A stretch of DNA of 64,000 nucleotides from Ruminococcus sp. (lineage in GTDB: Bacteria > Bacillota > Clostridia > Oscillospirales > Ruminococcaceae), in contig JAIDCY010000010.1 of assembly GCA_029055625.1 (NCBI GenBank), forward strand, positions 1 to 64,000, read 5' to 3'. Below the pieces are notes generated by a model. The model was not told where the DNA came from. It did not search any database and saw nothing but the letters and a program-made list of their open reading frames with translations. Shown here piece after piece: positions 1 to 64,000 of this stretch (position 1 is its first letter; the number at the start of each line of letters is the position of its first letter). Made by a program: the position numbers and the translations under genes.

Positions 1-191
1 AGCCCACCCTCACCGGAGACGCCAACGAAGACGGCACTGTATCATTAGCAGACTCCGTATATATAATGCAGGCGTTATCAAATCCGGATGATATACAGCT
101 GACACCGCAGGGTATGGCAAATGCTGACACCGACGGCGACGGCGTAACGGTTACGGATGCCCTGAAGATACAGGAAATGTTAATACAATAA
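1..191 (+). CDS. C-terminal end of a dockerin-bearing secreted protein (5' truncated by window edge)
   Basis: Reading from base 3 gives about 62 residues ending in TAA at 189-191. They form a type I dockerin: two calcium-loop/F-hand repeats, GDANEDGTVSLADSVYIMQAL-like (first) and NADTDGDGVTVTDALKIQEML-like (second), each with the D-x-N/D-x-D-G spacing of the EF-hand-like loop, separated by an 18-residue linker. Dockerins bind cohesins and attach enzymes to a cellulosome or to the cell surface. The catalytic or other module lies outside the window, so the protein's activity cannot be stated. The dockerin sits at the extreme C-terminus, its usual place. Confidence 0.88.
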   Translation, partial: PTLTGDANEDGTVSLADSVYIMQALSNPDDIQLTPQGMANADTDGDGVTVTDALKIQEMLIQ

Positions 192-199
192 AAAAACAA

Positions 200-226
200 G
201 GCGGATTTATAAAAATCCGTCTTTTT
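200..226 (+). terminator. Rho-independent terminator after the dockerin gene
   Basis: A 7-bp stem CGGATTT (202-208) / AAATCCG (213-219) is followed by a T-rich run. It lies 11 nt after the stop codon. Confidence 0.8.
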
Positions 227-266
227 GTGCAAAGAAAAAAATTTTATCTGAAAGGAAGATACTGTA

Positions 267-797
267 ATGAACACAATTGAAGCAATAAACAAAAGGTACA
301 GTTACCGTGGAAAATACAGACAGGTCAGCGTACCGAAAAAAGACATTATAACTATTATGGAATGTGGTTTGAATGCCCCGTCCGGCTGTAACAAGCAGAC
401 CACAAGTCTTATTGCCGTTGATGACCGTGAAATTCTTGACAGGTTGTTTAGTGTCATAGACCCACCTGTTGCCGAAACTGCACCGGCGATAATATGTGTC
501 CTTACTCAGAGAATAAACGCTTACAGAGACAAATGTTTTGCGGTTCAGGATTATTCTGCTGTTATCGAAAATATGCTACTTGCTATAACGGAACTTGGTT
601 ATAGTAGTTGTTGGTATGAGGGACATATTACAGACGATGACAGAATATGTGACAAAATGGCAAAGATTTTAAACGTTCCGGATAATTATGAACTTGTTTG
701 TTTTCTGCCTGTAGGCATAGCCGAAGAAAAAACAACTGTTCCGCAAAAGAAACCGTTTGACGAAAGAGCATGGTTCAATTCTTTTCCGTCGGAATAA
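267..797 (+). CDS. nitroreductase family protein
   Basis: A 176-residue protein of the small FMN-dependent nitroreductase family. The N-terminus has the family pattern R-x-S-x-R followed by a segment with A-P-S-x-x-N-x-Q at about residues 37-44, where the flavin phosphate and ring are bound. The middle part (about 95-120) has the helix-rich ENMLLAITELGYSSCW segment, which resembles the family's 'xxLxAxxxGLGxCW' block. The end carries the usual 'vgyp' strand (about 146-151, FLPVGIA). Members reduce nitroaromatics, quinones or flavins with NAD(P)H; the substrate here cannot be read from sequence. The ATG is preceded by a good SD, GAAAGGAAG. It stands between two terminated or promoter-bounded units and may form a two-gene unit with the next gene. 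Confidence 0.8.
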   Translation: MNTIEAINKRYSYRGKYRQVSVPKKDIITIMECGLNAPSGCNKQTTSLIAVDDREILDRLFSVIDPPVAETAPAIICVLTQRINAYRDKCFAVQDYSAVIENMLLAITELGYSSCWYEGHITDDDRICDKMAKILNVPDNYELVCFLPVGIAEEKTTVPQKKPFDERAWFNSFPSE

Positions 798-818
798 TAA
801 GTATACAGGAGATATCTT

Positions 819-1370
819 ATGTGGAAATGGTATAAATTTGATACAAACGGAAAAAAACTTATCTGGTTTGAAATACGCTGTTCTTTTCATGTAAGTTTGT
901 ATTTTACGGTATGTGAAGATAATGAACTATATAAAGTTTACTGGCGTTATGCTCTGAACAATACAGAACAGCGTAAACTTTTTGAAGAATTACGTAGCGT
1001 TGAAGTGTCGTCATTTGACGAACTTATAGAAACTAAAGAATATAAGGAAACTTTAAAGAAATACAGTCCGATTTATTCTGCTGTACTGAATGAAAGTCAG
1101 AAAAATATAATTGATACGTTTCTTAAAAATGGTATAGATAAAGATGTACATGAACCATACGGACGTGACGGACACAGTTATTTTATAGAAATGTACTATC
1201 CGGAGTACAGAAAATATCATTGTTGGTGTATACTTCCGGAGGAGTGGGATATATTGGCAGACGTTATAAATATACTCGTAGGAGTTTCGGAGGCGGACTT
1301 TCAGAGATACGGCGCAAAAATTTATAAAAAAAATTTTATTTCACCCCTTGACAAATCGGAAATAATGTAG
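819..1370 (+). CDS. hypothetical protein, 183 aa
   Basis: I do not recognise this protein. It begins at ATG 819 after a GGAGAT SD, 21 nt after the nitroreductase stop, so the two are probably cotranscribed. It is soluble, with no signal peptide or membrane segment, and is rich in aromatic residues (many W, Y, F), as in small SMI1/Imm-like or DUF proteins of Firmicutes, but no diagnostic motif was found. Its last codons contain the -35 hexamer and its stop codon abuts the -10 hexamer of the ylxM-ffh promoter. Confidence 0.6.
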   Translation: MWKWYKFDTNGKKLIWFEIRCSFHVSLYFTVCEDNELYKVYWRYALNNTEQRKLFEELRSVEVSSFDELIETKEYKETLKKYSPIYSAVLNESQKNIIDTFLKNGIDKDVHEPYGRDGHSYFIEMYYPEYRKYHCWCILPEEWDILADVINILVGVSEADFQRYGAKIYKKNFISPLDKSEIM

Positions 1371-1376
1371 TATAAT
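1348..1376 (+). promoter_or_regulatory. sigma-A promoter for ylxM-ffh-rpsP-khpA
   Basis: Perfect TTGACA (1348-1353) and TATAAT (1371-1376) with 17-bp spacing, 45 nt before the ylxM start. It is embedded in the end of the upstream reading frame. Confidence 0.85.
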
Positions 1377-1420
1377 GTGTAAAGTGATTTTGGATTACAC
1401 CCGAACAGGAGTTTTATTCT

Positions 1421-1756
1421 ATGGCAAAAGAACTGAAATTCGTGATGTTGCTTGACTGTTACGGCGATTTGCTGACGGAACATCAGAAAAATATAATGGA
1501 ACTCTATTACTGTGAAGACTTGTCACTTGCAGAAATCGGCAATCCGTTAGGAATCACACGGCAGGCAGTAAGGGATATAATAAAGCGTACGGAAAATATT
1601 TTACTCAATTATGAGGAAAAATTAAGTTTCGCCGAACGACTCGGCAAAATGAGGGAATGTTTCGACAGGATACGTGAAACCGCCGGAGAAATAGAGAACG
1701 AAGAAATCCGGAATAAGATAACGGAAGAAGTAAAAAAGGGTCTTGAAATAATGTAG
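1421..1756 (+). CDS. ylxM: YlxM family putative DNA-binding protein (SRP operon)
   Basis: A 111-residue member of the YlxM/p13 (UPF0122) family. The N-terminal two thirds is a sigma-70 region 4-like helix-turn-helix: a 'LTEHQKNIMELYY' helix, then 'SLAEIGNPLGITRQAVRDIIKR', at about residues 20-62, followed by a charged coiled C-terminus. In Firmicutes this gene lies directly before ffh and the protein stimulates or modulates the SRP pathway. Here ffh follows 15 nt later, and the pair is driven by the TTGACA/TATAAT promoter at 1348-1376. Length and order match the family. Confidence 0.88.
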   Translation: MAKELKFVMLLDCYGDLLTEHQKNIMELYYCEDLSLAEIGNPLGITRQAVRDIIKRTENILLNYEEKLSFAERLGKMRECFDRIRETAGEIENEEIRNKITEEVKKGLEIM

Positions 1757-1771
1757 AACGGAGGAAATCGC

Positions 1772-3160
1772 ATGGCATTTGAAGGACTTTCGGAAAAACT
1801 GAATAACGTCTTTAAAAAGCTGAAGTCACGGGGAAAACTGACCGAAAGCGACGTCAAGGAGGCTATGCGAGAGGTTCGGCTTGCACTCCTTGAGGCAGAT
1901 GTAAGTTATAAAGTAGTAAAAGATTTCGTAAAAGGCGTGACGGAAAGAGCAGTAGGTGAGGAAGTACTCGCCAGTCTTACACCGGCACAGCAGGTTATAA
2001 AGATAGTAAACGAAGAATTATGTACCCTCATGGGCGACAGTAACGCAAGAATAAATTTTGCTTCAAAACCCCCGACGGTCATAATGATGTGCGGACTTCA
2101 GGGTTCAGGTAAGACCACCCATTCCGCAAAACTCGCAAAACTGTTAAAGAAAGAGGGTCACAGACCGTTACTGGCGGCGTGTGACATTTACAGACCAGCA
2201 GCTATAAATCAGTTGCAGGTAGTCGGCAAGAAAGCGGATGTTAAAGTTTTCGAGATGGGACAGATTGACCCTGTAATAATCGCAAAACAGGCGTTATCGT
2301 ATGCGAAGGATTACGGACACGACGTACTGATAATAGATACCGCCGGAAGACTGCACATTGACGAGCAACTTATGCAGGAACTCGTAAATATAAAAGAGAT
2401 AACGCATCCTGACGAGATAATGTTAGTAGTAGATGCGATGACGGGTCAGGATGCCGTAAATGTTGCGAAGACTTTTGACGAATCGGTAGGGATAACAAGT
2501 GTTCTGATGTCAAAACTGGATTCAGATACAAGAGGTGGTGCGGCATTATCCGTACTTGCGGTTACAGGTAAGCCGATAAAGTTTGTCGGAATGGGTGAAA
2601 AACTCGATGATTTCGAGCAGTTCCACCCGGAGAGAATGGCATCACGTATACTCGGTATGGGTGACGTACTGACGCTTATCGAAAAAGCGGAAAATGTAAT
2701 GTCGCAGAAAGAAGCGGAAAGACTTACGAAGAAGTTCAAGGAAAACACCTTTGATATGGACGATTTACTTGAACAGATGAAGCAGATAAAAAGACTTGGT
2801 TCAATGAAGTCAATACTCGGAATGTTGCCGGGATTAAGCGGTAAGATAAATGAAGATGATATAGATGAACATCAGTTTGACCGCATAGAAGCTATCATAA
2901 ATTCAATGACCAAGGCGGAACGTGCGAAACCGTCAATAATAAACCCTTCAAGAAAAAAACGTATCGCTAACGGTTCGGGTACTAAGGTAGAGGAAGTCAA
3001 CAGACTGTTAAGACAGTTCGATCAGATGCAGTCTATGATGAAGAAGCTGACAGGTGCAAATAATAAAATGGCACTCAGGAAGGCACGTAAAAAACTTGCC
3101 GGAATGAATTTCGATAAGATAACGGGGCAGGGTGGGGGAAATCTGCCACCGTTACCGTAA
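1772..3160 (+). CDS. ffh: signal recognition particle protein Ffh
   Basis: A 462-residue SRP54 GTPase that binds signal sequences of nascent membrane and secreted proteins and docks them to FtsY. Domains in order: N helical bundle (1-95), G domain with P-loop GLQGSGKTT at about 107-115, G3 DTAGRLHID near 190, and G4 SKLDSDTRGG near 248. The methionine-rich M domain (about 300-462) has the MLPGL and finger-loop region and the C-terminal SRP-RNA-binding helices rich in R and K. The SD GGAGG precedes ATG 1772. The length is that of a full protein. It lies between ylxM and rpsP in the conserved order. Confidence 0.97.
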   Translation: MAFEGLSEKLNNVFKKLKSRGKLTESDVKEAMREVRLALLEADVSYKVVKDFVKGVTERAVGEEVLASLTPAQQVIKIVNEELCTLMGDSNARINFASKPPTVIMMCGLQGSGKTTHSAKLAKLLKKEGHRPLLAACDIYRPAAINQLQVVGKKADVKVFEMGQIDPVIIAKQALSYAKDYGHDVLIIDTAGRLHIDEQLMQELVNIKEITHPDEIMLVVDAMTGQDAVNVAKTFDESVGITSVLMSKLDSDTRGGAALSVLAVTGKPIKFVGMGEKLDDFEQFHPERMASRILGMGDVLTLIEKAENVMSQKEAERLTKKFKENTFDMDDLLEQMKQIKRLGSMKSILGMLPGLSGKINEDDIDEHQFDRIEAIINSMTKAERAKPSIINPSRKKRIANGSGTKVEEVNRLLRQFDQMQSMMKKLTGANNKMALRKARKKLAGMNFDKITGQGGGNLPPLP

Positions 3161-3225
3161 AAAATTGATTTCATGCGGAAAAAATCCGCCTGATATATAC
3201 AAGAATTTGTGGAGGTGAATATAAA

Positions 3226-3468
3226 ATGGCAGTAAAAATCAGACTCAGAAGAATGGGTGCTAAAAAAGCTCCTTTTTACCGTATAGTCGTAGCTGATTCA
3301 AGATATCCGAGAGACGGAAGATTCGTCGAGGAAATCGGTTATTATGACCCTACTAAAAATCCGTCAGTAGTAAAGGTTGATGCTGATAAGGCTAAAGACT
3401 GGATAAAAAAAGGTGCACAGCCGACTGATACAGTAAAAGTAATCCTCAAGAACGAGGGAGTACTTTAA
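3226..3468 (+). CDS. rpsP: 30S ribosomal protein bS16
   Basis: An 80-residue protein starting with the invariant bS16 N-terminus ([21 protein letters not shown]) and continuing with the [16 protein letters not shown]-like segment, here '[17 protein letters not shown]'. It is a component of the 30S body domain. It has a strong SD (GGAGGTG) and follows ffh by 65 nt, as in many Clostridia. The usual downstream partners rimM and trmD are not here but about 19 kb away. Confidence 0.97.
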
Positions 3469-3537
3469 TTAGACTTTTTGCGGACGAGGGCAGACTTTAA
3501 AAAAATGTCCTCAGGTCCGGAAGTCGTGGAGGTATTT

Positions 3538-3771
3538 ATGAAAGATTTACTTTATGCAATCGCAGCAGGACTTGTTGAAGACAAATCTGCAATAAAGATT
3601 ACGGAAGACGAACCCGATGCAGAGGGAGTTATAGTATTTCATCTTACGGTAGCTCCGGACGATATGGGAAGAGTAATCGGTAAACAGGGCAGAATAGCAA
3701 AGGCACTCCGTACCATAATGCGTGCAGGTGCAACAAAAAGAAATATGAAAGTTTCTGTTACAATTGAATAA
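3538..3771 (+). CDS. khpA: KH domain RNA-binding protein KhpA
   Basis: A 77-residue single KH-domain protein (YlqC/KhpA family). The GXXG loop is GKQGR, inside the 'DDMGRVIGKQGRIAKALRTI' segment at about residues 42-61. KhpA with KhpB binds RNA and affects elongation and division in Firmicutes. The reading frame is open upstream to 3478, but the ATG at 3538 is preceded by GGAGG at proper spacing and gives the usual family length, so it is chosen. It is the last gene of the ylxM-ffh-rpsP unit and is followed at once by a terminator. Confidence 0.93.
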   Translation: MKDLLYAIAAGLVEDKSAIKITEDEPDAEGVIVFHLTVAPDDMGRVIGKQGRIAKALRTIMRAGATKRNMKVSVTIE

Positions 3772-3775
3772 TTTT

Positions 3776-3806
3776 AAAACCCGCCGGAAAATATCTGACG
3801 GGTTTT
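3776..3806. terminator. bidirectional terminator between khpA and dnaJ
   Basis: AAAACCCG (3776-3783) pairs with CGGGTTTT (3799-3806) and is followed by T-rich sequence. The A-rich left arm makes it work for dnaJ as well. The two convergent genes end just on either side. Confidence 0.85.
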
Positions 3807-3812
3807 GTTTTA

Positions 3813-4967
3813 TCATTTTTCAAATCTTTTTTTGAGTTTATCAAAAAAACTCTGACGTTTTGCGTAATTTTTATCGGTAAGTGATGCCTCAAATTCACGG
3901 AGCAGGTCTTTTTGTCTCTTGGTTAGATTTTTCGGCACTTCGACGTATATCGTCACATACTGGTTGCCACGTTCGGAGCGGTTGAGTTTCTTTACGCCTT
4001 TTCCTTTAAGTCTGAAAACTGTACCGGTCTGCGTACCCTCGCTGATAGTGTATTTTACATCACCGTCGATAGTCGGGACAGTTATTTCTGCACCAAGAAC
4101 AGCTTCCATATAGGTTACCGGTATATCACAGTGAATGTCGAAACCGTCACGCTTGAAAATAGTATGAGACTTCACGGAAACGTTTAAAAGCAAGTCACCG
4201 TTTGCACCACCATTAGTACCGCAATCCCCCTGACCTCCGAGACGTATAGTCTGTCTGTCGTCGATACCTGCTGGAATATCTACGGAGACGGTTTTCTGAA
4301 CTCTTAATCTACCGTTACCACGGCATTTCTGACAAGGATTCTTGATAATTTTTCCCTTACCGCCACAGCGAGGACAAGTTTTGTTAGACTGTATCGCACC
4401 GAATAAAGTATTCTGAGTAGTTCTCACAGTACCACGTCCATTACAGTCCGGACATACTTCAGTAGCGGAAGAATTTTCCGACCCCGTACCTTTGCAGGCG
4501 TCGCAGGTTGACATTCTGTTTATATTTATTTCTTTCCTGACACCTTCGCAGGCTTCCATAAAACTGATAGACACGGATGACTGTATATCTGAACCACGAC
4601 GGGGAGCATTGGCATTAGTACGTGAACTGCTTCCGCCGTTGAAACCGAAACCACCAAAAATATTTTCAAAGATGTCTCCCATGTCAGTAAATCCGCCCAT
4701 ACCTCCGGTAAAGCCACCTGCTCCACCGCCGTAACTCGGGTCAACTCCGGCGTGTCCGAACTGGTCATAACGGGCTTTTTTGTCGGCATCTGAAAGAACT
4801 TCATATGCCTCGTTTACTTCTTTCATTTTATCCTCACAAGTAGGGTCATCGGGGTGTAAATCGGGGTGATACTCACGGGCTTTTTTCTTGTAAGCTTTTT
4901 TTATATCGTCTTTGGAAGCACCTTTCTGCAGACCCAGTACTTCATAATAATCTCTTTTTTCAGCCAT
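3813..4967 (-). CDS. dnaJ: chaperone protein DnaJ
   Basis: A 384-residue type I Hsp40 that stimulates DnaK's ATPase and delivers substrates. The J domain (about 1-70) contains the HPD tripeptide. A Gly/Phe-rich stretch follows (about 75-120). The zinc region has four CxxCxGxG-type repeats (CDACKGTG, CPDCNGRG, CPRCGGKG, CQKCRGNG), and the C-terminal substrate-binding domains follow. The frame extends 10 codons upstream, but the ATG at 4967 has an AGGAGA SD 8 nt away and gives the family N-terminus 'MAEKRDYYEVLG'. It is the last gene of the hrcA operon, 77 nt after dnaK. Confidence 0.97.
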   Translation of the reverse strand: MAEKRDYYEVLGLQKGASKDDIKKAYKKKAREYHPDLHPDDPTCEDKMKEVNEAYEVLSDADKKARYDQFGHAGVDPSYGGGAGGFTGGMGGFTDMGDIFENIFGGFGFNGGSSSRTNANAPRRGSDIQSSVSISFMEACEGVRKEININRMSTCDACKGTGSENSSATEVCPDCNGRGTVRTTQNTLFGAIQSNKTCPRCGGKGKIIKNPCQKCRGNGRLRVQKTVSVDIPAGIDDRQTIRLGGQGDCGTNGGANGDLLLNVSVKSHTIFKRDGFDIHCDIPVTYMEAVLGAEITVPTIDGDVKYTISEGTQTGTVFRLKGKGVKKLNRSERGNQYVTIYVEVPKNLTKRQKDLLREFEASLTDKNYAKRQSFFDKLKKRFEK

Positions 4968-4992
4968 AAAAATACTTCTCCTAAATAAATAC

Positions 4993-5024
4993 CACAAGGG
5001 CGAAAGAAAAAATTCCGCCCTGTG
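4993..5024 (-). other. mRNA hairpin between dnaK and dnaJ
   Basis: Read on the minus strand, CACAGGGCG pairs with CGCCCTTGTG (one bulge) around a T-rich loop in the 77-nt dnaK-dnaJ spacer. There is no T-run after the stem, so it looks more like a processing or stability element that lowers dnaJ relative to dnaK than a terminator. This role is inferred. Confidence 0.45.
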
Positions 5025-5044
5025 ATAAGTGATATTATGTTAAA

Positions 5045-6898
5045 TTAAACTTCTGTGAAATCAGCATCAACAACGCCGTCATCCCCGGAATTGTTATCGT
5101 CGTTACCTTTAGTGAACTGTGAAGGGTCTATACCGCCCATATCAGCGTTACCGTTCGGGTTAGCCTGCTGATATATTTTAGCGGAAAGGTCATAGAAAGC
5201 CTTCTGTAAATCTTCCTTAAGCGATTTTATGTCATTTGTATTATTTGCGGAAATTGCAGATTTAAGAGCGGAACATTTACTTTCAATATTTGATTTTTCG
5301 TCAGCGGAAACTTTATCGCCGAAATCGGAAAGAGCTTTTTCACACTGGAATACAAGATTTTCTGCCTCGTTCTTTGTATCTACTTCCTCACGACGCTTTT
5401 TGTCTTCGGAGGCATACTGTTCAGCTTCTTTTACCGCCTTGTCAATATCTTCCTTTGACATATTTGTGGATGCGGTAATAGAAATATTCTGTTCCTTGCC
5501 TGTGCCTAAATCCTTGGCGGAAACGTGTACAATACCGTTTCTGTCGATATCGAAAGTAACTTCAATCTGTGGGATTCCACGAGGAGCAGGTGCGATACCG
5601 TCGAGACGGAAAGTACCGAGTTGTTTATTATCCTTTGCGAATTCACGTTCACCCTGAAGTACGTTAATGTCAACAGCGGACTGATTATCTGCGTAAGTGG
5701 AGAATATCTGCGATTTATTTGTAGGGATAGTAGTATTTCTTTCAATCATTCTTGTACATATACCACCGGCGGTCTCGATACCGAGTGAAAGCGGTGTAAC
5801 ATCGAGGAGAAGAAGACCGTTTTCAACGTCACCGCCGAGAATACCTCCCTGATAACCTGCACCGAGTGCAACGCATTCATCTGGATTTATTCCCTTGAAA
5901 GGTTCTTTTTCAAGTATTCTCTTTACCGCTTCCTGTACAGCTGGTATTCTTGAAGAACCACCTACCATAAGCACTTTGCTTATTTCAGAAATACTTAATC
6001 CGCTGTCTTTGAGAGCCTGACGTACAGGATTCATAGTAGCTTCAACGAGGTCTGCCGTAAGTTCGTTGAACTTCGCACGTGTAAGAGTTAATTCAAGATG
6101 CTTAGGGATACCGGAAGAATCAACGGTAATGAACGGTATATTTATATTTGAAGTAGTAGTTGTGGAAAGTTCAATTTTAGATTTTTCGGCTGCGTCCTTA
6201 AGTCGCTGACCTACCATCTTATCATTTGAAAGGTCAATACCCTCCGATTTTTTGAACTCTTCAATAATCCAGTTAATAATCCGCTGGTCGAAGTCGTCAC
6301 CACCGAGACGGTTATTACCGGCAGTAGCGAGTACCTGCTGAACGTCCTCACCCATTTCGATTATGGAAACGTCGAAAGTACCACCGCCGAGGTCATAAAC
6401 CATAATGGTCTGTTCTTCTTCCTTGTCGATACCGTATGAAAGTGCAGCGGCGGTAGGTTCGTTAATAATACGTCTTACGTTAAGACCTGCAATCTGACCG
6501 GCATCTTTTGTAGCCTGACGCTGAGAGTCTGTGAAGTAAGCCGGTACAGTGATAACAGCTTCCGTTACGGTCTCACCGAGATATGCTTCAGCATCTGCCT
6601 TGAGTTTCTGAAGTACCATTGCGGAAATTTCCTGAGGTGTATATTTTTTTCCGTCGATTTCAACCTTATAATCAGAACCCATATGTCTTTTTATAGATGA
6701 TACAGTTCTGTCGTGATTGGTGATAGCCTGTCTTTTAGCCACCTGTCCTACAAGTCTTTCGCCGTTATTTGTGAACGCTACCACTGACGGAGTAGTTCTC
6801 GCACCCTCACTGTTAGGGATTACTACGGCGTTACCACCTTCCATAACGGCAACGCATGAATTTGTTGTACCTAAGTCAATACCTATAATTTTTCCCAT
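5045..6898 (-). CDS. dnaK: molecular chaperone DnaK (Hsp70)
   Basis: A 617-residue Hsp70. The actin-like ATPase domain begins with the phosphate-1 motif GIDLGTTNS (residues 4-12). It includes [17 protein letters not shown] and the phosphate-2 [10 protein letters not shown], and is followed by the hydrophobic linker ([15 protein letters not shown]), the beta substrate-binding domain and a helical lid ending in the acidic 'VVDADFTEV' tail. The length matches Gram-positive DnaK, which lacks the insertion found in proteobacterial proteins. The SD is GAAAGGAAG. It is separated from grpE by an unexpected small gene (6943-7305). Confidence 0.98.
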
Positions 6899-6942
6899 AA
6901 TAAAATCTTCCTTTCTATAATAAGCACATAGGCTTTTTTAGT

Positions 6943-7305
6943 TTATGAAATTTCGGTGAATATACCGTCATGAATACAGAATTTCCAATCCTCATCATTT
7001 ATATATTTTATTAAAATGCGAGCATTGTTATTATCTTCTGAAACTTCTGCTTTGATTTCAAGATTACACATAGCAAATATATCATCGCATTTATCAAATG
7101 TACTGATTACATCATGATGTTTTAAGGATAAATAATCCTGAATAATGGGGAATCTTCCGTTTTCGTCGGGTGCGGAATCATCATAATATATTGGATTTGA
7201 TATATCATCTTTATTTATTTCAGAAAACGGTTTTATACCATTTTTTGACTGTTCTGCTAATTCATTTATTATACTGATAAAAATTATCACTGCAATTGGT
7301 AGCAT
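6943..7305 (-). CDS. hypothetical protein, 120 aa, inserted between grpE and dnaK
   Basis: I do not recognise this protein. It has a short hydrophobic N-terminus (about residues 2-14, MLPIAVIIFISII), then a soluble acidic region of beta character with cysteines at about 73, 80 and 112, so it could be an exported or membrane-attached protein. The start codon lies 11 nt after the grpE stop and has only a weak SD (ACAGG). It is in the same orientation as the heat-shock genes and so inside the HrcA-controlled transcript. Base composition is more AT-rich than the flanking chaperone genes, which suggests a later insertion. It may be a minor or poorly translated gene. Confidence 0.5.
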   Translation of the reverse strand: MLPIAVIIFISIINELAEQSKNGIKPFSEINKDDISNPIYYDDSAPDENGRFPIIQDYLSLKHHDVISTFDKCDDIFAMCNLEIKAEVSEDNNNARILIKYINDEDWKFCIHDGIFTEIS

Positions 7306-7316
7306 AAAATAACCTG

Positions 7317-7865
7317 TTATACTGCAACCGCAACCATTGCCGGACGGATAAGTTTATCACCTATCTTGTAGCCTTTCTGAAATACGGTACATACATGATT
7401 GCTTGCATAGTCCGTATCGTCCTGCTGACTGATTGCGTTATGGATATTCGGGTCAAATTCCGCACCGAGAGCATCTATAGCGGTAACGTTCATTTTTTCA
7501 AGGAAATTTTTCAGCTGTCCGAAAATCATTGACATCCCGTTCTTGAAATTCTCGTCAGTACATTCTACTTCTAAAGAGCGTTCAAAACTGTCTATTACCG
7601 GCAGTAACTCCTCAATACACTTTGCGGAGGCGTTGGAATAAGTTTCTGATTTTTCCTTGGCTGTACGTTTACGGTAGTTATCGTATTCCGCAAAAAGCCT
7701 GACGTATTTGTTGTTAGCTTCGTTTATAGCGTCTTCAAGATTTGCTATTTCGGTAGCGGTATCATTATATTCTGCTACTTCGTCTTCTTCTTCGGAGGTT
7801 TCAGGTATATTTTCTTCATTCAGGATTTCTTCTGATTCTTCCGGAGTTTTTTTATTTTTTCCCAT
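7317..7865 (-). CDS. grpE: nucleotide exchange factor GrpE
   Basis: A 182-residue GrpE, which releases ADP from DnaK. An acidic, disordered N-terminal tail (about 1-40) is followed by the long dimerising coiled coil (about 40-95, including 'LFAEYDNYRKRTAKEK'). The C-terminal beta domain contains the family signature region 'FDPNIHNAISQQDDTDYASNHVCTVFQKGYKIGDKLIRPAMVAVA'-like sequence. It has an AAAGGAGA SD and follows hrcA by 12 nt. Confidence 0.96.
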   Translation of the reverse strand: MGKNKKTPEESEEILNEENIPETSEEEDEVAEYNDTATEIANLEDAINEANNKYVRLFAEYDNYRKRTAKEKSETYSNASAKCIEELLPVIDSFERSLEVECTDENFKNGMSMIFGQLKNFLEKMNVTAIDALGAEFDPNIHNAISQQDDTDYASNHVCTVFQKGYKIGDKLIRPAMVAVAV

Positions 7866-7877
7866 CTGATTCTCCTT

Positions 7878-8930
7878 TCATGGCTGAGAATTATTATCTT
7901 CAGCCGGATTATTTATAATAACGTCGTCATCTTCACCGGACATCAGACAGGAAATCTGTTGTGTCAGGTATTCGATATAGGGGATAATTTTTTTGTAGTT
8001 AACTCTCACAGGTCCGATTATTCCGAGCGAACCGGCTTCTTTATTGCCTCTGTGATACTTGGAGACGATAAGACTTGAATTTCCGATAGCAAAGTTATTT
8101 TCAGAACCGAATTTTACCTGAATACCGCTGAAAGTTTCGTCAAGTAAATCAGAGAGACTGTTTTTGTGTTCAATGAATCTGACTACTTCCATTTTGTCGA
8201 GTTCGTCGCAGGAAAGAAGTTTTTCACTACCGCTTACAGTAAGTTCCTGTTGCCGGAGGTCTTCGGAGAGTTCACACAGACCTTTGACAAGCGGTGAAAG
8301 TGATACCATATATGCACTTAATGCGGAGACCATATTATTGAACATTTCTTCTGAAAGGTCTTCAACAGAAACACCGCTTAAATTTTCCTCAATGTAACGG
8401 GTAAAAAATTCCAGCTGTTCATTGCTGAGGTCAAATTCAAGCCGGCACGCTTTGTTTTTAATACTGCCGTTGGAAGTGATAAGCAGTATTACGTAAAGTC
8501 TTCTGCCGGTGGGGATAACTTCAACTTTTGAGATTACCGAGAATTTCGGTACTGAATTTGTTACGACTACCGCACATTGTGTAAGTTCCGCCAGAGCTGT
8601 AGTAGCGTTCTGTATAATCAGTTCTTCGGGAGTGTTTTTATCTCCTAACATTTTATCGAGATAATTTTTTTCTTCATCGGAGAGTGACGAAGGGTTCATA
8701 AGTTTATCGATATATAACCTGTACCCTGCAAACGTCGGTATTCTGCCGGATGAGGTATGAGGTTGTTCAAGATAGCCGAGCTGTTCGAGAACCGCCATAT
8801 CATTACGGATAGTTGCGGGTGAAACGTTAATATTATCGAGCTTGGAGATTGCTTTTGAACCGACCGGTTCACCGGTTCTTATATACTCATCAACTACAGC
8901 AGTGAGAATTTTTAATTTTCTGCTGTTCAC
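7878..8930 (-). CDS. hrcA: heat-inducible transcription repressor HrcA
   Basis: A 350-residue repressor. An N-terminal winged helix (about 1-80: 'SRKLKILTAVVDEYIRTGEPVGSKAIS', then 'SPATIRNDMAVLEQLGYLEQPHTSSGRIPT') is followed by the GAF-like and insert domains and the dimerising C-terminus. HrcA binds CIRCE and is kept active by GroEL. The start is taken as GTG 8930, because the frame upstream runs into the CIRCE element, whereas this GTG is preceded by GAAAGG and gives the typical HrcA N-terminus. It is the first gene of the operon and is autoregulated by the CIRCE site at 8954-8980. Confidence 0.95.
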   Translation of the reverse strand: MNSRKLKILTAVVDEYIRTGEPVGSKAISKLDNINVSPATIRNDMAVLEQLGYLEQPHTSSGRIPTFAGYRLYIDKLMNPSSLSDEEKNYLDKMLGDKNTPEELIIQNATTALAELTQCAVVVTNSVPKFSVISKVEVIPTGRRLYVILLITSNGSIKNKACRLEFDLSNEQLEFFTRYIEENLSGVSVEDLSEEMFNNMVSALSAYMVSLSPLVKGLCELSEDLRQQELTVSGSEKLLSCDELDKMEVVRFIEHKNSLSDLLDETFSGIQVKFGSENNFAIGNSSLIVSKYHRGNKEAGSLGIIGPVRVNYKKIIPYIEYLTQQISCLMSGEDDDVIINNPAEDNNSQP

Positions 8931-8953
8931 GATTAACACAACCTTTCGCCTGT

Positions 8954-8980
8954 TTAGCACTCTGTAACGTTGAGTGCTAA
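8954..8980 (-). promoter_or_regulatory. CIRCE operator for HrcA
   Basis: An exact TTAGCACTC - 9 nt - GAGTGCTAA inverted repeat, overlapping the expected transcription start and 23 nt before the hrcA start codon. This is the consensus CIRCE element, with no mismatch. Confidence 0.98.
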
Positions 8981-8984
8981 ATAT

Positions 8985-9013
8985 AATTTAACACTATTAT
9001 GACGTTTTGTCAA
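8985..9013 (-). promoter_or_regulatory. sigma-A promoter of the hrcA-grpE-dnaK-dnaJ operon
   Basis: On the minus strand, TTGACA (9013-9008) and TAAATT (8990-8985) are spaced 17 bp. The start point would fall inside CIRCE, so bound HrcA would block initiation. Confidence 0.8.
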
Positions 9014-9087
9014 GTGTTTTATGCAAGTTTGTTTGAATTACCAAAAAATACTGATTTATGTTAAATAAAATGTCAAGTATAGCTACA

Positions 9088-9126
9088 GAAAAAACGGCTA
9101 ACTTACAATAAGAAAGCCGTTTTTCC
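9088..9126. terminator. bidirectional terminator between the transporter operon and the hrcA promoter
   Basis: AAAACGGCT and AGCCGTTTT form a stem flanked by A-run and T-run, so it can stop transcription both ways. It would end the minus-strand transporter operon. The rest of the spacer (9127-9174) holds an SD-like AAAAGGAGG with no usable frame after it. Confidence 0.75.
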
Positions 9127-9174
9127 ATTAGAAAAGGAGGTTAAATATATAAAAAAGTTGATAGTGTAAGAAAT

Positions 9175-11613
9175 TTATGCCTGTTCACCGAGGAGAATAG
9201 AAACACGGTTCTGAATCATGTCGCAAGCCTGCTGTGAAGTAGCTTCACCCTTGAAATATTTCATTACTTCCGTAGTAATTATTTCATTTATATCGTCGCC
9301 TGCACCGTCGGTAAAAATTTTGTCTGCTTTTTTAATGTAGTCTACAATGAAGTCTTTTTCCTCTTTGGTGAGGGGTTCAATTTTAATTTCCTTGTTGTTT
9401 ATGTAGTAGGAGTTATCATATTCAACTTTGTTTCCGTCGTCGTCGAGATAGTAGGGTTTATGCATAGCGGCTTCAGCTTTTTTCTCGAAAGCGTCCACAA
9501 GGGTAGGAAGTCCCCACATATAAATATTGTTATCGCTTGCCTGATAGTCCATTGTGAAAAATTCCTTGATAAATTCCCAGCACGCATCTTTAGACGGCGA
9601 ACTGTCGAGAATAGCGAATGAGTTCTGCATATTTATACCTGCTCCCTTGCCGTCAGTAGACGGTATACCAACAAGTGTTATATCTTCACCGCCGAAGTAA
9701 GCATTTTTTTCCGTATTATATTCCGTAAGTTCGGAGAATGTTATGCTGTCAAGTAAAGCCTTGTCTTCCATTAATAAAGTGTCCTGTTCGTTCCAGTATT
9801 TCTGCATTTCCTCATCTGAAGCGGTTTCCCAGTCTATTTCATCTGCTTCGTCGGGGAACTCGTTGCAGAACTCCAGAATTTTCTTGAAATCGTCATTCTT
9901 GAAATCGCATTCAGCCTTATCAAAATCTACAAAATCGCTGATTGATGCAGCAAGTACACTGAATGCGGTATCTTTTGTGTTACCGTATCGCATAATTTTC
10001 ATATCCTTGTTATCGTGTATGGTATCTATTAAGTCGTCAATAGTCCAGTTTTCTTCACCGAAGAACTTTGATTTGCAAGCCATAGTTGAGACGGTAAAAG
10101 TCGGTGCGAGAGAGTAGAGTTTGCCTTTTATCGTACTTGCCTTTATTACGTTAGGCATAATATCATCTTCGGATAAGTCGTCATCTTTTTCAAGATATGT
10201 CGAGAGGTCAGCGTATGTACCTTGCGGTGCGAGTTCCGCAATAAGACTGTAATCATAAGTTACTATCATATCCGGAGAGTTACCGGAAACTATATCCATT
10301 TTCAACTGTTTCTGTGCGGAGTTCGTCATTTTCTGTTCTTCTTCGTTGTACTCGTTGTATTTGCTGTAGTCAGCGATTTTTATTCTGTAATCCTTACTGG
10401 ATTTGTTAAACTCCGTAATCTTTGAGGTGATAGCCTGGTCACTGTAAAGCATACCTACAGTGATAACGGTCTGATTGGCGAGTTCTTCAGCGTTACGCTT
10501 AGTGAGACGTACAAAACCGGCAGAATCATTATTATCGTAGTCCTCGACGTATGCTATGAAATCGCCGTCCTCAAGGGATATAATATTGCGTACACTGTAA
10601 GAATTTATATCGGAATCGAGCCAGTTGATAATTTCTTCAATTTTGTTATCATTGGTCATACCGAAGAGACCATTACCGGTAGTGAAGAACAGTTTGTAAT
10701 CGCCTGCTCCCTGGTAGATGTCATTAATATTTCTGTCGGTCTGCCCGTCATCGGAAGAGGTTTCGACGGTCTTGAAAGTTTTGGAATTCATATCAACTGT
10801 AAACACATTAGCCCCGTTATTACCGTAACCACAGGCGAAAATATTTCCGTCAGTATCGGTTGTGAAATCGTTGATGTAGTGTATGTCGTTACCGGTACTT
10901 ACTTTACCGTTAATACGTCCGTTTTCGTCGGCGATAAGGTACATATCTTCCTCACCGCTCATAGCCAGTATTATATTACCCTTGTTATCGGCTACAATGT
11001 TATTGATATGTATTCCCTCATATATGGAATCACTGCTGTAATCATTGATATTGGCAAGTTCATTCTGTGAGAGTACCTGACCATCCGGACTGAGTTTGTA
11101 TAGGATACATGAATATTCAGCGGCTTCATACATAGCGTCGAAATCAAAGTTTTCGTAATCAAAATTAGGGTCTTTGTAGTTAGGAAGTTTGAAATCGCCG
11201 TAATCTATGAGTGTCAGGACAGCGTATATATAACCGTCGGGAGATACAGTAGTTCTTAAATATGATTGTGAGTTAGCAGGCTTAGGGAAGTCAAGGGAAA
11301 TTTCATTGAAACCGCTGAAATCCATATCAGTTAGGTATAATTTATTTTCCTCGTTGCTGACACCCATGATAAGTACCTGTGAAGTATCTTTTATATAGTA
11401 TACGCTGTCAATGTAGTCTGCCGGAATATCAATATCAATATCGACAGAACTGTAAGAATTTTTAATTACGTTGTTAGCTGTCTGTGCTGTCTGGGAGTCT
11501 GATTTACTTGACTTACTTGATTTATCGTCTTTGTTACCGCACGAATAAGCGGAAAATACCATTGCAATGGTAAGTACGCCACTGACGGAACGTTTGATAA
11601 TAGAGTTTTTCAT
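9175..11613 (-). CDS. solute-binding lipoprotein with N-terminal propeller-like domain and C-terminal family 1 binding domain
   Basis: An 812-residue lipoprotein, about twice the size of a normal binding protein. A lipoprotein signal ends at Cys25 (AYSC, an imperfect lipobox) and is followed by a Ser/Lys/Asp linker. Residues about 50-380 are made of repeated short strands of the type 'DADGNIFACGYG' and 'DNKGNIILAMSG', suggesting a six- or seven-bladed beta-propeller. From about 383 ('VITVGMLYSDQAITSKITEF') to the end it is an extracellular solute-binding family 1 domain, with 'NSPDMIVTYDY' and a C-terminal helical part. The ligand is unknown, though sugar is likely from the permeases. It is the last gene of a five-gene minus-strand operon, with SD GAAAGG. 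Confidence 0.85.
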   Translation of the reverse strand: MKNSIIKRSVSGVLTIAMVFSAYSCGNKDDKSSKSSKSDSQTAQTANNVIKNSYSSVDIDIDIPADYIDSVYYIKDTSQVLIMGVSNEENKLYLTDMDFSGFNEISLDFPKPANSQSYLRTTVSPDGYIYAVLTLIDYGDFKLPNYKDPNFDYENFDFDAMYEAAEYSCILYKLSPDGQVLSQNELANINDYSSDSIYEGIHINNIVADNKGNIILAMSGEEDMYLIADENGRINGKVSTGNDIHYINDFTTDTDGNIFACGYGNNGANVFTVDMNSKTFKTVETSSDDGQTDRNINDIYQGAGDYKLFFTTGNGLFGMTNDNKIEEIINWLDSDINSYSVRNIISLEDGDFIAYVEDYDNNDSAGFVRLTKRNAEELANQTVITVGMLYSDQAITSKITEFNKSSKDYRIKIADYSKYNEYNEEEQKMTNSAQKQLKMDIVSGNSPDMIVTYDYSLIAELAPQGTYADLSTYLEKDDDLSEDDIMPNVIKASTIKGKLYSLAPTFTVSTMACKSKFFGEENWTIDDLIDTIHDNKDMKIMRYGNTKDTAFSVLAASISDFVDFDKAECDFKNDDFKKILEFCNEFPDEADEIDWETASDEEMQKYWNEQDTLLMEDKALLDSITFSELTEYNTEKNAYFGGEDITLVGIPSTDGKGAGINMQNSFAILDSSPSKDACWEFIKEFFTMDYQASDNNIYMWGLPTLVDAFEKKAEAAMHKPYYLDDDGNKVEYDNSYYINNKEIKIEPLTKEEKDFIVDYIKKADKIFTDGAGDDINEIITTEVMKYFKGEATSQQACDMIQNRVSILLGEQA

Positions 11614-11653
11614 TATGCATTTACCTTTCTGTTTTTTAAAAAAATTTTTTTAT

Positions 11654-12775
11654 TTATACTTTCTCTTGTTTCTTCAATATTTTTTCTCTGAAATTTTTTC
11701 TTATCCTGCTGTATGTCACGGATATATTACGCATCACTGCCGGTTTTTTTCTTTTTATCAACCTGACGGTGAGTATCACAAGCCACAGGACTGTAAGAGC
11801 AGGTACTGTTAATAATATTGTACGTGAAAAATAAATAAATGTCAACTTAAATTCGACAATTCTTGAAGCATTTTCCCAGTACGGATAATTTATGTTGTTT
11901 TTTATTACCGCATAATCAGATAATTTCCGGAAAGCCTTTGAACGTACCGAAGGTCTGAATCGGGAACTGTTTTTTACTATGGAATATTTATCCGCATATT
12001 TTTCCTCAAACTGTTTCTTTATTGTATTGTACGCAAAATTTTCAACGGGATTAGGGAAGACGGTTTCATAACAGGTTATTTTACTGAATTTGTTTGAAAT
12101 ATCGGTTGAATTTTCGTTACTGCCGGAGAGTTTAAGTATATCCGCCATACCGTCGTATGAGAGGTAAAGCCTCGGTGTTTTACCGATACAGTTTAATTCC
12201 GGTTCAGATTCCGGATTTTCAATAACTCCGGCTATATAGAATTTAATTCCGTCAATGTATAGGTTCATACCGGCAACGTCGTAAGAACCGTATAGTTCCC
12301 ATGCAAGATTAGCATCTATTACCGTACCGTCATGCATTAAATCGCCGTCACTGAAAAACGCACCGCTTACTAATTTAAAGTTACGGAACATAAAGAAATC
12401 ACCACCAACCGCCGTCAGTACCGCATCGGATTTCCCTGAAAGGTCACCACGTATGGTATACGTACCGGCAGGGGTACTGTATGCCTCGGCGTAAGGAAGA
12501 TTTTTACCGTCCGGTTCTATGGATACGTTCTGCAGTTCCTTTACAAGTTCCGCACGTACCGCATTAAGTGAATCCGTTGAAAATCCGGAATCTTCGGAAA
12601 GAAAAACGCTGTTCTGTGCGAAACTGTCGGGACTGCCATTTTTCCATATGTCAGCGGTGAAGTTATATCTCTGTGATACCGCCATAGAGTGACCGGTTAC
12701 CGAAAGTATAATTATTACTGTGATTACAATAAAATTCAGTACGGCAACGGTTATATATTTAAAATTGCGTTTCAT
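11654..12775 (-). CDS. MacB-like periplasmic-core-domain membrane protein without FtsX permease domain
   Basis: A 373-residue protein with a first membrane helix at about 8-30 and a second at about 325-345, then a basic cytoplasmic tail. The extracellular part between them resembles the MacB periplasmic core domain (a mixed alpha/beta unit with 'YAEAYSTPAGTYTIRG', 'FKLVSGAFFSDGD', 'GTVIDANLAWELYGS' and 'GMNLYIDGIKFYIAGVIENPE'). The last block is typical of the 'v.i.g..f.VvGv' strand in MacB/FtsX proteins. The three C-terminal FtsX helices that make a type VII permease are absent. The start is ATG 12775, set by GGCGG at proper distance, in preference to an upstream GTG. It lies 15 nt after the fusion protein gene. 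Confidence 0.65.
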   Translation of the reverse strand: MKRNFKYITVAVLNFIVITVIIILSVTGHSMAVSQRYNFTADIWKNGSPDSFAQNSVFLSEDSGFSTDSLNAVRAELVKELQNVSIEPDGKNLPYAEAYSTPAGTYTIRGDLSGKSDAVLTAVGGDFFMFRNFKLVSGAFFSDGDLMHDGTVIDANLAWELYGSYDVAGMNLYIDGIKFYIAGVIENPESEPELNCIGKTPRLYLSYDGMADILKLSGSNENSTDISNKFSKITCYETVFPNPVENFAYNTIKKQFEEKYADKYSIVKNSSRFRPSVRSKAFRKLSDYAVIKNNINYPYWENASRIVEFKLTFIYFSRTILLTVPALTVLWLVILTVRLIKRKKPAVMRNISVTYSRIRKNFREKILKKQEKV

Positions 12776-12789
12776 CCGAAACACCGCCT

Positions 12790-14712
12790 TTAATTGTCTT
12801 TCATTCTTACCTGGTCTTTAGGACTTACAGGTTTGCTTGCGGTAGTGATTATGTAGTCGCCGGAGTTAATCCCACCCTGTACCGCACTTGAAACTTCGTC
12901 GGAAGCTATTACTTCAACGTCTACCCTGTCGGCGAAGTATCTGTTACCGAGCGGTGAACTCTTTGAATTTACAACCAGTACGAACGAACCTTTACTATCC
13001 TTATATACCGCACTTTTCGGAACTATTGTATCATAATTTCCACTACCACACGGTATTGATAAATCTATCATTGTACCGGTGTTTACATCACCGGTTACGG
13101 AAAATGTAAGAATCCTGTCTTTAGAACCGGCTTTCGTATCGTTTTTTATGTCGGTAAGTATCGCTGTTATATCGCCGTTCCAGTTGTTTACTACGTCCGC
13201 CTCGATACCTTTTTTTATTTTTCTGGCTTTTTCCGCATCTACAGTCAATTCTACTGTATAACCTTCATCGGCAATGTCTATTACCGCAAGTGCTGTATCC
13301 GGCACGGTTTCCTCACCGACTTTTATATTTATAGAACTTACGATACCGTTATATTTTGATTTTATTTCCGTGATAGAATTTTCCGCCTTGATTTTTTCTA
13401 TTTTTTCTTTCATTTTGTCTACTTCTTTTTTCTTTGCATCTATTTCAAGCATATTAGTCTTATTTTCTAAATCGTCTTTGGATTTCGATTTATTAAGTTC
13501 AGCGATAAGATTTTCAAGTGTCTGTTGTTTCTGACGTATTTCCTCGTCGTAAGCGTCTATTGACATAGCAGAATCTCCGCCGGTCTGTTGTGAGGATTCG
13601 TAATTAGAAATCTGCAGATTAAGACTGTCAATTTCCGCCTCAACGGTGTAAAGCTGATTCATTAAATTGTTTCTGATACTGTATTTTGTATTGTTATAGT
13701 TGTTTAGTGCGTTATCACGTACAGATGCTTTATACTCCATATCAGCCTTAAGGACTTCCAGATCTTCGTTGTAGGAGTTGTCATACTGCACCGGTTCGGA
13801 AAAATTATCGTTGTTATTATTTTCTTCATTTTCCTGATTTTCTGCAACTCTTGCATTATCCGCCATATCATTATTTTCGTTATTTTCGGAATCATCATTG
13901 TTTTCGTAATTTTCGCTGTTATCGAAGTTTTCATTATTTTCATAATCATTATTTTCAAAGAATTCTTCCGACTGGTTACCCGATGGCATACCGGAAAGCA
14001 TAGAGGAATAGAGTTGATATGCGGAATTGTATTCTGATTCCGCTTTGGTGTATGTACTGTAAAGATACGACAGATTACTTGAATATTCCACCGCCGCACC
14101 GGAATAAGAATCTGAATCGATAGCTATAATAGTGGACTGTAATTTATCAAGGGTCTTTGATTTTTTAGCGAGTTCATTTTTATTGTTGTTGTAGGCGTAA
14201 AGTTCCTGCTGAGCTGTACCGGAATTGTTTACCGCTTTATTACGTTTTGCGATAGCATTATTAAGGTCATCACGGGCGTTATTGATAGCCTGATTTTCTG
14301 CGGAATAGTCCTGAGGTGCGACGAGTAAAGCCTTCTGATATTCCAGTTCAAGCGTATTCAGTGCGGTTTCCGCCTCTTCAAGTTCCTTGCTTTCTTCCGT
14401 ACCTATCGTGAAAAGAACATCATCTTTTTTCACTTCCTGACCGGTTTTAATCATAATTGTATCAATTACTTTGTTGCCGTCAGTTTTTACCTCGTAAGAC
14501 TGATTGGATTCCACAAGACCGCTACCCCGTATACGTTCGGTAAGTTTTCCGGAAGTTGCGGTTTCTGTAGTTATTTCCGCCAAAGATTTATTCATTATCG
14601 TGTTAGAACAGAAAGTAAGTATAAGCATTATTATCAGAAAAATAATAAGTATATTTTTAATAATATCCCGTTTTCTGTTCGGGGTATAAGTTTCTGTATT
14701 ATTTTCACTCAT
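12790..14712 (-). CDS. HlyD/RND-type membrane fusion protein (periplasmic adaptor-like)
   Basis: A 640-residue adaptor-like protein. One N-terminal membrane helix (about 18-38) is followed by the first half of a barrel-sandwich/lipoyl domain ('GSGLVESNQSYEVKTDG...GQEVKKDDVLFTIG', 62-104). A very long alpha-helical hairpin rich in A, L, K and E follows (105-240 and about 316-440). It is interrupted at about 245-315 by a low-complexity stretch almost entirely N, E, D and S. The second lipoyl half ('KYNGIVSSINIKVGEETV') and beta-barrel/membrane-proximal domains complete it. Such adaptors normally serve MacB-type or HlyB-type exporters. Here the neighbours are sugar-importer permeases and a MacB-like domain. 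The SD AAAGGAG precedes the ATG. Confidence 0.82.
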   Translation of the reverse strand: MSENNTETYTPNRKRDIIKNILIIFLIIMLILTFCSNTIMNKSLAEITTETATSGKLTERIRGSGLVESNQSYEVKTDGNKVIDTIMIKTGQEVKKDDVLFTIGTEESKELEEAETALNTLELEYQKALLVAPQDYSAENQAINNARDDLNNAIAKRNKAVNNSGTAQQELYAYNNNKNELAKKSKTLDKLQSTIIAIDSDSYSGAAVEYSSNLSYLYSTYTKAESEYNSAYQLYSSMLSGMPSGNQSEEFFENNDYENNENFDNSENYENNDDSENNENNDMADNARVAENQENEENNNNDNFSEPVQYDNSYNEDLEVLKADMEYKASVRDNALNNYNNTKYSIRNNLMNQLYTVEAEIDSLNLQISNYESSQQTGGDSAMSIDAYDEEIRQKQQTLENLIAELNKSKSKDDLENKTNMLEIDAKKKEVDKMKEKIEKIKAENSITEIKSKYNGIVSSINIKVGEETVPDTALAVIDIADEGYTVELTVDAEKARKIKKGIEADVVNNWNGDITAILTDIKNDTKAGSKDRILTFSVTGDVNTGTMIDLSIPCGSGNYDTIVPKSAVYKDSKGSFVLVVNSKSSPLGNRYFADRVDVEVIASDEVSSAVQGGINSGDYIITTASKPVSPKDQVRMKDN

Positions 14713-14731
14713 TTTGTAATCTCCTTTTATA

Positions 14732-15634
14732 TTAACCTTTTATTCCTCCGGCGGTGATGCCCTCTACAAGATAGTCTTCACCATAAAGGAACATAAGTAT
14801 AGTTGGAATCATGTAAACTGTACCTACCGCAAATGCAAGCCCGATGTCACCGGAATTTATCTGTGAAAGAAATACGGACAGCGGATGTAAAGCGGATACG
14901 GCGTCAGGGTCAGTAATAAGAATCATAGGCTGTTCAACCATGTTCCAGTAATCTATAAATACGAGCATACCTATTGAAATCAATGCACTCTTGCACATAG
15001 GAACGTAAATCTGTGTCATAATCTGCCACTCGTTCGCACCGTCCAGCTTCGCCGCCTCAACGTACGATACAGGTATTCTCCGCATTACTTTCGTGAGCAG
15101 GAAAACACTGAACGGTGAGAATATACCGGGAAGTATTATCGCCCACCTTGTATCGAGTATATCGAAACTTTTCGCCACAAGATAATTAGGAACAAGTGTT
15201 ACCTGATATGGCATAAGCATAAGAATTATGTACGCAAAGAATATAAGATTTTTTACCTTGTTATTGTATCGTGAGAATCCATAGGAAGTCAGGATAGCAA
15301 CGGCAATCTGGAAAAGAGTAATCGGGACGGTAAGAATAACAGAGTTCCAGAACTTGAAAAGATATTCCGGATTCTTGAAAAGTACGCTTTTGTACTGTGA
15401 AAACGTCGCCTTATCGGGAATAAATTTCAGATTTACATTTTCAGAAATGAATACTTTTTTTCCCTCACCGGACATATTACCCATCATCGCTCCGTAATTG
15501 GCGGATATTTCATTTGCCGTCATGAAGGAGTTTGCGATAGTAAGGACGGTCGGCAGTATGAACAACACCGCAACAAGTCCGACGAATACAGAAATCATGA
15601 TATTGAAAATACGTTTTTTTCTGCTTGAAATCAT
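14732..15634 (-). CDS. carbohydrate ABC transporter permease, MalG-like
   Basis: A 300-residue inner-membrane permease of the CUT1 family with six predicted membrane segments. It has the cytoplasmic EAA loop 'YVEAAKLDGANEWQIMTQIYVPM' at about residues 190-212, the docking site for an ATPase. The first extracellular loop is unusually long (about 35-80) and contains 'FIPDKATFSQYKSVLF', which is common in MalG homologues. Its start overlaps the stop of the upstream permease by one base (TAATG), so the two are translationally coupled. No ATP-binding subunit is encoded nearby, so a shared MsmX/UgpC-type ATPase is expected elsewhere. Confidence 0.92.
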   Translation of the reverse strand: MISSRKKRIFNIMISVFVGLVAVLFILPTVLTIANSFMTANEISANYGAMMGNMSGEGKKVFISENVNLKFIPDKATFSQYKSVLFKNPEYLFKFWNSVILTVPITLFQIAVAILTSYGFSRYNNKVKNLIFFAYIILMLMPYQVTLVPNYLVAKSFDILDTRWAIILPGIFSPFSVFLLTKVMRRIPVSYVEAAKLDGANEWQIMTQIYVPMCKSALISIGMLVFIDYWNMVEQPMILITDPDAVSALHPLSVFLSQINSGDIGLAFAVGTVYMIPTILMFLYGEDYLVEGITAGGIKG

Positions 15635-16527
15635 TAATTTTCAACGTCCTTTCCGAAAAAGTGTTCAGTAATAAGCAGTATCGCAATTATGACCATCATT
15701 ACAAGTGAAAAGAGTACCGCAGAAGTAGAAAGTTTCTGATAGTTGAATTTTTCAAACGTATTGTTCATGAAGTGCTGTAACATATACAGGCGGTCGATAG
15801 GGTAGTTACCGACTAACAGATAGATTTCACGGAAAATTTTAAACGAACTTATCAGCGAAAGAATGAGTACGAACAGAATAGTTGGTGAGAGATAACGTAA
15901 TTTTATGTGGAAAAACTGGTATACTTTACCTGCCCCCTCAAGTTCCGCAACTTCGAGAATGTCTTTTGGTATGCCACCTATTGCCGACATGAAAAGAATC
16001 ATATTATAACCTATGTTCTTCCAAAGAAACATCAGTATTATTACGTAAAATCCATACTTTGAACTTAACCAGTCGACAGATTCACCGCCGAATTTTCCGA
16101 TAATCTGATTGACAGTACCGTGATTATGAAACATTACCTGCCATACGAGTACTACGGAAGCTGTCGGGGTCATAAGCGGACTGAGAAAGAACGTACGGAA
16201 AATGCTTTTGCATGGTATGTTTCTTTCAAGGAGAATCGCAAGCCACAGAGGGATAATTACCGCCAGCGGTATGGCGATTGCCGAAAACAATGCGGTATTT
16301 TTCGAGGCTATCCGGAAAGATGAATTTTGAAGTATATTCTTATAATTTTCCAGTCCGACAAAATCGCTCTGAGAGGGTATGGAATTATTCACGAAAGAGT
16401 AATATATTACAATTCCAAACGGTATAAGAAAAAATATAAGTACGCCTGCCAAACTCGGCACTACACAGATATTACTGAAAATTTTTTCACCTCGTCTTCC
16501 ACACTGATTTTTTGATTTTTTTTTCAT
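15634..16527 (-). CDS. carbohydrate ABC transporter permease, MalF/UgpA-like
   Basis: A 297-residue CUT1 permease and first gene of the operon. It has a short basic N-terminus, six membrane spans, and the EAA loop 'ILEVAELEGAGKVYQFFHIKL' at about residues 188-208. It pairs with the MalG-like protein encoded directly after it. The start ATG 16527 follows AAAGG; the 5' leader from the promoter at 16727-16755 is about 190 nt, AT-rich and without an obvious riboswitch. Confidence 0.92.
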   Translation of the reverse strand: MKKKSKNQCGRRGEKIFSNICVVPSLAGVLIFFLIPFGIVIYYSFVNNSIPSQSDFVGLENYKNILQNSSFRIASKNTALFSAIAIPLAVIIPLWLAILLERNIPCKSIFRTFFLSPLMTPTASVVLVWQVMFHNHGTVNQIIGKFGGESVDWLSSKYGFYVIILMFLWKNIGYNMILFMSAIGGIPKDILEVAELEGAGKVYQFFHIKLRYLSPTILFVLILSLISSFKIFREIYLLVGNYPIDRLYMLQHFMNNTFEKFNYQKLSTSAVLFSLVMMVIIAILLITEHFFGKDVEN

Positions 16528-16726
16528 TTTCTATCACAACCTTTTTTCAATAATATATAACATTTCTATGCTGTAAGAAGTGACGTACAGCGGAAATATT
16601 TTTTTATTTTTACAAATTTATTCCCTCCTCTGAAAAGTCTTTCATAAATAAGTGATTTTAAAGCCGGAAAAAGTTTAAGGAAAAATATATTTTTTTATTT
16701 TAACTTAATATCTTTTTCACATATAC

Positions 16727-16755
16727 ATTATAATACACTTTTCTTTATAATGCAA
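16727..16755 (-). promoter_or_regulatory. sigma-A promoter for the transporter operon
   Basis: On the minus strand, TTGCAT (16755-16750) and TATAAT (16732-16727) are separated by 17 bp. The intergenic region 16528-16987 is otherwise AT-rich and shows no gene. A weaker candidate for the divergent XRE gene (TTTAAA, 17 bp, TATACT) lies at about 16930-16965. Confidence 0.7.
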
Positions 16756-16987
16756 GTGGAAAACCTTATTAATTTCTTAAAATATATTGTACAATGCTTT
16801 TGTGACGTCTCAATGACTTTAATATTACAAAAATGTTACAATTATTACTACATAATAAGGACATAAAAAAACACTATCCGACATTTTTTAATATCTATAG
16901 TATATACCACAACAAAATAAAAGTCAATAGTCTGTTTAAAATAAAATAGAATGACTATATACTTTAATAAAAAAAGGAGGTTTTATT

Positions 16988-17320
16988 ATGAGTAAAATAA
17001 CTATCGAGACCGGCAGACGTATAAGGAGTTACCGGATAAATCAGCATATGAGCCAGGAGGCACTGGCGGAGAAGTGCGGACTTCACCCGACGTATATCGG
17101 ACAGCTTGAGAGAGGTGAAAAAAATGCGACACTGGAAAGTATCGGGAAGATAGCCGACGGACTTTCCGTATCTTTGAGCAGGTTATTGGAGAATATCGGC
17201 ACGGATTCCGACGGTGAGAACATCCCACTTGAAGCGTACCGGATTTTACAGGAGCGTTCGGAGACTGACCAGAAAAAACTTTTTCAGATTCTTAAACTGT
17301 CCGCCGAGTTGCTGGAATAG
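16988..17320 (+). CDS. XRE/Cro family helix-turn-helix regulator
   Basis: A 110-residue protein. Residues 8-66 form an HTH_XRE domain ('GRRIRSYRINQHMSQEALAEKCGLHPTYIGQLERGEKNATLESIGKIADGL'-type) with the typical S-Q-E-x-L-A and Y-I-x-x-L-E-R-G patterns. The short C-terminal helix region may mediate dimerisation. SD AAAGGAGG. It is divergent from the transporter operon across a 460-bp AT-rich spacer, which makes local control of that operon plausible but unproven. Confidence 0.88.
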   Translation: MSKITIETGRRIRSYRINQHMSQEALAEKCGLHPTYIGQLERGEKNATLESIGKIADGLSVSLSRLLENIGTDSDGENIPLEAYRILQERSETDQKKLFQILKLSAELLE

Positions 17321-17392
17321 TCGGATATTAATAAATTATGTTATTGATTTACAGGAAATTTTGTATAAAGTGACGTTTTTTATAATTTCCTA

Positions 17393-17421
17393 TTGACTTT
17401 TTCCGCATTGTGTGATAGAAT
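17393..17421 (+). promoter_or_regulatory. promoter of the tRNA-Gly-Arg-His cluster
   Basis: TTGACT (17393-17398), 17 bp, TAGAAT (17416-17421), about 30 nt before the first tRNA. No other promoter was seen between the three tRNA genes. Confidence 0.75.
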
Positions 17422-17450
17422 AGTTTTTGTTGAAACACAGATAACCAAAT

Positions 17451-17524
<74 letters not shown>

Positions 17525-17531
17525 TTTTTAT

Positions 17532-17605
17532 GCGCCTTTAACTCAGCTGGATAGAGTAACTGCCTTCTAAGCAGTAAGCCGCTGGTTCGAATCCAGCAAG
17601 GCGCG
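17532..17605 (+). tRNA. tRNA-Arg (anticodon TCT)
   Basis: The acceptor is GCGCCTT/AAGGCGC with discriminator G. The anticodon loop CTTCTAA gives TCT (reads AGA). CCA is not encoded. Seven nt after tRNA-Gly. Confidence 0.96.
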
Positions 17606-17624
17606 TTATTGTTTAAGAAAATAT

Positions 17625-17699
17625 GGTGGGTGTAGCTTAGCTGGTTAAAGCGTCGGATTGTGGTCCCGAAGACCGTGGGTTCGAATCCCATCTCCCACC
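17625..17699 (+). tRNA. tRNA-His (anticodon GTG)
   Basis: The anticodon loop TTGTGGT gives GTG. The extra G at -1 (17625) pairs with C73 (17699), as is characteristic of tRNA-His. The acceptor GTGGGTG/CTCCCAC has one T:T mismatch at position 6:67; all other stems are regular. CCA is not encoded. Confidence 0.94.
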
Positions 17700-17713
17700 C
17701 TGATATGATAATC

Positions 17714-17743
17714 TCCCTGATTTTTAAAGTCAGGGATTTTTTT
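17714..17743 (+). terminator. terminator of the tRNA cluster
   Basis: TCCCTGA (17714-17720) pairs with TCAGGGA (17730-17736), followed by seven T. Confidence 0.9.
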
Positions 17744-17781
17744 GTTTTTCTGAATACCGTAAAATTTCTGTCAATAAGAAC

Positions 17782-17810
17782 TTGAAAAATCTTCCGGATT
17801 GTGCTATAAT
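17782..17810 (+). promoter_or_regulatory. sigma-A promoter of panBCD
   Basis: TTGAAA (17782-17787), 17 bp, TATAAT (17805-17810), 90 nt before the panB start. No riboswitch fold was recognised in the leader. Confidence 0.8.
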
Positions 17811-17899
17811 GAAATAAAATCGGATTGAAAAGAATTGAACCTTGGAAACAGGGAATATTTTTATCGAAAAGATTTATCAGGATAAGGAGAAAGAAAGTT

Positions 17900-18742
17900 A
17901 TGAAAAATACTGTTGCAACGATACTGAAGCAGAAGCAATCGGGTGAGAAGATAACGATGCTTACTGCGTATGACTACACAACAGCACGGATCATTGACGA
18001 ATGCGGTATAAATTCGATACTGGTCGGCGATTCGTTAGGGATGACTATGTTAGGATACAGTACGACGATACCGGTTACAATGGAAGACATGATACATCAT
18101 ACAAAAGCGGTAACACGAGGTGCAGAAAATGCGTTTGTTGTTGCGGATATGCCGTTCATGTCGTATCAGACGAGTGTTTATGATGCCGTAGTAAACGCCG
18201 GACGTCTGATAAAAGAGGGCGGAGCGTCAGCGGTAAAACTCGAAGGAGGGGCGGAGGTCTGCGAACAGATAAGGGCTATAGTGGATTCGTCAATACCAGT
18301 AGTCGCACACCTCGGACTTACTCCGCAGTCTGTGAACGCTTTCGGCGGATTCAAGGTACAAGGGAAAACTCTCGACAATGCGAAACGTATTATAGAAGAT
18401 GCGATAAAGATTCAGGAAGCCGGAGCGTGTGCGGTAGTACTGGAATGCATACCGGCTAAGCTTGCGGAAATAATTACGGAAAAACTCGATATAACGGCAA
18501 CTATCGGAATAGGAGCAGGTAAAGGTTGCGACGGTCAGGTGTTAGTGTATCAGGATATGTTAGGGCTTACGACAGGTCATACACCGAAATTTGCGAAGAA
18601 GTTTGCAGATGCGGGAAAAATTTTCCGTGAGGGTATAACCGCATATATCGAGGAGACACAGAACGGTACATTTCCTGCTCCGGAACACACATTCAGTATA
18701 GACGACGATATAATAGCGGAAATCAGGGGGGAAATGAAATGA
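17900..18742 (+). CDS. panB: 3-methyl-2-oxobutanoate hydroxymethyltransferase
   Basis: A 280-residue PanB, the first enzyme of pantothenate synthesis: it adds a hydroxymethyl group from 5,10-methylene-THF to alpha-ketoisovalerate to give ketopantoate. The TIM barrel carries '[17 protein letters not shown]', the metal-ligand segment '[14 protein letters not shown]', '[10 protein letters not shown]', 'VKLEGG', '[20 protein letters not shown]' and '[21 protein letters not shown]'. The frame extends 25 codons upstream, but ATG 17900 follows AAGGAG and gives the family length. It overlaps panC by 4 nt (ATGA). Confidence 0.97.
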
Positions 18743-19587
18743 AAACGGTAAAGACTATTTCAGAGGTACGGGAGCAGGTCAGGAAATGGCGTTCAGAGGG
18801 TCTGACAGTCGGATTTGTGCCGACTATGGGTTATCTGCATGAAGGTCACGCAAGCCTGATAGATGCTTCCCACAGAGACAATGACCGAACTGTAGTATCC
18901 GTTTTTGTGAATCCTATGCAGTTTTCGCCTGACGAGGATTTAGAAAGCTATCCACGGGATATTGAACACGATAAGGAATTAGCAGAGGCACACGGTTGTG
19001 ACGTTATTTTCAATCCCGAACCGTCGGAGATGTACGGTAAAAATTTCACGTCATTCGTGGATATGACCGTTCTTACAGAGGAACTTTGCGGACTTAGCAG
19101 ACCAATACACTTCAGGGGTGTGTGTACAGTAGTTTCAAAGCTGTTCAATATAGTAAAGCCTGACAGGGCGTACTTCGGGAAAAAAGATGCCCAGCAATTA
19201 GCGGTAATACGTCATATGGTGGAAGATCTGAATATGGATATTGAAATAAAAGGCTGTCCGATAGTCAGGGAAAATGACGGTCTCGCAAAGAGTTCACGGA
19301 ATACGTATCTTAGTACGACGGAAAGACAATCGGCATTGATACTGTCACGGTCACTGAAAAGAGGTCAGGAACTTATAAAATCGGGAGTTAAAGACTGTCG
19401 GGAAATAGTATCTGAAATAACGTCAGTAATCGATAGTGAACCGCTTGCAAGAATAGATTACGTAAAGATAGTAGATGCGGAAACCATGCAACAAATCGAA
19501 ACCCTTGACAGACCGGCATTATGTGCTATAGCGGTATATATCGGGAAAACAAGGCTTATAGATAATTTTTTCACAGAGGATATTTAA
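18739..19587 (+). CDS. panC: pantothenate synthetase (pantoate--beta-alanine ligase)
   Basis: A 282-residue PanC of the nucleotidyltransferase superfamily, condensing pantoate and beta-alanine with ATP. It has the '[15 protein letters not shown]' segment (HIGH-like) at about 27-41, '[10 protein letters not shown]', the pantoate site region '[33 protein letters not shown]', and '[11 protein letters not shown]' (KMSKS-like). It is translationally coupled to panB by ATGA overlap and ends directly before panD. Confidence 0.97.
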
Positions 19588-19980
19588 ATGAAGATTTCAG
19601 TATTGAAAAGTAAGATACACAGGGCGGTAATCACGCAGGCGGAACTTGATTATATCGGCAGTATAACGATAGATGAGGATTTAATGGAATCCGCCGGTAT
19701 ATACGAGTACGAACACGTCCACATAGTGAACGTCAACAGCGGAAGCCGTATCGAGACGTACACAATCGCCGGTGAGAGAGGAAGCGGTGTAATCTGTCTG
19801 AATGGTGCGGCTGCCCGGAGCGGTCAGAAAGGCGACCATATTATAATAATGTCGTATGCGGATATGTCAACGGAAGAGATTAAAGAAAATCCGCCGAAAG
19901 TTGTATTTGTGGACGATAATAATAGAATAATCCGTACCGCACATTACGAGAAGCACGGCAGACTTGAGGATTTGAAATGA
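19588..19980 (+). CDS. panD: aspartate 1-decarboxylase precursor
   Basis: A 130-residue pyruvoyl-dependent enzyme that makes beta-alanine for PanC. The self-cleavage site Gly24-Ser25 is in '[10 protein letters not shown]'; Ser25 becomes the pyruvoyl group. Lys9 and Arg54, expected for catalysis, are in conserved segments ('SKIHRA' and 'NSGSRIETY'). It starts at the base after the panC stop, with SD AGAGG inside panC, so panB, panC and panD form one unit that supplies the whole ketoisovalerate-to-pantothenate route except ketopantoate reductase. Confidence 0.97.
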
Positions 19981-19990
19981 TGTGTTAAGG

Positions 19991-20020
19991 TTGACAAATA
20001 AAAAAACAATATGTTATAAT
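19991..20020 (+). promoter_or_regulatory. promoter of the GNAT gene
   Basis: TTGACA (19991-19996), 18 bp, TATAAT (20015-20020), giving a leader of about 80 nt before ATG 20109. Confidence 0.75.
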
Positions 20021-20052
20021 GAAAATAAGTAAAGAATACAATCATAATTAAG

Positions 20053-20108
20053 AAAGGAGAACGGATTAAGGGGATAATTATTCCCCTGTCAGACAATGGT
20101 TAGTTCAC
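20053..20108 (+). promoter_or_regulatory. leader with displaced SD and hairpin before the GNAT gene
   Basis: A strong SD (AAAGGAGA, 20053-20060) lies about 48 nt before the only possible start ATG. Between them is a hairpin AGGGGA (20069-20074) / TCCCCT (20082-20087) with a 7-nt loop. No start codon in the GNAT frame lies closer, because an in-frame TAA precedes the hairpin. A 13-codon out-of-frame reading frame begins at ATG 20096. Confidence 0.45.
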
Positions 20109-20600
20109 ATGAACATAATAATAAGAGAATACACTGAAAAAGATATTCCGGAAATGACGGCAATATGGAATGAAGTAGTAGAGGACGGTATAGCTTTTCC
20201 GCAGGAAGAATTACTATCACTTGAAACAGGTAAAAAATTTTTTGCGGAACAGTCTTATAGTGCAGTTGCAGAAGATACGGAAAGCGGTAATATATATGGA
20301 CTTTATATTCTGCACCCAAATAATATCGGACGTTGTGGACATATCTGTAATGCAAGTTATGCAGTATCTTCAAATTCAAGAGGTATGCATATAGGTGAAA
20401 AGTTGGTTTCTGACTGTCTTGTGCAGGGTAAAAAGCATAATTTCAGTATATTACAGTTCAATGCAGTAGTCGCAACTAATATACACGCACGTCATTTATA
20501 TGAACGTCTGGGATTTATACAGCTTGGCACTATCCCGAAAGGGTTCCGGATGAAAGATGGTCACTATGAGGATATATGTCCGTACTATCATGAACTATAA
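20109..20600 (+). CDS. GNAT family N-acetyltransferase
   Basis: A 163-residue GCN5-related acetyltransferase. 'IREYTEKDIPEMTAIWNEVV' is the typical N-terminal strand-helix. The acetyl-CoA pyrophosphate loop is degenerate, 'SSNSRGMHIGEKLVSDCL' (about 87-104), corresponding to R-G-x-G-I/A. The C-terminus 'NIHARHLYERLGFIQLGTIPKGFRMKDGHYEDICPYYHEL' resembles the phosphinothricin/aminoacyl-acetylating branch. The substrate is unknown. It is monocistronic, with its own promoter and terminator, and has an unusual leader in which the SD is far from the start. Confidence 0.85.
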   Translation: MNIIIREYTEKDIPEMTAIWNEVVEDGIAFPQEELLSLETGKKFFAEQSYSAVAEDTESGNIYGLYILHPNNIGRCGHICNASYAVSSNSRGMHIGEKLVSDCLVQGKKHNFSILQFNAVVATNIHARHLYERLGFIQLGTIPKGFRMKDGHYEDICPYYHEL

Positions 20601-20607
20601 TAATATT

Positions 20608-20646
20608 CTCTCCGAAACATAAAAATTCCGGAGAGTTTATTTTTTG
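20608..20646 (+). terminator. terminator after the GNAT gene
   Basis: CTCTCCG (20608-20614) pairs with CGGAGAG (20629-20635), followed by a T-rich tract. Confidence 0.85.
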
Positions 20647-20651
20647 TGTTA

Positions 20652-20680
20652 TTGACACCATATCATCAAAATGATATAAT
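20652..20680 (+). promoter_or_regulatory. sigma-A promoter of purB
   Basis: TTGACA (20652-20657), 17 bp, TATAAT (20675-20680), 36 nt before the ATG. Confidence 0.85.
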
Positions 20681-20716
20681 TAGAATGTAATTTAAAAATA
20701 AAAGGAGATTGTTAGA

Positions 20717-22156
20717 ATGAATAACAATACAAACAGTTATGAAAGCCCGTTCTGTACCCGTTACGCAAGCGAGGAGATGCAGTATATCTTTTCCGCAGAT
20801 AAGAAATTCACTACATGGCGTAAACTGTGGGTAGCACTCGCAAGGGCTGAAATGAAACTCGGACTTCCTGTTACAGCGGAGCAGGTAAAACAGCTTGAGG
20901 AGCATATAGACGATATAGATTACGCTATGGCTTCCGAACGTGAAAAGGTATGCCGTCATGACGTAATGTCACACGTATACACATACGGTAAAGCGTGTCC
21001 GGAATCCGCCGGAATAATACATCTCGGAGCTACTTCTTGTTACGTCGGAGACAATACGGACGTAATAATAATGCGTGATGCATTACAGGTAGTAAAGCGT
21101 AAACTTATAAACGTCATGAATAACCTTGCAAAGTTCGCCAACGAATACAAGGATATGCCATGTCTTGCATATACACACTTACAGCCTGCTCAGCTTACGA
21201 CGGTAGGCAAGAGAGCTACATTATGGTTAAACGAGTTACTAATGGATTTTGAAGACCTTGAGTACAGAATATCCACACTTAAATTACTTGGTTCAAAAGG
21301 TACGACGGGAACACAGGCTTCATTTATGGAGTTATTCGAGGGAGATACGGATAAAATAAAGCAACTCGAAAAGATGATAGCGGAGGAAATGGGCTTTGAT
21401 TCAGTAGTACCTGTTTCCGGACAGACTTATTCAAGGAAAATGGATTCGCAGGTGTTAGCGGTGTTAAGTGGTATCGCACAGTCTTGCAGTAAATTCTCGA
21501 ATGATATGCGTATTTTACAGAGTTTCAAGGAAATGGAAGAGCCACGTGAAAAGAAACAAATAGGTTCGTCGGCAATGGCTTATAAACGTAATCCTATGCG
21601 TTGTGAAAGAATAACATCACTTGCAAGATACGTGATGATAGATAGTTTAAATCCGGCGTTCACGGCAGGTACACAGTGGTTTGAAAGAACTTTAGACGAT
21701 TCCGCCAACAAGAGAATATCAGTAGCGGAGGCATTTTTAGGTGTGGACGCTATATTAAACATCATGATGAACGTTACGGACGGACTTGTAGTATATCCGG
21801 AAATAATACGCCGTCGTGTAATGGCAGAACTGCCGTTTATGGCGAGCGAGAATATAATGATGGATGCCGTAAAGAAAGGCGGAAACCGTCAGGAACTGCA
21901 TGACAGAATCATGGATTATTCAATGGTAGCCGGAGAGCAGGTAAAAGTTTACGGCAAAGACAACAATCTGTGTGAACTTATTTTAGCAGACCCCATGTTC
22001 ATGGTCACGAAAGAAGAACTTGATGCCGTTCTTAAACCGGAAAGCTATACAGGTAGGAGTTCGCAACAGGTAGAGGAGTTCCTGAATGATTGCATTAATC
22101 CGATTCTCGAAGCGAATAAAGACGTACTCGGTGAAAACTTTGAAATGAAAAACTAA
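20717..22156 (+). CDS. purB: adenylosuccinate lyase
   Basis: A 479-residue member of the fumarase/aspartase superfamily. It cleaves SAICAR and adenylosuccinate to release fumarate in purine synthesis. It shows 'RHDVMSHVYTYG', 'HLGATSCYVGDNTD', 'YTHLQPAQLTTVGKR' with the catalytic His, and the flexible signature loop 'IGSSAMAYKRNPMRCER' with the catalytic Ser. The length matches the long clostridial form. SD AAAGGAGA. It stands alone, with its own promoter. Confidence 0.97.
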   Translation: MNNNTNSYESPFCTRYASEEMQYIFSADKKFTTWRKLWVALARAEMKLGLPVTAEQVKQLEEHIDDIDYAMASEREKVCRHDVMSHVYTYGKACPESAGIIHLGATSCYVGDNTDVIIMRDALQVVKRKLINVMNNLAKFANEYKDMPCLAYTHLQPAQLTTVGKRATLWLNELLMDFEDLEYRISTLKLLGSKGTTGTQASFMELFEGDTDKIKQLEKMIAEEMGFDSVVPVSGQTYSRKMDSQVLAVLSGIAQSCSKFSNDMRILQSFKEMEEPREKKQIGSSAMAYKRNPMRCERITSLARYVMIDSLNPAFTAGTQWFERTLDDSANKRISVAEAFLGVDAILNIMMNVTDGLVVYPEIIRRRVMAELPFMASENIMMDAVKKGGNRQELHDRIMDYSMVAGEQVKVYGKDNNLCELILADPMFMVTKEELDAVLKPESYTGRSSQQVEEFLNDCINPILEANKDVLGENFEMKN

Positions 22157-22170
22157 AGATAATAAAAAGA

Positions 22171-22193
22171 CCCTCCATTTTTCAGGTGGAGGG
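22171..22193. other. hairpin after purB
   Basis: CCCTCCA (22171-22177) pairs with TGGAGGG (22187-22193). On the plus strand no T-run follows; on the minus strand the stem is followed by TCTTTTTATT. It could cap the purB mRNA, but it is not a convincing plus-strand terminator, so some read-through into the next genes is likely. Confidence 0.5.
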
Positions 22194-22220
22194 TTAAGTT
22201 ATAATAAAGGAGTTTAGAGT

Positions 22221-22673
22221 TTGAAGATATTGAATATGCACGGATATAACGGCAGTTCAGAAAATACAGCGTGTACGGTTTTAAAGCAACTCGGACATGA
22301 AGTAATATCGCCACAGATTGATTATGACGCAAAAACACCTTCTCGAATTCATCGGGATTTAAAAAATATATTTAACGAAAATAAACCCGATTATATAGTC
22401 GGGACAAGTTTAGGCGGATTTTTTGCGTTGCTTTTGTCGCAGGAATTTAAAAAACCGACTGTTTTAGTAAGTCCGTGTCTGTGTCCGTACATAACGTTAC
22501 CGGAACTGGGTTATAAAGGGAATATAAGAACGTATATGAAACTTTTCGGGAGTATTCCGGAAGATTTACGGAACATTTCCGCTGTGGTAGGTGGTATGGA
22601 CGAGGTTATAAAATATCATGGCTTTACGGAAAATCTGATAGAAAATTGTCATATCGTACCGGATGGACGTTAA
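22221..22673 (+). CDS. YqiA-like alpha/beta-hydrolase, apparently lacking the C-terminal catalytic His
   Basis: A 150-residue protein of the YqiA/UPF0227 esterase type. 'ILNMHGYNGSSENT' gives the oxyanion loop and 'DYIVGTSLGGFFALLL' the nucleophile elbow with Ser in G-T-S-L-G-G at about residues 64-69. Relatives of about 180-190 residues have a late 'GxxH' histidine. Here the protein stops at '...HIVPDGR' exactly where that His would be expected, so it looks C-terminally shortened. TTG start after AAAGGAG. The stop lies inside the leader of rimM, 31 nt before the rimM ATG. It may be inactive or use another His. Confidence 0.7.
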   Translation: MKILNMHGYNGSSENTACTVLKQLGHEVISPQIDYDAKTPSRIHRDLKNIFNENKPDYIVGTSLGGFFALLLSQEFKKPTVLVSPCLCPYITLPELGYKGNIRTYMKLFGSIPEDLRNISAVVGGMDEVIKYHGFTENLIENCHIVPDGR

Positions 22674-22704
22674 ATTTAGAATACTGGTTAAAGGAGTTAA
22701 TAAA

Positions 22705-23202
22705 ATGAAAAAGGAATATTTAGAGGCAGGAAAGATAGTAAATACGCACGGCATAAGAGGTGAGGTAAAAATAATGCCGTATACCGACGTACCGGAGATT
22801 TTATGCGAATTTGACAGGCTTTTCCTGAATAAACAGGAAATTTTCATAGAGAGGGCGAGAGTTGCGAAAGGTATGGTAATAGCGAAGCTGGAGGGTGTGG
22901 ACACTCCGGAGCAGGCGGAAAAATTACGGAATAAGGTACTTTATATGCACCGTGATGACCTCGAACTTGAAGAAGATACGTATTTCATACAGGACTTAAT
23001 CGGGATAGAGGTAAAAGACGTTGAGACGGGGGAAATTTACGGCAAAATAACCGATGTATTACAGACCGGTGCGAATGATGTATACGTGATAAGCGGTACT
23101 GACAGGGAGTATCTGATACCGGCTATTGCGGACGTAGTCATTTCAACCGATATTGACAACAATATAATGACTATAAAAGTTCTCGACGGACTTTTTGACT
23201 GA
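22705..23202 (+). CDS. rimM: ribosome maturation factor RimM
   Basis: A 165-residue 16S rRNA processing factor that acts with bS19 in 30S head assembly. The N-terminal RimM barrel starts 'LEAGKIVNTHGIRGEVKI' and contains 'ARVAKGMVIAKLEGVDTPEQAEKLRNKVLYMHRDDL'. The PRC-barrel C-terminus has 'YFIQDLIGIEVKDVETGEIYGKITDVLQTGANDVYVI' and 'LIPAIADVV'. The frame is open upstream, but ATG 22705 with AAAGGAG at good distance gives the family N-terminus. It is separated from trmD by an LRR gene. Confidence 0.95.
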   Translation: MKKEYLEAGKIVNTHGIRGEVKIMPYTDVPEILCEFDRLFLNKQEIFIERARVAKGMVIAKLEGVDTPEQAEKLRNKVLYMHRDDLELEEDTYFIQDLIGIEVKDVETGEIYGKITDVLQTGANDVYVISGTDREYLIPAIADVVISTDIDNNIMTIKVLDGLFD

Positions 23203-23216
23203 AAGGAGGTTTATTT

Positions 23217-23885
23217 ATGTATAATAAAGAAGACTTTATTGATGTCCCATTTTATGAGACATATAATTCAGAAAATGACTTTATGATAGATAATGATATA
23301 TTATATAGATGCTATGCAAAGAGTACAGTAGTTACAATACCAAGCGGAATAAAAAAAATTAAAAAAGGGGCGTTTAAGTATTTGATAAATAATGAAGAGC
23401 GTGAAATAGACTGGAAACAATTTTGTATAAAAACAGAAGAAGAGAATCCAACACCACTAAAAAAAATAGTTTTACCAAACTCTGTTACAACTATAGAAGA
23501 AGAAACATTTGCTAATCTTAAATATTTAGAAGAAATAAATATACCTGACAGAATCACTGAAATTCCAAACTCTTTGTTTTGCAATTGTTATAATTTAAAA
23601 AAAATAAACGTTCCTAATACAGTTACAAAAATTGGTGATAAAGCATTCTGTTGTTGTTCAAATTTAAATAAAATAAATATTCCTGATTTCGTTGAAGAAA
23701 TTGGAAAAGAAGCATTTTATATGTGTGGAGGAATGGAAGGAAAAACTTTCAAAATTTCAAGATGTATTAAAAAAATTGGTGAACAAGCTTTTGGGTTTAC
23801 AGGAGCAAGGTTTTTAATTTCTTCTGAGTGTGAATGCGGAAAAGATGCTTTTTTGGGGTGTGATGATGTAGAGAGGTGTGAATAA
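23217..23885 (+). CDS. small BspA-type leucine-rich repeat protein (LRR_5), cytoplasmic
   Basis: A 222-residue protein with about five BspA-type (LRR_5) repeats of roughly 23 residues, recognised by I-P/V-P-x-x-V-T/I-x-I-x-x-x-A-F-x-x-C. There is no signal peptide, dockerin or membrane segment, so it is probably cytoplasmic, unlike the secreted LRR protein at 51426. Many cysteines occur near the repeat ends. It lies 14 nt after rimM and one base before the trmD start, thus inside a conserved RNA-modification operon. Codon use is strongly AA/AT-rich (many AAA, AAT, ATA, ATT) compared with rimM and trmD, suggesting recent acquisition. Function unknown. Confidence 0.8.
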   Translation: MYNKEDFIDVPFYETYNSENDFMIDNDILYRCYAKSTVVTIPSGIKKIKKGAFKYLINNEEREIDWKQFCIKTEEENPTPLKKIVLPNSVTTIEEETFANLKYLEEINIPDRITEIPNSLFCNCYNLKKINVPNTVTKIGDKAFCCCSNLNKINIPDFVEEIGKEAFYMCGGMEGKTFKISRCIKKIGEQAFGFTGARFLISSECECGKDAFLGCDDVERCE

Positions 23886-23886
23886 A

Positions 23887-24585
23887 GTGAATATAGAAAT
23901 AGCTACATTATTTCCGGAAATGTGTGAGGCTGTACTCGGTGAAAGCATAGTAGGACGTGCAAGAAGAGCAGGTAAAATACAGATACATTGCCGACAGATT
24001 CGGGAATACACAAACGATAAACACCGCCGTGTAGACGATACGCCATACGGTGGGGGTATGGGAATGGTCATGCAGTGCGAACCCATTTATAACTGTTACC
24101 GTGCTGTATGTGACGAATTCGGCAGTAAACCACATACAATATATATGTCGCCGAAAGGAAAGGTTTTCACACAACAGCGTGCGATTGAACTATCACATAT
24201 GGAAAATATTTTAATCATATGCGGTCACTACGAGGGCGTTGACCAGCGAATCATTGACAAGATAGTTGATGAAGAAATTTCCATAGGTGATTACGTCCTG
24301 ACAGGTGGGGAGATACCGGCGATGGTATTAGTAGATGCTGTAGCGAGAATGTGCGACGGTGTACTGTCTGATGAGATGTGTTTCAAGGACGAGAGCATTT
24401 ATAGCGGTCTGCTGGAGTACCCACAGTATACGAGACCGGAAGTATGGGACGGTGAACGAGTACCGGCGGTATTGCTTAGCGGACATCATAAGAATATAGA
24501 AAAATGGCGGTTAGAGAAGAGCATAGAGATTACCGCAGAACGCAGACCCGATTTACTGGAGAGTTACAAGAAGTCGGAAGATTAA
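23887..24585 (+). CDS. trmD: tRNA (guanine-N1)-methyltransferase TrmD
   Basis: A 232-residue SPOUT enzyme making m1G37 in tRNAs with G36. Seen: 'IEIATLFPEMCEAVL', 'QIREYTNDKHRRVDDTPYGGGMGMVMQCEP', the knot segments 'YMSPKGKVFTQQRAIEL', 'IICGHYEGVDQRIID' and 'SIGDYVLTGGEIPAMVLVDAVARM', and 'GLLEYPQYTRPEVWDG...VPAVLLSGHHKNIEKWR'. The start is set at GTG 23887, with GAGAGG 10 nt upstream, rather than the in-frame GTG 9 nt earlier, which sits on the SD. It follows the inserted LRR gene directly. Confidence 0.96.
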   Translation: MNIEIATLFPEMCEAVLGESIVGRARRAGKIQIHCRQIREYTNDKHRRVDDTPYGGGMGMVMQCEPIYNCYRAVCDEFGSKPHTIYMSPKGKVFTQQRAIELSHMENILIICGHYEGVDQRIIDKIVDEEISIGDYVLTGGEIPAMVLVDAVARMCDGVLSDEMCFKDESIYSGLLEYPQYTRPEVWDGERVPAVLLSGHHKNIEKWRLEKSIEITAERRPDLLESYKKSED

Positions 24586-24774
24586 GTACATTATTTTAAA
24601 AAATTTTCCGTTTAGAAAGATTTCACATAATAGCGTGTTGAAAGTTGTACTATTTAGACAAATTCTGTTAAATGATTTTATGGTGAATATCAACAAGCAA
24701 ATCGAAAAAATAACTCATACATTTAAACTAAATGTAGAATTTCTTGAAAAACTGGCGTTTAAAGAAAAAAAGCC

Positions 24775-24803
24775 TTGACTATAAGAAATTTTGTATGTAT
24801 AAT
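24775..24803 (+). promoter_or_regulatory. sigma-A promoter of the HPr gene
   Basis: TTGACT (24775-24780), 17 bp, TATAAT (24798-24803), 78 nt before ATG 24882. The spacer 24586-24774 after trmD holds no gene or clear terminator that I can see. Confidence 0.8.
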
Positions 24804-24881
24804 TAATATCAGCAATTGAAAAACATTTGCAAGACGTATCCGGAAGTTGCGGGTACAATATATAGAATAGGAGAGTTGTAT

Positions 24882-25154
24882 ATGTTTGTCAGAGAAGTAA
24901 TGGTTAAAAATCAGGTTGGACTTCATGCGAGACCGGCTACTTTCTTCATTCAGAAGGCTAACGAATTCAAGTCATCTATCTGGATTGAAAAGGAAGAACG
25001 CAGAGTAAATGCAAAAAGCCTGCTGGGTATTCTGTCACTGGGTATCGTAGGTGGTACAAATGTAAAAGTTATCGCAGACGGTGCAGATGAAAGAGCTGCT
25101 GTAGATGCACTGATTGACCTTGTTGACAGCGGATTCAGTGAGGAAAACAGATAA
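24882..25154 (+). CDS. ptsH: phosphocarrier protein HPr
   Basis: A 90-residue HPr. The phosphorylatable His15 lies in 'VGLHARPAT', and the regulatory Ser46 in 'AKSLLGILSLG' is also present, so the protein has both the PTS site and the HPr-kinase site. That rules out Crh, which lacks His15. The frame is open for 22 codons upstream, but ATG 24882 preceded by GGAGAG gives the standard length. It is monocistronic; no ptsI, permease or hprK lies nearby, so a role in carbon catabolite control is as likely as transport. Confidence 0.93.
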   Translation: MFVREVMVKNQVGLHARPATFFIQKANEFKSSIWIEKEERRVNAKSLLGILSLGIVGGTNVKVIADGADERAAVDALIDLVDSGFSEENR

Positions 25155-25175
25155 TCTGAATAGTATTTTCTTTTC

Positions 25176-25205
25176 GGGCGTTACGAATCAGTAACGCCCA
25201 TTTTT
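25176..25205. terminator. bidirectional terminator between HPr gene and spoIVB
   Basis: GGGCGTTAC (25176-25184) pairs with GTAACGCCC (25191-25199), followed by five T. On the other strand the stem is followed by GAAAAG, so it is stronger for HPr. Confidence 0.85.
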
Positions 25206-25208
25206 AAT

Positions 25209-26438
25209 CTATTCTTTGAGATTTTCCGCCATATTTTCCGCAAAGATAGCGTAACCTTTTGTTGGGTCAGATACGAAGACATGAGTTACCGCCCCTATAA
25301 TTTTATCATTCTGAATTACAGGGCTTCCGCTCATACCCTGTACGATTCCGCCGGTAATGTCAAGTAATTCGTCGTCGGTAATGCGGATAATCATATTTTT
25401 CGTACTTTCCGGACTGTTATAATCAATTTTTTCAATCTCGACTTTGTATTTCTTCGGAATATCGCCGGAAACGGTTGTAAGAATTTCCGCCTCACCGGTT
25501 TTGACTTCCTGTCTGTAACCCATTTTATACTCTCTGGAATTTTCGTACATGGTTTTAATAGCCTGCTCCGTCAGCAGACCGTATACGCCACAGGAATTAT
25601 TTTTATTCAGAATCCCGAAACTTCCCCCATACATGAACTGCCCGTGTAGTTCCCCTGGTATGCCTTTTGACCCCTTTTTCGTATCGGTAATCTCTACCTG
25701 TACCGCTTCACCGCTGTAAATCGGTACGAGTTCGCCAGTGTCAGAATCGCATACAGGGTGACCAAGTCCGGCAAATTCTCCTGTAGTCTTGTTGAAAAAA
25801 GTTATCGTACCGATACCTGCAATGCTGTCACGTACCCACATACCACCACGCCACTTTTCAGCGGTGGGTGAGTATTCCGGTTTCATGAATACGGGGAAAT
25901 CCTTACCGTTGCGTGATATAACTATCTTTATTTTTCTGCCCTCGCTGTTGTTGATTACTTCCTGAATCTCGTCATTAGAGGTTATGTTTTTACCGTCAGC
26001 GGATTTTATTATGTCGCCTATCTGAATCCCTGCGACCTCCGCCGGACATATTTTTTCACCGTTCTGAGTCTCGACTTCTCCCAGTTCGGTAACCATTACG
26101 CCATCCATGAGTAACTTTATCCCGAACGGATTACCACCGGCGACAAGTACGGGTGCTTGTTCCTCGTGTACCTCTATATTCTTTACCGGAATCGCTCCGA
26201 AAAGTGAGAGCGTAGCCTGAGTAGTACCGGCGGAGTTTCCGGATACTGCTATTGTATCGTCCGAACCGCTGAAACAGGAAATTTCCGGATATTGTGCTAT
26301 TTTTATTTCCTGTCCGTATGGAGTAGTGAGCTTTGAGGGTAAATGTACAGAATAATAACCGGCTGTACCGAATAAACCGGCAAGTCCTACAGATAATACT
26401 ACTGCTGTCGCTTTTATGATTTTTCTTCTGAAACGCAT
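25209..26438 (-). CDS. spoIVB: SpoIVB peptidase (stage IV sporulation protein B)
   Basis: A 409-residue serine protease of family S55. In spore formers it is made in the forespore and cleaves SpoIVFA to start pro-sigma-K processing. It has an N-terminal membrane anchor (about 8-28), a PDZ domain (about 110-180: 'CPAEVAGIQIGDIIKSADGKNITSNDEIQEVIN') and the S55 domain, with the His region 'GLGHPVCDSDTGE' and the catalytic Ser in 'GIVQGMSGSPVIQND' (about 364-378), followed by the conserved 'GAVTHVFVSDPTKGYAIFAENM'. SD AAAGGA. It is monocistronic and convergent with the HPr gene. The upstream spacer 26439-26680 shows no gene. Confidence 0.94.
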   Translation of the reverse strand: MRFRRKIIKATAVVLSVGLAGLFGTAGYYSVHLPSKLTTPYGQEIKIAQYPEISCFSGSDDTIAVSGNSAGTTQATLSLFGAIPVKNIEVHEEQAPVLVAGGNPFGIKLLMDGVMVTELGEVETQNGEKICPAEVAGIQIGDIIKSADGKNITSNDEIQEVINNSEGRKIKIVISRNGKDFPVFMKPEYSPTAEKWRGGMWVRDSIAGIGTITFFNKTTGEFAGLGHPVCDSDTGELVPIYSGEAVQVEITDTKKGSKGIPGELHGQFMYGGSFGILNKNNSCGVYGLLTEQAIKTMYENSREYKMGYRQEVKTGEAEILTTVSGDIPKKYKVEIEKIDYNSPESTKNMIIRITDDELLDITGGIVQGMSGSPVIQNDKIIGAVTHVFVSDPTKGYAIFAENMAENLKE

Positions 26439-26680
26439 TAAATAAAAATCCTTTCTTTTAACTTTCAGCCTGTGAACGCTTTTATTATATGTTTTAATGA
26501 CCGTTTTATAATTGAGAAATTACCGCATTTTTTACTGATTATTCCATAAAAATACAGGGAATTACTAAAAATGTCAGAAAAATCAGAAAAGAACATTGTT
26601 TTTTGCGTTTTGCGTGTTAAAAATTCATGGAAACGTATATATTAGTACTATGTAGATATGCTGTACATATATTATAACCA

Positions 26681-26708
26681 AAAAAGGACGTGAAAACCGT
26701 CCTTTTTT
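26681..26708. terminator. bidirectional terminator after birA
   Basis: AAAAAGGACG (26681-26690) pairs with CGTCCTTTTTT (26698-26708). It ends the minus-strand glycosyltransferase-birA operon. Confidence 0.85.
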
Positions 26709-26727
26709 GCGAATACGAAAAATTTTT

Positions 26728-27708
26728 TTATTCTATCACCCGGCACAGATTAGCTTCACCGGAACTGAGATGTCTGATAGTACCATCCGGGAGTTTTATT
26801 ATGAGATTTGCATTATCGTCGATACCCTCGGCAAAAGCGATTACCTTATTATTATCCACGTTGGCAGTGATAGTATTTCCGGTAAGTATTTCCCTGCTCC
26901 TGTACTCTGGTATATATGAGCGTTCGGGAATACAGGAGATATATTTTTCAAGACTGTTCAGAATTTCCGCACAAAGTCGGTTTCTGTCCGGTTTAAGACC
27001 GGTTTCATCTTCTATCGAAGTAGCGGTAACTCTCAGATCCCGACTGAAATTACCTTCAGAACTGCGGATATTTAAGCCGATACCAACTATCGCATAATCG
27101 AGTGACCGCATTTCCATACCTAAAGAAGCCTCCGTAAGAATACCGCAAATTTTTCTGCCGTTCATGTATAGGTCATTGACCCATTTTATTTTTACGTCGT
27201 GAGGACATAATTTTTCTATCGCATCCGCAACCGCACACGCAGTAGCCGACGTTATAAGCGAAGCGGTCTGAATATCGAAATCCGGACGCATAATAACACT
27301 CATATATAAACCTTTTCCCTTAGGTGAGACAAAATTTCTGCCTGATCTGCCTTTACCTGCGTTCTGAGAGTCGGCGATTACGACAGTACCGGCAGAGATA
27401 CCGGCAGATGCCATTTCCTTAGCACAAGTATTAGTGGAACTGACTTCATCATAAATAATAATCTTATTTCCGAAGTTATTGGTTTTGAGATATACTTGTA
27501 TGAGTTTTTCGGAAAGTCTGTTGTTATCGGCGGAAAGTCGGTAACCTTTGGAAGGGACAGCTTCTATCGAATAACCTTCCGATTCGAGAACTTTAACGGC
27601 TTTCCATACGGTATTGCGACTTACACCGAGTTTATTGGCGAGCATAGCCCCTGAAATGTATTCCCCGTCGGATTCCGCAAGAGTTCTGATAATTATTTCT
27701 TTGTTCAT
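26728..27708 (-). CDS. birA: bifunctional biotin ligase / biotin operon repressor BirA
   Basis: A 326-residue protein. The N-terminal winged helix (about 1-60: 'EYISGAMLANKLGVSRNTVWKAVKVLESEGYSIEAVPSKGYRL') shows it is the DNA-binding type. The central ligase domain has 'DEVSSTNTCAKEMA', the biotinyl-AMP loop 'GKGRSGRNF' and 'KWVNDLYMNGRKICGILTEA'. A C-terminal SH3-like domain completes it. It biotinylates acetyl-CoA, pyruvate or oxaloacetate carboxyl/decarboxylase subunits. ATG 27708 follows AAGGAG; an upstream in-frame ATG lacks an SD. It lies 13 nt after a glycosyltransferase gene, an unusual position for birA. Confidence 0.95.
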   Translation of the reverse strand: MNKEIIIRTLAESDGEYISGAMLANKLGVSRNTVWKAVKVLESEGYSIEAVPSKGYRLSADNNRLSEKLIQVYLKTNNFGNKIIIYDEVSSTNTCAKEMASAGISAGTVVIADSQNAGKGRSGRNFVSPKGKGLYMSVIMRPDFDIQTASLITSATACAVADAIEKLCPHDVKIKWVNDLYMNGRKICGILTEASLGMEMRSLDYAIVGIGLNIRSSEGNFSRDLRVTATSIEDETGLKPDRNRLCAEILNSLEKYISCIPERSYIPEYRSREILTGNTITANVDNNKVIAFAEGIDDNANLIIKLPDGTIRHLSSGEANLCRVIE

Positions 27709-27721
27709 GAAAAAAATCTCC

Positions 27722-28897
27722 TTATGATTCATTAGAAATATTTCTGAAAAAATCGATATATTTAGAAGTTACTATATTTTTATCGAAGTTGTTTTTTACG
27801 TATCTGCAACCGTTCTGCCCCATTATATCGGAAACTTTTTTATTCCGGAGCAGGTAATCAGTACAGGCTCTGAACTCCTGATAGTTCCCGAAATACAGAC
27901 CGCCGTTGGATTCCGTAACAAAATTTTTCGTCACGCTACAGTATTCGTTGACGAGTACTGGTCGTCCGCATAACCAGTTTTCCATTACTACAAGCGAAAA
28001 GCTTTCATTGACGGACGGCTGACAAAGAAATTCGCACGCAGACATAGTATTAAATTTATCCTGTTCCGGTACGTAACCTAAATCAATTACATTTTTTGCG
28101 TAAATATTTTTACCGCCACCAGTCAGGACGAGTTTCAGGCAATTATTTTGTGAGTAGCGGTTAAAGTATCTGATGAGGGTATCAAGATTTTTCCCGTAAT
28201 CTTTTCTGCCGGAGTAGAGGATAAACGGCTGACTGATTCTGAATTTCTGCCGGAAATCTTCGGGATTTGCCTTGATACTGGTATCCATACCGATACCGGC
28301 GACAAGAGTTCTGATATTGTCGAGATTGTACAGATTTTCCGCAAGTAATTTTTCCGGATTGGAGTTGAAGACCATACCGGCTACTTTCGGGAATTTTTTC
28401 CTGAAGTGCATCATATGGGCGTATGGTTCGTCATGCAGACACGGTATAATTACCGATTTTTCCGGACATATCTGCATACCGTAATAGGTAGTACCGAACA
28501 TATACGGAGTAAATACGAAAAGTGAATACTTATCGGAATTTTCACGCATATAGCGGTAAAGACTGTTACTGTTAATCATTTCACGGAGAAAAATTTTTTC
28601 CTCGTCGTAACTCACCGGCATATTATTCATGAACCGGAAATTTATGCTGTCGAAAGCACGGGTATTACGTTTCCGTATCGGGAAGCGTCTTACAGGGATA
28701 CAATTTTTATCGAAATACAGACCTTTTCTGTAGTAATTCCTGTTCCAGTCGGAATTAAATGATTCCGCACACGTCGTAAGGATTTCAAGCGGAATGGTTC
28801 TTTTATGGAGTTCGGCGGTAAGATTACGGAACATAGTTTCTGCCCCACCGGAAATATTATCGCTGTACCACGGTATTACAAAGCCTAATTTTTTCAT
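27722..28897 (-). CDS. glycosyltransferase family 4 protein
   Basis: A 391-residue retaining GT-B glycosyltransferase. The N-terminus 'FVIPWYSDNISGGAETMFRNLTAELHKR' is the GT4 acceptor-domain start with the Gly-rich GGAE loop. The C-terminal donor domain has 'FILYSGRKDYGKNLDTLI' and the EX7E region 'QPSVNESFSLVVMENWLCGRPVL' at about residues 295-317. The substrate sugar is unknown. Its start overlaps the previous gene's stop by 4 nt (ATGA), so the two transferases are coupled. Probably involved in a surface glycan or glycolipid. Confidence 0.9.
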   Translation of the reverse strand: MKKLGFVIPWYSDNISGGAETMFRNLTAELHKRTIPLEILTTCAESFNSDWNRNYYRKGLYFDKNCIPVRRFPIRKRNTRAFDSINFRFMNNMPVSYDEEKIFLREMINSNSLYRYMRENSDKYSLFVFTPYMFGTTYYGMQICPEKSVIIPCLHDEPYAHMMHFRKKFPKVAGMVFNSNPEKLLAENLYNLDNIRTLVAGIGMDTSIKANPEDFRQKFRISQPFILYSGRKDYGKNLDTLIRYFNRYSQNNCLKLVLTGGGKNIYAKNVIDLGYVPEQDKFNTMSACEFLCQPSVNESFSLVVMENWLCGRPVLVNEYCSVTKNFVTESNGGLYFGNYQEFRACTDYLLRNKKVSDIMGQNGCRYVKNNFDKNIVTSKYIDFFRNISNES

Positions 28898-29958
28898 GTA
28901 TATTCACCTTTTAAGAAGTTTGTGAGTAAATTTTTCAGAATACCGGAAGTTTTTCCATACGAAAAATCACGTAATCTGATACGTTGAGAACGTACGATAT
29001 TCCGGCGTAAATTCTGATTTGTCACGATTTTGTGTATTATACCGGCAGTACGTATGGGGTCACTGTCTGGCAGGAGTATACCGCTGTTTCCGAGTGTTTC
29101 GGGAACTGCACCAGCATTTACCGCAATTACAGGGACGTTAAAGAACATAGATTCAAGAAGCGGTACACAAAAGCCCTCGTGCCTGCTCATACACAGAAAA
29201 ACGTCAGCTATCCGGTAGTAAGAAATTATTTCACTGAATTTTACATGACCGGTAAAAATTACGTCGTCAATACCCAGCGTCTCGACGTATTTTTTAAGGC
29301 GTTCATAATAAATTTCCGTACCGTTCCACGAACCAACCAGAATAAGTCTTGCCTTCGGATTAATTTTTTTATAGAAATAAAATGTTTTAATGATGTCCTC
29401 GTGCTTTTTATTCGGGGCGATTCTGCCGACGAAGATAATATTAGTAAAATTATCGGAATATCTTTTCATGACAGATATATCCGGAACAGATTTATATTTA
29501 CTGAAATTTATCAGTACCGGACATACTTTTATATTACATTTATAACCATACTCAATAAGCTGATTTTTATTATATTCAGAATCCGCAATACACAGATTAA
29601 AAGTACTGTTAAGATGTTCGAGCCCTGTATAACCGTAACTCGTAAGTGCGAATAGTTCATGGTTGTAAGGTCTGAAAAATTCGGGAGGTGTAATATTATG
29701 ATGAATCATGATTTTACGGCATGGGAAATTATCTATTCTGAAATTAAGTTCCGAACCTGTAGACATATGATAAATCAAGACATCATTTTCAGATATATGC
29801 ATTTCAGATACATTTTTCACAGGTACATTTTTTTCCGATATTTCCGCATAAATTTCCGTATCCAGTTCCATACTTTTTATGACTTTTTCAATCTCGAATG
29901 CGTAATTGCTTACCGCATCACCGTAAGAGACAGTAGGTAAAAGCTGTATGATTTTCAT
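28894..29958 (-). CDS. glycosyltransferase family 4 protein
   Basis: A 354-residue GT-B enzyme. The N-terminal domain starts 'KIIQLLPTVSYGDAVSNYAFEIEK'. The donor domain has 'NIIFVGRIAPNKKHEDIIKTF', 'LILVGSW' and the EX7E segment 'MSRHEGFCVPLLESMFFNVPVIA'. A 'HHNITPPEFFRPY' segment typical of transferases in exopolysaccharide or teichoic clusters is present. ATG 29958 is preferred to an in-frame GTG three codons upstream because GGTG lies at better distance. It begins one base after the stop of the small coiled-coil gene. Confidence 0.9.
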   Translation of the reverse strand: MKIIQLLPTVSYGDAVSNYAFEIEKVIKSMELDTEIYAEISEKNVPVKNVSEMHISENDVLIYHMSTGSELNFRIDNFPCRKIMIHHNITPPEFFRPYNHELFALTSYGYTGLEHLNSTFNLCIADSEYNKNQLIEYGYKCNIKVCPVLINFSKYKSVPDISVMKRYSDNFTNIIFVGRIAPNKKHEDIIKTFYFYKKINPKARLILVGSWNGTEIYYERLKKYVETLGIDDVIFTGHVKFSEIISYYRIADVFLCMSRHEGFCVPLLESMFFNVPVIAVNAGAVPETLGNSGILLPDSDPIRTAGIIHKIVTNQNLRRNIVRSQRIRLRDFSYGKTSGILKNLLTNFLKGEYT

Positions 29959-29959
29959 G

Positions 29960-30355
29960 TCATTCACCGTATAAATCCTGAATCAGACGCTTATTTTCCT
30001 GTTCGAGTTTTTCGATACGTTCAATCAGCTTTTTCTGAGTATTCCGCATAGAAGTAAGTGCGGATACCGTCGAGGCGTTGAAGTTGTTCTGTTCTTCTGT
30101 GAGCGGGACGATATAGAAATCTAGCACTTTCCTTATGGATTTTTTGATAAGAATTTTAAACTTATTGCCGGTGAAAAGCCTGTAAGGGTGTACGTAAGAG
30201 TAAGCCCCTGCGTTACGGATAGCCTTATCTGGATTGGCAGGAATTTCCGTACCGGACGGCTTTTTATACGGTATATCCTCAAAATCTGGAATTTTTCCAT
30301 TTAATTCACGCCTGATTCGTGACATTATTTTTTCTGTATTTATGGAATTATTCAA
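29960..30355 (-). CDS. small coiled-coil protein of a glycosyltransferase operon, 131 aa
   Basis: No family is recognised with certainty. The N-terminus ('INTEKIMSRIRRELNGK') and the middle block 'FKILIKKSIRKVLDFYIVPLTEEQNNFNASTVSALT' resemble the short helical domain that precedes class I methyltransferase domains in surface-polysaccharide clusters. The C-terminus (about 100-128) is a coiled coil of leucine/isoleucine heptads. There is no signal peptide; the basic amphipathic helix could sit on the membrane. TTG start 10 nt after GGAG. It is the first gene of the operon and may scaffold the two glycosyltransferases; this is inference. Confidence 0.65.
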   Translation of the reverse strand: MNNSINTEKIMSRIRRELNGKIPDFEDIPYKKPSGTEIPANPDKAIRNAGAYSYVHPYRLFTGNKFKILIKKSIRKVLDFYIVPLTEEQNNFNASTVSALTSMRNTQKKLIERIEKLEQENKRLIQDLYGE

Positions 30356-30385
30356 TAGTTATCATCTCCGGAAATTATTTGTTTT

Positions 30386-30414
30386 ATTATAACATAATTG
30401 ACATAAAGTGTCAA
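30386..30414 (-). promoter_or_regulatory. sigma-A promoter of the glycosyltransferase-birA operon
   Basis: On the minus strand, TTGACA (30414-30409) and TATAAT (30391-30386) with 17-bp spacing, about 30 nt before the TTG start at 30355. Confidence 0.85.
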
Positions 30415-30473
30415 GAAAATACCACAAGTGCAACCTATAATTACAGACTTTTTAATAAAATTTTACATATCTA

Positions 30474-30502
30474 TTGACAAAATGAAAAAAATGTGATATA
30501 AT
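30474..30502 (+). promoter_or_regulatory. sigma-A promoter of the acidic wall-protein gene
   Basis: TTGACA (30474-30479), 17 bp, TATAAT (30497-30502), 31 nt before the ATG; divergent from the promoter at 30386. Confidence 0.85.
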
Positions 30503-30533
30503 TGTGAAAAATAAAAAATAAAGGAGTAGCAAA

Positions 30534-32777
30534 ATGAAAATAAAATCTAAAAAAATACTTGCACAGATTTTATCGTTAGCAGTTGTGGGCAGTAACTTAG
30601 TAATGCCTGTAGTCTGTCCGGAGAGTGCAGTTATAAAAGTAAACGCCGAGGAATCAGAACAGACAGAGGACGTTAACGTAGATTCTGAAGAGTCTGAGCA
30701 GGAAAACAACGAGGAATCAACCGACGAAGAAGAATATTACGAAGACGAAGAATATGCGGACGAAGAATATTATGAAGAAGAGTACATAGAAGAGTATGCC
30801 GAAGATGAATATGCAGAAGAAGAGTATACAGAAGAAGATGGCGAGTATGACGATACGGATGAATCAGTTATTGACAAGACAGAAACGCAGGAAGAAAAAC
30901 AGACATACGAAGTTTATGAAGTACTTGAAAGTTTTCAGGCTGAAATATCTGTATTAAATGAAATGCCACAGGATAACGCATGGAAAAAGGCTTATTCTGA
31001 TTTCCTTAAAGAACAACACGCTAAAGATAATAATATGCGTTTTGCAGTAGCTTATGTTGATGATAATGATATGCCGGAACTGTTATTAGCAAACGGCTCG
31101 CACCGTACTGCTTCTGGTGGCGTATATACATACTATAATGGCGATGTGGTTCAGGTAGATGGTCTCACAAGTGGCGGAACAGTTCAATATTATGAAAGAA
31201 AAAATGTTATTGTTTCCAGCTGGTATGGTTTAAACGGAACAAATATATCGTTTGCCTATATAAAAGACGGTAAACGTGAAAGAATAGCATCTTTTTCTGA
31301 CACTGATTCTGAAACAGGACAGACAGTTTACAAGGTAATTTATACAGTAAACGGTGAGGAAGTAACGGAAGAATTAACCAAAGAACAATATGACACTAAA
31401 TTACAAGAATATGAAACTGAATTTGGCAAATTCACATCTATTAATTATGCTGATATGTACGAGATAACCGATTTTAACATTGAAGAGCAGATAGGCATTG
31501 TTGAAGATAGTACAGGCACTGTAACAACTACTACAATCACATCCACCACTACCACAACAACTACAACGGAAACCACTACAGAAACAACTACGGAAACTAC
31601 TACGGAAACTACTACCGCTACAACGGTTTATAAATCTCCTCTTACATACAGATGGTATATTTCACCTTCAGTTCAGGCGGAAGATATAAATGTAGTAAAT
31701 TCGTTCATGTATGGTATTCCATACGTTGACCCTGATGATGACAAGAGTTATGAAGCCTATGATGATTACGTATACAGATACGGTCAGTTTATCAATAACG
31801 GCTACAGTATCATAAAAAACGGTGATTATTACGGTATAATAGACATGAACGGAAACCTTGTTGTAAGACAGGAATTTGTTTCTGTTCAGGGTTCAATAAA
31901 CGACCATTTAAGATTAATGGATGAATATAATCAGTATTATTATTTCTGTTGCGAGACAGGCAGATTCTTCAAGGATGAAAGCAAGTACTGCGACTGGTGC
32001 GATAAGCCTTTATCGGCGGATATATGCACAAGTTACTACTGTTACGACCCCGCCAGAGATTTATTGGCGTATGTAGATGCGATGCCATACGGTAACGAGG
32101 AAACGGTAAGTCTGAAGACACAGAACGGAAGTCAGCATACGGTGGATTTTCCGGAGAATAAAACAATACCGGTAAGAAGAGCATGGATACGGTCTGAAGA
32201 TGAAGTAATCCTTAGCGACAACTATGGCATAATGCGTAACGGACAAATGATAGTTGATTTTGGATACGATAACGCACTGTCATTAAAGGACGGCGTAACC
32301 GCACTTGAAAGAAACGGACACTGGTATTATTACGACGAAAACGGCAACCGGATAATATATGATTACTGTGACCCCTCGTACACAATGAGTATAAATAATG
32401 CAGAAGTGCCGTATCTTCCAACAGATGACCTCATAGCGTTCAACACTATATACGGTGGCGGATATTACTTCACAAATGGTAATGTTGCCGTTGACGTTGG
32501 AGAGTTCGCAGAAGTACGCCCTGCAAGTAACGGTCTGGCGTGGGTAAAAGACCACACAACAGGATTATGGGGAGTTATTCAGTTTTATGAAATAATAAAC
32601 AGAAATCCGGATGATGACGGCGATGATGACTATGAATATATTGCATATAACGGCAGTCTGACGTATGGCAACGGTAAAGGTGCACCGAATACCGGCGATG
32701 ATTTCGGAAATGTTTTCGCAATACTTGCTATAGCAACCGGTGCAATGGTTGCAACAAGAAAGCGTAATGAAAAATAA
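30534..32777 (+). CDS. secreted acidic WG-repeat protein with LPXTG-like sorting signal
   Basis: A 747-residue surface protein. A signal peptide (about 1-33) is followed by a very acidic, tyrosine-rich region (about 38-125: runs of E, D, Y). Next come a globular domain (about 125-325, DUF-like with 'FAVAYVDDNDMPELLLANG'), a threonine-rich linker (about 330-365), and a C-terminal region with degenerate WG repeats ('GYSIIKNGDYYGIIDMNGNLVV', 'HTTGLWGVI'). The end has 'APNTGDD', a hydrophobic stretch and a basic tail 'TRKRNEK', the layout of a sortase sorting signal with a non-standard motif. It probably displays the protein on the cell wall. Monocistronic, with its own promoter and terminator. 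Ligand unknown. Confidence 0.8.
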   Translation: MKIKSKKILAQILSLAVVGSNLVMPVVCPESAVIKVNAEESEQTEDVNVDSEESEQENNEESTDEEEYYEDEEYADEEYYEEEYIEEYAEDEYAEEEYTEEDGEYDDTDESVIDKTETQEEKQTYEVYEVLESFQAEISVLNEMPQDNAWKKAYSDFLKEQHAKDNNMRFAVAYVDDNDMPELLLANGSHRTASGGVYTYYNGDVVQVDGLTSGGTVQYYERKNVIVSSWYGLNGTNISFAYIKDGKRERIASFSDTDSETGQTVYKVIYTVNGEEVTEELTKEQYDTKLQEYETEFGKFTSINYADMYEITDFNIEEQIGIVEDSTGTVTTTTITSTTTTTTTTETTTETTTETTTETTTATTVYKSPLTYRWYISPSVQAEDINVVNSFMYGIPYVDPDDDKSYEAYDDYVYRYGQFINNGYSIIKNGDYYGIIDMNGNLVVRQEFVSVQGSINDHLRLMDEYNQYYYFCCETGRFFKDESKYCDWCDKPLSADICTSYYCYDPARDLLAYVDAMPYGNEETVSLKTQNGSQHTVDFPENKTIPVRRAWIRSEDEVILSDNYGIMRNGQMIVDFGYDNALSLKDGVTALERNGHWYYYDENGNRIIYDYCDPSYTMSINNAEVPYLPTDDLIAFNTIYGGGYYFTNGNVAVDVGEFAEVRPASNGLAWVKDHTTGLWGVIQFYEIINRNPDDDGDDDYEYIAYNGSLTYGNGKGAPNTGDDFGNVFAILAIATGAMVATRKRNEK
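31522..31625 (+). repeat. Thr/Glu-Thr low-complexity coding repeat
   Basis: Tandem ACA/ACT/ACG threonine codons with GAA inserted every fourth codon encode a TTTE-type linker inside the surface protein. Such linkers are usually O-glycosylated or flexible spacers. Slippage could change its length. Confidence 0.85.
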
Positions 32778-32786
32778 TATGTATAA

Positions 32787-32818
32787 AAAACAGGACTTTT
32801 CGGAGTTCTGTTTTTTTT
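32787..32818 (+). terminator. terminator after the acidic wall-protein gene
   Basis: AAAACAGGACT (32787-32797) pairs with AGTTCTGTTTT (32804-32814) with one G:T pair, followed by more T. Confidence 0.85.
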
Positions 32819-32844
32819 GAAATATATAAATTATCTGTTGACCC

Positions 32845-32874
32845 TTGACAAAATCCGGTAGCATGGTATATAAT
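32845..32874 (+). promoter_or_regulatory. sigma-A promoter of the cysE-cysS unit
   Basis: TTGACA (32845-32850), 18 bp, TATAAT (32869-32874), giving a leader of about 135 nt before cysE. Confidence 0.8.
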
Positions 32875-32880
32875 ATTATA

Positions 32881-32999
32881 AGCCATATTTAATAAAAAAA
32901 CATAGCAGTCAGAGTAATAATATTCTGTAGCGGAGTGAAATAGCGTCAGAAGTCTCCGGAGGGTAATTTTCTGTGTGCCTCCGGAGACCGAATTTTTTT
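32881..32999 (+). promoter_or_regulatory. cysE leader with intrinsic terminator (probable attenuator, unassigned class)
   Basis: The leader contains a hairpin CAGAGTA (32910-32916) / TATTCTG (32921-32927) and then a strong 11-bp terminator stem, GTCTCCGGAGG (32952-32962) with CCTCCGGAGAC (32978-32988), followed by seven T (32993-32999), only 17 nt before the GTG of cysE. CGGAG (32931-32935) could pair instead with CTCCG (32954-32958) inside the terminator's left arm, giving a possible antiterminator. A terminator placed between promoter and gene implies regulated read-through. T-box and SAM-I consensus sequences were looked for and not found. Confidence 0.65.
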
Positions 33000-33016
33000 A
33001 AAAGGAGGAAAATATT

Positions 33017-33664
33017 GTGTTTGAGTATATAAAACGGGATATAAGGCTTATAAGAGAGCGTGACCCTGCTGTACACAGTACGTTGGAGATATTGTTGACG
33101 TATCCGAGTTTAACGGCGGTAAGGAGTTACAGAATAGCACACTGGTTTTATAAAAGGAAGATGTTTACGATAGCAAGAATGATTTCTCAGAGTTCACGAC
33201 GTAAGACGGGAATAGAAATACATCCCGGTGCGGAGATAGGAAAGGGACTTTTCATAGACCACGGAATGGGTGTAGTAATAGGAGAAACTGCTGTAATAGG
33301 CGATAACTGCCTGTTGTATCAGGGAGTTACGTTAGGTGGTACAGGTAAGGATAAGGGGAAGCGTCACCCCACACTCGGACATAACGTACTCGTCGGAGCA
33401 GGTGCGAAAGTATTAGGACCTTTTAAAGTGGGAAACAATGTCAAGATAGCGGCGAATGCGGTAGTACTGAACGAGATACCGGATAATTGCACGGCGGTAG
33501 GCGTACCGGCAAGGATAGTAAAAAGAAACGGAAAGAAAATCTGTAAGGACGTTTGCAGTGAGATAGACCAGATACACATTCCTGACCCTGTATCGCAGGA
33601 GTTGTGCAGACTAAGTACGGAGATAGAGAAACTCAGGAAAGAAGTATCAGATATTAAAAAGTAA
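33017..33664 (+). CDS. cysE: serine O-acetyltransferase
   Basis: A 215-residue CysE of the short Gram-positive type. It makes O-acetylserine from serine and acetyl-CoA, the precursor for cysteine. The N-terminal helices ('IKRDIRLIRERDPAVHSTLEILLTYPSLTAVRSYRIAHWFY') precede a left-handed beta-helix of hexapeptide repeats. The catalytic His residues are in 'GIEIHPGAEIGKGLFIDHGMGVVIGETAVIGDNCLLYQGVTLGGTG' and 'GKRHPTLGHNV'. The C-terminal tail is a short coiled coil. GTG start after AAAGGAGG. It heads a unit that reaches cysS, so cysteine synthesis and cysteine charging are linked. Confidence 0.96.
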   Translation: MFEYIKRDIRLIRERDPAVHSTLEILLTYPSLTAVRSYRIAHWFYKRKMFTIARMISQSSRRKTGIEIHPGAEIGKGLFIDHGMGVVIGETAVIGDNCLLYQGVTLGGTGKDKGKRHPTLGHNVLVGAGAKVLGPFKVGNNVKIAANAVVLNEIPDNCTAVGVPARIVKRNGKKICKDVCSEIDQIHIPDPVSQELCRLSTEIEKLRKEVSDIKK

Positions 33665-33711
33665 GTCTTTGATATACCGGTAATAACAAAAATATAAAGG
33701 AGTTTTTAAGA

Positions 33712-34230
33712 ATGTCTGTATATTTTAATTTCGGACTTGAATATGTACGTTTTCGTGAATATCAGATTGAAAATATTGTAAACTATATGCAGAACGATTT
33801 GAATATGAATAAGGATGATATTTCAGTACCGCCGGAGAGGTTGACGATAAGTTACGGAGTAGCCGATAAAACCGGCAGAATAAGAGCATCTGTGCTTGAA
33901 TGGAGCAGTTTTGAAAGTATGGTTTTCTTTGACGATACTACAGAATATAATAATATAGAAATAATAATATCAGTAGATACAAATTACTTCACCGCACGGG
34001 GTGTAAAGAGTCGGGAAACGGGTATGATATCAGAGATAGAGTTTCCGCACGGTTTACCGGATGACCGTTATTCATGGGACTGGTACGAACAGTTAGCGTA
34101 TCAGGCGTGCGTACTGCTGACCGATAAAAGAAAACTTACAGAATTTGCATACAGGGAACATCAGAAAGATAATACTTTTAATCTTTTCGAGTATGAGAAG
34201 TCAAAACTTGCGGAATTTCAGAATATATAA
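33712..34230 (+). CDS. hypothetical protein, 172 aa, between cysE and cysS
   Basis: I do not recognise this protein. It is predicted soluble, mixed alpha/beta, rich in aromatic residues ('YSWDWYEQLAYQACVLL' near 123-139), and has no signal, membrane or metal motif. It starts at ATG 33712 with AAAGGAG at good distance, 47 nt after cysE, and is followed 30 nt later by cysS in the same direction, so it is likely part of the same transcript. A role connected with cysteine is possible from position alone. Confidence 0.6.
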   Translation: MSVYFNFGLEYVRFREYQIENIVNYMQNDLNMNKDDISVPPERLTISYGVADKTGRIRASVLEWSSFESMVFFDDTTEYNNIEIIISVDTNYFTARGVKSRETGMISEIEFPHGLPDDRYSWDWYEQLAYQACVLLTDKRKLTEFAYREHQKDNTFNLFEYEKSKLAEFQNI

Positions 34231-34260
34231 AAAATAATATGATAAAGGAGTAATAAAGAG

Positions 34261-35664
34261 ATGCAGTTATATAATTCGCTTACACATAAGAAAGAGGAGT
34301 TTATACCGAACATACAGGGCAAGACAAGTATTTACACCTGCGGACCTACTGTATACCATTACGCACACATAGGCAATCTGAGGACGTACATAATGGAAGA
34401 TGTACTTGAAAAGTATCTGCGGTTTACAGGACTGGACGTTACAAGGGTAATGAACATAACTGACGTGGGACATCTTACGAGTGATGGCGACACCGGCGAC
34501 GATAAAATGTTGAAAGGTGCGAAACGTGAACATAAAACAGTAATGGAGATAGCACAGTTTTATACGGACGCATTTTTCAGCGACTGTAAGAAACTTAATA
34601 TAAAAACTCCTGATGTTGTAATACCGGCGACGTCGTATATAGAGGAGTTTATAAGGGTAATACAAGTGCTTATTGATAAGGGTTATGCATACGAATCAGG
34701 CGGAAATATATATTTTGATACGTCGAAGCTTGAAAAGTACTATGTATTCAACGATTTCAGGGAGGAAGATTTAGCAGTCGGAGTACGTGAGGGAGTAGAA
34801 GAAGATTCAAATAAGCGGAACAAGGCGGATTTTGTACTATGGTTTACGAAGTCAAAATTTGATTCACAGGAACTGAAATGGGAAAGTCCGTTTGGTACTG
34901 GTTACCCTGGATGGCATATAGAGTGCTCGTGCATAAGTATGAAGAATTTAGGGGAGTATCTGGATATACACTGCGGAGGCATAGACAACGCATTTCCGCA
35001 TCATACGAACGAAATCGCACAGAGTGAGGCATATTTAGGTCACGAGTGGTGCAAGTACTGGTTTCACGTACACCATCTGAATACGAACAGCGGAAAAATG
35101 AGTAAATCAAAAGGTGAATTTCTTACGGTATCGCTACTGGAGGAAAAGGGATATAATCCGGTTGTATACAGATATTTCTGTCTTCAGTCGCATTACCGGA
35201 AATCGCTTGTATTCGACTGGGATAATCTTAATAATGCGGTTACGGCGTATAATAAGATAATCGAAAAGACAGCACTTTTTGTTAATGATAATTCCGGAGA
35301 CATTGACAAATCGGAGTACGAAAGACTTATGAAAAATTTCACAGATGCCCTTGATAACGATTTGAATACGTCACTTGCGATAACGGCATTATATAACGTA
35401 CTGAAAGCCGATACAAATTCCGTAACAAAAATTGAGTTAATCAAGGAATTTGATAAGGTGTTAGGTCTCGACATTATAGAAAACGCTATGAAAACAAATC
35501 AGGGTGAGGAGATACCGGCGGAAGTACTGGAATTGGTAGAGGAAAGAAAGTCCGCCCGTAAGGAAAAGAATTTCGCACTTGCCGACGAGATACGGAATAA
35601 AATAACCGCACTCGGCTATGAAGTCCGAGAGACAAGACAAGGTGTTGAAATCAGAAAAATATGA
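34261..35664 (+). CDS. cysS: cysteinyl-tRNA synthetase
   Basis: A 467-residue class I synthetase. 'CGPTVYHYAHIGNLRTYI' (about 28-45) contains the first zinc Cys and the HIGH-like HIGN. 'WHIECSCISMKNLG' and the HCGGIDNAFPHHTNEIAQSEA block supply the other zinc ligands and the Cys-binding site. The KMSKS loop is 'GKMSKSKGEFLTV' at about 278. The C-terminal anticodon-binding helical domain ends '...LGYEVRETRQGVEI'. SD AAAGGAG. Full family length. Its stop overlaps the start of the next GNAT gene. Confidence 0.97.
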   Translation: MQLYNSLTHKKEEFIPNIQGKTSIYTCGPTVYHYAHIGNLRTYIMEDVLEKYLRFTGLDVTRVMNITDVGHLTSDGDTGDDKMLKGAKREHKTVMEIAQFYTDAFFSDCKKLNIKTPDVVIPATSYIEEFIRVIQVLIDKGYAYESGGNIYFDTSKLEKYYVFNDFREEDLAVGVREGVEEDSNKRNKADFVLWFTKSKFDSQELKWESPFGTGYPGWHIECSCISMKNLGEYLDIHCGGIDNAFPHHTNEIAQSEAYLGHEWCKYWFHVHHLNTNSGKMSKSKGEFLTVSLLEEKGYNPVVYRYFCLQSHYRKSLVFDWDNLNNAVTAYNKIIEKTALFVNDNSGDIDKSEYERLMKNFTDALDNDLNTSLAITALYNVLKADTNSVTKIELIKEFDKVLGLDIIENAMKTNQGEEIPAEVLELVEERKSARKEKNFALADEIRNKITALGYEVRETRQGVEIRKI

Positions 35665-36155
35665 ATCTTAGAAAAGCAAAACAAGAAGATATTGATATTG
35701 TTGCCGGAATTTACAAAAACGTTATAGGAGTTAACTATTCGCTTTGGACTGAAGACTATCCCACGTGTGAAAATGCCATGTGGGATTTCAGAAATGGAAA
35801 TCTGTATATATTTGAGAATAACAATAAAATAATAGGTGCGTGTTCTGTTGAAACAGATAGCGTTTTTGAAAATAATGACTTCTGGAAAATAAATGACGGT
35901 ACACAGTGTGAAATTTCAAGAATAGTTATTGCACCTGAATATCAGGGAAACGGTTATGCAAAAATAATGTTGAAAAAACTTATTGAAAAACTTGTTGAAA
36001 AGGGCTGTAAATCCGTGCATTTATTTGTAGTGAAAAGCAATATTCCGGCTTTGAAGACATATAAAAGTCTGAAATTTGATTTTGCCGGAGAGTGCAGTAT
36101 GTTCGGACATGGATATTTTGCTATGGAGTACATTGCAGACAGGAAAGAGGGATAA
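35661..36155 (+). CDS. GNAT family N-acetyltransferase
   Basis: A 164-residue acetyltransferase. 'LRKAKQEDIDIVAGIYKNVI' forms the N-terminal strand-helix. Motif A is 'CEISRIVIAPEYQGNGYAKIMLKKLIEKL', with the acetyl-CoA loop Q-G-N-G-Y-A at about 96-101. 'HLFVVKSNIPALKTYKSLKFDFAGE' is motif B. Substrate unknown. Its ATG overlaps the cysS stop (ATGA), so translation is coupled to the synthetase. It shares the operon with a metallo-hydrolase and rlmH. Confidence 0.88.
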   Translation: MNLRKAKQEDIDIVAGIYKNVIGVNYSLWTEDYPTCENAMWDFRNGNLYIFENNNKIIGACSVETDSVFENNDFWKINDGTQCEISRIVIAPEYQGNGYAKIMLKKLIEKLVEKGCKSVHLFVVKSNIPALKTYKSLKFDFAGECSMFGHGYFAMEYIADRKEG

Positions 36156-36156
36156 A

Positions 36157-36942
36157 ATGGCAAGAATATATCCGCTTTTCAGTTCCAGTAAAGGAAATTC
36201 CTACTTTATCGGGACTGAAAAGTGTGGAATACTTATAGATTGTGGAGTAAGTTTCCGACGACTTTCGACAGCACTTACTGCAAACAGGATACCAATAAAG
36301 GCGATACAGGGAGTATTCATAACTCACGAACACGGTGACCACGTAGCAGGTTTAAAAGTGCTTACCAATCAGACAGGCGTTACAGTATACGGTACGAAAA
36401 AAACTCTCCGGAAGTTATGCGACGAGGATAAAATTTCCCCGAAGTCGAAAGTAATAGATATGAAAAAAAATATAGCCTGCGGAGATATGGAAGTAAAAGC
36501 GTTCAGGGTATCGCACGATGCAGTAGAACCATGTGGTTACAGGGTACATACGGCGGACGGTAAATACTGTGCGGTATGTACGGATACAGGGGTAATAACT
36601 CCGGAGACGGAAAAGGCATTAAAAGGTTGTAAAATGGTAGTCCTGGAATCGAATTACGACGAGGAGATGTTAAGACAGGGAAACTATCCGTTTTATCTGA
36701 AACAGCGTATACTTTCGGAAACCGGTCACTTGTCTAATAATGCCTGCTCCGAACAGATAGGGAAACTGATTGAAAAAGGTACGACGCATATAGTTCTTGG
36801 ACATCTCAGTCAGGAAAACAATACACCACAGACCGCATTTGCGACGGCACGGAAATATCTTGATAAAAAATATAAATTCAGTAAAGATTACATAATGGGA
36901 GTAGCACCTGTCGAGACGAACGGAGGAGCGGTTATTTTTTGA
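36157..36942 (+). CDS. MBL fold metallo-hydrolase, WalJ/YycJ-like
   Basis: A 261-residue metallo-beta-lactamase-fold protein starting 'MARIYPLFSSSKGNSYFIG', with metal ligands in 'THEHGDHVAG' (H57-x-H59-x-D61-H62), 'RVSHDAVEPCGY', 'CTDTG' and 'VLGHLSQENN'. This matches the WalJ/YycJ branch linked to cell-wall homeostasis and double-strand-break processing. The frame extends 27 codons upstream, but ATG 36157 follows GAAAGAGG. It overlaps rlmH by 4 nt. In Bacillus subtilis the homologues also lie near each other, which supports the assignment. Confidence 0.88.
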   Translation: MARIYPLFSSSKGNSYFIGTEKCGILIDCGVSFRRLSTALTANRIPIKAIQGVFITHEHGDHVAGLKVLTNQTGVTVYGTKKTLRKLCDEDKISPKSKVIDMKKNIACGDMEVKAFRVSHDAVEPCGYRVHTADGKYCAVCTDTGVITPETEKALKGCKMVVLESNYDEEMLRQGNYPFYLKQRILSETGHLSNNACSEQIGKLIEKGTTHIVLGHLSQENNTPQTAFATARKYLDKKYKFSKDYIMGVAPVETNGGAVIF

Positions 36943-37415
36943 TTACAATAAATCTGATAGTGATAGGAAAACTGAAAGAGGAGTACTTAAGGAAAGCGTG
37001 TGGGGAATACGTGAAAAGACTGTCACGTTACTGTAATTTTGAGATACACGAGCTTGACGAGTACAGATTAAGTGAAAAGCCGTCGGAGAAGGAAATAGAT
37101 ACGGCATTGAATAAAGAGGCGGTACAGATAAAGAAGCATCTGAAAGGTATGATAATACCGCTATGTATAGAGGGAAAACAGTTGACGAGTGTTAAATTTT
37201 CTGAAAAAATAGCATCTGCCGGAGTAGACGGATACAGTGCGGTGACGTTCATAATCGGGAGTTCGTACGGAATATCGCCGGAAATAAAGTCTATGGGAAA
37301 TTTAAAACTTTCCATGTCAGAAATGACTTTTCCGCACCAGTTGGCGAGGGTCATGTTACTGGAGCAGGTTTACAGAGCGTTTCAGATTGCGGAGGGCGGA
37401 AAATATCATAAATAA
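36939..37415 (+). CDS. rlmH: 23S rRNA (pseudouridine1915-N3)-methyltransferase RlmH
   Basis: A 158-residue SPOUT methyltransferase. The N-terminus 'INLIVIGKLKEEYLRKACGEYVKRLSRYCNFEIHEL' and the C-terminal knot 'VTFIIGSSYGISPEI...LKLSMSEMTFPHQLARVMLLEQVYRAFQIAEGGKYHK' match RlmH from end to end. It methylates helix 69 of the assembled 70S ribosome. The start is TTG 36939, overlapping the stop of the upstream hydrolase; the family N-terminus begins exactly there. Confidence 0.96.
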   Translation: MITINLIVIGKLKEEYLRKACGEYVKRLSRYCNFEIHELDEYRLSEKPSEKEIDTALNKEAVQIKKHLKGMIIPLCIEGKQLTSVKFSEKIASAGVDGYSAVTFIIGSSYGISPEIKSMGNLKLSMSEMTFPHQLARVMLLEQVYRAFQIAEGGKYHK

Positions 37416-37454
37416 GGAATACTTAATCAATAAGATACGAGAGGAGGAAAATAT

Positions 37455-38609
37455 ATGAATGAAGAATACTACAGGGCGGAAATAACGTTACTGAACAATG
37501 AAATATACAGACTTAACAGAAAGATTGCGGAAGAACATAAAAACAATATACCTGACAAAATGAATCCGTTTGACAATCCGACAGAATATCCTGATTTCAG
37601 CGGTGACTATTCCGATATAATGCCGGAACTTGATGCCCCTGAATGTAAGATACCGCTTGAACCCGAACTTGCTGAACGTCAGAAAATACGACGGTTTTAT
37701 TCAGTCGGGGGGTGGTGTTTACTCGGACAGTTTTTTATGAGTAATCTTCTTACATACGCCATAGTATATATAATACGTATGATAATAGGTTCAATGAACG
37801 GCGGTACGGATTCGGAAATAATATTTACATATATAGAAAATTCTTCAATATTTGCCGGTATAACAATGTTAGCGTTTATCATATCGAACGTAGGATTTGC
37901 ATTTATGGGAATGAAAATGGCACATATACCGAAAAATCAGCTGATACGGACAAGAAATTTCAGTTTCGGGAAAGCGGTACAGTATTGTATGATAGCATTT
38001 TTTCTGTGGGAACTGTCTGCGGTAATAGCGTGGGGGATAGATGATATTTTCGTACATTACGGCTATACTACCGACATAATGGATACTGACGGAATAGGGG
38101 TAACGGGTACGGGCTTTGCGATAATGACGGTTTATACGTGTATAATCGCACCGATTACGGAAGAAATATTTTTCCGGGGAATGTTGTTAAGGACTTTTTC
38201 ACGTACAAATCAGCGATTTGCGATATTTGCGACAGCGTTTTTTTTCGGAATATCGCATCATAACATACCACAGTTTACACTTGCGTTCATAATGGGAATA
38301 TTTCTTGCACACATAACACTGAAACATAATTCCATACTTCCGGCGGTAATCGTGCATATTTTTGTCAATACAGTATCTACACTGATTCCGTACATCGAGG
38401 AGCTGGCAGGATATATATACACGTCAATGCTTGTACTCGTAATAGCTCTGACAGGTTTTTTTATTTTGTATGTTTTCCGGGAGACTAACAAATTACCGGC
38501 AACAACTCCGGCACAGTCCAGACGAGGTATAGCGGTGGCGAAAAGTTCGGTTATGTTCATGATAGCGGTATCTGTACAGATAATATATACAATAATATTA
38601 ATTATGTAA
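37455..38609 (+). CDS. CPBP family intramembrane metalloprotease
   Basis: A 384-residue membrane protein of the CAAX-protease/bacteriocin-processing (CPBP) family. A cytoplasmic N-terminus of about 80 residues (short coiled coil, then proline- and aspartate-rich) precedes about eight membrane helices. Glutamate motif 1 is 'EEIFFRG' (E236-E237-x-x-x-R241), motif 2 'FFGISHHN' and motif 3 'HIFVNT' supply the metal ligands. Such proteins act in prenyl-protein processing, self-immunity or surface-protein maturation; the substrate here is unknown. SD GAGGAGG. Last gene of the cysE-to-CPBP series. Confidence 0.88.
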   Translation: MNEEYYRAEITLLNNEIYRLNRKIAEEHKNNIPDKMNPFDNPTEYPDFSGDYSDIMPELDAPECKIPLEPELAERQKIRRFYSVGGWCLLGQFFMSNLLTYAIVYIIRMIIGSMNGGTDSEIIFTYIENSSIFAGITMLAFIISNVGFAFMGMKMAHIPKNQLIRTRNFSFGKAVQYCMIAFFLWELSAVIAWGIDDIFVHYGYTTDIMDTDGIGVTGTGFAIMTVYTCIIAPITEEIFFRGMLLRTFSRTNQRFAIFATAFFFGISHHNIPQFTLAFIMGIFLAHITLKHNSILPAVIVHIFVNTVSTLIPYIEELAGYIYTSMLVLVIALTGFFILYVFRETNKLPATTPAQSRRGIAVAKSSVMFMIAVSVQIIYTIILIM

Positions 38610-38613
38610 TATA

Positions 38614-38642
38614 AAGGCGGTCAGTAAATAATTGACCGCCTT
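38614..38642. terminator. hairpin between convergent CPBP and dpaB genes
   Basis: A 10-bp perfect stem, AAGGCGGTCA (38614-38623) / TGACCGCCTT (38633-38642), in a 38-nt gap between converging genes. T-runs are weak on both sides, but the position supports a shared terminator. Confidence 0.7.
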
Positions 38643-38647
38643 GTTAT

Positions 38648-39244
38648 TCAATCCGGACGGTGATATATGACAGGTCTTAACTGTACTCCATTGAGAGCGG
38701 AGGAAATAGTTTCGGGAATCATAGAGAAATCCGCTACAAGTGAGGAGGGTTTATTAGTACAGTCATCCTGTAACATAGGGACAAAATAGTAATTTTTTCT
38801 GTTAAAGAGTTCGCCTATATTTTTTGCAGAACCGGAAAGCGAATCGTTAGAAGCAATCGCAAGGATTACCGGTTTACCACTCCGGAGATGAGACTTTACA
38901 GCCATAGTAACGGAAGTATCCGTAATGCTGTTGGCGAGTTTTGAGGCGGTATTTGACGTACACGGTGCTACCATAAGAATATCGGTCATATTTTTCGGTC
39001 CGATAGGTTCAGCATCAGTTATCGACATTATAACGTCTTTTCTGGTAATTTCTTCCAGCTTTTTGATATTCTGTTCTGCCGTACCGAATCGGGTGGACGT
39101 ACCGGAAGCATTTTCCGACATTATCGGGATTATTTCCGCACCCATATTTTTGAGTATTTCTACCTGCTCGAAACATTTTCCGAAAGTACAGAACGAACCT
39201 GTCATAGCGAAGCCGATTTTAAGACCTCTTAAATTTTCGTACAT
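38648..39244 (-). CDS. dpaB: dipicolinate synthase subunit B
   Basis: A 198-residue flavoprotein-like subunit (SpoVFB). It starts 'LRGLKIGFAMTGSFCTFGKC' and contains 'ILMVAPCTSNTASKLANSITDTSVTMAVKSHLR' and 'FVPMLQDDCTNKPSSLVADFSMI', characteristic of the family. With DpaA it oxidises dihydrodipicolinate-type substrate to dipicolinic acid, the calcium chelator of the spore core. Its start overlaps the dpaA stop (TAATG), giving the standard dpaA-dpaB order. Confidence 0.95.
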   Translation of the reverse strand: MYENLRGLKIGFAMTGSFCTFGKCFEQVEILKNMGAEIIPIMSENASGTSTRFGTAEQNIKKLEEITRKDVIMSITDAEPIGPKNMTDILMVAPCTSNTASKLANSITDTSVTMAVKSHLRSGKPVILAIASNDSLSGSAKNIGELFNRKNYYFVPMLQDDCTNKPSSLVADFSMIPETISSALNGVQLRPVIYHRPD

Positions 39245-40104
39245 TATGAAAAACTCCTTTCTCTGATAATTCCGGCGATAGTTTCGGCTATGAACTCTCC
39301 GGATGTAACAGGTGCGGTCTTACCTGGTATGCCTAAAGCCCATATTACTTTTTTTCCGAGTATCGTAGCAGATTTGAAATCTATTCCGCCTGGTTTAGAT
39401 GCAAGGTCAATGAATAACGTGTCATCGCTGAAACGCTTCAGTAAATCCGTATTGAAAATCATTTCAGGTACGGTATTGAATACAAGTTTGTAATCAGTAT
39501 CCATTTTATCGGTGAAAACGGGTCTTATGCCTGCCATACGTGCTTTTGCCGAACCTTTTTCATTGTGTACCGCAACCGTTATATTACTTCCAAATCCTTT
39601 CAGAATTTCTGCTAATGATGTTCCTATCCTGCCCATACCGACTATCAGGACTTCAAGACCGTTCAGCGTTACGGGCAGTTCATTCAGGGCTATTTCAACA
39701 GCACCTTCGGCGGTAGGTATCGCATTTTTAAGGCTTAAATCTTCGCATTTCATATAGTCGATTATTTTGTTATCCGGGAAAATATCGGATAATTTTTTAT
39801 CATATTTTCCGACAAATACAACTCCGTCAGGTTTAAGAAGTTTCCGGATTGTATCGGGGTTTATTTCCGTATCACTGAACGGTGCGGAAATACTGCCGTT
39901 TTCGTCGAGAGGTGGGACGGGAAGTACTACAAAATCGTAAAAGCCGTTGGAATCGGTTACGGCTTGCTTGAGATTTGTTTTTTCAGGTATCGAACCGGCA
40001 GGAAATCCCATAACATAAGTATCGTATACCGCCGAAAGTTTTTCCGCACAATATATCTGACGCATATCGCCACCGGTGACAAGTATTCTTGTTTTATCTT
40101 TCAT
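39244..40104 (-). CDS. dpaA: dipicolinate synthase subunit A
   Basis: A 286-residue NAD(P)-dependent subunit (SpoVFA). The N-terminal domain starts 'RILVTGGDMRQIYCAEKLS'. The Rossmann dinucleotide loop is 'VLIVGMGRIGTSLAEILKGFG' at about 148-168. The C-terminus 'FIDLASKPGGIDF' and 'IWALGIPGKTAPVTSGEFIAETI' is diagnostic. ATG 40104 follows GGAG; the ATG 12 nt upstream is part of the SD region. A mother-cell sigma-type -10 lies upstream. Presence of dpaAB with spoIVB implies that the organism, or its recent ancestor, forms heat-resistant spores. Confidence 0.95.
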   Translation of the reverse strand: MKDKTRILVTGGDMRQIYCAEKLSAVYDTYVMGFPAGSIPEKTNLKQAVTDSNGFYDFVVLPVPPLDENGSISAPFSDTEINPDTIRKLLKPDGVVFVGKYDKKLSDIFPDNKIIDYMKCEDLSLKNAIPTAEGAVEIALNELPVTLNGLEVLIVGMGRIGTSLAEILKGFGSNITVAVHNEKGSAKARMAGIRPVFTDKMDTDYKLVFNTVPEMIFNTDLLKRFSDDTLFIDLASKPGGIDFKSATILGKKVIWALGIPGKTAPVTSGEFIAETIAGIIRERSFS

Positions 40105-40158
40105 ATAATTCTCCATTCTGCCGTATGTGACGGCTTACAGAAAAAAATTTTTCTGCTG

Positions 40159-40188
40159 TATTATATGAATTTCACGTATAATAATGTG
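40159..40188 (-). promoter_or_regulatory. candidate sigma-K/sigma-E promoter of dpaAB
   Basis: On the minus strand CATATAATA (40167-40159) fits the CATANNNTA -10 of sigma-K, with GCACA about 18 nt upstream supplying the short AC -35. No TTGACA is present. Spacing is one base longer than usual. It lies about 55 nt before the start codon. Confidence 0.5.
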
Positions 40189-40194
40189 CATAAA

Positions 40195-40231
40195 AAATTG
40201 AGCGTGTCCGCTCGGTAAGGGTGAACACGCT
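40195..40231 (-). terminator. terminator at the end of the pheA-metH-prfB operon
   Basis: On the minus strand AGCGTGT pairs with ACACGCT (arms 40225-40231 and 40201-40207), followed by CAATTTTTT. The left arm overlaps the stop codon of the small membrane protein gene. Confidence 0.75.
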
Positions 40232-40664
40232 AAAGATATTTATATCCGGTTTTATCCTGCCAGCCGTCGCCGATAAATATCTGACAGATTTCTTCAAGTC
40301 TGCTGATTTTGGCGTTAAGTTTTTTCGATTCTCCGGAAAGTTTTTCGTTTTCTTCTTTTAAATTCTTAATCTGTTCTTTGAGAGATGCGATATTATCCGT
40401 CAGATTTTTTTTCCATTCTTTAATCTCGTCTGCGGTGACGGTCGGATTTTCTTTAATAATATCCTTGTCGGATTTTCCGTTTATGGATTCGACAGCGATT
40501 TTATTTTTAAAATCGTCCGTATATACCATGCCTTCAGGTTTTGGTTTGGTTTCAGGTTCGGAAGGTTTTTCAGGTTCTTTTTTCGGTGGGTCTTCAGGTT
40601 TCAATTTGTTAATAATCATGAAAAAAATTCCCATTATCAACAACCATATTACAAAATCACCCAT
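40230..40664 (-). CDS. small membrane-anchored coiled-coil protein, 144 aa
   Basis: No known family is assigned. An N-terminal membrane helix (about 3-19) is followed by a proline-, glutamate- and lysine-rich linker (about 22-44, PPKKEPEKPSEPETKPKPE). Next comes a small helical segment (about 48-86) whose pattern 'NKIAVESINGKSDKDIIKENPTVTADEIKEWKKNL' resembles the transposase-like HTH fold, and a coiled coil (about 88-125) with regular L/I heptads. It starts 10 nt after the prfB stop with only a weak SD, so translation may depend on prfB. It could be a division or envelope-associated protein; function unknown. Confidence 0.6.
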   Translation of the reverse strand: MGDFVIWLLIMGIFFMIINKLKPEDPPKKEPEKPSEPETKPKPEGMVYTDDFKNKIAVESINGKSDKDIIKENPTVTADEIKEWKKNLTDNIASLKEQIKNLKEENEKLSGESKKLNAKISRLEEICQIFIGDGWQDKTGYKYL

Positions 40665-40673
40665 TTTTGCGGA

Positions 40674-41792
40674 TTACTTTTCAAGCGTACCGTGTGACAG
40701 CGATTTCAGATAAGCATTAATAAAGCCGTCAATATCGCCATCCATGACAGCCTGAATGTTGCCGTTCTCGAAACCTGTGCGGTGGTCTTTTGCGAGAGTA
40801 TACGGCATAAATACATAAGACCGTATCTGCGAACCCCATGCAATTTCACGTTGTACGCCTTTGATGTCCTCTATTTTTTCGAGGTGTTCACGTTCCTTGA
40901 TTTCGACGAGTTTAGAACGTAACATTTTCATTGCGTAATCTTTATTCTGATACTGACTTCTCTGTGTCTGACAAGATACCACTATTCCGGTCGGCTTATG
41001 AATGAGACGTACTGCGGAGCTGGTCTTGTTTACTTTCTGACCTCCTGCACCACTTGAACGGTAAACTTCCATTTCAATATCTTCTGGTCTGATGTCAACT
41101 TCTATTGAGTCGTCAATTTCCGGCATAACTTCGAGGGCGGCAAATGATGTATGACGTCTGCCGGAAGCGTCAAAAGGTGAGATACGCACAAGACGGTGTA
41201 CGCCTGATTCAGATTTCATGTAACCGTATGCGTTATCGCCTTCAATCAGTATTGAAGCTGATTTCATACCGGCATCGTCACCGTCGAGATAATCCATAAG
41301 AGTTACTTTATAGTTATGACGTTCTGCCCAGTGATTGTACATTCTGTAAAGCATTTCCGCCCAGTCCTGAGCCTCTGTACCACCTGCTCCGGCGTGGAAT
41401 GTAAGTATAGCATTTGAACTGTCGTATTCACCTGTAAGGAGTGTGGAAAGTTTTTCCTCTTCAAGTTTATTCTTGAACGCTTCGGAATCAGCTTTTATCT
41501 CCTCAACGGAACTGTCATCTTCCTCCTCAATCGAAAGTTCAATCAGCGTTATGAGGTCTTCGAGACTGTCATTGAGTTTGTTGAATTTTTCTATTTTTCT
41601 TTCGAGTGCCTTAGTCTCACGAAGTACTTTCTGTGAGTTTTCGAGGTCATCCCAGAAACCGTCCTTAGCAGTTTCCGCATTGAGTTCGGCAATACGTTCC
41701 TTTGCTTTCTGAATATTCAGAACGTCAGCAAGTTCCGTCATTTCTTTTCTGTAACCGGTCATTTCAACCCTTAAATCATCTAATATAATCAT
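40674..41792 (-). CDS. prfB: peptide chain release factor 2
   Basis: A 372-residue RF2 for UAA/UGA stops. The GGQ loop is 'SSGAGGQKVNKTSSAVRLIH'. The SPF-like anticodon tripeptide is present as 'VRISPFDASGRRHTSFA', which identifies RF2 rather than RF1. The frame is uninterrupted: the in-frame UGA and slippery CUU of the programmed +1 frameshift seen in many prfB genes are absent near codon 25. The frame is open 43 codons upstream into metH, but ATG 41792 has GAAAGG and yields the family N-terminus. Third gene after pheA and metH. Confidence 0.95.
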   Translation of the reverse strand: MIILDDLRVEMTGYRKEMTELADVLNIQKAKERIAELNAETAKDGFWDDLENSQKVLRETKALERKIEKFNKLNDSLEDLITLIELSIEEEDDSSVEEIKADSEAFKNKLEEEKLSTLLTGEYDSSNAILTFHAGAGGTEAQDWAEMLYRMYNHWAERHNYKVTLMDYLDGDDAGMKSASILIEGDNAYGYMKSESGVHRLVRISPFDASGRRHTSFAALEVMPEIDDSIEVDIRPEDIEMEVYRSSGAGGQKVNKTSSAVRLIHKPTGIVVSCQTQRSQYQNKDYAMKMLRSKLVEIKEREHLEKIEDIKGVQREIAWGSQIRSYVFMPYTLAKDHRTGFENGNIQAVMDGDIDGFINAYLKSLSHGTLEK

Positions 41793-41814
41793 AAAAATAT
41801 AACCTTTCTTTAAA

Positions 41815-44190
41815 TTATTTTCCGTAAATACGTGACGCAATATCAACGGTCTGTTTCGCATCTTTCGCATAGAAATCGGCGTGAATCTGTTCCGCATAAG
41901 ATGCAGTAAGTACCGCACCACCTACTACCGTTTTACAATCGGGATATTGTTTGTTTAAAAGTCTGATAGTTTCTTCCATAGCGGAAAGCGTTGTAGTCAT
42001 AAGGGCAGACAGTCCCACGAGTTTCACCTGATATTTTATAGCGGTATCAACTATCAGTTGAGGGGGTACGTCTTTTCCTAAGTCTATCACCTCGAAGCCG
42101 TAACTGTCAAGCAGTACTTTTACTATATTTTTCCCTATATCGTGTATATCGCCCTTGACCGTCGCAAGTACTACCTTTCCTTTAGATACGCTTGCAACGT
42201 TATTTTTTGACAGCTTTTCTTTCAGTACTTCGAAACAAGCCTGTGCTGAACTTGCGGTTAAAATAAGTTGCGGAAGAAAAATCTGACCTTTTTCAAATTT
42301 TTCGCCGACAGAATCGAGTGCAGGTATGAGGAAATTATTTATAATGTCCATAGGGTCAGTAGTTTCCGCAAGTTCTTTTACCGCTTTCAGAGCCTCATTT
42401 TTCAGACCGTTTTCTACACTATACACCAAATCTGGCGAATTTTTTTCTGTACTATTATTTACCGGAACTTTCGGAGCAGGTGTATTATTTCCGTACACGC
42501 TTATAAAATCGGCGGAATTTCTGTCTATACCGGCGAGAAGTCTGTAAGCCCGTACCGCACCTATGATTGAATCCACATTAGGATTTATTATAGGCAAATC
42601 GAGACCGCTATGCAGTGCCATAGTAAGAAAAGTACGTGTAATGAGTTCACGGTTAGGAAGTCCGAAAGATATATTTGATACGCCTAAAACAGTTCTTAAA
42701 CCTAACTCATTTTTCACACGGTTCAGGGCTTTAAGAGTTTCCATAACCGCATCCTGTTCAGCGGAGGCGGTAAGTGTCAGACAGTCTATGAAAACGTCTT
42801 CTTTCGGTATTCCGTAATCTGTCGCACGTTTAAGTATTTTTTCCGCTATCGCAAAACGTCCGTCAGCAGTTTTAGGTATGCCGTTTTTGTCGAGAGTAAG
42901 CCCTACTACTGACGCACCGTATTTTTTTACGAGTGGCAGAATTTTATCAAGTGATTCGTCTTCACCGTTTACCGAATTGACAATAGGTTTACCGTTATAT
43001 ATACGCAATCCGGCTTCCAGTACTTCGGGAATAGTGGAATCGAGTTGTAACGGCGTATCGCATACACTCTGTATAGCCTTTACGGTGGTAATCATCATTT
43101 CCTTTTCGTTGATGTCGGGAAGTCCTACATTTACGTCAAGAATTTCCGCACCGGCGTGTACCTGTTCTACTGCCTGACCTAAAATATAATCAATATCGTG
43201 ATTTATCAGTGCTTCCTTGAAACGTTTTTTTCCGGTAGGGTTTATTCGTTCGCCTATAACTCGTGGCTGATTTATCGTAACACAGTTTACCGCAGAACAC
43301 GCTACACTGATACGCTTTACAGGTCTTCTTATATTATCGACGGTTTCCAGTCTGTCAATCATTTTCCGGATATGTTCCGGAGTAGTACCGCAACAACCAC
43401 CGAAAATTTTAACACCTGCTCCGGCAAGTCTGACGTTACTTTCTGCGAAGTCTTCAGGATTTACGTTGAAACGGTTCGTCACAGGGTCAGGAAGTCCGGC
43501 GTTTGCCTTTGCGATTACCGGTAACGACGTAAGCGAGCATATTTTATCAAGTACAGGGAAAAGTTCGTCAGCACCGAGTGAACAGTTTACGCCTATAGCA
43601 TCCGCACCGAGACCCTCAAGTACCGCTACCATACATTCCGGCGATACTCCTGTAAAAGTACGCATATTTTCCTCAAAAGTCATAGTAACAAGTACGGGCT
43701 TGTCGGAATTTTCCTTGACGGCAAGCAATGCGGATTTAACTTCATATAAATCTGTCATGGTTTCAATGACTATCAAATCCGCCTCATTTCCGGCGATTAC
43801 GATTTCTTTGTATACGTCATAAGCCTCTTCAAATGAAAGAGTTCCGGAGGGTTCGAGCATCTGACCTAATGACCCCATATCCAACGCAACAAGAGACTTA
43901 CCATTTACCGCCTGTCTGGCATTGCGTATACCTGCTTTCACGACTTCCTCAACGCTGTATCCGGTATTTTCGAGTTTGAAACGGTTCGCCCCGAAAGTAT
44001 TGGCGTACACTATATCAGAACCGGCTTCCGCATACATACGGTGAATTTTCATTATCGCTTCCGGATTGGTTATGTTAAGTAATTCCGGTACGTGTTCGGT
44101 CTGTATGCCGTGCGATTGTAACATAGTTCCCATAGCACCATCAAGAAAAACGAATTTCCTTTTAAGTAACGCACTGAATTTATCGGACAT
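41815..44190 (-). CDS. metH: methionine synthase, cobalamin-dependent, short form
   Basis: A 791-residue MetH. Modules: homocysteine-binding barrel (about 1-300, with 'FLDGAMGTMLQ', zinc Cys in 'GVNCSLG' and 'GGCCGTTPEHI'), methyltetrahydrofolate-binding pterin domain (about 310-580, 'VIGERINPTGKK', 'DVNVGLPDINE'), cobalamin cap (about 590-670) and B12-binding Rossmann domain with 'GDIHDIGKNIV' (D-x-H-x-x-G). The SAM-binding reactivation domain of E. coli-type MetH is absent, as in Thermotoga and many Clostridia, so a separate activase is expected. ATG 44190 follows GAAAGGGG. Sits between pheA and prfB. Confidence 0.96.
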   Translation of the reverse strand: MSDKFSALLKRKFVFLDGAMGTMLQSHGIQTEHVPELLNITNPEAIMKIHRMYAEAGSDIVYANTFGANRFKLENTGYSVEEVVKAGIRNARQAVNGKSLVALDMGSLGQMLEPSGTLSFEEAYDVYKEIVIAGNEADLIVIETMTDLYEVKSALLAVKENSDKPVLVTMTFEENMRTFTGVSPECMVAVLEGLGADAIGVNCSLGADELFPVLDKICSLTSLPVIAKANAGLPDPVTNRFNVNPEDFAESNVRLAGAGVKIFGGCCGTTPEHIRKMIDRLETVDNIRRPVKRISVACSAVNCVTINQPRVIGERINPTGKKRFKEALINHDIDYILGQAVEQVHAGAEILDVNVGLPDINEKEMMITTVKAIQSVCDTPLQLDSTIPEVLEAGLRIYNGKPIVNSVNGEDESLDKILPLVKKYGASVVGLTLDKNGIPKTADGRFAIAEKILKRATDYGIPKEDVFIDCLTLTASAEQDAVMETLKALNRVKNELGLRTVLGVSNISFGLPNRELITRTFLTMALHSGLDLPIINPNVDSIIGAVRAYRLLAGIDRNSADFISVYGNNTPAPKVPVNNSTEKNSPDLVYSVENGLKNEALKAVKELAETTDPMDIINNFLIPALDSVGEKFEKGQIFLPQLILTASSAQACFEVLKEKLSKNNVASVSKGKVVLATVKGDIHDIGKNIVKVLLDSYGFEVIDLGKDVPPQLIVDTAIKYQVKLVGLSALMTTTLSAMEETIRLLNKQYPDCKTVVGGAVLTASYAEQIHADFYAKDAKQTVDIASRIYGK

Positions 44191-44206
44191 ATTTAAGTCA
44201 CCCCTT

Positions 44207-45322
44207 TCACTCGTTCCGGAAAGTACCGAGACAACGGAAATATTCCATATTTTCGGAAAGGTCATTCATTAACGCACGGACAGCAGGGTCATTAAGTCTG
44301 CCGTTGAAATCGAGATAGAACATAACGTCGAAACTGCCGTCACGGATAGGACGGTTTTCAATTCTGATAAGGTTCATGCCGTTTACGTAGAACTTAGTCA
44401 GCAGACGGTATAAACTTCCCTCCGTATGCGGAATCTGTATCATTATGGAAATTGTATCGGATGACGGCAATACTTGCAAATCACGTGAAATACATACAAA
44501 TTGAGTGCGGTTTACGGAACAGTCTGCAATATCGGTAGCGATAATATCCAGTCCGAGACGTTCCGCACAGTCGACGGAACATATTGACGCTATTTTATCG
44601 TCATTGTTGCTGACCATTTCCGCAGATGTCGCCGTATTGCTGTATGGTGCGGTTTTAAGACCGTTTTCAGTAATAAAGGCGTTGCATTGTGCTAATGCCT
44701 GAGGGTGCGAGTATACGCATTGTATATCATTTATTGACGTACCTTTTCTTACCGCCAGACAGTGATTTATTTCAACGCATACCTGTTTTACTATATATAC
44801 GCTGTACTTAGCCATTAAGTCGTAAGCACTGTCAATCATACCGGCGGTTGAATTTTTCAGCGGAATAACGCCGTAATCTATATCACCGGATTGAACCGCC
44901 TTGAAAACATCTTCAAAAGAGTTGTAGAAGATTGGTTTTTTATCGCCGAAAATCATTTTGACAGCTGTTTCCGAGTTCGCCCCGGAAGTCCCCTGACACC
45001 CTATTTTATCGGTACTTGCAAAATCGGGTGCATTAAAGGTATATTCTTCCGTATCGGGTAAAAGTTTTCTGTTCTGTAGAAGTTTGCTGATGTCCATAAT
45101 TGTAGTGAACAGTGCGGATGTACCGTTTTCAAGAGCAGGGTCACCGGTGAGACGTTTTATACGGTCTATTACCTGTTTTTCACGTCCACCCTGAAATACA
45201 GGCATATTGTTATTTTTTTTATACTCCGCAACACCTTTACATAATTCCATACGTTCCATGAAAAGAGAAAGTATTTTTTCATCCGTAATATCAATGCTGT
45301 TACGTAATTCGTTTAAATCCAT
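44207..45322 (-). CDS. pheA: bifunctional chorismate mutase / prephenate dehydratase
   Basis: A 371-residue P-protein of phenylalanine synthesis. The AroQ chorismate mutase domain (about 1-85) starts 'MDLNELRNSIDITDEKILSLFMERMELCKGVAEYK'. The prephenate dehydratase domain (about 105-280) has 'KNSTAGMID' and 'DCSVNRTQFVCI', where the usual TRF reads TQF but keeps the catalytic Thr. The C-terminal ACT domain (about 290-365) has 'ENRPIRDGSFDVMFYLDF', the phenylalanine-feedback region. ATG 45322 is set by GGAGG; the frame is open 14 codons upstream. First gene of the pheA-metH-prfB unit. Confidence 0.95.
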   Translation of the reverse strand: MDLNELRNSIDITDEKILSLFMERMELCKGVAEYKKNNNMPVFQGGREKQVIDRIKRLTGDPALENGTSALFTTIMDISKLLQNRKLLPDTEEYTFNAPDFASTDKIGCQGTSGANSETAVKMIFGDKKPIFYNSFEDVFKAVQSGDIDYGVIPLKNSTAGMIDSAYDLMAKYSVYIVKQVCVEINHCLAVRKGTSINDIQCVYSHPQALAQCNAFITENGLKTAPYSNTATSAEMVSNNDDKIASICSVDCAERLGLDIIATDIADCSVNRTQFVCISRDLQVLPSSDTISIMIQIPHTEGSLYRLLTKFYVNGMNLIRIENRPIRDGSFDVMFYLDFNGRLNDPAVRALMNDLSENMEYFRCLGTFRNE

Positions 45323-45367
45323 AATGTTATTACCTCCGGAAATTTCAAGATTTATCGCATACAATTC

Positions 45368-45396
45368 ATTATAACAGATTTTTTTGTAAAAATCAA
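45368..45396 (-). promoter_or_regulatory. promoter of pheA-metH-prfB
   Basis: On the minus strand TTGATT (45396-45391), 17 bp, TATAAT (45373-45368). It is 46 nt before the pheA ATG. Confidence 0.75.
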
Positions 45397-45415
45397 TAAA
45401 AAATATTTAAATATA

Positions 45416-45445
45416 TTGCAAAAAGTCGGGTCTGTATGGTATAAT
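45416..45445 (+). promoter_or_regulatory. promoter of ruvCAB
   Basis: TTGCAA (45416-45421), 18 bp, TATAAT (45440-45445), 65 nt before the ruvC start. No LexA-type GAAC-n4-GTTC box was seen. Confidence 0.7.
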
Positions 45446-45488
45446 AATAAGGTATCGTGAGGGATATATACAAGTATACAGACTTTTT
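45420..45488 (+). repeat. imperfect inverted repeat flanking the ruvC -10 box
   Basis: AAAAAGTC (45420-45427) and TCTGTAT (45431-45437) are matched in inverse by ATACAGACTTTTT (45476-45488), as one continuous arm against an arm interrupted by a few bases. The left arm is upstream of the start point, so the repeat acts on DNA rather than RNA if it acts at all. Confidence 0.4.
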
Positions 45489-45509
45489 AAACTTAAAGGA
45501 TAAAATAAT

Positions 45510-45995
45510 GTGAAAAAAATAAGAATATTAGGCATTGACCCAGGATATGCGATAGTAGGTTACGGCGTACTCGATTACGACGGTGTGAAGTTCAAACCGG
45601 TAGCATACGGTGCGATAATTACGGAGGCAGGCACTGAATTTACGGAACGTCTGCGGATAATCAGCGAGGATATGGATTATATTTTTGACAAATTCAGACC
45701 CGATTGTATGGCGGTAGAAAAACTTTATTTCACTACCAATCAGAAAACCGCTATCGACGTAGCACAGGCGAGAGGAGTTATAATATTGTCCGCTTCTAAA
45801 AAAGGCGTACCGGTAGCGGAGTATACACCGTTACAGGTAAAAATGTCGGTTACAGGGTACGGAAAAGCTGAAAAACATCAGATGATGGAGATGACACGTA
45901 ATCTTTTAGGACTTGCACGCATACCTAAGCCCGACGATACCGCCGACGCTCTGGCAGTAGCGATATGCCACGGTCATACGATACGGTGGGGATAA
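45510..45995 (+). CDS. ruvC: crossover junction endodeoxyribonuclease RuvC
   Basis: A 161-residue Holliday junction resolvase of RNase H fold. The acidic catalytic residues lie in 'ILGIDPGYAIVGYGVLDY' (first Asp, residue 10), 'DCMAVEKLYF' (Glu) and the C-terminal 'PKPDDTADALAVAICH' (two Asp). It cuts branched junctions presented by RuvAB. GTG start 45510 after AAAGGA. First of three adjacent ruv genes. Confidence 0.96.
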   Translation: MKKIRILGIDPGYAIVGYGVLDYDGVKFKPVAYGAIITEAGTEFTERLRIISEDMDYIFDKFRPDCMAVEKLYFTTNQKTAIDVAQARGVIILSASKKGVPVAEYTPLQVKMSVTGYGKAEKHQMMEMTRNLLGLARIPKPDDTADALAVAICHGHTIRWG

Positions 45996-46021
45996 TTTTG
46001 ATACATAAAGGAAGTTTTTTT

Positions 46022-46627
46022 ATGATATATAGTATTAAAGGTATACTTACGGTAAAAGATACAAATTTTGTAGTCATAGAGAGTAACGGAATCGGCTACG
46101 GTTGCCGGACTTCATATAATACCGTAAAACAACTTGGTGAAACCGGGAGCGAAGTTAAAGTATATACGCACATGACGGTCAGGGACGATAACATAGAACT
46201 TTATGGGTTTGCGACACAACAGGAATTAAATTGTTTCCGGTTGCTTATATCGGTATCAGGTGTCGGCGGAAAAGCCGGTACTTCCATATTATCCGATATA
46301 ACACCGGAAAATTTTGCTTTTCTTATTGCTTCAGATGACAGTAAAGCGTTTACCCGAACTAAGGGTATCGGTACTAAAACCGCACAACGTATCATACTGG
46401 AGCTGAAAGATAAAATTTCAGCGGAATCTTTTAACGAAAACAGCGTATCCGTACCGGCAGGCGTTACAGATGTTTCAGGTTCTGCGGTATCGGAGGCTAT
46501 GGAGGCGTTAATGGTACTCGGTTACTCGCAGGCGGAAATAGTACCATTTTTAAGAAAATGTGATACTACAGCGAGTACGCAGGAGATTATACGTGAAGTG
46601 CTCCGGCTTATGACGTCGAAAAGATAA
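46022..46627 (+). CDS. ruvA: Holliday junction DNA helicase subunit RuvA
   Basis: A 201-residue RuvA. The N-terminal OB fold is 'MIYSIKGILTVKDTNFVVIESNGIGYGCRTS...VYTHMTVRDDNIELYGFATQQELNCFRLLISVSGVGGK'-like. The two HhH motifs ('LISVSGVGGKAGTSIL' and 'RTKGIGTKTAQRIILELKDK') bind DNA, and a C-terminal UBA-like domain III ('EAMEALMVLGYSQAEIVPFL') contacts RuvB. ATG 46022 follows AAAGGAAG. It lies 26 nt after ruvC. Confidence 0.96.
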   Translation: MIYSIKGILTVKDTNFVVIESNGIGYGCRTSYNTVKQLGETGSEVKVYTHMTVRDDNIELYGFATQQELNCFRLLISVSGVGGKAGTSILSDITPENFAFLIASDDSKAFTRTKGIGTKTAQRIILELKDKISAESFNENSVSVPAGVTDVSGSAVSEAMEALMVLGYSQAEIVPFLRKCDTTASTQEIIREVLRLMTSKR

Positions 46628-46645
46628 CGGAAAGGAGATATACAA

Positions 46646-47668
46646 TTGATACAGACTGATGATATGGATTTTATCCCAAGGGTAGTGACACCGGAAAATA
46701 CCGGATATGATAGCGATATTGAAATAACACTCCGTCCGCAGACTTTGCACGAGTATATCGGACAGGATAAGGTAAAAGAGAATCTCGCCATATATATACA
46801 AGCCACCAAGTTACGTGGCGAACCTCTTGACCACGTACTGTTATATGGTCCGCCGGGCCTGGGAAAAACTACACTTTCCGCAATAATAGCACATGAATTA
46901 GGCGTTAATATGCGTATAACTACAGGTCCGGCAATCGAAAAACCTGGTGATTTAGTATCACTTCTGACAAGTCTTTCAGATAATGACGTGCTTTTCATTG
47001 ACGAGATACACAGACTGTCAAGAGCGGTCGAGGAAATATTATATCCTGCTCTCGAAGACAGGGTAATTGATATTATCATAGGAAAAGGTCCTTCCGCACG
47101 TTCAATCAGAATGGATTTGAAACCGTTCACACTGATAGGTGCTACTACACGTGCCGGGCAGTTATCCGCACCGTTGAGAGACCGTTTCGGAGTAATACAG
47201 CGTCTTGAACTGTATACTAAGGAGCAGTTGACGGATATAGTCCGCCGTAGTGCAATGATACTTGATATACCTTGTACCGCCGACGGAGCAGGCGAGATTG
47301 CAGGACGTTCACGAGGTACGCCACGTATCGCAAACAGACTGTTAAAGAGAGTAAGAGATTTTGCCGACGTTATGGGAAACGGTAAGATAGATAAGGATAT
47401 AGCATCAATCGCATTGAACCGGCTTGAAGTAGACGAACTGGGTCTCGATAGTCTTGACCGTCGTATGCTGGAGATGATTATAAAGGGTTACGGTGGCGGA
47501 CCTGTCGGACTTGAAACGCTTGCCTCTGCGATAGGTGAGGAAGCGGTTACGATTGAGGATGTATGCGAACCGTACCTTATGCAGTTAGGATTTCTCGGAC
47601 GTACACCACGTGGAAGATGTGCGACGAAACTTGCATACGAACACCTCGGATTTACTTATCAGCCATGA
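46646..47668 (+). CDS. ruvB: Holliday junction branch migration helicase RuvB
   Basis: A 340-residue AAA+ motor. '[23 protein letters not shown]' is the N-terminal signature; Walker A is '[11 protein letters not shown]' (about 70-77), Walker B '[12 protein letters not shown]', sensor 1 'IGATTRAG', Arg finger '[14 protein letters not shown]', and the C-terminal winged helix ends '...[21 protein letters not shown]'. TTG start after AAAGGAG. Its stop overlaps the next gene's ATG (ATGA). Confidence 0.97.
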
Positions 47669-48186
47669 TTACGGAAAAAAATTACAGATACAATAAAGGT
47701 ATCTATAAAAAATCATTTTATGGTAAAATGATAAACGGTCAGGGAATGGGATACGTTGCCGGAATGCGATACGGTATATGCAGTATGAGTTTCAACGGTT
47801 GCGAGGTTATAGCGGTACACAATGCACTTGTATATATGAAAAAAGCGTATCCAATACATGAGGTATCACGTTATATGGAGAGATTCCGTATGCTTGCCGG
47901 ATTTTTCGGCTGTAATCCGCACAGAATAGGCGATACACTCCGGCATTACGGGATAAAGTATAAAAAATCACGTCATATAGGAAAATCGGAAGTTTTTATA
48001 TTATCTTTCTGGACAGGTATGCCGTTTCTTTCTGCTATTCATACAGTTTTCTGTGTACGGAAAAATAACGTGATACAGATATATAACAGATACAATAACT
48101 ATCCGGACGTGAGTTACTGTATGGGTAATATGCAGATTGCATATGATAAACAAATTATAGCCGTATATTCTATAAAAGGAGTATAG
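47665..48186 (+). CDS. putative C39-like cysteine peptidase-fold protein, 173 aa
   Basis: Not firmly identified. The pattern '[21 protein letters not shown]' (Cys at about residue 46) followed much later by '[24 protein letters not shown]' (His at about 127, Asn/Asp-rich turn after it) has the Cys...His...Asn/Asp order of papain-like C39-type folds. There is no signal peptide, so it would act in the cytoplasm. The start overlaps the ruvB stop by 4 nt and lacks its own SD, so expression depends on ruvB translation. It precedes the degenerate phosphohexomutase by 4 nt. Confidence 0.6.
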
Positions 48187-48190
48187 CGAT

Positions 48191-49483
48191 ATGGAAATTT
48201 TTAACGGTGGATTGAAAATAGATTCTTCAGACCATATTTCAGCGGAAAAAATCGGACGTACTGTAGCGTGTATATTTTCACCGAAAACCAATAAAAATCC
48301 GCTTGTTGTGGTGGGGCACGACGGCGGAGCATCTGCCGTAAGTATATATGATTCAGTGTGTCGGGGTATAAGTTCAGCCGGAGTTGTTGCGGAAAAGTCG
48401 GGAATCCTTATACCACCGGCTGTTTCATATCTTACGTGTACGCATAATGCCGGAGCAGGTATTATGATTACATCTGACGCAGACGGTAAATACTGTGAAA
48501 TGCGACTTTATTCTGATAAGGGATTCAAAACCGGTCACGAGATACTGGAGGAGATAAAAAGAATCGTTACCGGTACGGCGGAAGAATTTTCAAGACGTAT
48601 CAGAACCGGTAAAGGTGGTGTGGTAGTCTGTGAGAACGCCGTTGAAGAGTATATCGGATTTATAAAAAGAACAATCCGGAACAGTTTTGAGGGTATGAAA
48701 ATAGCGGTAAGATGTCCGGATGGTAACGACGATATAGCGGTAAAAATTTTCCGTGAACTCGGTACGGAAGTACAGATTATGCCGGAAAATAATAATTATT
48801 TTACAGGTTCGGTGAGCTGTTGTTGTGGGTTTATATTCGGAAATCACTGTGAAAGCTGTACGGTGACTGACGAAAAAAATGTAACTCTCGATAATGACAG
48901 GCTTTCCGCTGTATTTGCAAAATTTTTTAAGGAAAATAATTTACTTAAAAATAATACGTTTGTAGTGACGTACAGGGCAGGATATGGATTTATGAGGTTT
49001 GCGGAGGAAAATGATATAACAGTTGTAACGGCTGGTTTCGACGAAAAAAGCGTCATAACGAAAATGATGACGGGGGGGTATAGTATCGGTACGGATAACA
49101 TGGGACGGATTATTTTTCCCGAAGAATTGCCGACCGGTGACGGATTTATTACAGCGGTTAAATTGTTGTCAATAATGAAGAGTAAGAATATGCCGTTAAG
49201 TGAGATTGCGGACATGAAACATTATTCACAGGTTACGCTTGAAGTTGATATACCGCCGGAGTTTCGGGAGATATGGAAAAATGATTGTGTGATAACTGAA
49301 CATATCGCAGATTATATACATCTTTTCGGTAACAGGGCGAAATTATCGGTACATGAAAACCCTGAAAAATCATCAATACGCATAACCGCCGAGGGTATGG
49401 ATTACAACGACATTAACGAGGCTGTAGGGAGTATAGCCGGAAAAATAAGGGAAAGAATTGCCTGGAAGGAGAATTTATTATGA
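48191..49483 (+). CDS. catalytically degenerate phosphohexomutase (GlmM/ManB-like) paralogue
   Basis: A 430-residue protein that follows the alpha-D-phosphohexomutase fold from end to end, but with each active-site motif altered. The phosphoserine loop, usually T/S-A-S-H-N-P after 'AGIMI', reads T94-S-D-A-D-G99. The magnesium loop D-G-D-x-D-R is G-N-H-C-E-S in 'CGFIFGNHCESCTVTDEKN'. The sugar loop G-E-x-S-G-H is T-D-N-M-G-R in 'GGYSIGTDNMGRIIFPEELPTGDGF'. The N-terminal FGTDGIRG is also missing. It therefore probably does not interconvert sugar phosphates, but may bind a ligand or partner. Its stop overlaps the methyltransferase start by 4 nt. Confidence 0.82.
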   Translation: MEIFNGGLKIDSSDHISAEKIGRTVACIFSPKTNKNPLVVVGHDGGASAVSIYDSVCRGISSAGVVAEKSGILIPPAVSYLTCTHNAGAGIMITSDADGKYCEMRLYSDKGFKTGHEILEEIKRIVTGTAEEFSRRIRTGKGGVVVCENAVEEYIGFIKRTIRNSFEGMKIAVRCPDGNDDIAVKIFRELGTEVQIMPENNNYFTGSVSCCCGFIFGNHCESCTVTDEKNVTLDNDRLSAVFAKFFKENNLLKNNTFVVTYRAGYGFMRFAEENDITVVTAGFDEKSVITKMMTGGYSIGTDNMGRIIFPEELPTGDGFITAVKLLSIMKSKNMPLSEIADMKHYSQVTLEVDIPPEFREIWKNDCVITEHIADYIHLFGNRAKLSVHENPEKSSIRITAEGMDYNDINEAVGSIAGKIRERIAWKENLL

Positions 49484-50343
49484 GAACTGCGGAAAACTGG
49501 AAAGATTACAGGATTATTGATACATCAGACGGTGAAAAACTTGAATTATGGGGAGGGATAAGCCTTGTGAGACCTGACCCACAGATAATATGGAAAACTG
49601 ACAGAAACAATCCATTATGGGATAGTGCGGACGGTCATTATCACCGGTCAAATTCAGGTGGCGGACAGTGGAATTTCAGACGGAAGTTACCGGAAGTATG
49701 GAAAATAGGATATAAAAATCTGCGGTTCAACATAAAGCCGACAGGGTTCAAACATACCGGACTTTTTCCGGAGCAGGCGGTAAACTGGGATTTCATGGCG
49801 GAAAAAATACGTACCGCCGGACGTGAGATAAACGTACTTAATCTGTTTGCGTATACCGGTGGTGCAACTCTTGCGTGTGCGGATGCTGGAGCTTCCGTTT
49901 GTCATGTGGATGCTTCAAAAGGTATGGTACAGTGGGCGAGGGAAAACGCCGGAATATCGGGACTTTCCGGTAAACCGATACGTTGGATAGTAGACGACTG
50001 CGAAAAATTCATAGCCCGTGAAATACGTCGGGGAAGACGTTATGATGCCGTTATAATGGATCCTCCGAGTTATGGAAGAGGACCATCCGGTGAGATATGG
50101 AAACTTGAAAACTCAATATATGATTTAGTAAAATTATGTTCCGGTGTACTTTCGGATAATCCGTTATTTTTCCTGATAAACAGTTATACAACAGGTTTGT
50201 CGCCGTCGGTGATGGGATACATAGCCGGTACGGTACTGACGGAAAAATTCGGGGGTAGTATATCTTTTGACGAGATAGGACTTCCGGTAGAATCCACCGG
50301 AATGACTTTACCGTGTGGTTCAACGGCGATATGGCAGAGGTGA
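49480..50343 (+). CDS. class I SAM-dependent methyltransferase, RlmI/RlmK-like
   Basis: A 287-residue methyltransferase of the 23S rRNA m5C (RlmI-like) type without a PUA domain. 'INVLNLFAYTGGATLACADAGASVCHVDASKGMVQWARENAG' is motif I plus the ribose-binding Asp. 'YDAVIMDPPSYGRGPSGEIWKLE' is motif IV (DPPSYG). The N-terminal domain ('LELWGGISLVRPDPQIIW') is the small barrel usually seen with this group. The target RNA cannot be assigned. Coupled by ATGA overlap to the pseudo-phosphohexomutase. Confidence 0.85.
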   Translation: MRTAENWKDYRIIDTSDGEKLELWGGISLVRPDPQIIWKTDRNNPLWDSADGHYHRSNSGGGQWNFRRKLPEVWKIGYKNLRFNIKPTGFKHTGLFPEQAVNWDFMAEKIRTAGREINVLNLFAYTGGATLACADAGASVCHVDASKGMVQWARENAGISGLSGKPIRWIVDDCEKFIAREIRRGRRYDAVIMDPPSYGRGPSGEIWKLENSIYDLVKLCSGVLSDNPLFFLINSYTTGLSPSVMGYIAGTVLTEKFGGSISFDEIGLPVESTGMTLPCGSTAIWQR

Positions 50344-50349
50344 TTTTAT

Positions 50350-50544
50350 ATGATAGAAAGTCTTATAGGAAAATTTATCGAAATATATAACATACAGGAT
50401 AAATTTATAGGTAGTGGTACAGTCATTGAAGTTGACGATAAGTGGTTAAAAATGGACTGTATCACAAATGACGACTATTCTGTTACAAGAATTATTAAAA
50501 TAGATATAATCGGGAGAATATCATATTGTGAGGAAGAATATTGA
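50350..50544 (+). CDS. small hypothetical protein with SH3/Sm-like barrel pattern, 64 aa
   Basis: A 64-residue protein of alternating short strands: 'LIGKFIEIYN', 'KFIGSGTVIEVDDKWLKMDC', 'TRIIKIDIIGRISYCEEE'. This pattern fits small beta-barrels found widely in Clostridia. No catalytic or metal motif. It starts after GAGGTGA, 6 nt after the methyltransferase gene, and is followed 21 nt later by ecfA1, so it lies in a long plus-strand series. Confidence 0.6.
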   Translation: MIESLIGKFIEIYNIQDKFIGSGTVIEVDDKWLKMDCITNDDYSVTRIIKIDIIGRISYCEEEY

Positions 50545-50565
50545 ATTATTCCGGAAAGGGTATAA

Positions 50566-51429
50566 ATGGATAACATCATTGAGATAAGAAACTTACATTT
50601 CCGCTATGATGCTGACGGTGAAAGTAATACGCCGGAAGTACTTAAGGGTATAAATCTTGACATAAAAAAAGGCGAATTTGTAGCAATATTAGGTCATAAC
50701 GGTTCAGGGAAATCCACACTTGCGAAACATCTTAACGGCATACTCACTGCCACTTCCGGAACTGTCACGGTGGACGGTATAGACACTTCCGACGAATCTA
50801 AACTTTTTCAACTCCGCCAGCGTGCTGGTATGGTATTTCAGAATCCGGATAATCAGATTGTATCTTCTATAGTAGAAGAAGATGTAGCTTTTGCACTCGA
50901 AAATTTAGGCGTACCTTATCCGGAAATGCGGAAACGGGTTGACGACGCTTTAAAGACCGTAAATATGTACGATTACAGACTTCATTCACCTGCTCAGCTT
51001 TCCGGAGGGCAGAAACAAAGAGTAGCAATAGCCGGTATAATAGCAATGCGTCCGGAGTGCATCATACTTGACGAACCCACTGCCATGCTTGACCCACAAG
51101 GCAGAAAGGAAGTAATTTCAGCTATCCGGAAACTCAATCGGGAATACGGTATAACGATAATCCTGATAACTCACTATATGGACGAGGCTTCCGGTTGTGA
51201 CCGTGTTGTGGTAATGGATAAGGGGCGTATTATACTGGATGACATACCTGTAAAAGTTTTCTCACAGGTGGAGCTTTTGCGGAAAATCGGTCTTGACGTA
51301 CCACAGGTAACGGAATTGTGTTATAGTCTGAGGGGAGCAGGTCTTGACATCACACCGGAAATAATATCAGAAGAGGAATGCGTAAAGGCATTACTGAAAT
51401 TATTTAACGAAAAGGAGTATTTATTATGA
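50566..51429 (+). CDS. ecfA1: ECF transporter ATPase EcfA1
   Basis: A 287-residue ABC ATPase of energy-coupling-factor transporters. Walker A 'LGHNGSGKSTLAKHLNGIL', Q loop 'GMVFQNPDNQIVSSIVEEDVAF', signature 'LSGGQKQRVAIAGIIAM', Walker B 'CIILDEPTAMLDPQGRKEV', H switch 'LITHYMDEA'. The C-terminal region 'IGLDVPQVTELCYSLRGAGL' is typical of EcfA. It pairs with EcfA2 and EcfT to power vitamin or metal uptake through interchangeable S components; none is encoded in the window. Its stop overlaps the start of an LRR-dockerin gene that separates it from ecfA2. Confidence 0.95.
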   Translation: MDNIIEIRNLHFRYDADGESNTPEVLKGINLDIKKGEFVAILGHNGSGKSTLAKHLNGILTATSGTVTVDGIDTSDESKLFQLRQRAGMVFQNPDNQIVSSIVEEDVAFALENLGVPYPEMRKRVDDALKTVNMYDYRLHSPAQLSGGQKQRVAIAGIIAMRPECIILDEPTAMLDPQGRKEVISAIRKLNREYGITIILITHYMDEASGCDRVVVMDKGRIILDDIPVKVFSQVELLRKIGLDVPQVTELCYSLRGAGLDITPEIISEEECVKALLKLFNEKEYLL

Positions 51430-53324
51430 AAGTAAACAGAATTTTAGCAGGTATCATGGCAGTATGTGTAATGGGTACAGGCGTACCGTATTTTAACGCA
51501 GTAACGGAAAGCAAAACGGTAATAACTGCCGGTGCGGATTATGAAGACGGCTACGAGAAACCAAACTACACACAGGGGAAATATGAAGACACATTCATAT
51601 ACAGGAATTACGGTTCATATATCGAGGTTGCAAAATGTTATGAATACGAAAAAGAGGTTGTAATACCGGCGAAGATAGACGGCTTACCGGTAACGAGTAT
51701 CGGAGACAGTGCGTTTCGTGATTGTAATGTTTTAACATCTGTAAAAATTCCGGACAGTGTAACAAGTATAGGAGAAACGGCATTCTGTGATTGCCGGAGT
51801 TTGACATCAATAGAAATTCCCGACGGTGTAACCAGTATCGGAGAATCTGCATTTTTTCAATGTGAAAGTCTGACAGCGATAAAAATTCCGGATAGCGTGA
51901 AAAGTATAGGAGATATGGCATTTTATGGTTGTAGTGGTTTAACATCAATGGAAATTCCCGACAAGGTAACCAGTATCGGAGAAGGATTATTTTTTAATTG
52001 TTACGGTCTTACATACGTAAAACTTCCAGCAGGTATAAAATCTGTTGACAGTTTATTTACGGGTTGTACAAGTCTTAAATCGGTAAAAATTCCGTACGGT
52101 GTAACCAGTATAGGAGACATGGCATTCTGGGGTTGCGAGGTTCTGGAATCGGTAGAACTTCCGGAGAGTATAACAAGTATCGGCTATAGTGCATTTGCCG
52201 GTTGTATGGGGCTGGAATCGATAGAAATTCCGGATAGTGTGGAAAGTATCGGAGCAGATGCATTTAATGCTTGTACTGGGTTGACGTCGATAAATATTCC
52301 GGACGGTGTAACAAATATTGAATCATTTGTATTCAGGGGTTGTAGTGGTCTTACGTCGATAAATATTCCAGATAGTGTGCAAAGTATCGGAGATTATGCA
52401 TTTGATAGTTGCAGTGGTCTTACATCAATAAATATTCCCGACAGCGTAACAAGTATCGGAGACAGTGCATTTGTGAATTGTATTGGTCTTACGTCGATAA
52501 ATATTCCCGACAGCGTAACAAGTATCGGAAACAATGCATTTGAAAGTTGTAGCGGTCTTGCATCAATAAAATTGTCAGATAGTTTAACAAGTATCGGAGA
52601 CAGTGCATTTGTGAATTGTAATGGTCTTAAATCGATAGAACTTCCCGACAGTGTGGAAAGTATCGGAGCAGATGCGTTTAATGGTTGTAGCGGTCTTACA
52701 TCAATAAATATTCCCGACAGTGTAACAAGTATCGGGGAAAGTGCATTCAGTGGATGTAGTGGGGTAAAATCGGTAGATATTCCCGATAGTGTAACATATA
52801 TTGACTGGTATGCATTTTCCGGATGCAGTGGGTTGAAATCGGTAAAACTTTCCGGCAATTTAAAAAATATCGGCTACAGTGTGTTTGCAGGTTGTAGCGG
52901 TCTGGAAGCGGTGGAGATTCCCGAAAGCGTACAGAGTATCAGATTATATGCGTTTGATAAATGCGACAGTTTAAAGGAAATGACTTTTTTAAATCCCGAT
53001 TGTGATATTTATGATTCCCCGGTTGCGATAAGCGAGACGGTAACAATTTACGGTTATGAAAATTCCACCGCCCATAAATACGCTGAAAAATACGGCAGAA
53101 ATTTTGTAACACTGGGAAAAGCTCCGGAAAAAGAGGTCATAAAGGGCGATATGAACGGCGATAATAAAATAAGTATAGCCGATGCAGTAATTTTTCAGAA
53201 ATATATTGTAGGTAAAAGGTATCTTACAAATGAACAGTTTAAAAATGCGGACATCAACGGTGACGGCTATGTAGATTCTTTCGATATGGTTCTGATGAGA
53301 CGTATGATTATAGATAATAAGTAA
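51426..53324 (+). CDS. secreted BspA-type LRR protein with C-terminal type I dockerin
   Basis: A 632-residue secreted protein. The signal peptide (about 1-35) is followed by about 19 tandem 23-residue LRR_5 repeats (about 85-525) with the core I-P-D-S-V-x-S-I-G-x-x-A-F-x-x-C-x-x-L. A short capping domain comes next ('NPDCDIYDSPVAI...IYGYENSTAHKYAEKYGRNF'), typical of this family. The dockerin (about 570-632) has two calcium loops, GDMNGDNKISIAD and ADINGDGYVDSFD. It should dock on a cohesin and present an LRR adhesion surface. Its ATG overlaps the ecfA1 stop, and SD AAAGGAG lies in ecfA1. Nothing links it functionally to vitamin transport. Confidence 0.92.
   Translation: MKVNRILAGIMAVCVMGTGVPYFNAVTESKTVITAGADYEDGYEKPNYTQGKYEDTFIYRNYGSYIEVAKCYEYEKEVVIPAKIDGLPVTSIGDSAFRDCNVLTSVKIPDSVTSIGETAFCDCRSLTSIEIPDGVTSIGESAFFQCESLTAIKIPDSVKSIGDMAFYGCSGLTSMEIPDKVTSIGEGLFFNCYGLTYVKLPAGIKSVDSLFTGCTSLKSVKIPYGVTSIGDMAFWGCEVLESVELPESITSIGYSAFAGCMGLESIEIPDSVESIGADAFNACTGLTSINIPDGVTNIESFVFRGCSGLTSINIPDSVQSIGDYAFDSCSGLTSINIPDSVTSIGDSAFVNCIGLTSINIPDSVTSIGNNAFESCSGLASIKLSDSLTSIGDSAFVNCNGLKSIELPDSVESIGADAFNGCSGLTSINIPDSVTSIGESAFSGCSGVKSVDIPDSVTYIDWYAFSGCSGLKSVKLSGNLKNIGYSVFAGCSGLEAVEIPESVQSIRLYAFDKCDSLKEMTFLNPDCDIYDSPVAISETVTIYGYENSTAHKYAEKYGRNFVTLGKAPEKEVIKGDMNGDNKISIADAVIFQKYIVGKRYLTNEQFKNADINGDGYVDSFDMVLMRRMIIDNK
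51690..52990 (+). repeat. about 19 tandem 69-bp coding repeats
   Basis: The LRR units are repeated at DNA level with period 69 bp, marked by recurring ATTCC(G/C)GA(C/T)AG and AGTATCGGAGA. The central units (about 52270-52740) are the most alike, pointing to recent duplication or gene conversion. Confidence 0.88.
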
Positions 53325-53339
53325 AAAAGGAGTGATAAA

Positions 53340-54206
53340 ATGGCAGTCCTGAAAACTGAAGAACTTACTTATATATACAGTCAGGGTACGCCGTTTGAAA
53401 AAGTTGCGGTAGACCGTGTAAACCTTGAAATAAACGAGGGCGAAATAATCGGAATAATGGGACATACAGGTTCAGGGAAGTCTACACTGATACAGCATTT
53501 CAACGGCTTACTGAAAGCGACATCGGGAAAGATATATCTTGACGGTAAAGACATATGGTCGGATAAATCGGAAATACGTTCGGTACGCTTCAGGGTAGGG
53601 TTAGTCTTTCAGTATCCGGAGTATCAGATTTTTGAGGAGACCGTATATAAAGATATAGCATTCGGGTGCAGGAATATGGGTCTCGACGATAAGGAAATAA
53701 AACGCCGTGTAACAGAAACCGCATACGATACAGGGCTTCCGGAGGAAATACTTAATAAGTCGCCGTTTGAACTGTCAGGCGGTCAGAAAAGACGGGTTGC
53801 AATAGCCGGAGTTATGGCAATGCATCCCCGTGTACTCATTCTTGACGAACCTTCCGCCGGTCTTGACCCTATGGGGCGTGACAGAATTTTCGACTGTATC
53901 AGAAACTATCACAGGAAGACCGGTAATACAATACTGATAGTATCGCACAGTATGGAGGATATAGCAAAATTTGCCGACAGAATACTTGTCATGAATAACG
54001 GCGGAGTGTTCTGTTTCGACAAAACGGAGAAAGTCTTTTCACGGGCGGAAGAAATTTCACGTATCGGGCTTGACGTACCGCAGATAACAAAAGTTTTTAT
54101 GGAACTTAAAAAGCATGGTCTTGATTTTGACAGGGAAATATATACTGTCGAATATGCAAGGGAAGTAATAGTAAAAAAATTAAAAGAAAGGAGGATTATA
54201 TGCTGA
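53340..54206 (+). CDS. ecfA2: ECF transporter ATPase EcfA2
   Basis: A 288-residue ABC ATPase. Walker A 'MGHTGSGKSTLIQHFNGLL', Q loop 'GLVFQYPEYQIFEETVYKDIAFG' (the YPEYQLFEET block marks EcfA2), signature 'LSGGQKRRVAIAGVMAM', Walker B 'VLILDEPSAGLDPMGRDRI', H loop 'IVSHSMEDIAKFADR'. It follows the LRR-dockerin gene by 15 nt with SD AAAGGAGTG and overlaps ecfT by 7 nt. Confidence 0.95.
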   Translation: MAVLKTEELTYIYSQGTPFEKVAVDRVNLEINEGEIIGIMGHTGSGKSTLIQHFNGLLKATSGKIYLDGKDIWSDKSEIRSVRFRVGLVFQYPEYQIFEETVYKDIAFGCRNMGLDDKEIKRRVTETAYDTGLPEEILNKSPFELSGGQKRRVAIAGVMAMHPRVLILDEPSAGLDPMGRDRIFDCIRNYHRKTGNTILIVSHSMEDIAKFADRILVMNNGGVFCFDKTEKVFSRAEEISRIGLDVPQITKVFMELKKHGLDFDREIYTVEYAREVIVKKLKERRIIC

Positions 54207-55003
54207 AAGATATTACAATAGGTCAGTATTTCCCGATAGACAGCGTTATACATCGGCTTGACCCCCGGTTTAAGATAGTCATTACGTTAATATTTATCGT
54301 GATGCTTTTTACCGGTGATTCCGTAATATGTATGGGTATAAGCACGGTATATACAATAATAGCGGTAATTCTTTCGAGGATAAAATTAAAAATGTTCGTG
54401 AAAAGTATCAGACCGCTGATGCCGTTTCTTATTATCACGGCTTTACTTAATCTGCTGTTCGTCAGCGACGGTGACGTATATTTTCACTGGAAATTTATTA
54501 AAATAACATCCGACGGCGTAAACGTCAGCGTATTTATGATAATCCGTATCGTACTTCTTATAGCAGGCAGTTCTCTGCTCACGTATACCACATCACCGAT
54601 AACTCTGACAGATGCTGTCGAAAGACTTCTTATACCGTTGAAGAGGTTTAAATTTCCGGTACATGAACTTGCAATGATGATGTCGATTGCGTTACGGTTT
54701 ATACCTACTCTGATTGAGGAAACGGACAAGATAATTTCCGCACAAAAGGCAAGAGGTGCGGAGATAGATACGGGAAGTCTGAAGAACAGGGCGAAAAATA
54801 TGGTATCCATACTGATACCGCTTTTTGTATCAGCGTTCCGGCGTGCCGATGAACTCGCCACCGCTATGGAATGCAGATGTTATAACGGCGGAGAGGGAAG
54901 AACACGTCTGCGACAGTTGAAATCTGCTACAAGGGATTATATCGCACTTTCGGTAACAGTCATTTTTTTCGTATGCGTAATAATTTTAAATATATTTATT
55001 TGA
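54200..55003 (+). CDS. ecfT: ECF transporter transmembrane component EcfT
   Basis: A 267-residue membrane coupling subunit with about six helices. It starts 'DITIGQYFPIDSVIHRLDPRFKIVITLIFIVMLF', the family N-terminus. The two ATPase-coupling Ala-Arg-Gly-type motifs are 'SAQKARGAEI' (about 181-190) and 'ATAMECRCYNGGEGRTRL' (about 220-237), the second with M-E-C-R in place of the commoner M-x-x-R. SD AAAGGAGG lies in ecfA2. This completes a group II energizing module. Confidence 0.94.
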   Translation: MLKDITIGQYFPIDSVIHRLDPRFKIVITLIFIVMLFTGDSVICMGISTVYTIIAVILSRIKLKMFVKSIRPLMPFLIITALLNLLFVSDGDVYFHWKFIKITSDGVNVSVFMIIRIVLLIAGSSLLTYTTSPITLTDAVERLLIPLKRFKFPVHELAMMMSIALRFIPTLIEETDKIISAQKARGAEIDTGSLKNRAKNMVSILIPLFVSAFRRADELATAMECRCYNGGEGRTRLRQLKSATRDYIALSVTVIFFVCVIILNIFI

Positions 55004-55014
55004 GGTAAACAGAC

Positions 55015-58000
55015 ATGGAAGATAATAAAACTATCAGAAAAAGCGGTCTGAATAAAATAATTCAGATTATCGGAAATAACAGATTAATAAAATTTCTATA
55101 CAACAAGGGAATATTATGTTTTCTGCTGTCATTTATGATACCTTCGGGGATAATGCTTTATGCGTTTTATTACATTAAAATACATCCGTTCGGTGACAGA
55201 CAGATGTTAGTAGTAGACCTATGGCATCAGTACTATCCGTTTTTCCGGGTAGAGCGTGAAAAACTAATGAACGGCGATTCTTTTCTTTACTCGTGGCAGA
55301 ACGGTATGGGTACTAATTTTCTTTCACTGATTTCTTACTATGCAAGCAGTCCGTTAAACTGGCTGTCGGTATTCTTCAGTGACGACAATGTAAGAGATGC
55401 TTTAACTTACATACTTATCGCAAAGATAGGTTTCAGCGGAGCATTTTTCAGTTGTTTTCTGCGATATACTTACAGACAGAAAAATTTTTCCGTGTGTATG
55501 TTTTCAACAATGTTTGCGTTGTGTAGTTATATGTTAGGTTATTACTGGAATGTAATGTGGTTTGATACAATAGCACTGTTTCCGCTTGTGATGACCGGTA
55601 TAATCGCAATATGCCGTGAGGGTAAATGGAAACTGTTTACCGTATCGCTCGGACTGTCGTTAATATCGAGTTACTATATAGGATATTTTACGTGTATATT
55701 CTGCGTGTTCATGTTTGCCGGAGCAGGTATAATTGAACCGAAAGGAATAAAAGATTTTTTCATGAAATTGCTGATTATGATACGTTCTTCTGTACTGGGA
55801 ATAGCGTTGTCGGCGTTTCTGATTTTACCGGCATACTTCGGGTTAAAACTCACACACAGTGCGGATAATTCTTTCCCGAAAGATACGGTATTCTACGAAA
55901 AATGGACGGATATTTTAAAAAATCTGTTATCATTCAGTGAACCGGTCAAAATTGAGGGACTTCCTAATTTTGCGTGTGGTATGTTAGCGATACTGCTTTT
56001 CGGAGTATTCATATTTTCAAACGGTATAAAGATACGTGAAAAAATATCGGTACTTGTAATGCTTGCGGTAATCGTGGTAAGCTGTAATCTGAACAAGTTA
56101 AATTATATATGGCACGGCTTCCACTTCACAAACCAGATACCGTATAGGTTTGCGTTTATATTCTGTGCGGTACTTATTGCGTCGGCGTTCAGGGCGTATG
56201 ACGTAATAATGAAAAAAGGCATAACAATATATCAGTTTATACTTCTGATAGTCGCACCGACTGCGTTTTTCTATCTGCATTACTACGAGATACCGAAAAA
56301 TTTCCCGATAAGTCCGACAAACAGGATAATTTTACTTATAGTTTCCGGTGTAACTCTCGCACTCGTGATACTTTCCGCCGTACTCAAAAACAGAAAATAT
56401 AACATTATTTTCGTACCGGTTTATGCGGTAGCGTGGGGAATATTCTTCATGATGTACTCGGAATCCGAAAAACGTATAAATCTTGAAGATATTTTCGATA
56501 CGGAAAAAACTGACTCTTTAATGGCATCGCTACTTGTGACTATCTTATATTTCATGATATTCGCACTTGTAAAGATAATAAATATAAAAAATCCTGCTCT
56601 GCGGAATACGGTTACCGGCGTGATGTTATCGTGCATACTTGGTTTTGAACTCGTTGTAAATTCCGTTATAGGAGTTCAGACCGTCAATACATCGAGTTAT
56701 ACAGGCTATCCGGATAAGAATACACAGGTACAGTCACTATTACACAGTATACGTCAGAACGACGACGAACTTTTCTACAGAACGGAAATGACTACTCCGT
56801 ATACTCTTAATGACAGTGCATTGTACGGTTATTACGGATTATCACAGTTTTCTTCTTCAGCGAATGTTTCGGTAACACGTCTTATGCGGAGAATGGGTCT
56901 TTACGCCTCGGAAGCCGGTAACAGATACTATTACAGAATGTCCACACCTGTTGTAAATTCACTGTTTGGTATAAAGTACATAATTTCAAAAGGTGGGGTA
57001 ATGCGTAGCGGTGAGATGTCGCACGAGATGTTGAAATCCGTTGACGGTTCATATTCGTATAAGAATAAATATCCGCTGTCGTTAGGTTACATGATGAACG
57101 AAGACATTCTTGAACTTGAAGACAAAAACGGTGCGAATCCGTTTGAATTTCAGAATACTGTAATGAAACTCGCTACAGGTGTACAGAATCCATGTTTTAC
57201 CGCCCAGCCTGTCGCACTGGTAGACTATAATAATATGAACGTCAAGAAAAGCGGATACGGTAACTATTCTTTCACAAAGGATAATGAAAATCTTTCCGCA
57301 AGTTCTATCTACAGTTACGACGGCGTGGATGGTGCATATCTTTACGGATACGCTACAAATGGTGGTTGCGATAAGGTAACGGTAAAAGAGGAAGGAAGTA
57401 TTATCGACAGCGATATTGAAATTGAAGATTACCCGATAGTGTTTCCTATGGGTAACGGTCAGGGTGGCACTACCGTTGACGTTGAAATATCGGCAAAAAA
57501 AGATAATAAATCAGGAAGTTATAATTTAATGGTATACGCTCTTAAACAGTCGGCATTTGAAGAGGCATACGAGAAACTCGCCGACGAACAGTTAAAAATA
57601 ACATCTTTCCGTGATAATAAAATATCCGGTGAAATAGATGTCATTCAGGACGGTATATTATTTTTGTCAATGCCTTATGAAAAGGGCTGGACGGTATACG
57701 TTGACGGTGAAAAATCGGAAACTATGCCGGTACTCCACGCAATGACAGGTACAAGAGTATCCGCCGGACATCATACGATAACACTTAAATATGTGCCGGA
57801 AGGTTTTGTTACAGGCGTTACGGTATCCGGAAGTGCTGTACTGATTTTTATTGTAATAGCGTTTCTTGATTTAAGAAAAAAACGTCGCAGAAAAGAAGTA
57901 CCGGATATTACCGCCGGAGTTATACAGGAATTTATTACAGAAAAAGAAGTTACCGGAAAGGAGATTGAAAAAAATGCGGAATCTGAAAGTAATGACGGCA

Positions 58001-58068
58001 TACAGGGGGACGAATTACCACGGCTACCAGATACAGAACAATGCACTGACGATACAAGCGATACTTGA
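55015..58068 (+). CDS. YfhO family membrane protein (GT-C fold)
   Basis: A 1017-residue protein with a dozen or more membrane helices in residues 25-560 and a large extracellular domain (about 560-935), then a final helix (about 940-962) and a charged cytoplasmic tail. The N-terminal 'GDRQMLVVDLWHQYYPFF' with acidic residues, and 'SWQNGMGTNFLSLISYYASSPLNWLSVFF', are the YfhO signatures. The extracellular 'YEKGWTVYVDGEKSE...AGHHTITLKYVPEGF' block is also typical. Members glycosylate lipoteichoic acid or related polymers using lipid-linked sugars. It follows ecfT by 11 nt. Its last 32 codons lie inside truA. Confidence 0.92.
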   Translation: MEDNKTIRKSGLNKIIQIIGNNRLIKFLYNKGILCFLLSFMIPSGIMLYAFYYIKIHPFGDRQMLVVDLWHQYYPFFRVEREKLMNGDSFLYSWQNGMGTNFLSLISYYASSPLNWLSVFFSDDNVRDALTYILIAKIGFSGAFFSCFLRYTYRQKNFSVCMFSTMFALCSYMLGYYWNVMWFDTIALFPLVMTGIIAICREGKWKLFTVSLGLSLISSYYIGYFTCIFCVFMFAGAGIIEPKGIKDFFMKLLIMIRSSVLGIALSAFLILPAYFGLKLTHSADNSFPKDTVFYEKWTDILKNLLSFSEPVKIEGLPNFACGMLAILLFGVFIFSNGIKIREKISVLVMLAVIVVSCNLNKLNYIWHGFHFTNQIPYRFAFIFCAVLIASAFRAYDVIMKKGITIYQFILLIVAPTAFFYLHYYEIPKNFPISPTNRIILLIVSGVTLALVILSAVLKNRKYNIIFVPVYAVAWGIFFMMYSESEKRINLEDIFDTEKTDSLMASLLVTILYFMIFALVKIINIKNPALRNTVTGVMLSCILGFELVVNSVIGVQTVNTSSYTGYPDKNTQVQSLLHSIRQNDDELFYRTEMTTPYTLNDSALYGYYGLSQFSSSANVSVTRLMRRMGLYASEAGNRYYYRMSTPVVNSLFGIKYIISKGGVMRSGEMSHEMLKSVDGSYSYKNKYPLSLGYMMNEDILELEDKNGANPFEFQNTVMKLATGVQNPCFTAQPVALVDYNNMNVKKSGYGNYSFTKDNENLSASSIYSYDGVDGAYLYGYATNGGCDKVTVKEEGSIIDSDIEIEDYPIVFPMGNGQGGTTVDVEISAKKDNKSGSYNLMVYALKQSAFEEAYEKLADEQLKITSFRDNKISGEIDVIQDGILFLSMPYEKGWTVYVDGEKSETMPVLHAMTGTRVSAGHHTITLKYVPEGFVTGVTVSGSAVLIFIVIAFLDLRKKRRRKEVPDITAGVIQEFITEKEVTGKEIEKNAESESNDGIQGDELPRLPDTEQCTDDTSDT

Positions 58069-58729
58069 AAGATGCGTTTCAAAGGTACTGAATCAGAATG
58101 TAAGTATAACAGGCTGTTCACGTACCGACACCGGCGTACACGCTAACCGGTTCTGCTTTAACGTCCATACAGACAGTAAAATAAAGACGCTCGGATTTGT
58201 ACGGGGTGTCAACGGTGAACTTCCGGACGATATATCAATTTTGTCATGCGAGGACGTACCGCCGGAATTTCACGCAAGATTTGACTGTAAGGGCAAGGAA
58301 TATATTTATAAGATACATTGCAGTGAATCTAAAAATCCTTTCGCAACTGATCTGATGTTTCATTACAGGCGGAAATTAAATCTTGATGCTATGAAAAAAG
58401 CGTCCGCCTACTTTGTAGGTACTCATGACTTCTCAAGTTTTTGTGCAGACTGTACTAATATTTCCACAACCATACGCACTATTTATTCTCTTGAAATAGA
58501 AAATTATGTAGATACGGTGATAATACTTGTAAAAGGCGACGGTTTTCTGTATAATATGATTAGGATTATTGTAGGGACGCTCCTTGACGTAAGCGAGGGA
58601 CGAATTTCACCCGACAGTATACCTGAAATCATATCGGCACATGACCGCCTCAGAGCAGGCAGAACAGCTATGGCACACGGTCTGTATCTGAACAGGGTTT
58701 TTTATGACGAAAAGGATTTATTTGTGTAG
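57974..58729 (+). CDS. truA: tRNA pseudouridine(38-40) synthase TruA
   Basis: A 251-residue TruA acting on the anticodon stem-loop. The N-terminus 'NLKVMTAYRGTNYHGYQIQNNALTIQAILE' matches the family (normally AYDGT). Catalytic Asp52 is in 'GCSRTDTGVHA'. 'FHARFDCKGKEYIYKI' and 'GDGFLYNMIRIIVGTLLDV' follow. ATG 57974 is preceded by GGAAAGGAG 10 nt upstream; a TTG 9 nt earlier is too close to the SD. It overlaps the end of yfhO by 95 nt in another frame, and the conserved TruA start lies within the overlap. Confidence 0.95.
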   Translation: MRNLKVMTAYRGTNYHGYQIQNNALTIQAILERCVSKVLNQNVSITGCSRTDTGVHANRFCFNVHTDSKIKTLGFVRGVNGELPDDISILSCEDVPPEFHARFDCKGKEYIYKIHCSESKNPFATDLMFHYRRKLNLDAMKKASAYFVGTHDFSSFCADCTNISTTIRTIYSLEIENYVDTVIILVKGDGFLYNMIRIIVGTLLDVSEGRISPDSIPEIISAHDRLRAGRTAMAHGLYLNRVFYDEKDLFV

Positions 58730-58762
58730 AAACAGAAGATTTTTTCAGAGAGGTGATAAATA

Positions 58763-59929
58763 TTGTCGCTTTATGACGAAAATGATATTGTAGAAATCAA
58801 GAATCACGAAAACAGAAAGAAAAAAATCACAAAATTTTTAATATTTATTGTTATCGCCGGAATAGCAGGGGGTCTGTATTTCACAAAGGATATGTGGTAT
58901 GATAAAATACGGGGTATCGGCAGGCAGTATAATACTATAATAAATACCGGTATTCTTGCGGAGGGTAATTTTCCGGTTGAAATGAACGGTGAATATAATT
59001 ATCAGCTCCGGCAGACACAGAATAACTTTATTATTCTTAGCGATATACATATATTTTTTTATAATACTAACGGTAATCTGATACATCGCCGACAGCATAC
59101 ATATACTAATGCGATACTACAGGCGGAAAACGGTAAGGCACTGATATATGAAAACGGTGGTGATGATTTCTGTATAGAGGATGCGGACGGTATCATATAT
59201 CAGAAAAATTTCAGTAATAATATAATGTTCGCCCGGATAAGTCACGAAGGTTATACGGCAGTTGTCACAACTTCTGAAAATTATGACTGTGAAATAATTG
59301 TATTCGATAATAAGGGAAATGTTATCTATGAAAGAAAATGTATGGAACACGTGAGCGATATAAGCTTCATAAATCAGAGCGGTGGGTGCGTAGTCAGCTA
59401 TATGATGGCGGAAAACGGTTCACTCACAACGGCGGTACAGCAGATAGATTTTTCAGAAAGTCATGAAAAATGGACTTCTCCTGGTATAGATACCGCCGGT
59501 CTTGAGGTTTACGGCTACAGTGACGGTGCTTTTGTACTCGGTATAGATGCGTGCGGTTACGTAAACGGAAGCGGTCAGATAAGTTCTTATTATCGTTATG
59601 ACGGTGATTTACAAGGCGGGTCAAGCGTTGACGGTATGTCAGCAGTAATAATAAATAATGATGACCGCCGGAAGTATGTAATGGCACTCTTTAACGGTAA
59701 CAGTTCCGAACCCCTTATAATTGATTTGGGACAGGAAGCAGTTGACGTTACAGTATATGATAATCTTGCTTATGTTATGTGCAAGGAGGAGTTGAGAGCT
59801 TATGACTTTACCGGTGAAATGCGTTCAAAGGCATCAGTAAGCGATTCCTATTCCGGATTCGTGAGGAGTAAAGATTATATTTTCCTTAAAGGTTACAATA
59901 AAGTCGACAGAATAGATTACGAAAGCTGA
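58763..59929 (+). CDS. membrane-anchored protein, DUF5711-like
   Basis: A 388-residue protein with a short cytoplasmic N-terminus, one membrane helix (about 24-41) and an extracellular region built of repeated short strands ('IIFNTNGNLI', 'IIVFDNKGNVIYERK', 'LRAYDFTGEM'-type), probably a beta-propeller. It resembles DUF5711 proteins of Clostridia, which often lie beside CvpA-like genes, as here. TTG start after GAGAGGTGA. Function unknown. Confidence 0.7.
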   Translation: MSLYDENDIVEIKNHENRKKKITKFLIFIVIAGIAGGLYFTKDMWYDKIRGIGRQYNTIINTGILAEGNFPVEMNGEYNYQLRQTQNNFIILSDIHIFFYNTNGNLIHRRQHTYTNAILQAENGKALIYENGGDDFCIEDADGIIYQKNFSNNIMFARISHEGYTAVVTTSENYDCEIIVFDNKGNVIYERKCMEHVSDISFINQSGGCVVSYMMAENGSLTTAVQQIDFSESHEKWTSPGIDTAGLEVYGYSDGAFVLGIDACGYVNGSGQISSYYRYDGDLQGGSSVDGMSAVIINNDDRRKYVMALFNGNSSEPLIIDLGQEAVDVTVYDNLAYVMCKEELRAYDFTGEMRSKASVSDSYSGFVRSKDYIFLKGYNKVDRIDYES

Positions 59930-59945
59930 CAGATTAAGATTACTG

Positions 59946-59993
59946 AAAGGAGGTCAGAGCATATAAGTATATAAATACTTTATGTGAAATAAA
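59946..59993 (+). promoter_or_regulatory. SD separated from start by a hairpin, before the CvpA-like gene
   Basis: AAAGGAGG (59946-59953) is 40 nt from ATG 59994. Between them lies an AT-rich hairpin (59960-59984): CATA-T-AAGTAT, loop ATAA, ATACTTTATG. Folding it out would leave about 15 nt between SD and ATG. An in-frame TGA three codons before the ATG excludes an earlier start. Confidence 0.5.
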
Positions 59994-60893
59994 ATGAAAG
60001 AAGAACTCTGGTGGCTTTACGATATTATAGCACTGTCAGCGTTAATAGTAGGTTGCTGGATTTCCGGACGGAAAGGAATTTTCCGGAGTGCTATAGTACT
60101 GATAGGCGGTATAATCGGGATAACATTTGCTTTTCCGGTAAGCGAAAGTATCGGGAAAAACTTATACAAAACGTTAATACGTGACAACAACGTGAAAACT
60201 CTTGACAAGTCGCTTGGTGACGTTGAAATATCCGAATATCTCGGAAAAGCACTTGAAAATATGGGTTATAACGTTATAGTGAGTGATAAGAAGTTAAATG
60301 AAATTCTCGATTCCGACGGCGATATTGATACACAGATTTATAAATACCTGAATAATATTAACGGAAAAAAAGTTGATAATGAAAATAATTTCCGTGATAA
60401 GCTGTATGGTGCGTATGCGGAGACGTTAAGCGATATATTTTCCGGAGACATAAGCTTATATGCTATGAAAACCGCAGAAAACAAAATCCTTACCGGAAAG
60501 ACGGATACGGGAAATCTGATAAAGATGATGCGTGATGGTAATAATCGTAAGGATGTAGCAGAAATAATCGCAGATAATTATATAAGTAACGCATATATTA
60601 AAATCATAAGACTGATTGCATTTGTGATACTATACGCATTTATACTGATTATCGGCATTCTCACCGCAAATTCACTTTCCGGCGGTATGCGTGACGTTGA
60701 TGTGGGAACAGGTTCAAGAATCGGCGGTGGAGTATGCGGATTTTTTACAGCAGTTACGGTTATATTTATTCTGTCCGTAATCCTGAAGCTGTATGTAGTA
60801 ATGGGAAGTAATCAGGAATTATTTTTTGATAACAATGCTATTGACAAAACGTATATTTTCGGGTATGCTTATAATATCGCAGATAAGTTGTAA
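59994..60893 (+). CDS. CvpA-like membrane protein
   Basis: A 299-residue protein with two N-terminal membrane helices (about 7-22 and 31-50), a soluble insertion of about 140 residues (about 65-200), and two or three further helices (about 203-225 and 240-270). The layout fits CvpA/colicin V production-family proteins of Clostridia, in which a large loop splits the helices; 'GGGVCGFFTAVTVIFILSVIL' matches the conserved 'G...G...g' C-terminal helix. Function in Firmicutes is unclear. Downstream of the DUF5711-like gene. Confidence 0.7.
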   Translation: MKEELWWLYDIIALSALIVGCWISGRKGIFRSAIVLIGGIIGITFAFPVSESIGKNLYKTLIRDNNVKTLDKSLGDVEISEYLGKALENMGYNVIVSDKKLNEILDSDGDIDTQIYKYLNNINGKKVDNENNFRDKLYGAYAETLSDIFSGDISLYAMKTAENKILTGKTDTGNLIKMMRDGNNRKDVAEIIADNYISNAYIKIIRLIAFVILYAFILIIGILTANSLSGGMRDVDVGTGSRIGGGVCGFFTAVTVIFILSVILKLYVVMGSNQELFFDNNAIDKTYIFGYAYNIADKL

Positions 60894-60966
60894 TTATATG
60901 CTTCATATTTCCGTATAATATCTTACGGAAAAATCAAAAACTATTAACAGGGGAGAAATGCATTAT

Positions 60967-61161
60967 ATGATAATGTGCAGTAAATGTAAGAAAATACCGG
61001 CGATTGTATTTATTAAATCTGAGCAGGCAAATGAAAAGTGGAAAGAAAAGTTTTGCTTTTCATGTGCCAAAGAACAGAATAATCCACAGGTTTGGAAACA
61101 ACTTGAGGAAATGGTTAAATGGGGTATTATAGATAAAAGTATGCTCAATGATAAAAATTAA
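60967..61161 (+). CDS. stand-alone zinc-binding protein, paralogue of the ClpE N-terminal domain
   Basis: A 64-residue protein with two CxxC pairs ('MCSKCKKIPAIVFIKSE' and 'FCFSCAKEQNNPQVW'), which would bind one zinc. It is clearly similar to residues 1-60 of the AAA+ protein encoded next ('[17 protein letters not shown]', '[15 protein letters not shown]'), including leader DNA (GAGAAATGC-TTATATG). ATG 60967 is preferred to the ATG 9 nt upstream because that one lies only 2 nt after the SD. It ends with a short helix and no ATPase. It could compete with or adapt the Clp domain; inferred. Confidence 0.78.
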   Translation: MIMCSKCKKIPAIVFIKSEQANEKWKEKFCFSCAKEQNNPQVWKQLEEMVKWGIIDKSMLNDKN

Positions 61162-61182
61162 TAAAAAGGAGAAATGCCTTAT

Positions 61183-63504
61183 ATGATGATGTGCAGTAAA
61201 TGTAAGAAAAGACCGGCGGTAGTATTTATAACTTCCGTACAGGGAACGGAAAAAAAGAATGAAGGTCTGTGTCTTTCGTGTGCGAATGAAATGAAGATAC
61301 CGCAGATTTCGGAGTACATGGACAGATTTAATATTACGCAGGACGAGATAGACCAGATTTCCGACCAGATGATGAGTATGCTTGACGGTGACAGCTTTGA
61401 AATGGGCGGTTCAGGACTTATGCCGGATTTCATTTCAAATATGTTCGGTATGAATAATGACGGAAAAAATAAGCCGTTCGGTGAGATTGAACGTAAAAAT
61501 TCCGAAGAAAACAAACCTGAACGTGAAAAACGGGGACTTTTCGGTAACCGACGTGAAAAGAAACCGAAAGAACTTAAATTCCTTGGTACTTATTGTACGA
61601 ATCTTTCAAAGAAAGCCTCCGACGGTGAACTTGATAATATTATAGGACGTGATAAGGAAATCGCAAGAGTTGTACAGATTCTTTCAAGACGTACCAAAAA
61701 CAATCCGTGTCTTATCGGTGAACCGGGCGTAGGTAAGACTGCAATCGCCGAGGGTATCGCACAACGCATAAATGAGGGTAATGTACCGTTCAACCTCGCA
61801 GATAAAAAAGTTTATCTGCTTGACCTGACAGCACTTGTTGCCGGTACTCAGTTCCGGGGACAGTTTGAAAGCAGGGTGAAAGGACTTGTTGATGAGGTAA
61901 AGAAAGAGGGCAATATAATACTCTTTATAGACGAAGTTCATAATCTTGTAGGAGCAGGCGATTCTGAGGGTTCAATGAACGCCGCAAATATTCTTAAACC
62001 TGCTCTTTCGAGAGGTGAAATACAGGTTATCGGAGCGACTACTTTCAGCGAGTACAGAAAATATATTGAAAAAGATTCCGCACTTGAAAGACGTTTCCAG
62101 CCGGTGACTGTCGCCGAACCTACCGTTGAAGAAACTGTAGACGTACTTCTGGGCATAAAGAAATATTATGAAAACTATCACAGAGTGCATATATCGGATT
62201 ATCTCGTAAGAGTGTGTGCGGTACTGTCGGAAAGGTATATAACAGACCGTTTTTTACCGGATAAGGCTATTGATTTACTGGATGAGGGTTGTGCGAGAGC
62301 TTGTATACGTTCACCCGAAATTGCGGAGTATGACAAGATTAAGAAAGAAATTGAAGTACTGGAAGGTATGGAAAAAAATATTTCCGAACAGACTGACCCC
62401 GATTATCAGGCACTCGCAGAGGTAAAAGGTAAACTTATACGCACTCGTGAAAAGGAATCAGAACTTAAGGAGAAAGCGGAAAGCGTACAGGTTGCGGAAG
62501 AGGACATTACAAAAGTAGTAGAGTTATGGACGGGTATTCCTGCCAGCAAGATTGCGGAGACGGAATTTCTTAAAATAGCACGTCTTGAAGGTGCATTAAA
62601 GAAACGTGTATTAGGTCAGGACGAAGCAGTAGAAACACTGTCGAAAGCGATAAAGCGTACACGTGTAAGACTGAATAAACGTCGCAGACCGGCATCATTT
62701 ATATTCGTCGGACCTACCGGAGTAGGAAAAACAGAACTTGTAAAAGCACTTGCGGAAGAGATGTTCGATTCCACAGAACCGCTTATAAGGCTTGACATGA
62801 CGGAGTATATGGAGAAGCACTCTGTAGCGAGAATGATTGGTTCGCCTCCCGGATATGTAGGTTATGACGAAGCAGGACAGCTTACGGAAAAAGTACGTCG
62901 CCGTCCATATTCCGTAATACTTTTCGACGAGATAGAAAAGGCACACCCTGACGTTATGAATATTCTGATGCAGATTCTCGACGAGGGAAAAGTTGACGAC
63001 GCACACGGCAGAACTGTAAATTTTGAAAATACTATAATATGTATGACATCTAACGCCGGTTCAACAGATAAATCGGTAGGTGTGGGATTCAACAGGACGG
63101 AAAACGAAATTTCACGTGATAAAGCTATGAAAGGTCTGCGTGAGTTCCTGAGACCCGAATTTATCAGCCGTATTGATGAGGTAGTTGTATTCAGACAGCT
63201 TGACAAAAAAGATTTTGCAAGTATAGCCTCACTCATGCTTGACGAGATGATAGAACCTCTTGCAGAAAAGAACCTCAGTATCAGTTACAACAGTAAAGCA
63301 CTTTCACTTATCGCTGAAAAGTCGTACGGTAAGCCATACGGTGCAAGGGATATACGCCGGGTAATCCGTCAGGAGATAGAAGACAAGATAGCGGAAATCA
63401 TTATAGAAAACGTTTCGGGAATAAAGGGAATTGATGTTTCAGCAGACGGTGAGAATTTAACCGTCACGGAAAGAAAAAAAGGAGCAGGTGAAAATGAAGT
63501 TTAA
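61183..63504 (+). CDS. clpE: ClpE/ClpC-type AAA+ unfoldase with N-terminal zinc-binding domain
   Basis: A 773-residue Hsp100 ATPase. An N-terminal CxxC...CxxC domain (about 1-40) replaces the Clp_N repeats, as in ClpE, and is followed by a variable linker (about 40-130). AAA1 has '[17 protein letters not shown]' and '[15 protein letters not shown]'. A middle region with a coiled coil (about 390-440) follows. AAA2 has '[18 protein letters not shown]' and '[18 protein letters not shown]'. A V-G-F tripeptide in '[11 protein letters not shown]' sits where ClpP-binding loops occur. SD AAAGGAG; the ATG 9 nt upstream is too close to it. No CtsR operator was recognised. Confidence 0.9.
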
Positions 63505-64000
63505 AACATTGGCAGTATTTGCCGTAATGTGTCTTGGTATGTTTTCTTGCAGTGATAAATCAGAACCGGAAGTAAATTCAGGAATCGTAATGAATACGAC
63601 GGAATACGACGGCGACACCATACATCTGCCGGACAGTAAAAATGCTATGGACGAAGTTTTCAAAGATGTTCCCGATATCGACGAAGGACCGGTGATAAGT
63701 GTAGGAAATACGACGGTAAAAGCCGGTGAGATTGCGGAAGTAAAGGTTTACCTTGAAGGTGCTGACCTTAACTGGAGTAACTGCGGAATACATCTGACTT
63801 ATCCTGATGTTCTGGAATGTGTCTATCAGGAAGATGATGATATGTTTCTTAAGTATAAAGCCGGTGTGGCGTCGGAATTTAATACCGGTATAGTAGCTAT
63901 GGAGTGGAAAAAAGAAAGTAATCCTCCGGCAGAACTTACGGAAAAGGGTATGGGGACAATGTTCTTTACCGTAATGTTCAGCGGTAATGACGGTCAGGAC
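63494..64000 (+). CDS. cohesin-like domain lipoprotein (3' truncated by window edge)
   Basis: The first 169 residues of a lipoprotein. The signal peptide ends in 'GMFSC' (Cys19), giving lipid attachment to the outer face of the membrane. A linker (20-70) is followed from about residue 73 by 'VISVGNTTVKAGEIAEVKVYLEGAD' and then 'SNCGIHLTYPDVLECVY', the strand 1-2 pattern of cohesins and related beta-sandwich domains ('G.t.....vt.v'). It continues past the window end. ATG 63494 overlaps the end of clpE by 11 nt with SD AAAGGAG. If it is a cohesin, it could anchor dockerin proteins such as the LRR protein at 51426. Confidence 0.75.
   Translation, partial: MKFKTLAVFAVMCLGMFSCSDKSEPEVNSGIVMNTTEYDGDTIHLPDSKNAMDEVFKDVPDIDEGPVISVGNTTVKAGEIAEVKVYLEGADLNWSNCGIHLTYPDVLECVYQEDDDMFLKYKAGVASEFNTGIVAMEWKKESNPPAELTEKGMGTMFFTVMFSGNDGQD

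Follow-up and report, generated by a model that had tools for sequence, protein, structure and literature searches.

CUT1-type importer permeases inherited together with a MacA-MacB-derived adaptor unit in Ruminococcus and its relatives

Background

In Clostridium thermocellum, transporter C is encoded by the operon Cthe_2125-2128 (PMC8303734), also given as clo1313_2783-6, and two studies disagree on its cargo (PMC11212667). The inactivation mutant is reported to grow normally on glucose, cellobiose, and Avicel, and CbpC bound none of the sugars tested and has a pocket described as blocked by an extra loop (PMC9601137). A transporter figure legend of the same article names an 'acra' gene, which probably belongs to transporter C (PMC9601137). 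The accessible portions of the C. thermocellum transporter literature mention neither a MacB-like gene nor a composite unit. Exporters and mechanotransducers are the machines in which adaptors and MacB cores are known. Proteins of the MacB family are described as mechanotransducers, and the role of adaptors in Gram-positive bacteria, which have no outer membrane, is raised as an explicit question (PMC5985334). Among the literature matches listed, the titles and abstract openings contain no description of the five-gene unit presented here.

Organization of the operon

The window, the whole 64,000-nucleotide stretch of Ruminococcus DNA that was analysed, carries five genes, here called F, G, H, M, and S, with the following features:

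15634..16527, minus strand: F, MalF/UgpA-like permease subunit, 297 aa, 6 predicted transmembrane helices
15727..15834, minus strand: last extracytoplasmic loop of F (residues 232-267), with family-specific residues
14732..15634, minus strand: G, MalG/UgpE-like permease subunit, 300 aa
12790..14712, minus strand: H, MacA/HlyD-type adaptor, 640 aa
13762..13968, minus strand: Asn/Glu-rich insert in the middle of the H hairpin region, 69 codons
11654..12784, minus strand: M, MacB-derived protein, 373 aa from the conserved start ATG at 12775
12140..12718, minus strand: MacB_PCD match inside M (Pfam, 1.5e-9)
9175..11613, minus strand: S, lipoprotein-type solute-binding protein, 812 aa, with an N-terminal repeat domain
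10459..11481, minus strand: internally repeated propeller-like domain of S (residues 45-385)
9083..9131, minus strand: terminator-like hairpin 3' of S, MFE -21.2 kcal/mol

An open reading frame check confirmed the coordinates of the five minus-strand frames in the initial annotation, and their description as tightly packed holds: F and G share one base (15634), the G-H gap is 19 nt, the M-S gap is 40 nt, and H and M are separated by 5 nt, or by 14 nt if M begins at the conserved ATG. The terminator-like hairpin has a z of -5.18, and none of 200 shuffles was equally good. The single promoter proposed for the operon is not established: positions 7000-19000 contain 49 promoter-like sites, where shuffles give 36.8 (sd 5.7), and M itself holds an 11/12 match upstream of S. 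An RNA leader was also considered and rejected, the only matches at Rfam gathering scores within the window being three tRNAs. That the operon mixes importer and exporter parts is borne out by Pfam, with two BPD_transp_1 matches and SBP_bac_1 on one side and HlyD_3 and MacB_PCD on the other.

A CUT1-class Type I ABC importer requires two permease subunits, and both F and G match BPD_transp_1 (8.2e-14 and 3.3e-14, respectively). It also requires an EAA-type cytoplasmic coupling loop, which reads EVAELEGA in F and, directly in the window sequence, EAAKLDGA in G. By pattern, 65 of 67 F proteins have the EAA-type loop, the remaining two (loci L193 and L269) having D for E. Eighteen residues set this permease family apart from 13 ordinary CUT1 permeases, and 12 of them lie within the loop at residues 232-267 of F. 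This loop was rejected as a docking mark for H or M: it is largely retained where H or M is lacking, with 8/12 of these residues in L248, 10/12 in L309, and 11/12 in L307, and therefore is not evidence of docking.

The solute-binding lipoprotein expected of such an importer is S, in which the SBP_bac_1 match (7.4e-8) is confined to residues 394-692; 32 of 38 aligned S proteins match this family at 0.05, and Cys25 is nearly invariant. Some loci carry several S copies per permease pair. The N-terminal extension of about 330 residues had been called propeller-type. Its internal repetition is clear from self-alignment of residues 45-385 (best off-diagonal score 50.9; 20 column-shuffled controls reached no more than 17.6), whereas its propeller identity comes from weak PDB profile matches to 26 chains (E 3e-4 to 3.3), about half of which we take to be beta-propellers and 10 of which are unrelated ETV6 constructs. 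A propeller-type domain is nonetheless supported by these comparisons.

H corresponds to the MacA-type adaptor required by MacA-MacB and YknXYZ systems. It contains an N-terminal transmembrane helix, lipoyl-type halves, a hairpin region of ~324 residues, and C-terminal barrel-side parts; its Pfam match is to HlyD_3 (2.4e-5), with RND_mfp at 77.7 bits, below the 94.9 cut-off. The tract of about 70 Asn/Glu residues pointed out earlier is present, but it is lineage-specific: the insert varies in length and is long only in the nearest relatives, and most of the 23 adaptors aligned have a short one or none. On these grounds functional importance of the tract was rejected, and it looks incidental. 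A second long Asn/Glu-rich protein is encoded in the window's genome. Between lineages the hairpin region ranges in length from 0 to 477 residues, the adaptors of L302, L304, and L308 having almost no hairpin, and therefore bridging of the wall, the function first suggested for the adaptor, is not its universal role.

M is descended from a MacB/FtsX permease. Of MacB it has kept the extracytoplasmic core domain that MacA-MacB and YknXYZ require, whereas the FtsX coupling motif is missing and, on the window's branch, the FtsX-like helices have been lost as well. Its layout comprises a first transmembrane helix, the periplasmic core domain, an extension, and a single C-terminal transmembrane helix, so that in place of FtsX-type helices after the core the M of the window and its branch has two predicted membrane helices in all. 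The FtsX domain PF02687 was undetected in the 12 system M proteins scanned and found in a control (L201), in agreement with the initial annotation of a MacB-like protein without FtsX helices. The M of distant relatives has 3-6 predicted membrane helices, and the reduction to two maps to one event on the permease tree (100/98). MacA-MacB further requires the coupling motif together with a cognate MacB/LolD-type ATPase, a combination that is missing here; the motif occurs in none of the 57 M proteins tested (0/14 of the many-helix type and 0/43 of the window's branch) and in 3/4 ordinary FtsX controls.

A lone ATPase elsewhere in the genome

The operon had been described as lacking an ATPase, correctly so, for no ATPase domain was found in the five genes by Pfam scan. 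The window's genome contains one OB_MalK match, a single lone MsmX-like ATPase outside the operon; the surrounding 6.5 kb contain no permease frame. A MalK-type ATPase (OB + TOBE), as a CUT1-class importer requires, is present elsewhere in this genome. Its best PDB matches are 7x0q (2e-160) and MsmX 6yir (1e-127), AlgS also being among the matches, and alignment shows that it keeps D77, R104, E110, and K154, the MsmX residues named in PMC7658222. This lone ATPase may be linked to F-G, and its presence would explain why the operon itself has none. In eleven other fetched operons (8/70 of the uniform scan described below, plus L290, L293, and L294) a MalK-type ATPase gene lies beside M or F; Pfam scans of four of the eleven agree with that type.

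Conservation of the unit

F, G, H, and M form a single gene cluster that is passed on as a set, in most cases with at least one S lipoprotein. A search for the gene order in other genomes, as the initial annotation had advised, recovered F-G-H-M in 31/31 fetched loci of the same genus, 30 of them with S; the window's neighbours hrcA-grpE-dnaK adjoin the unit in only 4/31. Among 80 named loci, from genomes overlapping those of the 31 genus loci, F, G, H, and M stand in order in 75 and S follows M in 69; in the other five the contig starts within the unit. A uniform scan of 81 fetched loci, many of which had also gone into the profiles and had mostly been found through M, yielded 70 with a system F or G; H and M accompany all 70, and S accompanies 61, being undetected near nine. 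Searches that started from F in 398 genomes of the phylum found H and M at 9/9 places of at least 300 bits, seven of them new, and neither at 5/5 fetched places of 178-246 bits. Within the taxonomic order, F, G, H, and M were found together at 15/20 fetched places. Exceptions among the F-found loci are L306 and L308, with H present and M undetected, L307, with neither recognisable, and the lowest-scoring L309, with neither; L291 is cut inside H.

The unit extends to other classes of the phylum, and in L247 the set remains together in the rearranged order HMFG. One genus genome (G013, 98% complete) is without M and without F above 104 bits, a case of co-loss. Over 55 loci, the correlation of H with M distances (r 0.960) is as close as that of F with G distances (r 0.963), though shared species history also yields high r. 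A plasmid collection gave one match, from Subdoligranulum variabile in the order S-F-G-H-M, and none with a second query. Conservation of the order across the genus, and in further classes of the phylum as well, rejects a chance neighbourhood of H and M; these two genes keep their place next to F-G, and the hybrid first noticed in the window is real. A plain CUT1 importer has no further conserved subunits, and with H and M conserved in 70/70 loci the unit is therefore a variant rather than a plain member of that class.

The C. thermocellum transporter C locus belongs to the same comparison. G403, a genome in which 297 residues of CbpC are matched at 100%, carries S, F, G, a split H, and M, all on one strand, with the adaptor in two overlapping frames. 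CbpC is also the best PDB match of the S profile (7x0o, 5.1e-40). CbpC (460 aa), however, is without the N-terminal repeat domain of the window's S, and the C. thermocellum M has 6 predicted helices in contrast to two.

Flanking genes were surveyed by Pfam scan of 81 proteins from 197 selected frames. No family occurs in more than 2/81 and no signalling or regulatory family recurs, and flanking genes were accordingly rejected as a clue to substrate. Cellulase genes (GH9-CBM3 and GH5) adjoin loci L184 and L188, which is only suggestive.

A proposed importer with recycled exporter parts

The conserved unit points to a kind of uptake machine that has drawn little notice. At a probability of roughly 0.55, it is a Type I (CUT1-class) ABC importer to which an extracytoplasmic assembly of MacA-MacB origin has been added. 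The lone MsmX-like ATPase would drive F-G, and M, no longer coupled to an ATPase, would hold H in place from its anchor in the membrane, in the way that the MacB core seats MacA. Together, H and M may stand over or beside F-G, the length of the H hairpin setting their reach into the wall zone. The ligand that S, by its propeller-like domain, would capture or hold for import by F-G is probably an oligosaccharide, or else some other solute derived from the wall or matrix. More tentatively, and with rather less than even confidence, a distinct class of envelope-reaching importers may exist in the phylum, combining a CUT1 permease with an ATPase-less MacAB-derived adaptor unit whose hairpins, from none to ~477 residues, match wall or surface-layer depth, fed by a propeller-bearing lipoprotein.

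It is quite unlikely that the operon encodes two independent machines, one being an ordinary CUT1 importer and the other an H-M pair whose job is unrelated. H and M do have recognisable exporter-type folds, and the permease family also occurs without them (L248, L309), but they lie beside the same permease family in all 70 system loci of the uniform scan and in most F-found loci, the set is kept together despite the rearrangement in L247, and M has neither an adjoining MacB-type ATPase nor the coupling motif. An exporter, with MalFG-type permeases and a MalK-type ATPase pushing substrate outward through H-M, is highly improbable, given that a solute-binding protein accompanies 61/70 operons and that, to our knowledge, all characterised CUT1 permeases with MalK-type ATPases are importers, even though adaptors of the fold of H normally serve export, as profiles and the literature indicate (PMC5985334). 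A sensing or mechanical device with little or no import, in which S and F-G-ATPase form a flux sensor and H-M relays a mechanical signal to the envelope, appears unlikely. It would accommodate the transporter C mutant without a growth phenotype on three substrates and the blocked CbpC pocket (PMC9601137), the precedent of MacB-family mechanotransducers (PMC5985334), and the ability of one permease pair to serve several S copies; the retained coupling loop of F, the MalK-type ATPases of relatives, and the lack of a recurrent signalling family among the flanking proteins argue against it.

If H and M belong to the importer, parts of machines working in opposite directions can be recombined. The importer set, if true, would give Gram-positive adaptors a testable function and would reframe C. 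thermocellum transporter C, whose assays may need the extra subunits present.

Comparison with known systems

The MsmX-driven CUT1 importers and MalFGK2 or UgpBAEC resemble the window's unit in their permease pair, EAA-type loops, binding lipoprotein, and MalK/MsmX-type ATPase, whereas the unit adds conserved H and M and the repeat domain of S. The Sphingomonas alginate importer AlgM1M2SS-AlgQ, a CUT1-like system that handles large polysaccharide, is a further analogue; we know of no adaptor/MacB-like pair associated with it. The Gram-positive MacA-MacB systems YknXYZ and SpMacAB likewise combine an adaptor with a MacB core in a Gram-positive envelope (PMC5985334), and YknZ (5f9q) is among the PDB matches of M. 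In contrast to these systems, the window's unit has no adjoining MacB-type ATPase and no FtsX coupling motif, its FtsX-like helices are reduced on the window's branch, and it is joined to an importer.

The five-gene operon

The initial annotation described five minus-strand genes in the window, and all five are present:

15634-16527 (-), F, MalF-like permease, by reading frame and domain search
14732-15634 (-), G, MalG-like permease, by reading frame and domain search
12790-14712 (-), H, MacA/HlyD-type adaptor, by reading frame and domain search
11654-12784 (-), M, MacB core-domain protein, with a conserved start at 12775
9175-11613 (-), S, solute-binding lipoprotein, by reading frame and domain search

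Gene junctions are at most 40 nt and a strong terminator-like hairpin lies 3′ of S. One promoter for all five genes is plausible. A promoter-like site within M, upstream of S (11817-11845, -; 11 of 12 positions matched), could serve separate S expression. Divergent from F is an XRE-type HTH gene (16988-17320, +), a possible local regulator, matched among 32 fetched loci only at the near relatives L031 and L032 (L033 ends before that place). An ORF (17380-17691, -) antisense across the tRNA-Gly/Arg/His cluster (17451-17700) is very likely spurious. Two ABC ATPase genes near each other (50566-54206, +), with PF00005 matches, are unrelated to the operon.

In PDB searches the S family scores highest against CbpC, the binding protein of C. 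thermocellum transporter C (5.1e-40). The N-terminus of S had been called propeller-type. Residues 45-385 repeat internally, well above shuffled controls. Profile matches to this domain are weak; about half are beta-propeller proteins, mixed with clear false ones, and Pfam returned nothing significant on it. It is present in some S proteins and absent in others (lengths 348-872, some cut), with up to three S copies per locus.

Conservation and distribution

M was found in the window's genome and in 31 of the 35 others searched from the genus; elsewhere in the order, 1 of 24 genomes has it. The F-G-H-M order, which the initial annotation had proposed seeking elsewhere, recurs at all 31 fetched genus loci, 30 of them with S (missing from L037 and short in L060). 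Only four of these 31 loci have the unit next to hrcA-grpE-dnaK, as in the window, so the linkage is not due to a fixed location. Among named genomes with M, 80 loci were kept of 99 qualifying, mostly with Ruminococcus titles and partly overlapping with the genomes of the 31-locus set. They read FGHMS (69), SFGHM (3), or FGHM (3, one with F cut), and five start inside the unit at a contig start; 67 of the 80 have none of hrcA, grpE, and dnaK, counting the operon's strand only and with some loci short. At L178, L180, L181, and L182, a GntR-type regulator, an ABC ATPase, and a DUF6449 protein lie directly upstream of F (L180 by Pfam, the others by matching frame layout). Genus genomes G013 (98% complete), G029, and G033 (73% each) have neither M nor a high-scoring F; G011 lacks M, yet has F at 478 bits near a contig end.

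The M profile matched 79 of 391 class genomes, ordinary MacB/FtsX operons (L199-L201, L203) included. A uniform scan covered 81 fetched loci, of which 70 carried a permease of the F or G family (at least 250 bits) and 11 did not. H and M occur at all 70 and S at 61, S lying before the FGHM core, after it, or both; the order is HMFG once (L247). Since many of these loci had also gone into the profiles, and most had been found via M, the test was repeated through F. Across 398 phylum genomes, nine places scored at least 300 bits, all nine with H and M; seven were new to the set, and five genomes lie outside the class. At five fetched places of 178-246 bits, neither H nor M was found. Of 295 genomes from the order, 40 had a match at 1e-70, and 20 of the 48 listed places were fetched. 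F, G, H, and M occur at 15 of these 20 (S between F and G in L305); L291 is cut inside H, M was undetected at L306 and L308 (2 of 20), both with H, and L309, the lowest scorer, has neither. F, G, H, and M are co-inherited.

At L307, the remaining one of the 20, an unassigned 351-aa, 4-TM protein after F-G (6184-7239, -) shows weak likeness to the end of H (33%), then to the membrane part of many-helix M, the form with 3-6 predicted membrane helices in distant relatives (16%; profile-comparison probabilities), and is perhaps a shrunken H-M fusion. At L248, a 541-aa frame after a binding protein (8856-10481, +) matches both F and G, as a fused permease pair with 8 of 12 F-loop residues kept; H and M were not found there.

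Divergence of the adaptor and the MacB-like protein

Among 79 H proteins (that of L291 truncated; L241-L247, L253, L269, L271, and L273 left out), the hairpin region has a median length of 251 residues and extremes of 0 and 477, while the flanking parts are stable in length. What H does in all lineages is therefore likely to take place near the membrane, with reach as a probable lineage-specific extra. Hairpins within the genus are mostly 248-285 residues, that of the window is 324, lengthened by an Asn/Glu insert, and those of L302, L304, and L308 are 0-3. The insert may reflect a genome-wide tendency; a second long, repetitive frame rich in Asn and Glu (1063 aa, part of it masked) lies at L240 832-4023 (-) in the window's genome.

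The coupling parts of M have decayed. In profile-profile comparison, the similarity between M of the window's branch and many-helix M (99.4% probability) is confined to TM1 and the core domain; between many-helix M and four ordinary FtsX permeases it extends across 307 columns (99.5%). The FtsX coupling motif occurs in three of four ordinary FtsX controls, in 0 of 14 many-helix M, and in 0 of 43 window-branch M. With four ordinary permeases as the root, an F tree places the two-helix state of M in a single 38-row clade (100/98); L193 at its base, predicted to have three helices, is not counted. There are three changes of state in all, one to two helices and two to no M, and a single change on a quicker, smaller tree; the helix numbers come from hydropathy prediction and are missing for some rows, and basal long branches are uncertain.

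The ATPase

F and G retain EAA-type loops. A MalK-type ATPase gene lies beside M or F in 8 of the 70 uniform-scan operons and at L290, L293, and L294, found through F. All four ATPases scanned by Pfam (L196, L197, L290, L293) carry ABC_tran, OB_MalK, and TOBE_2; the relatives' ATPase is of this type. The window's genome has a single OB_MalK protein, with no permease frame around its gene (6.5 kb fetched, to the contig end). Exactly one was found in 19 of 23 other genus genomes searched, the four without it being 64-68% complete. The best PDB match of the lone ATPase is 7x0q, titled only 'ABC transporter related protein', with MsmX second. From neighbouring entry numbers, 7x0q would be Clo1313_2554, which PMC9601137 gives as a standalone ATPase for transporter B. 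The alignment also holds the four MsmX residues tested in PMC7658222. This MsmX-like ATPase may drive F-G.

Comparison with C. thermocellum

An importer of which H and M are parts is the most likely reading of the unit; its assembly, direction, and cargo are inferred. Against this reading stand the relatives without M or without the hairpin, the special F loop kept in relatives without H or M, and negative results for CbpC. A 2022 study of the sugar transporters found no sugar binding by CbpC and a blocked pocket, and a mutant in transporter C grew normally on all three of glucose, cellobiose, and Avicel (PMC9601137). An earlier study, as cited in PMC9601137 and PMC11212667, reported binding, and two others report that genes of the cbpC operon are more highly expressed in cells grown on xylose or monosaccharides (PMC7471329; PMC8303734).

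No description of the composite unit was found in the open literature searched, which leaves out most subscription papers; a figure legend of PMC9601137 names an acra gene. The CbpC stretch occurs at 100% identity in genome G403, taken from this to be C. thermocellum ATCC 27405. Its cluster begins with S and an unassigned 4-TM frame, continues with F and G, and ends with H, split over two overlapping frames, and M. The adaptor in this C. thermocellum-type genome is:

L269 6134-7487 (-), adaptor H, two overlapping frames
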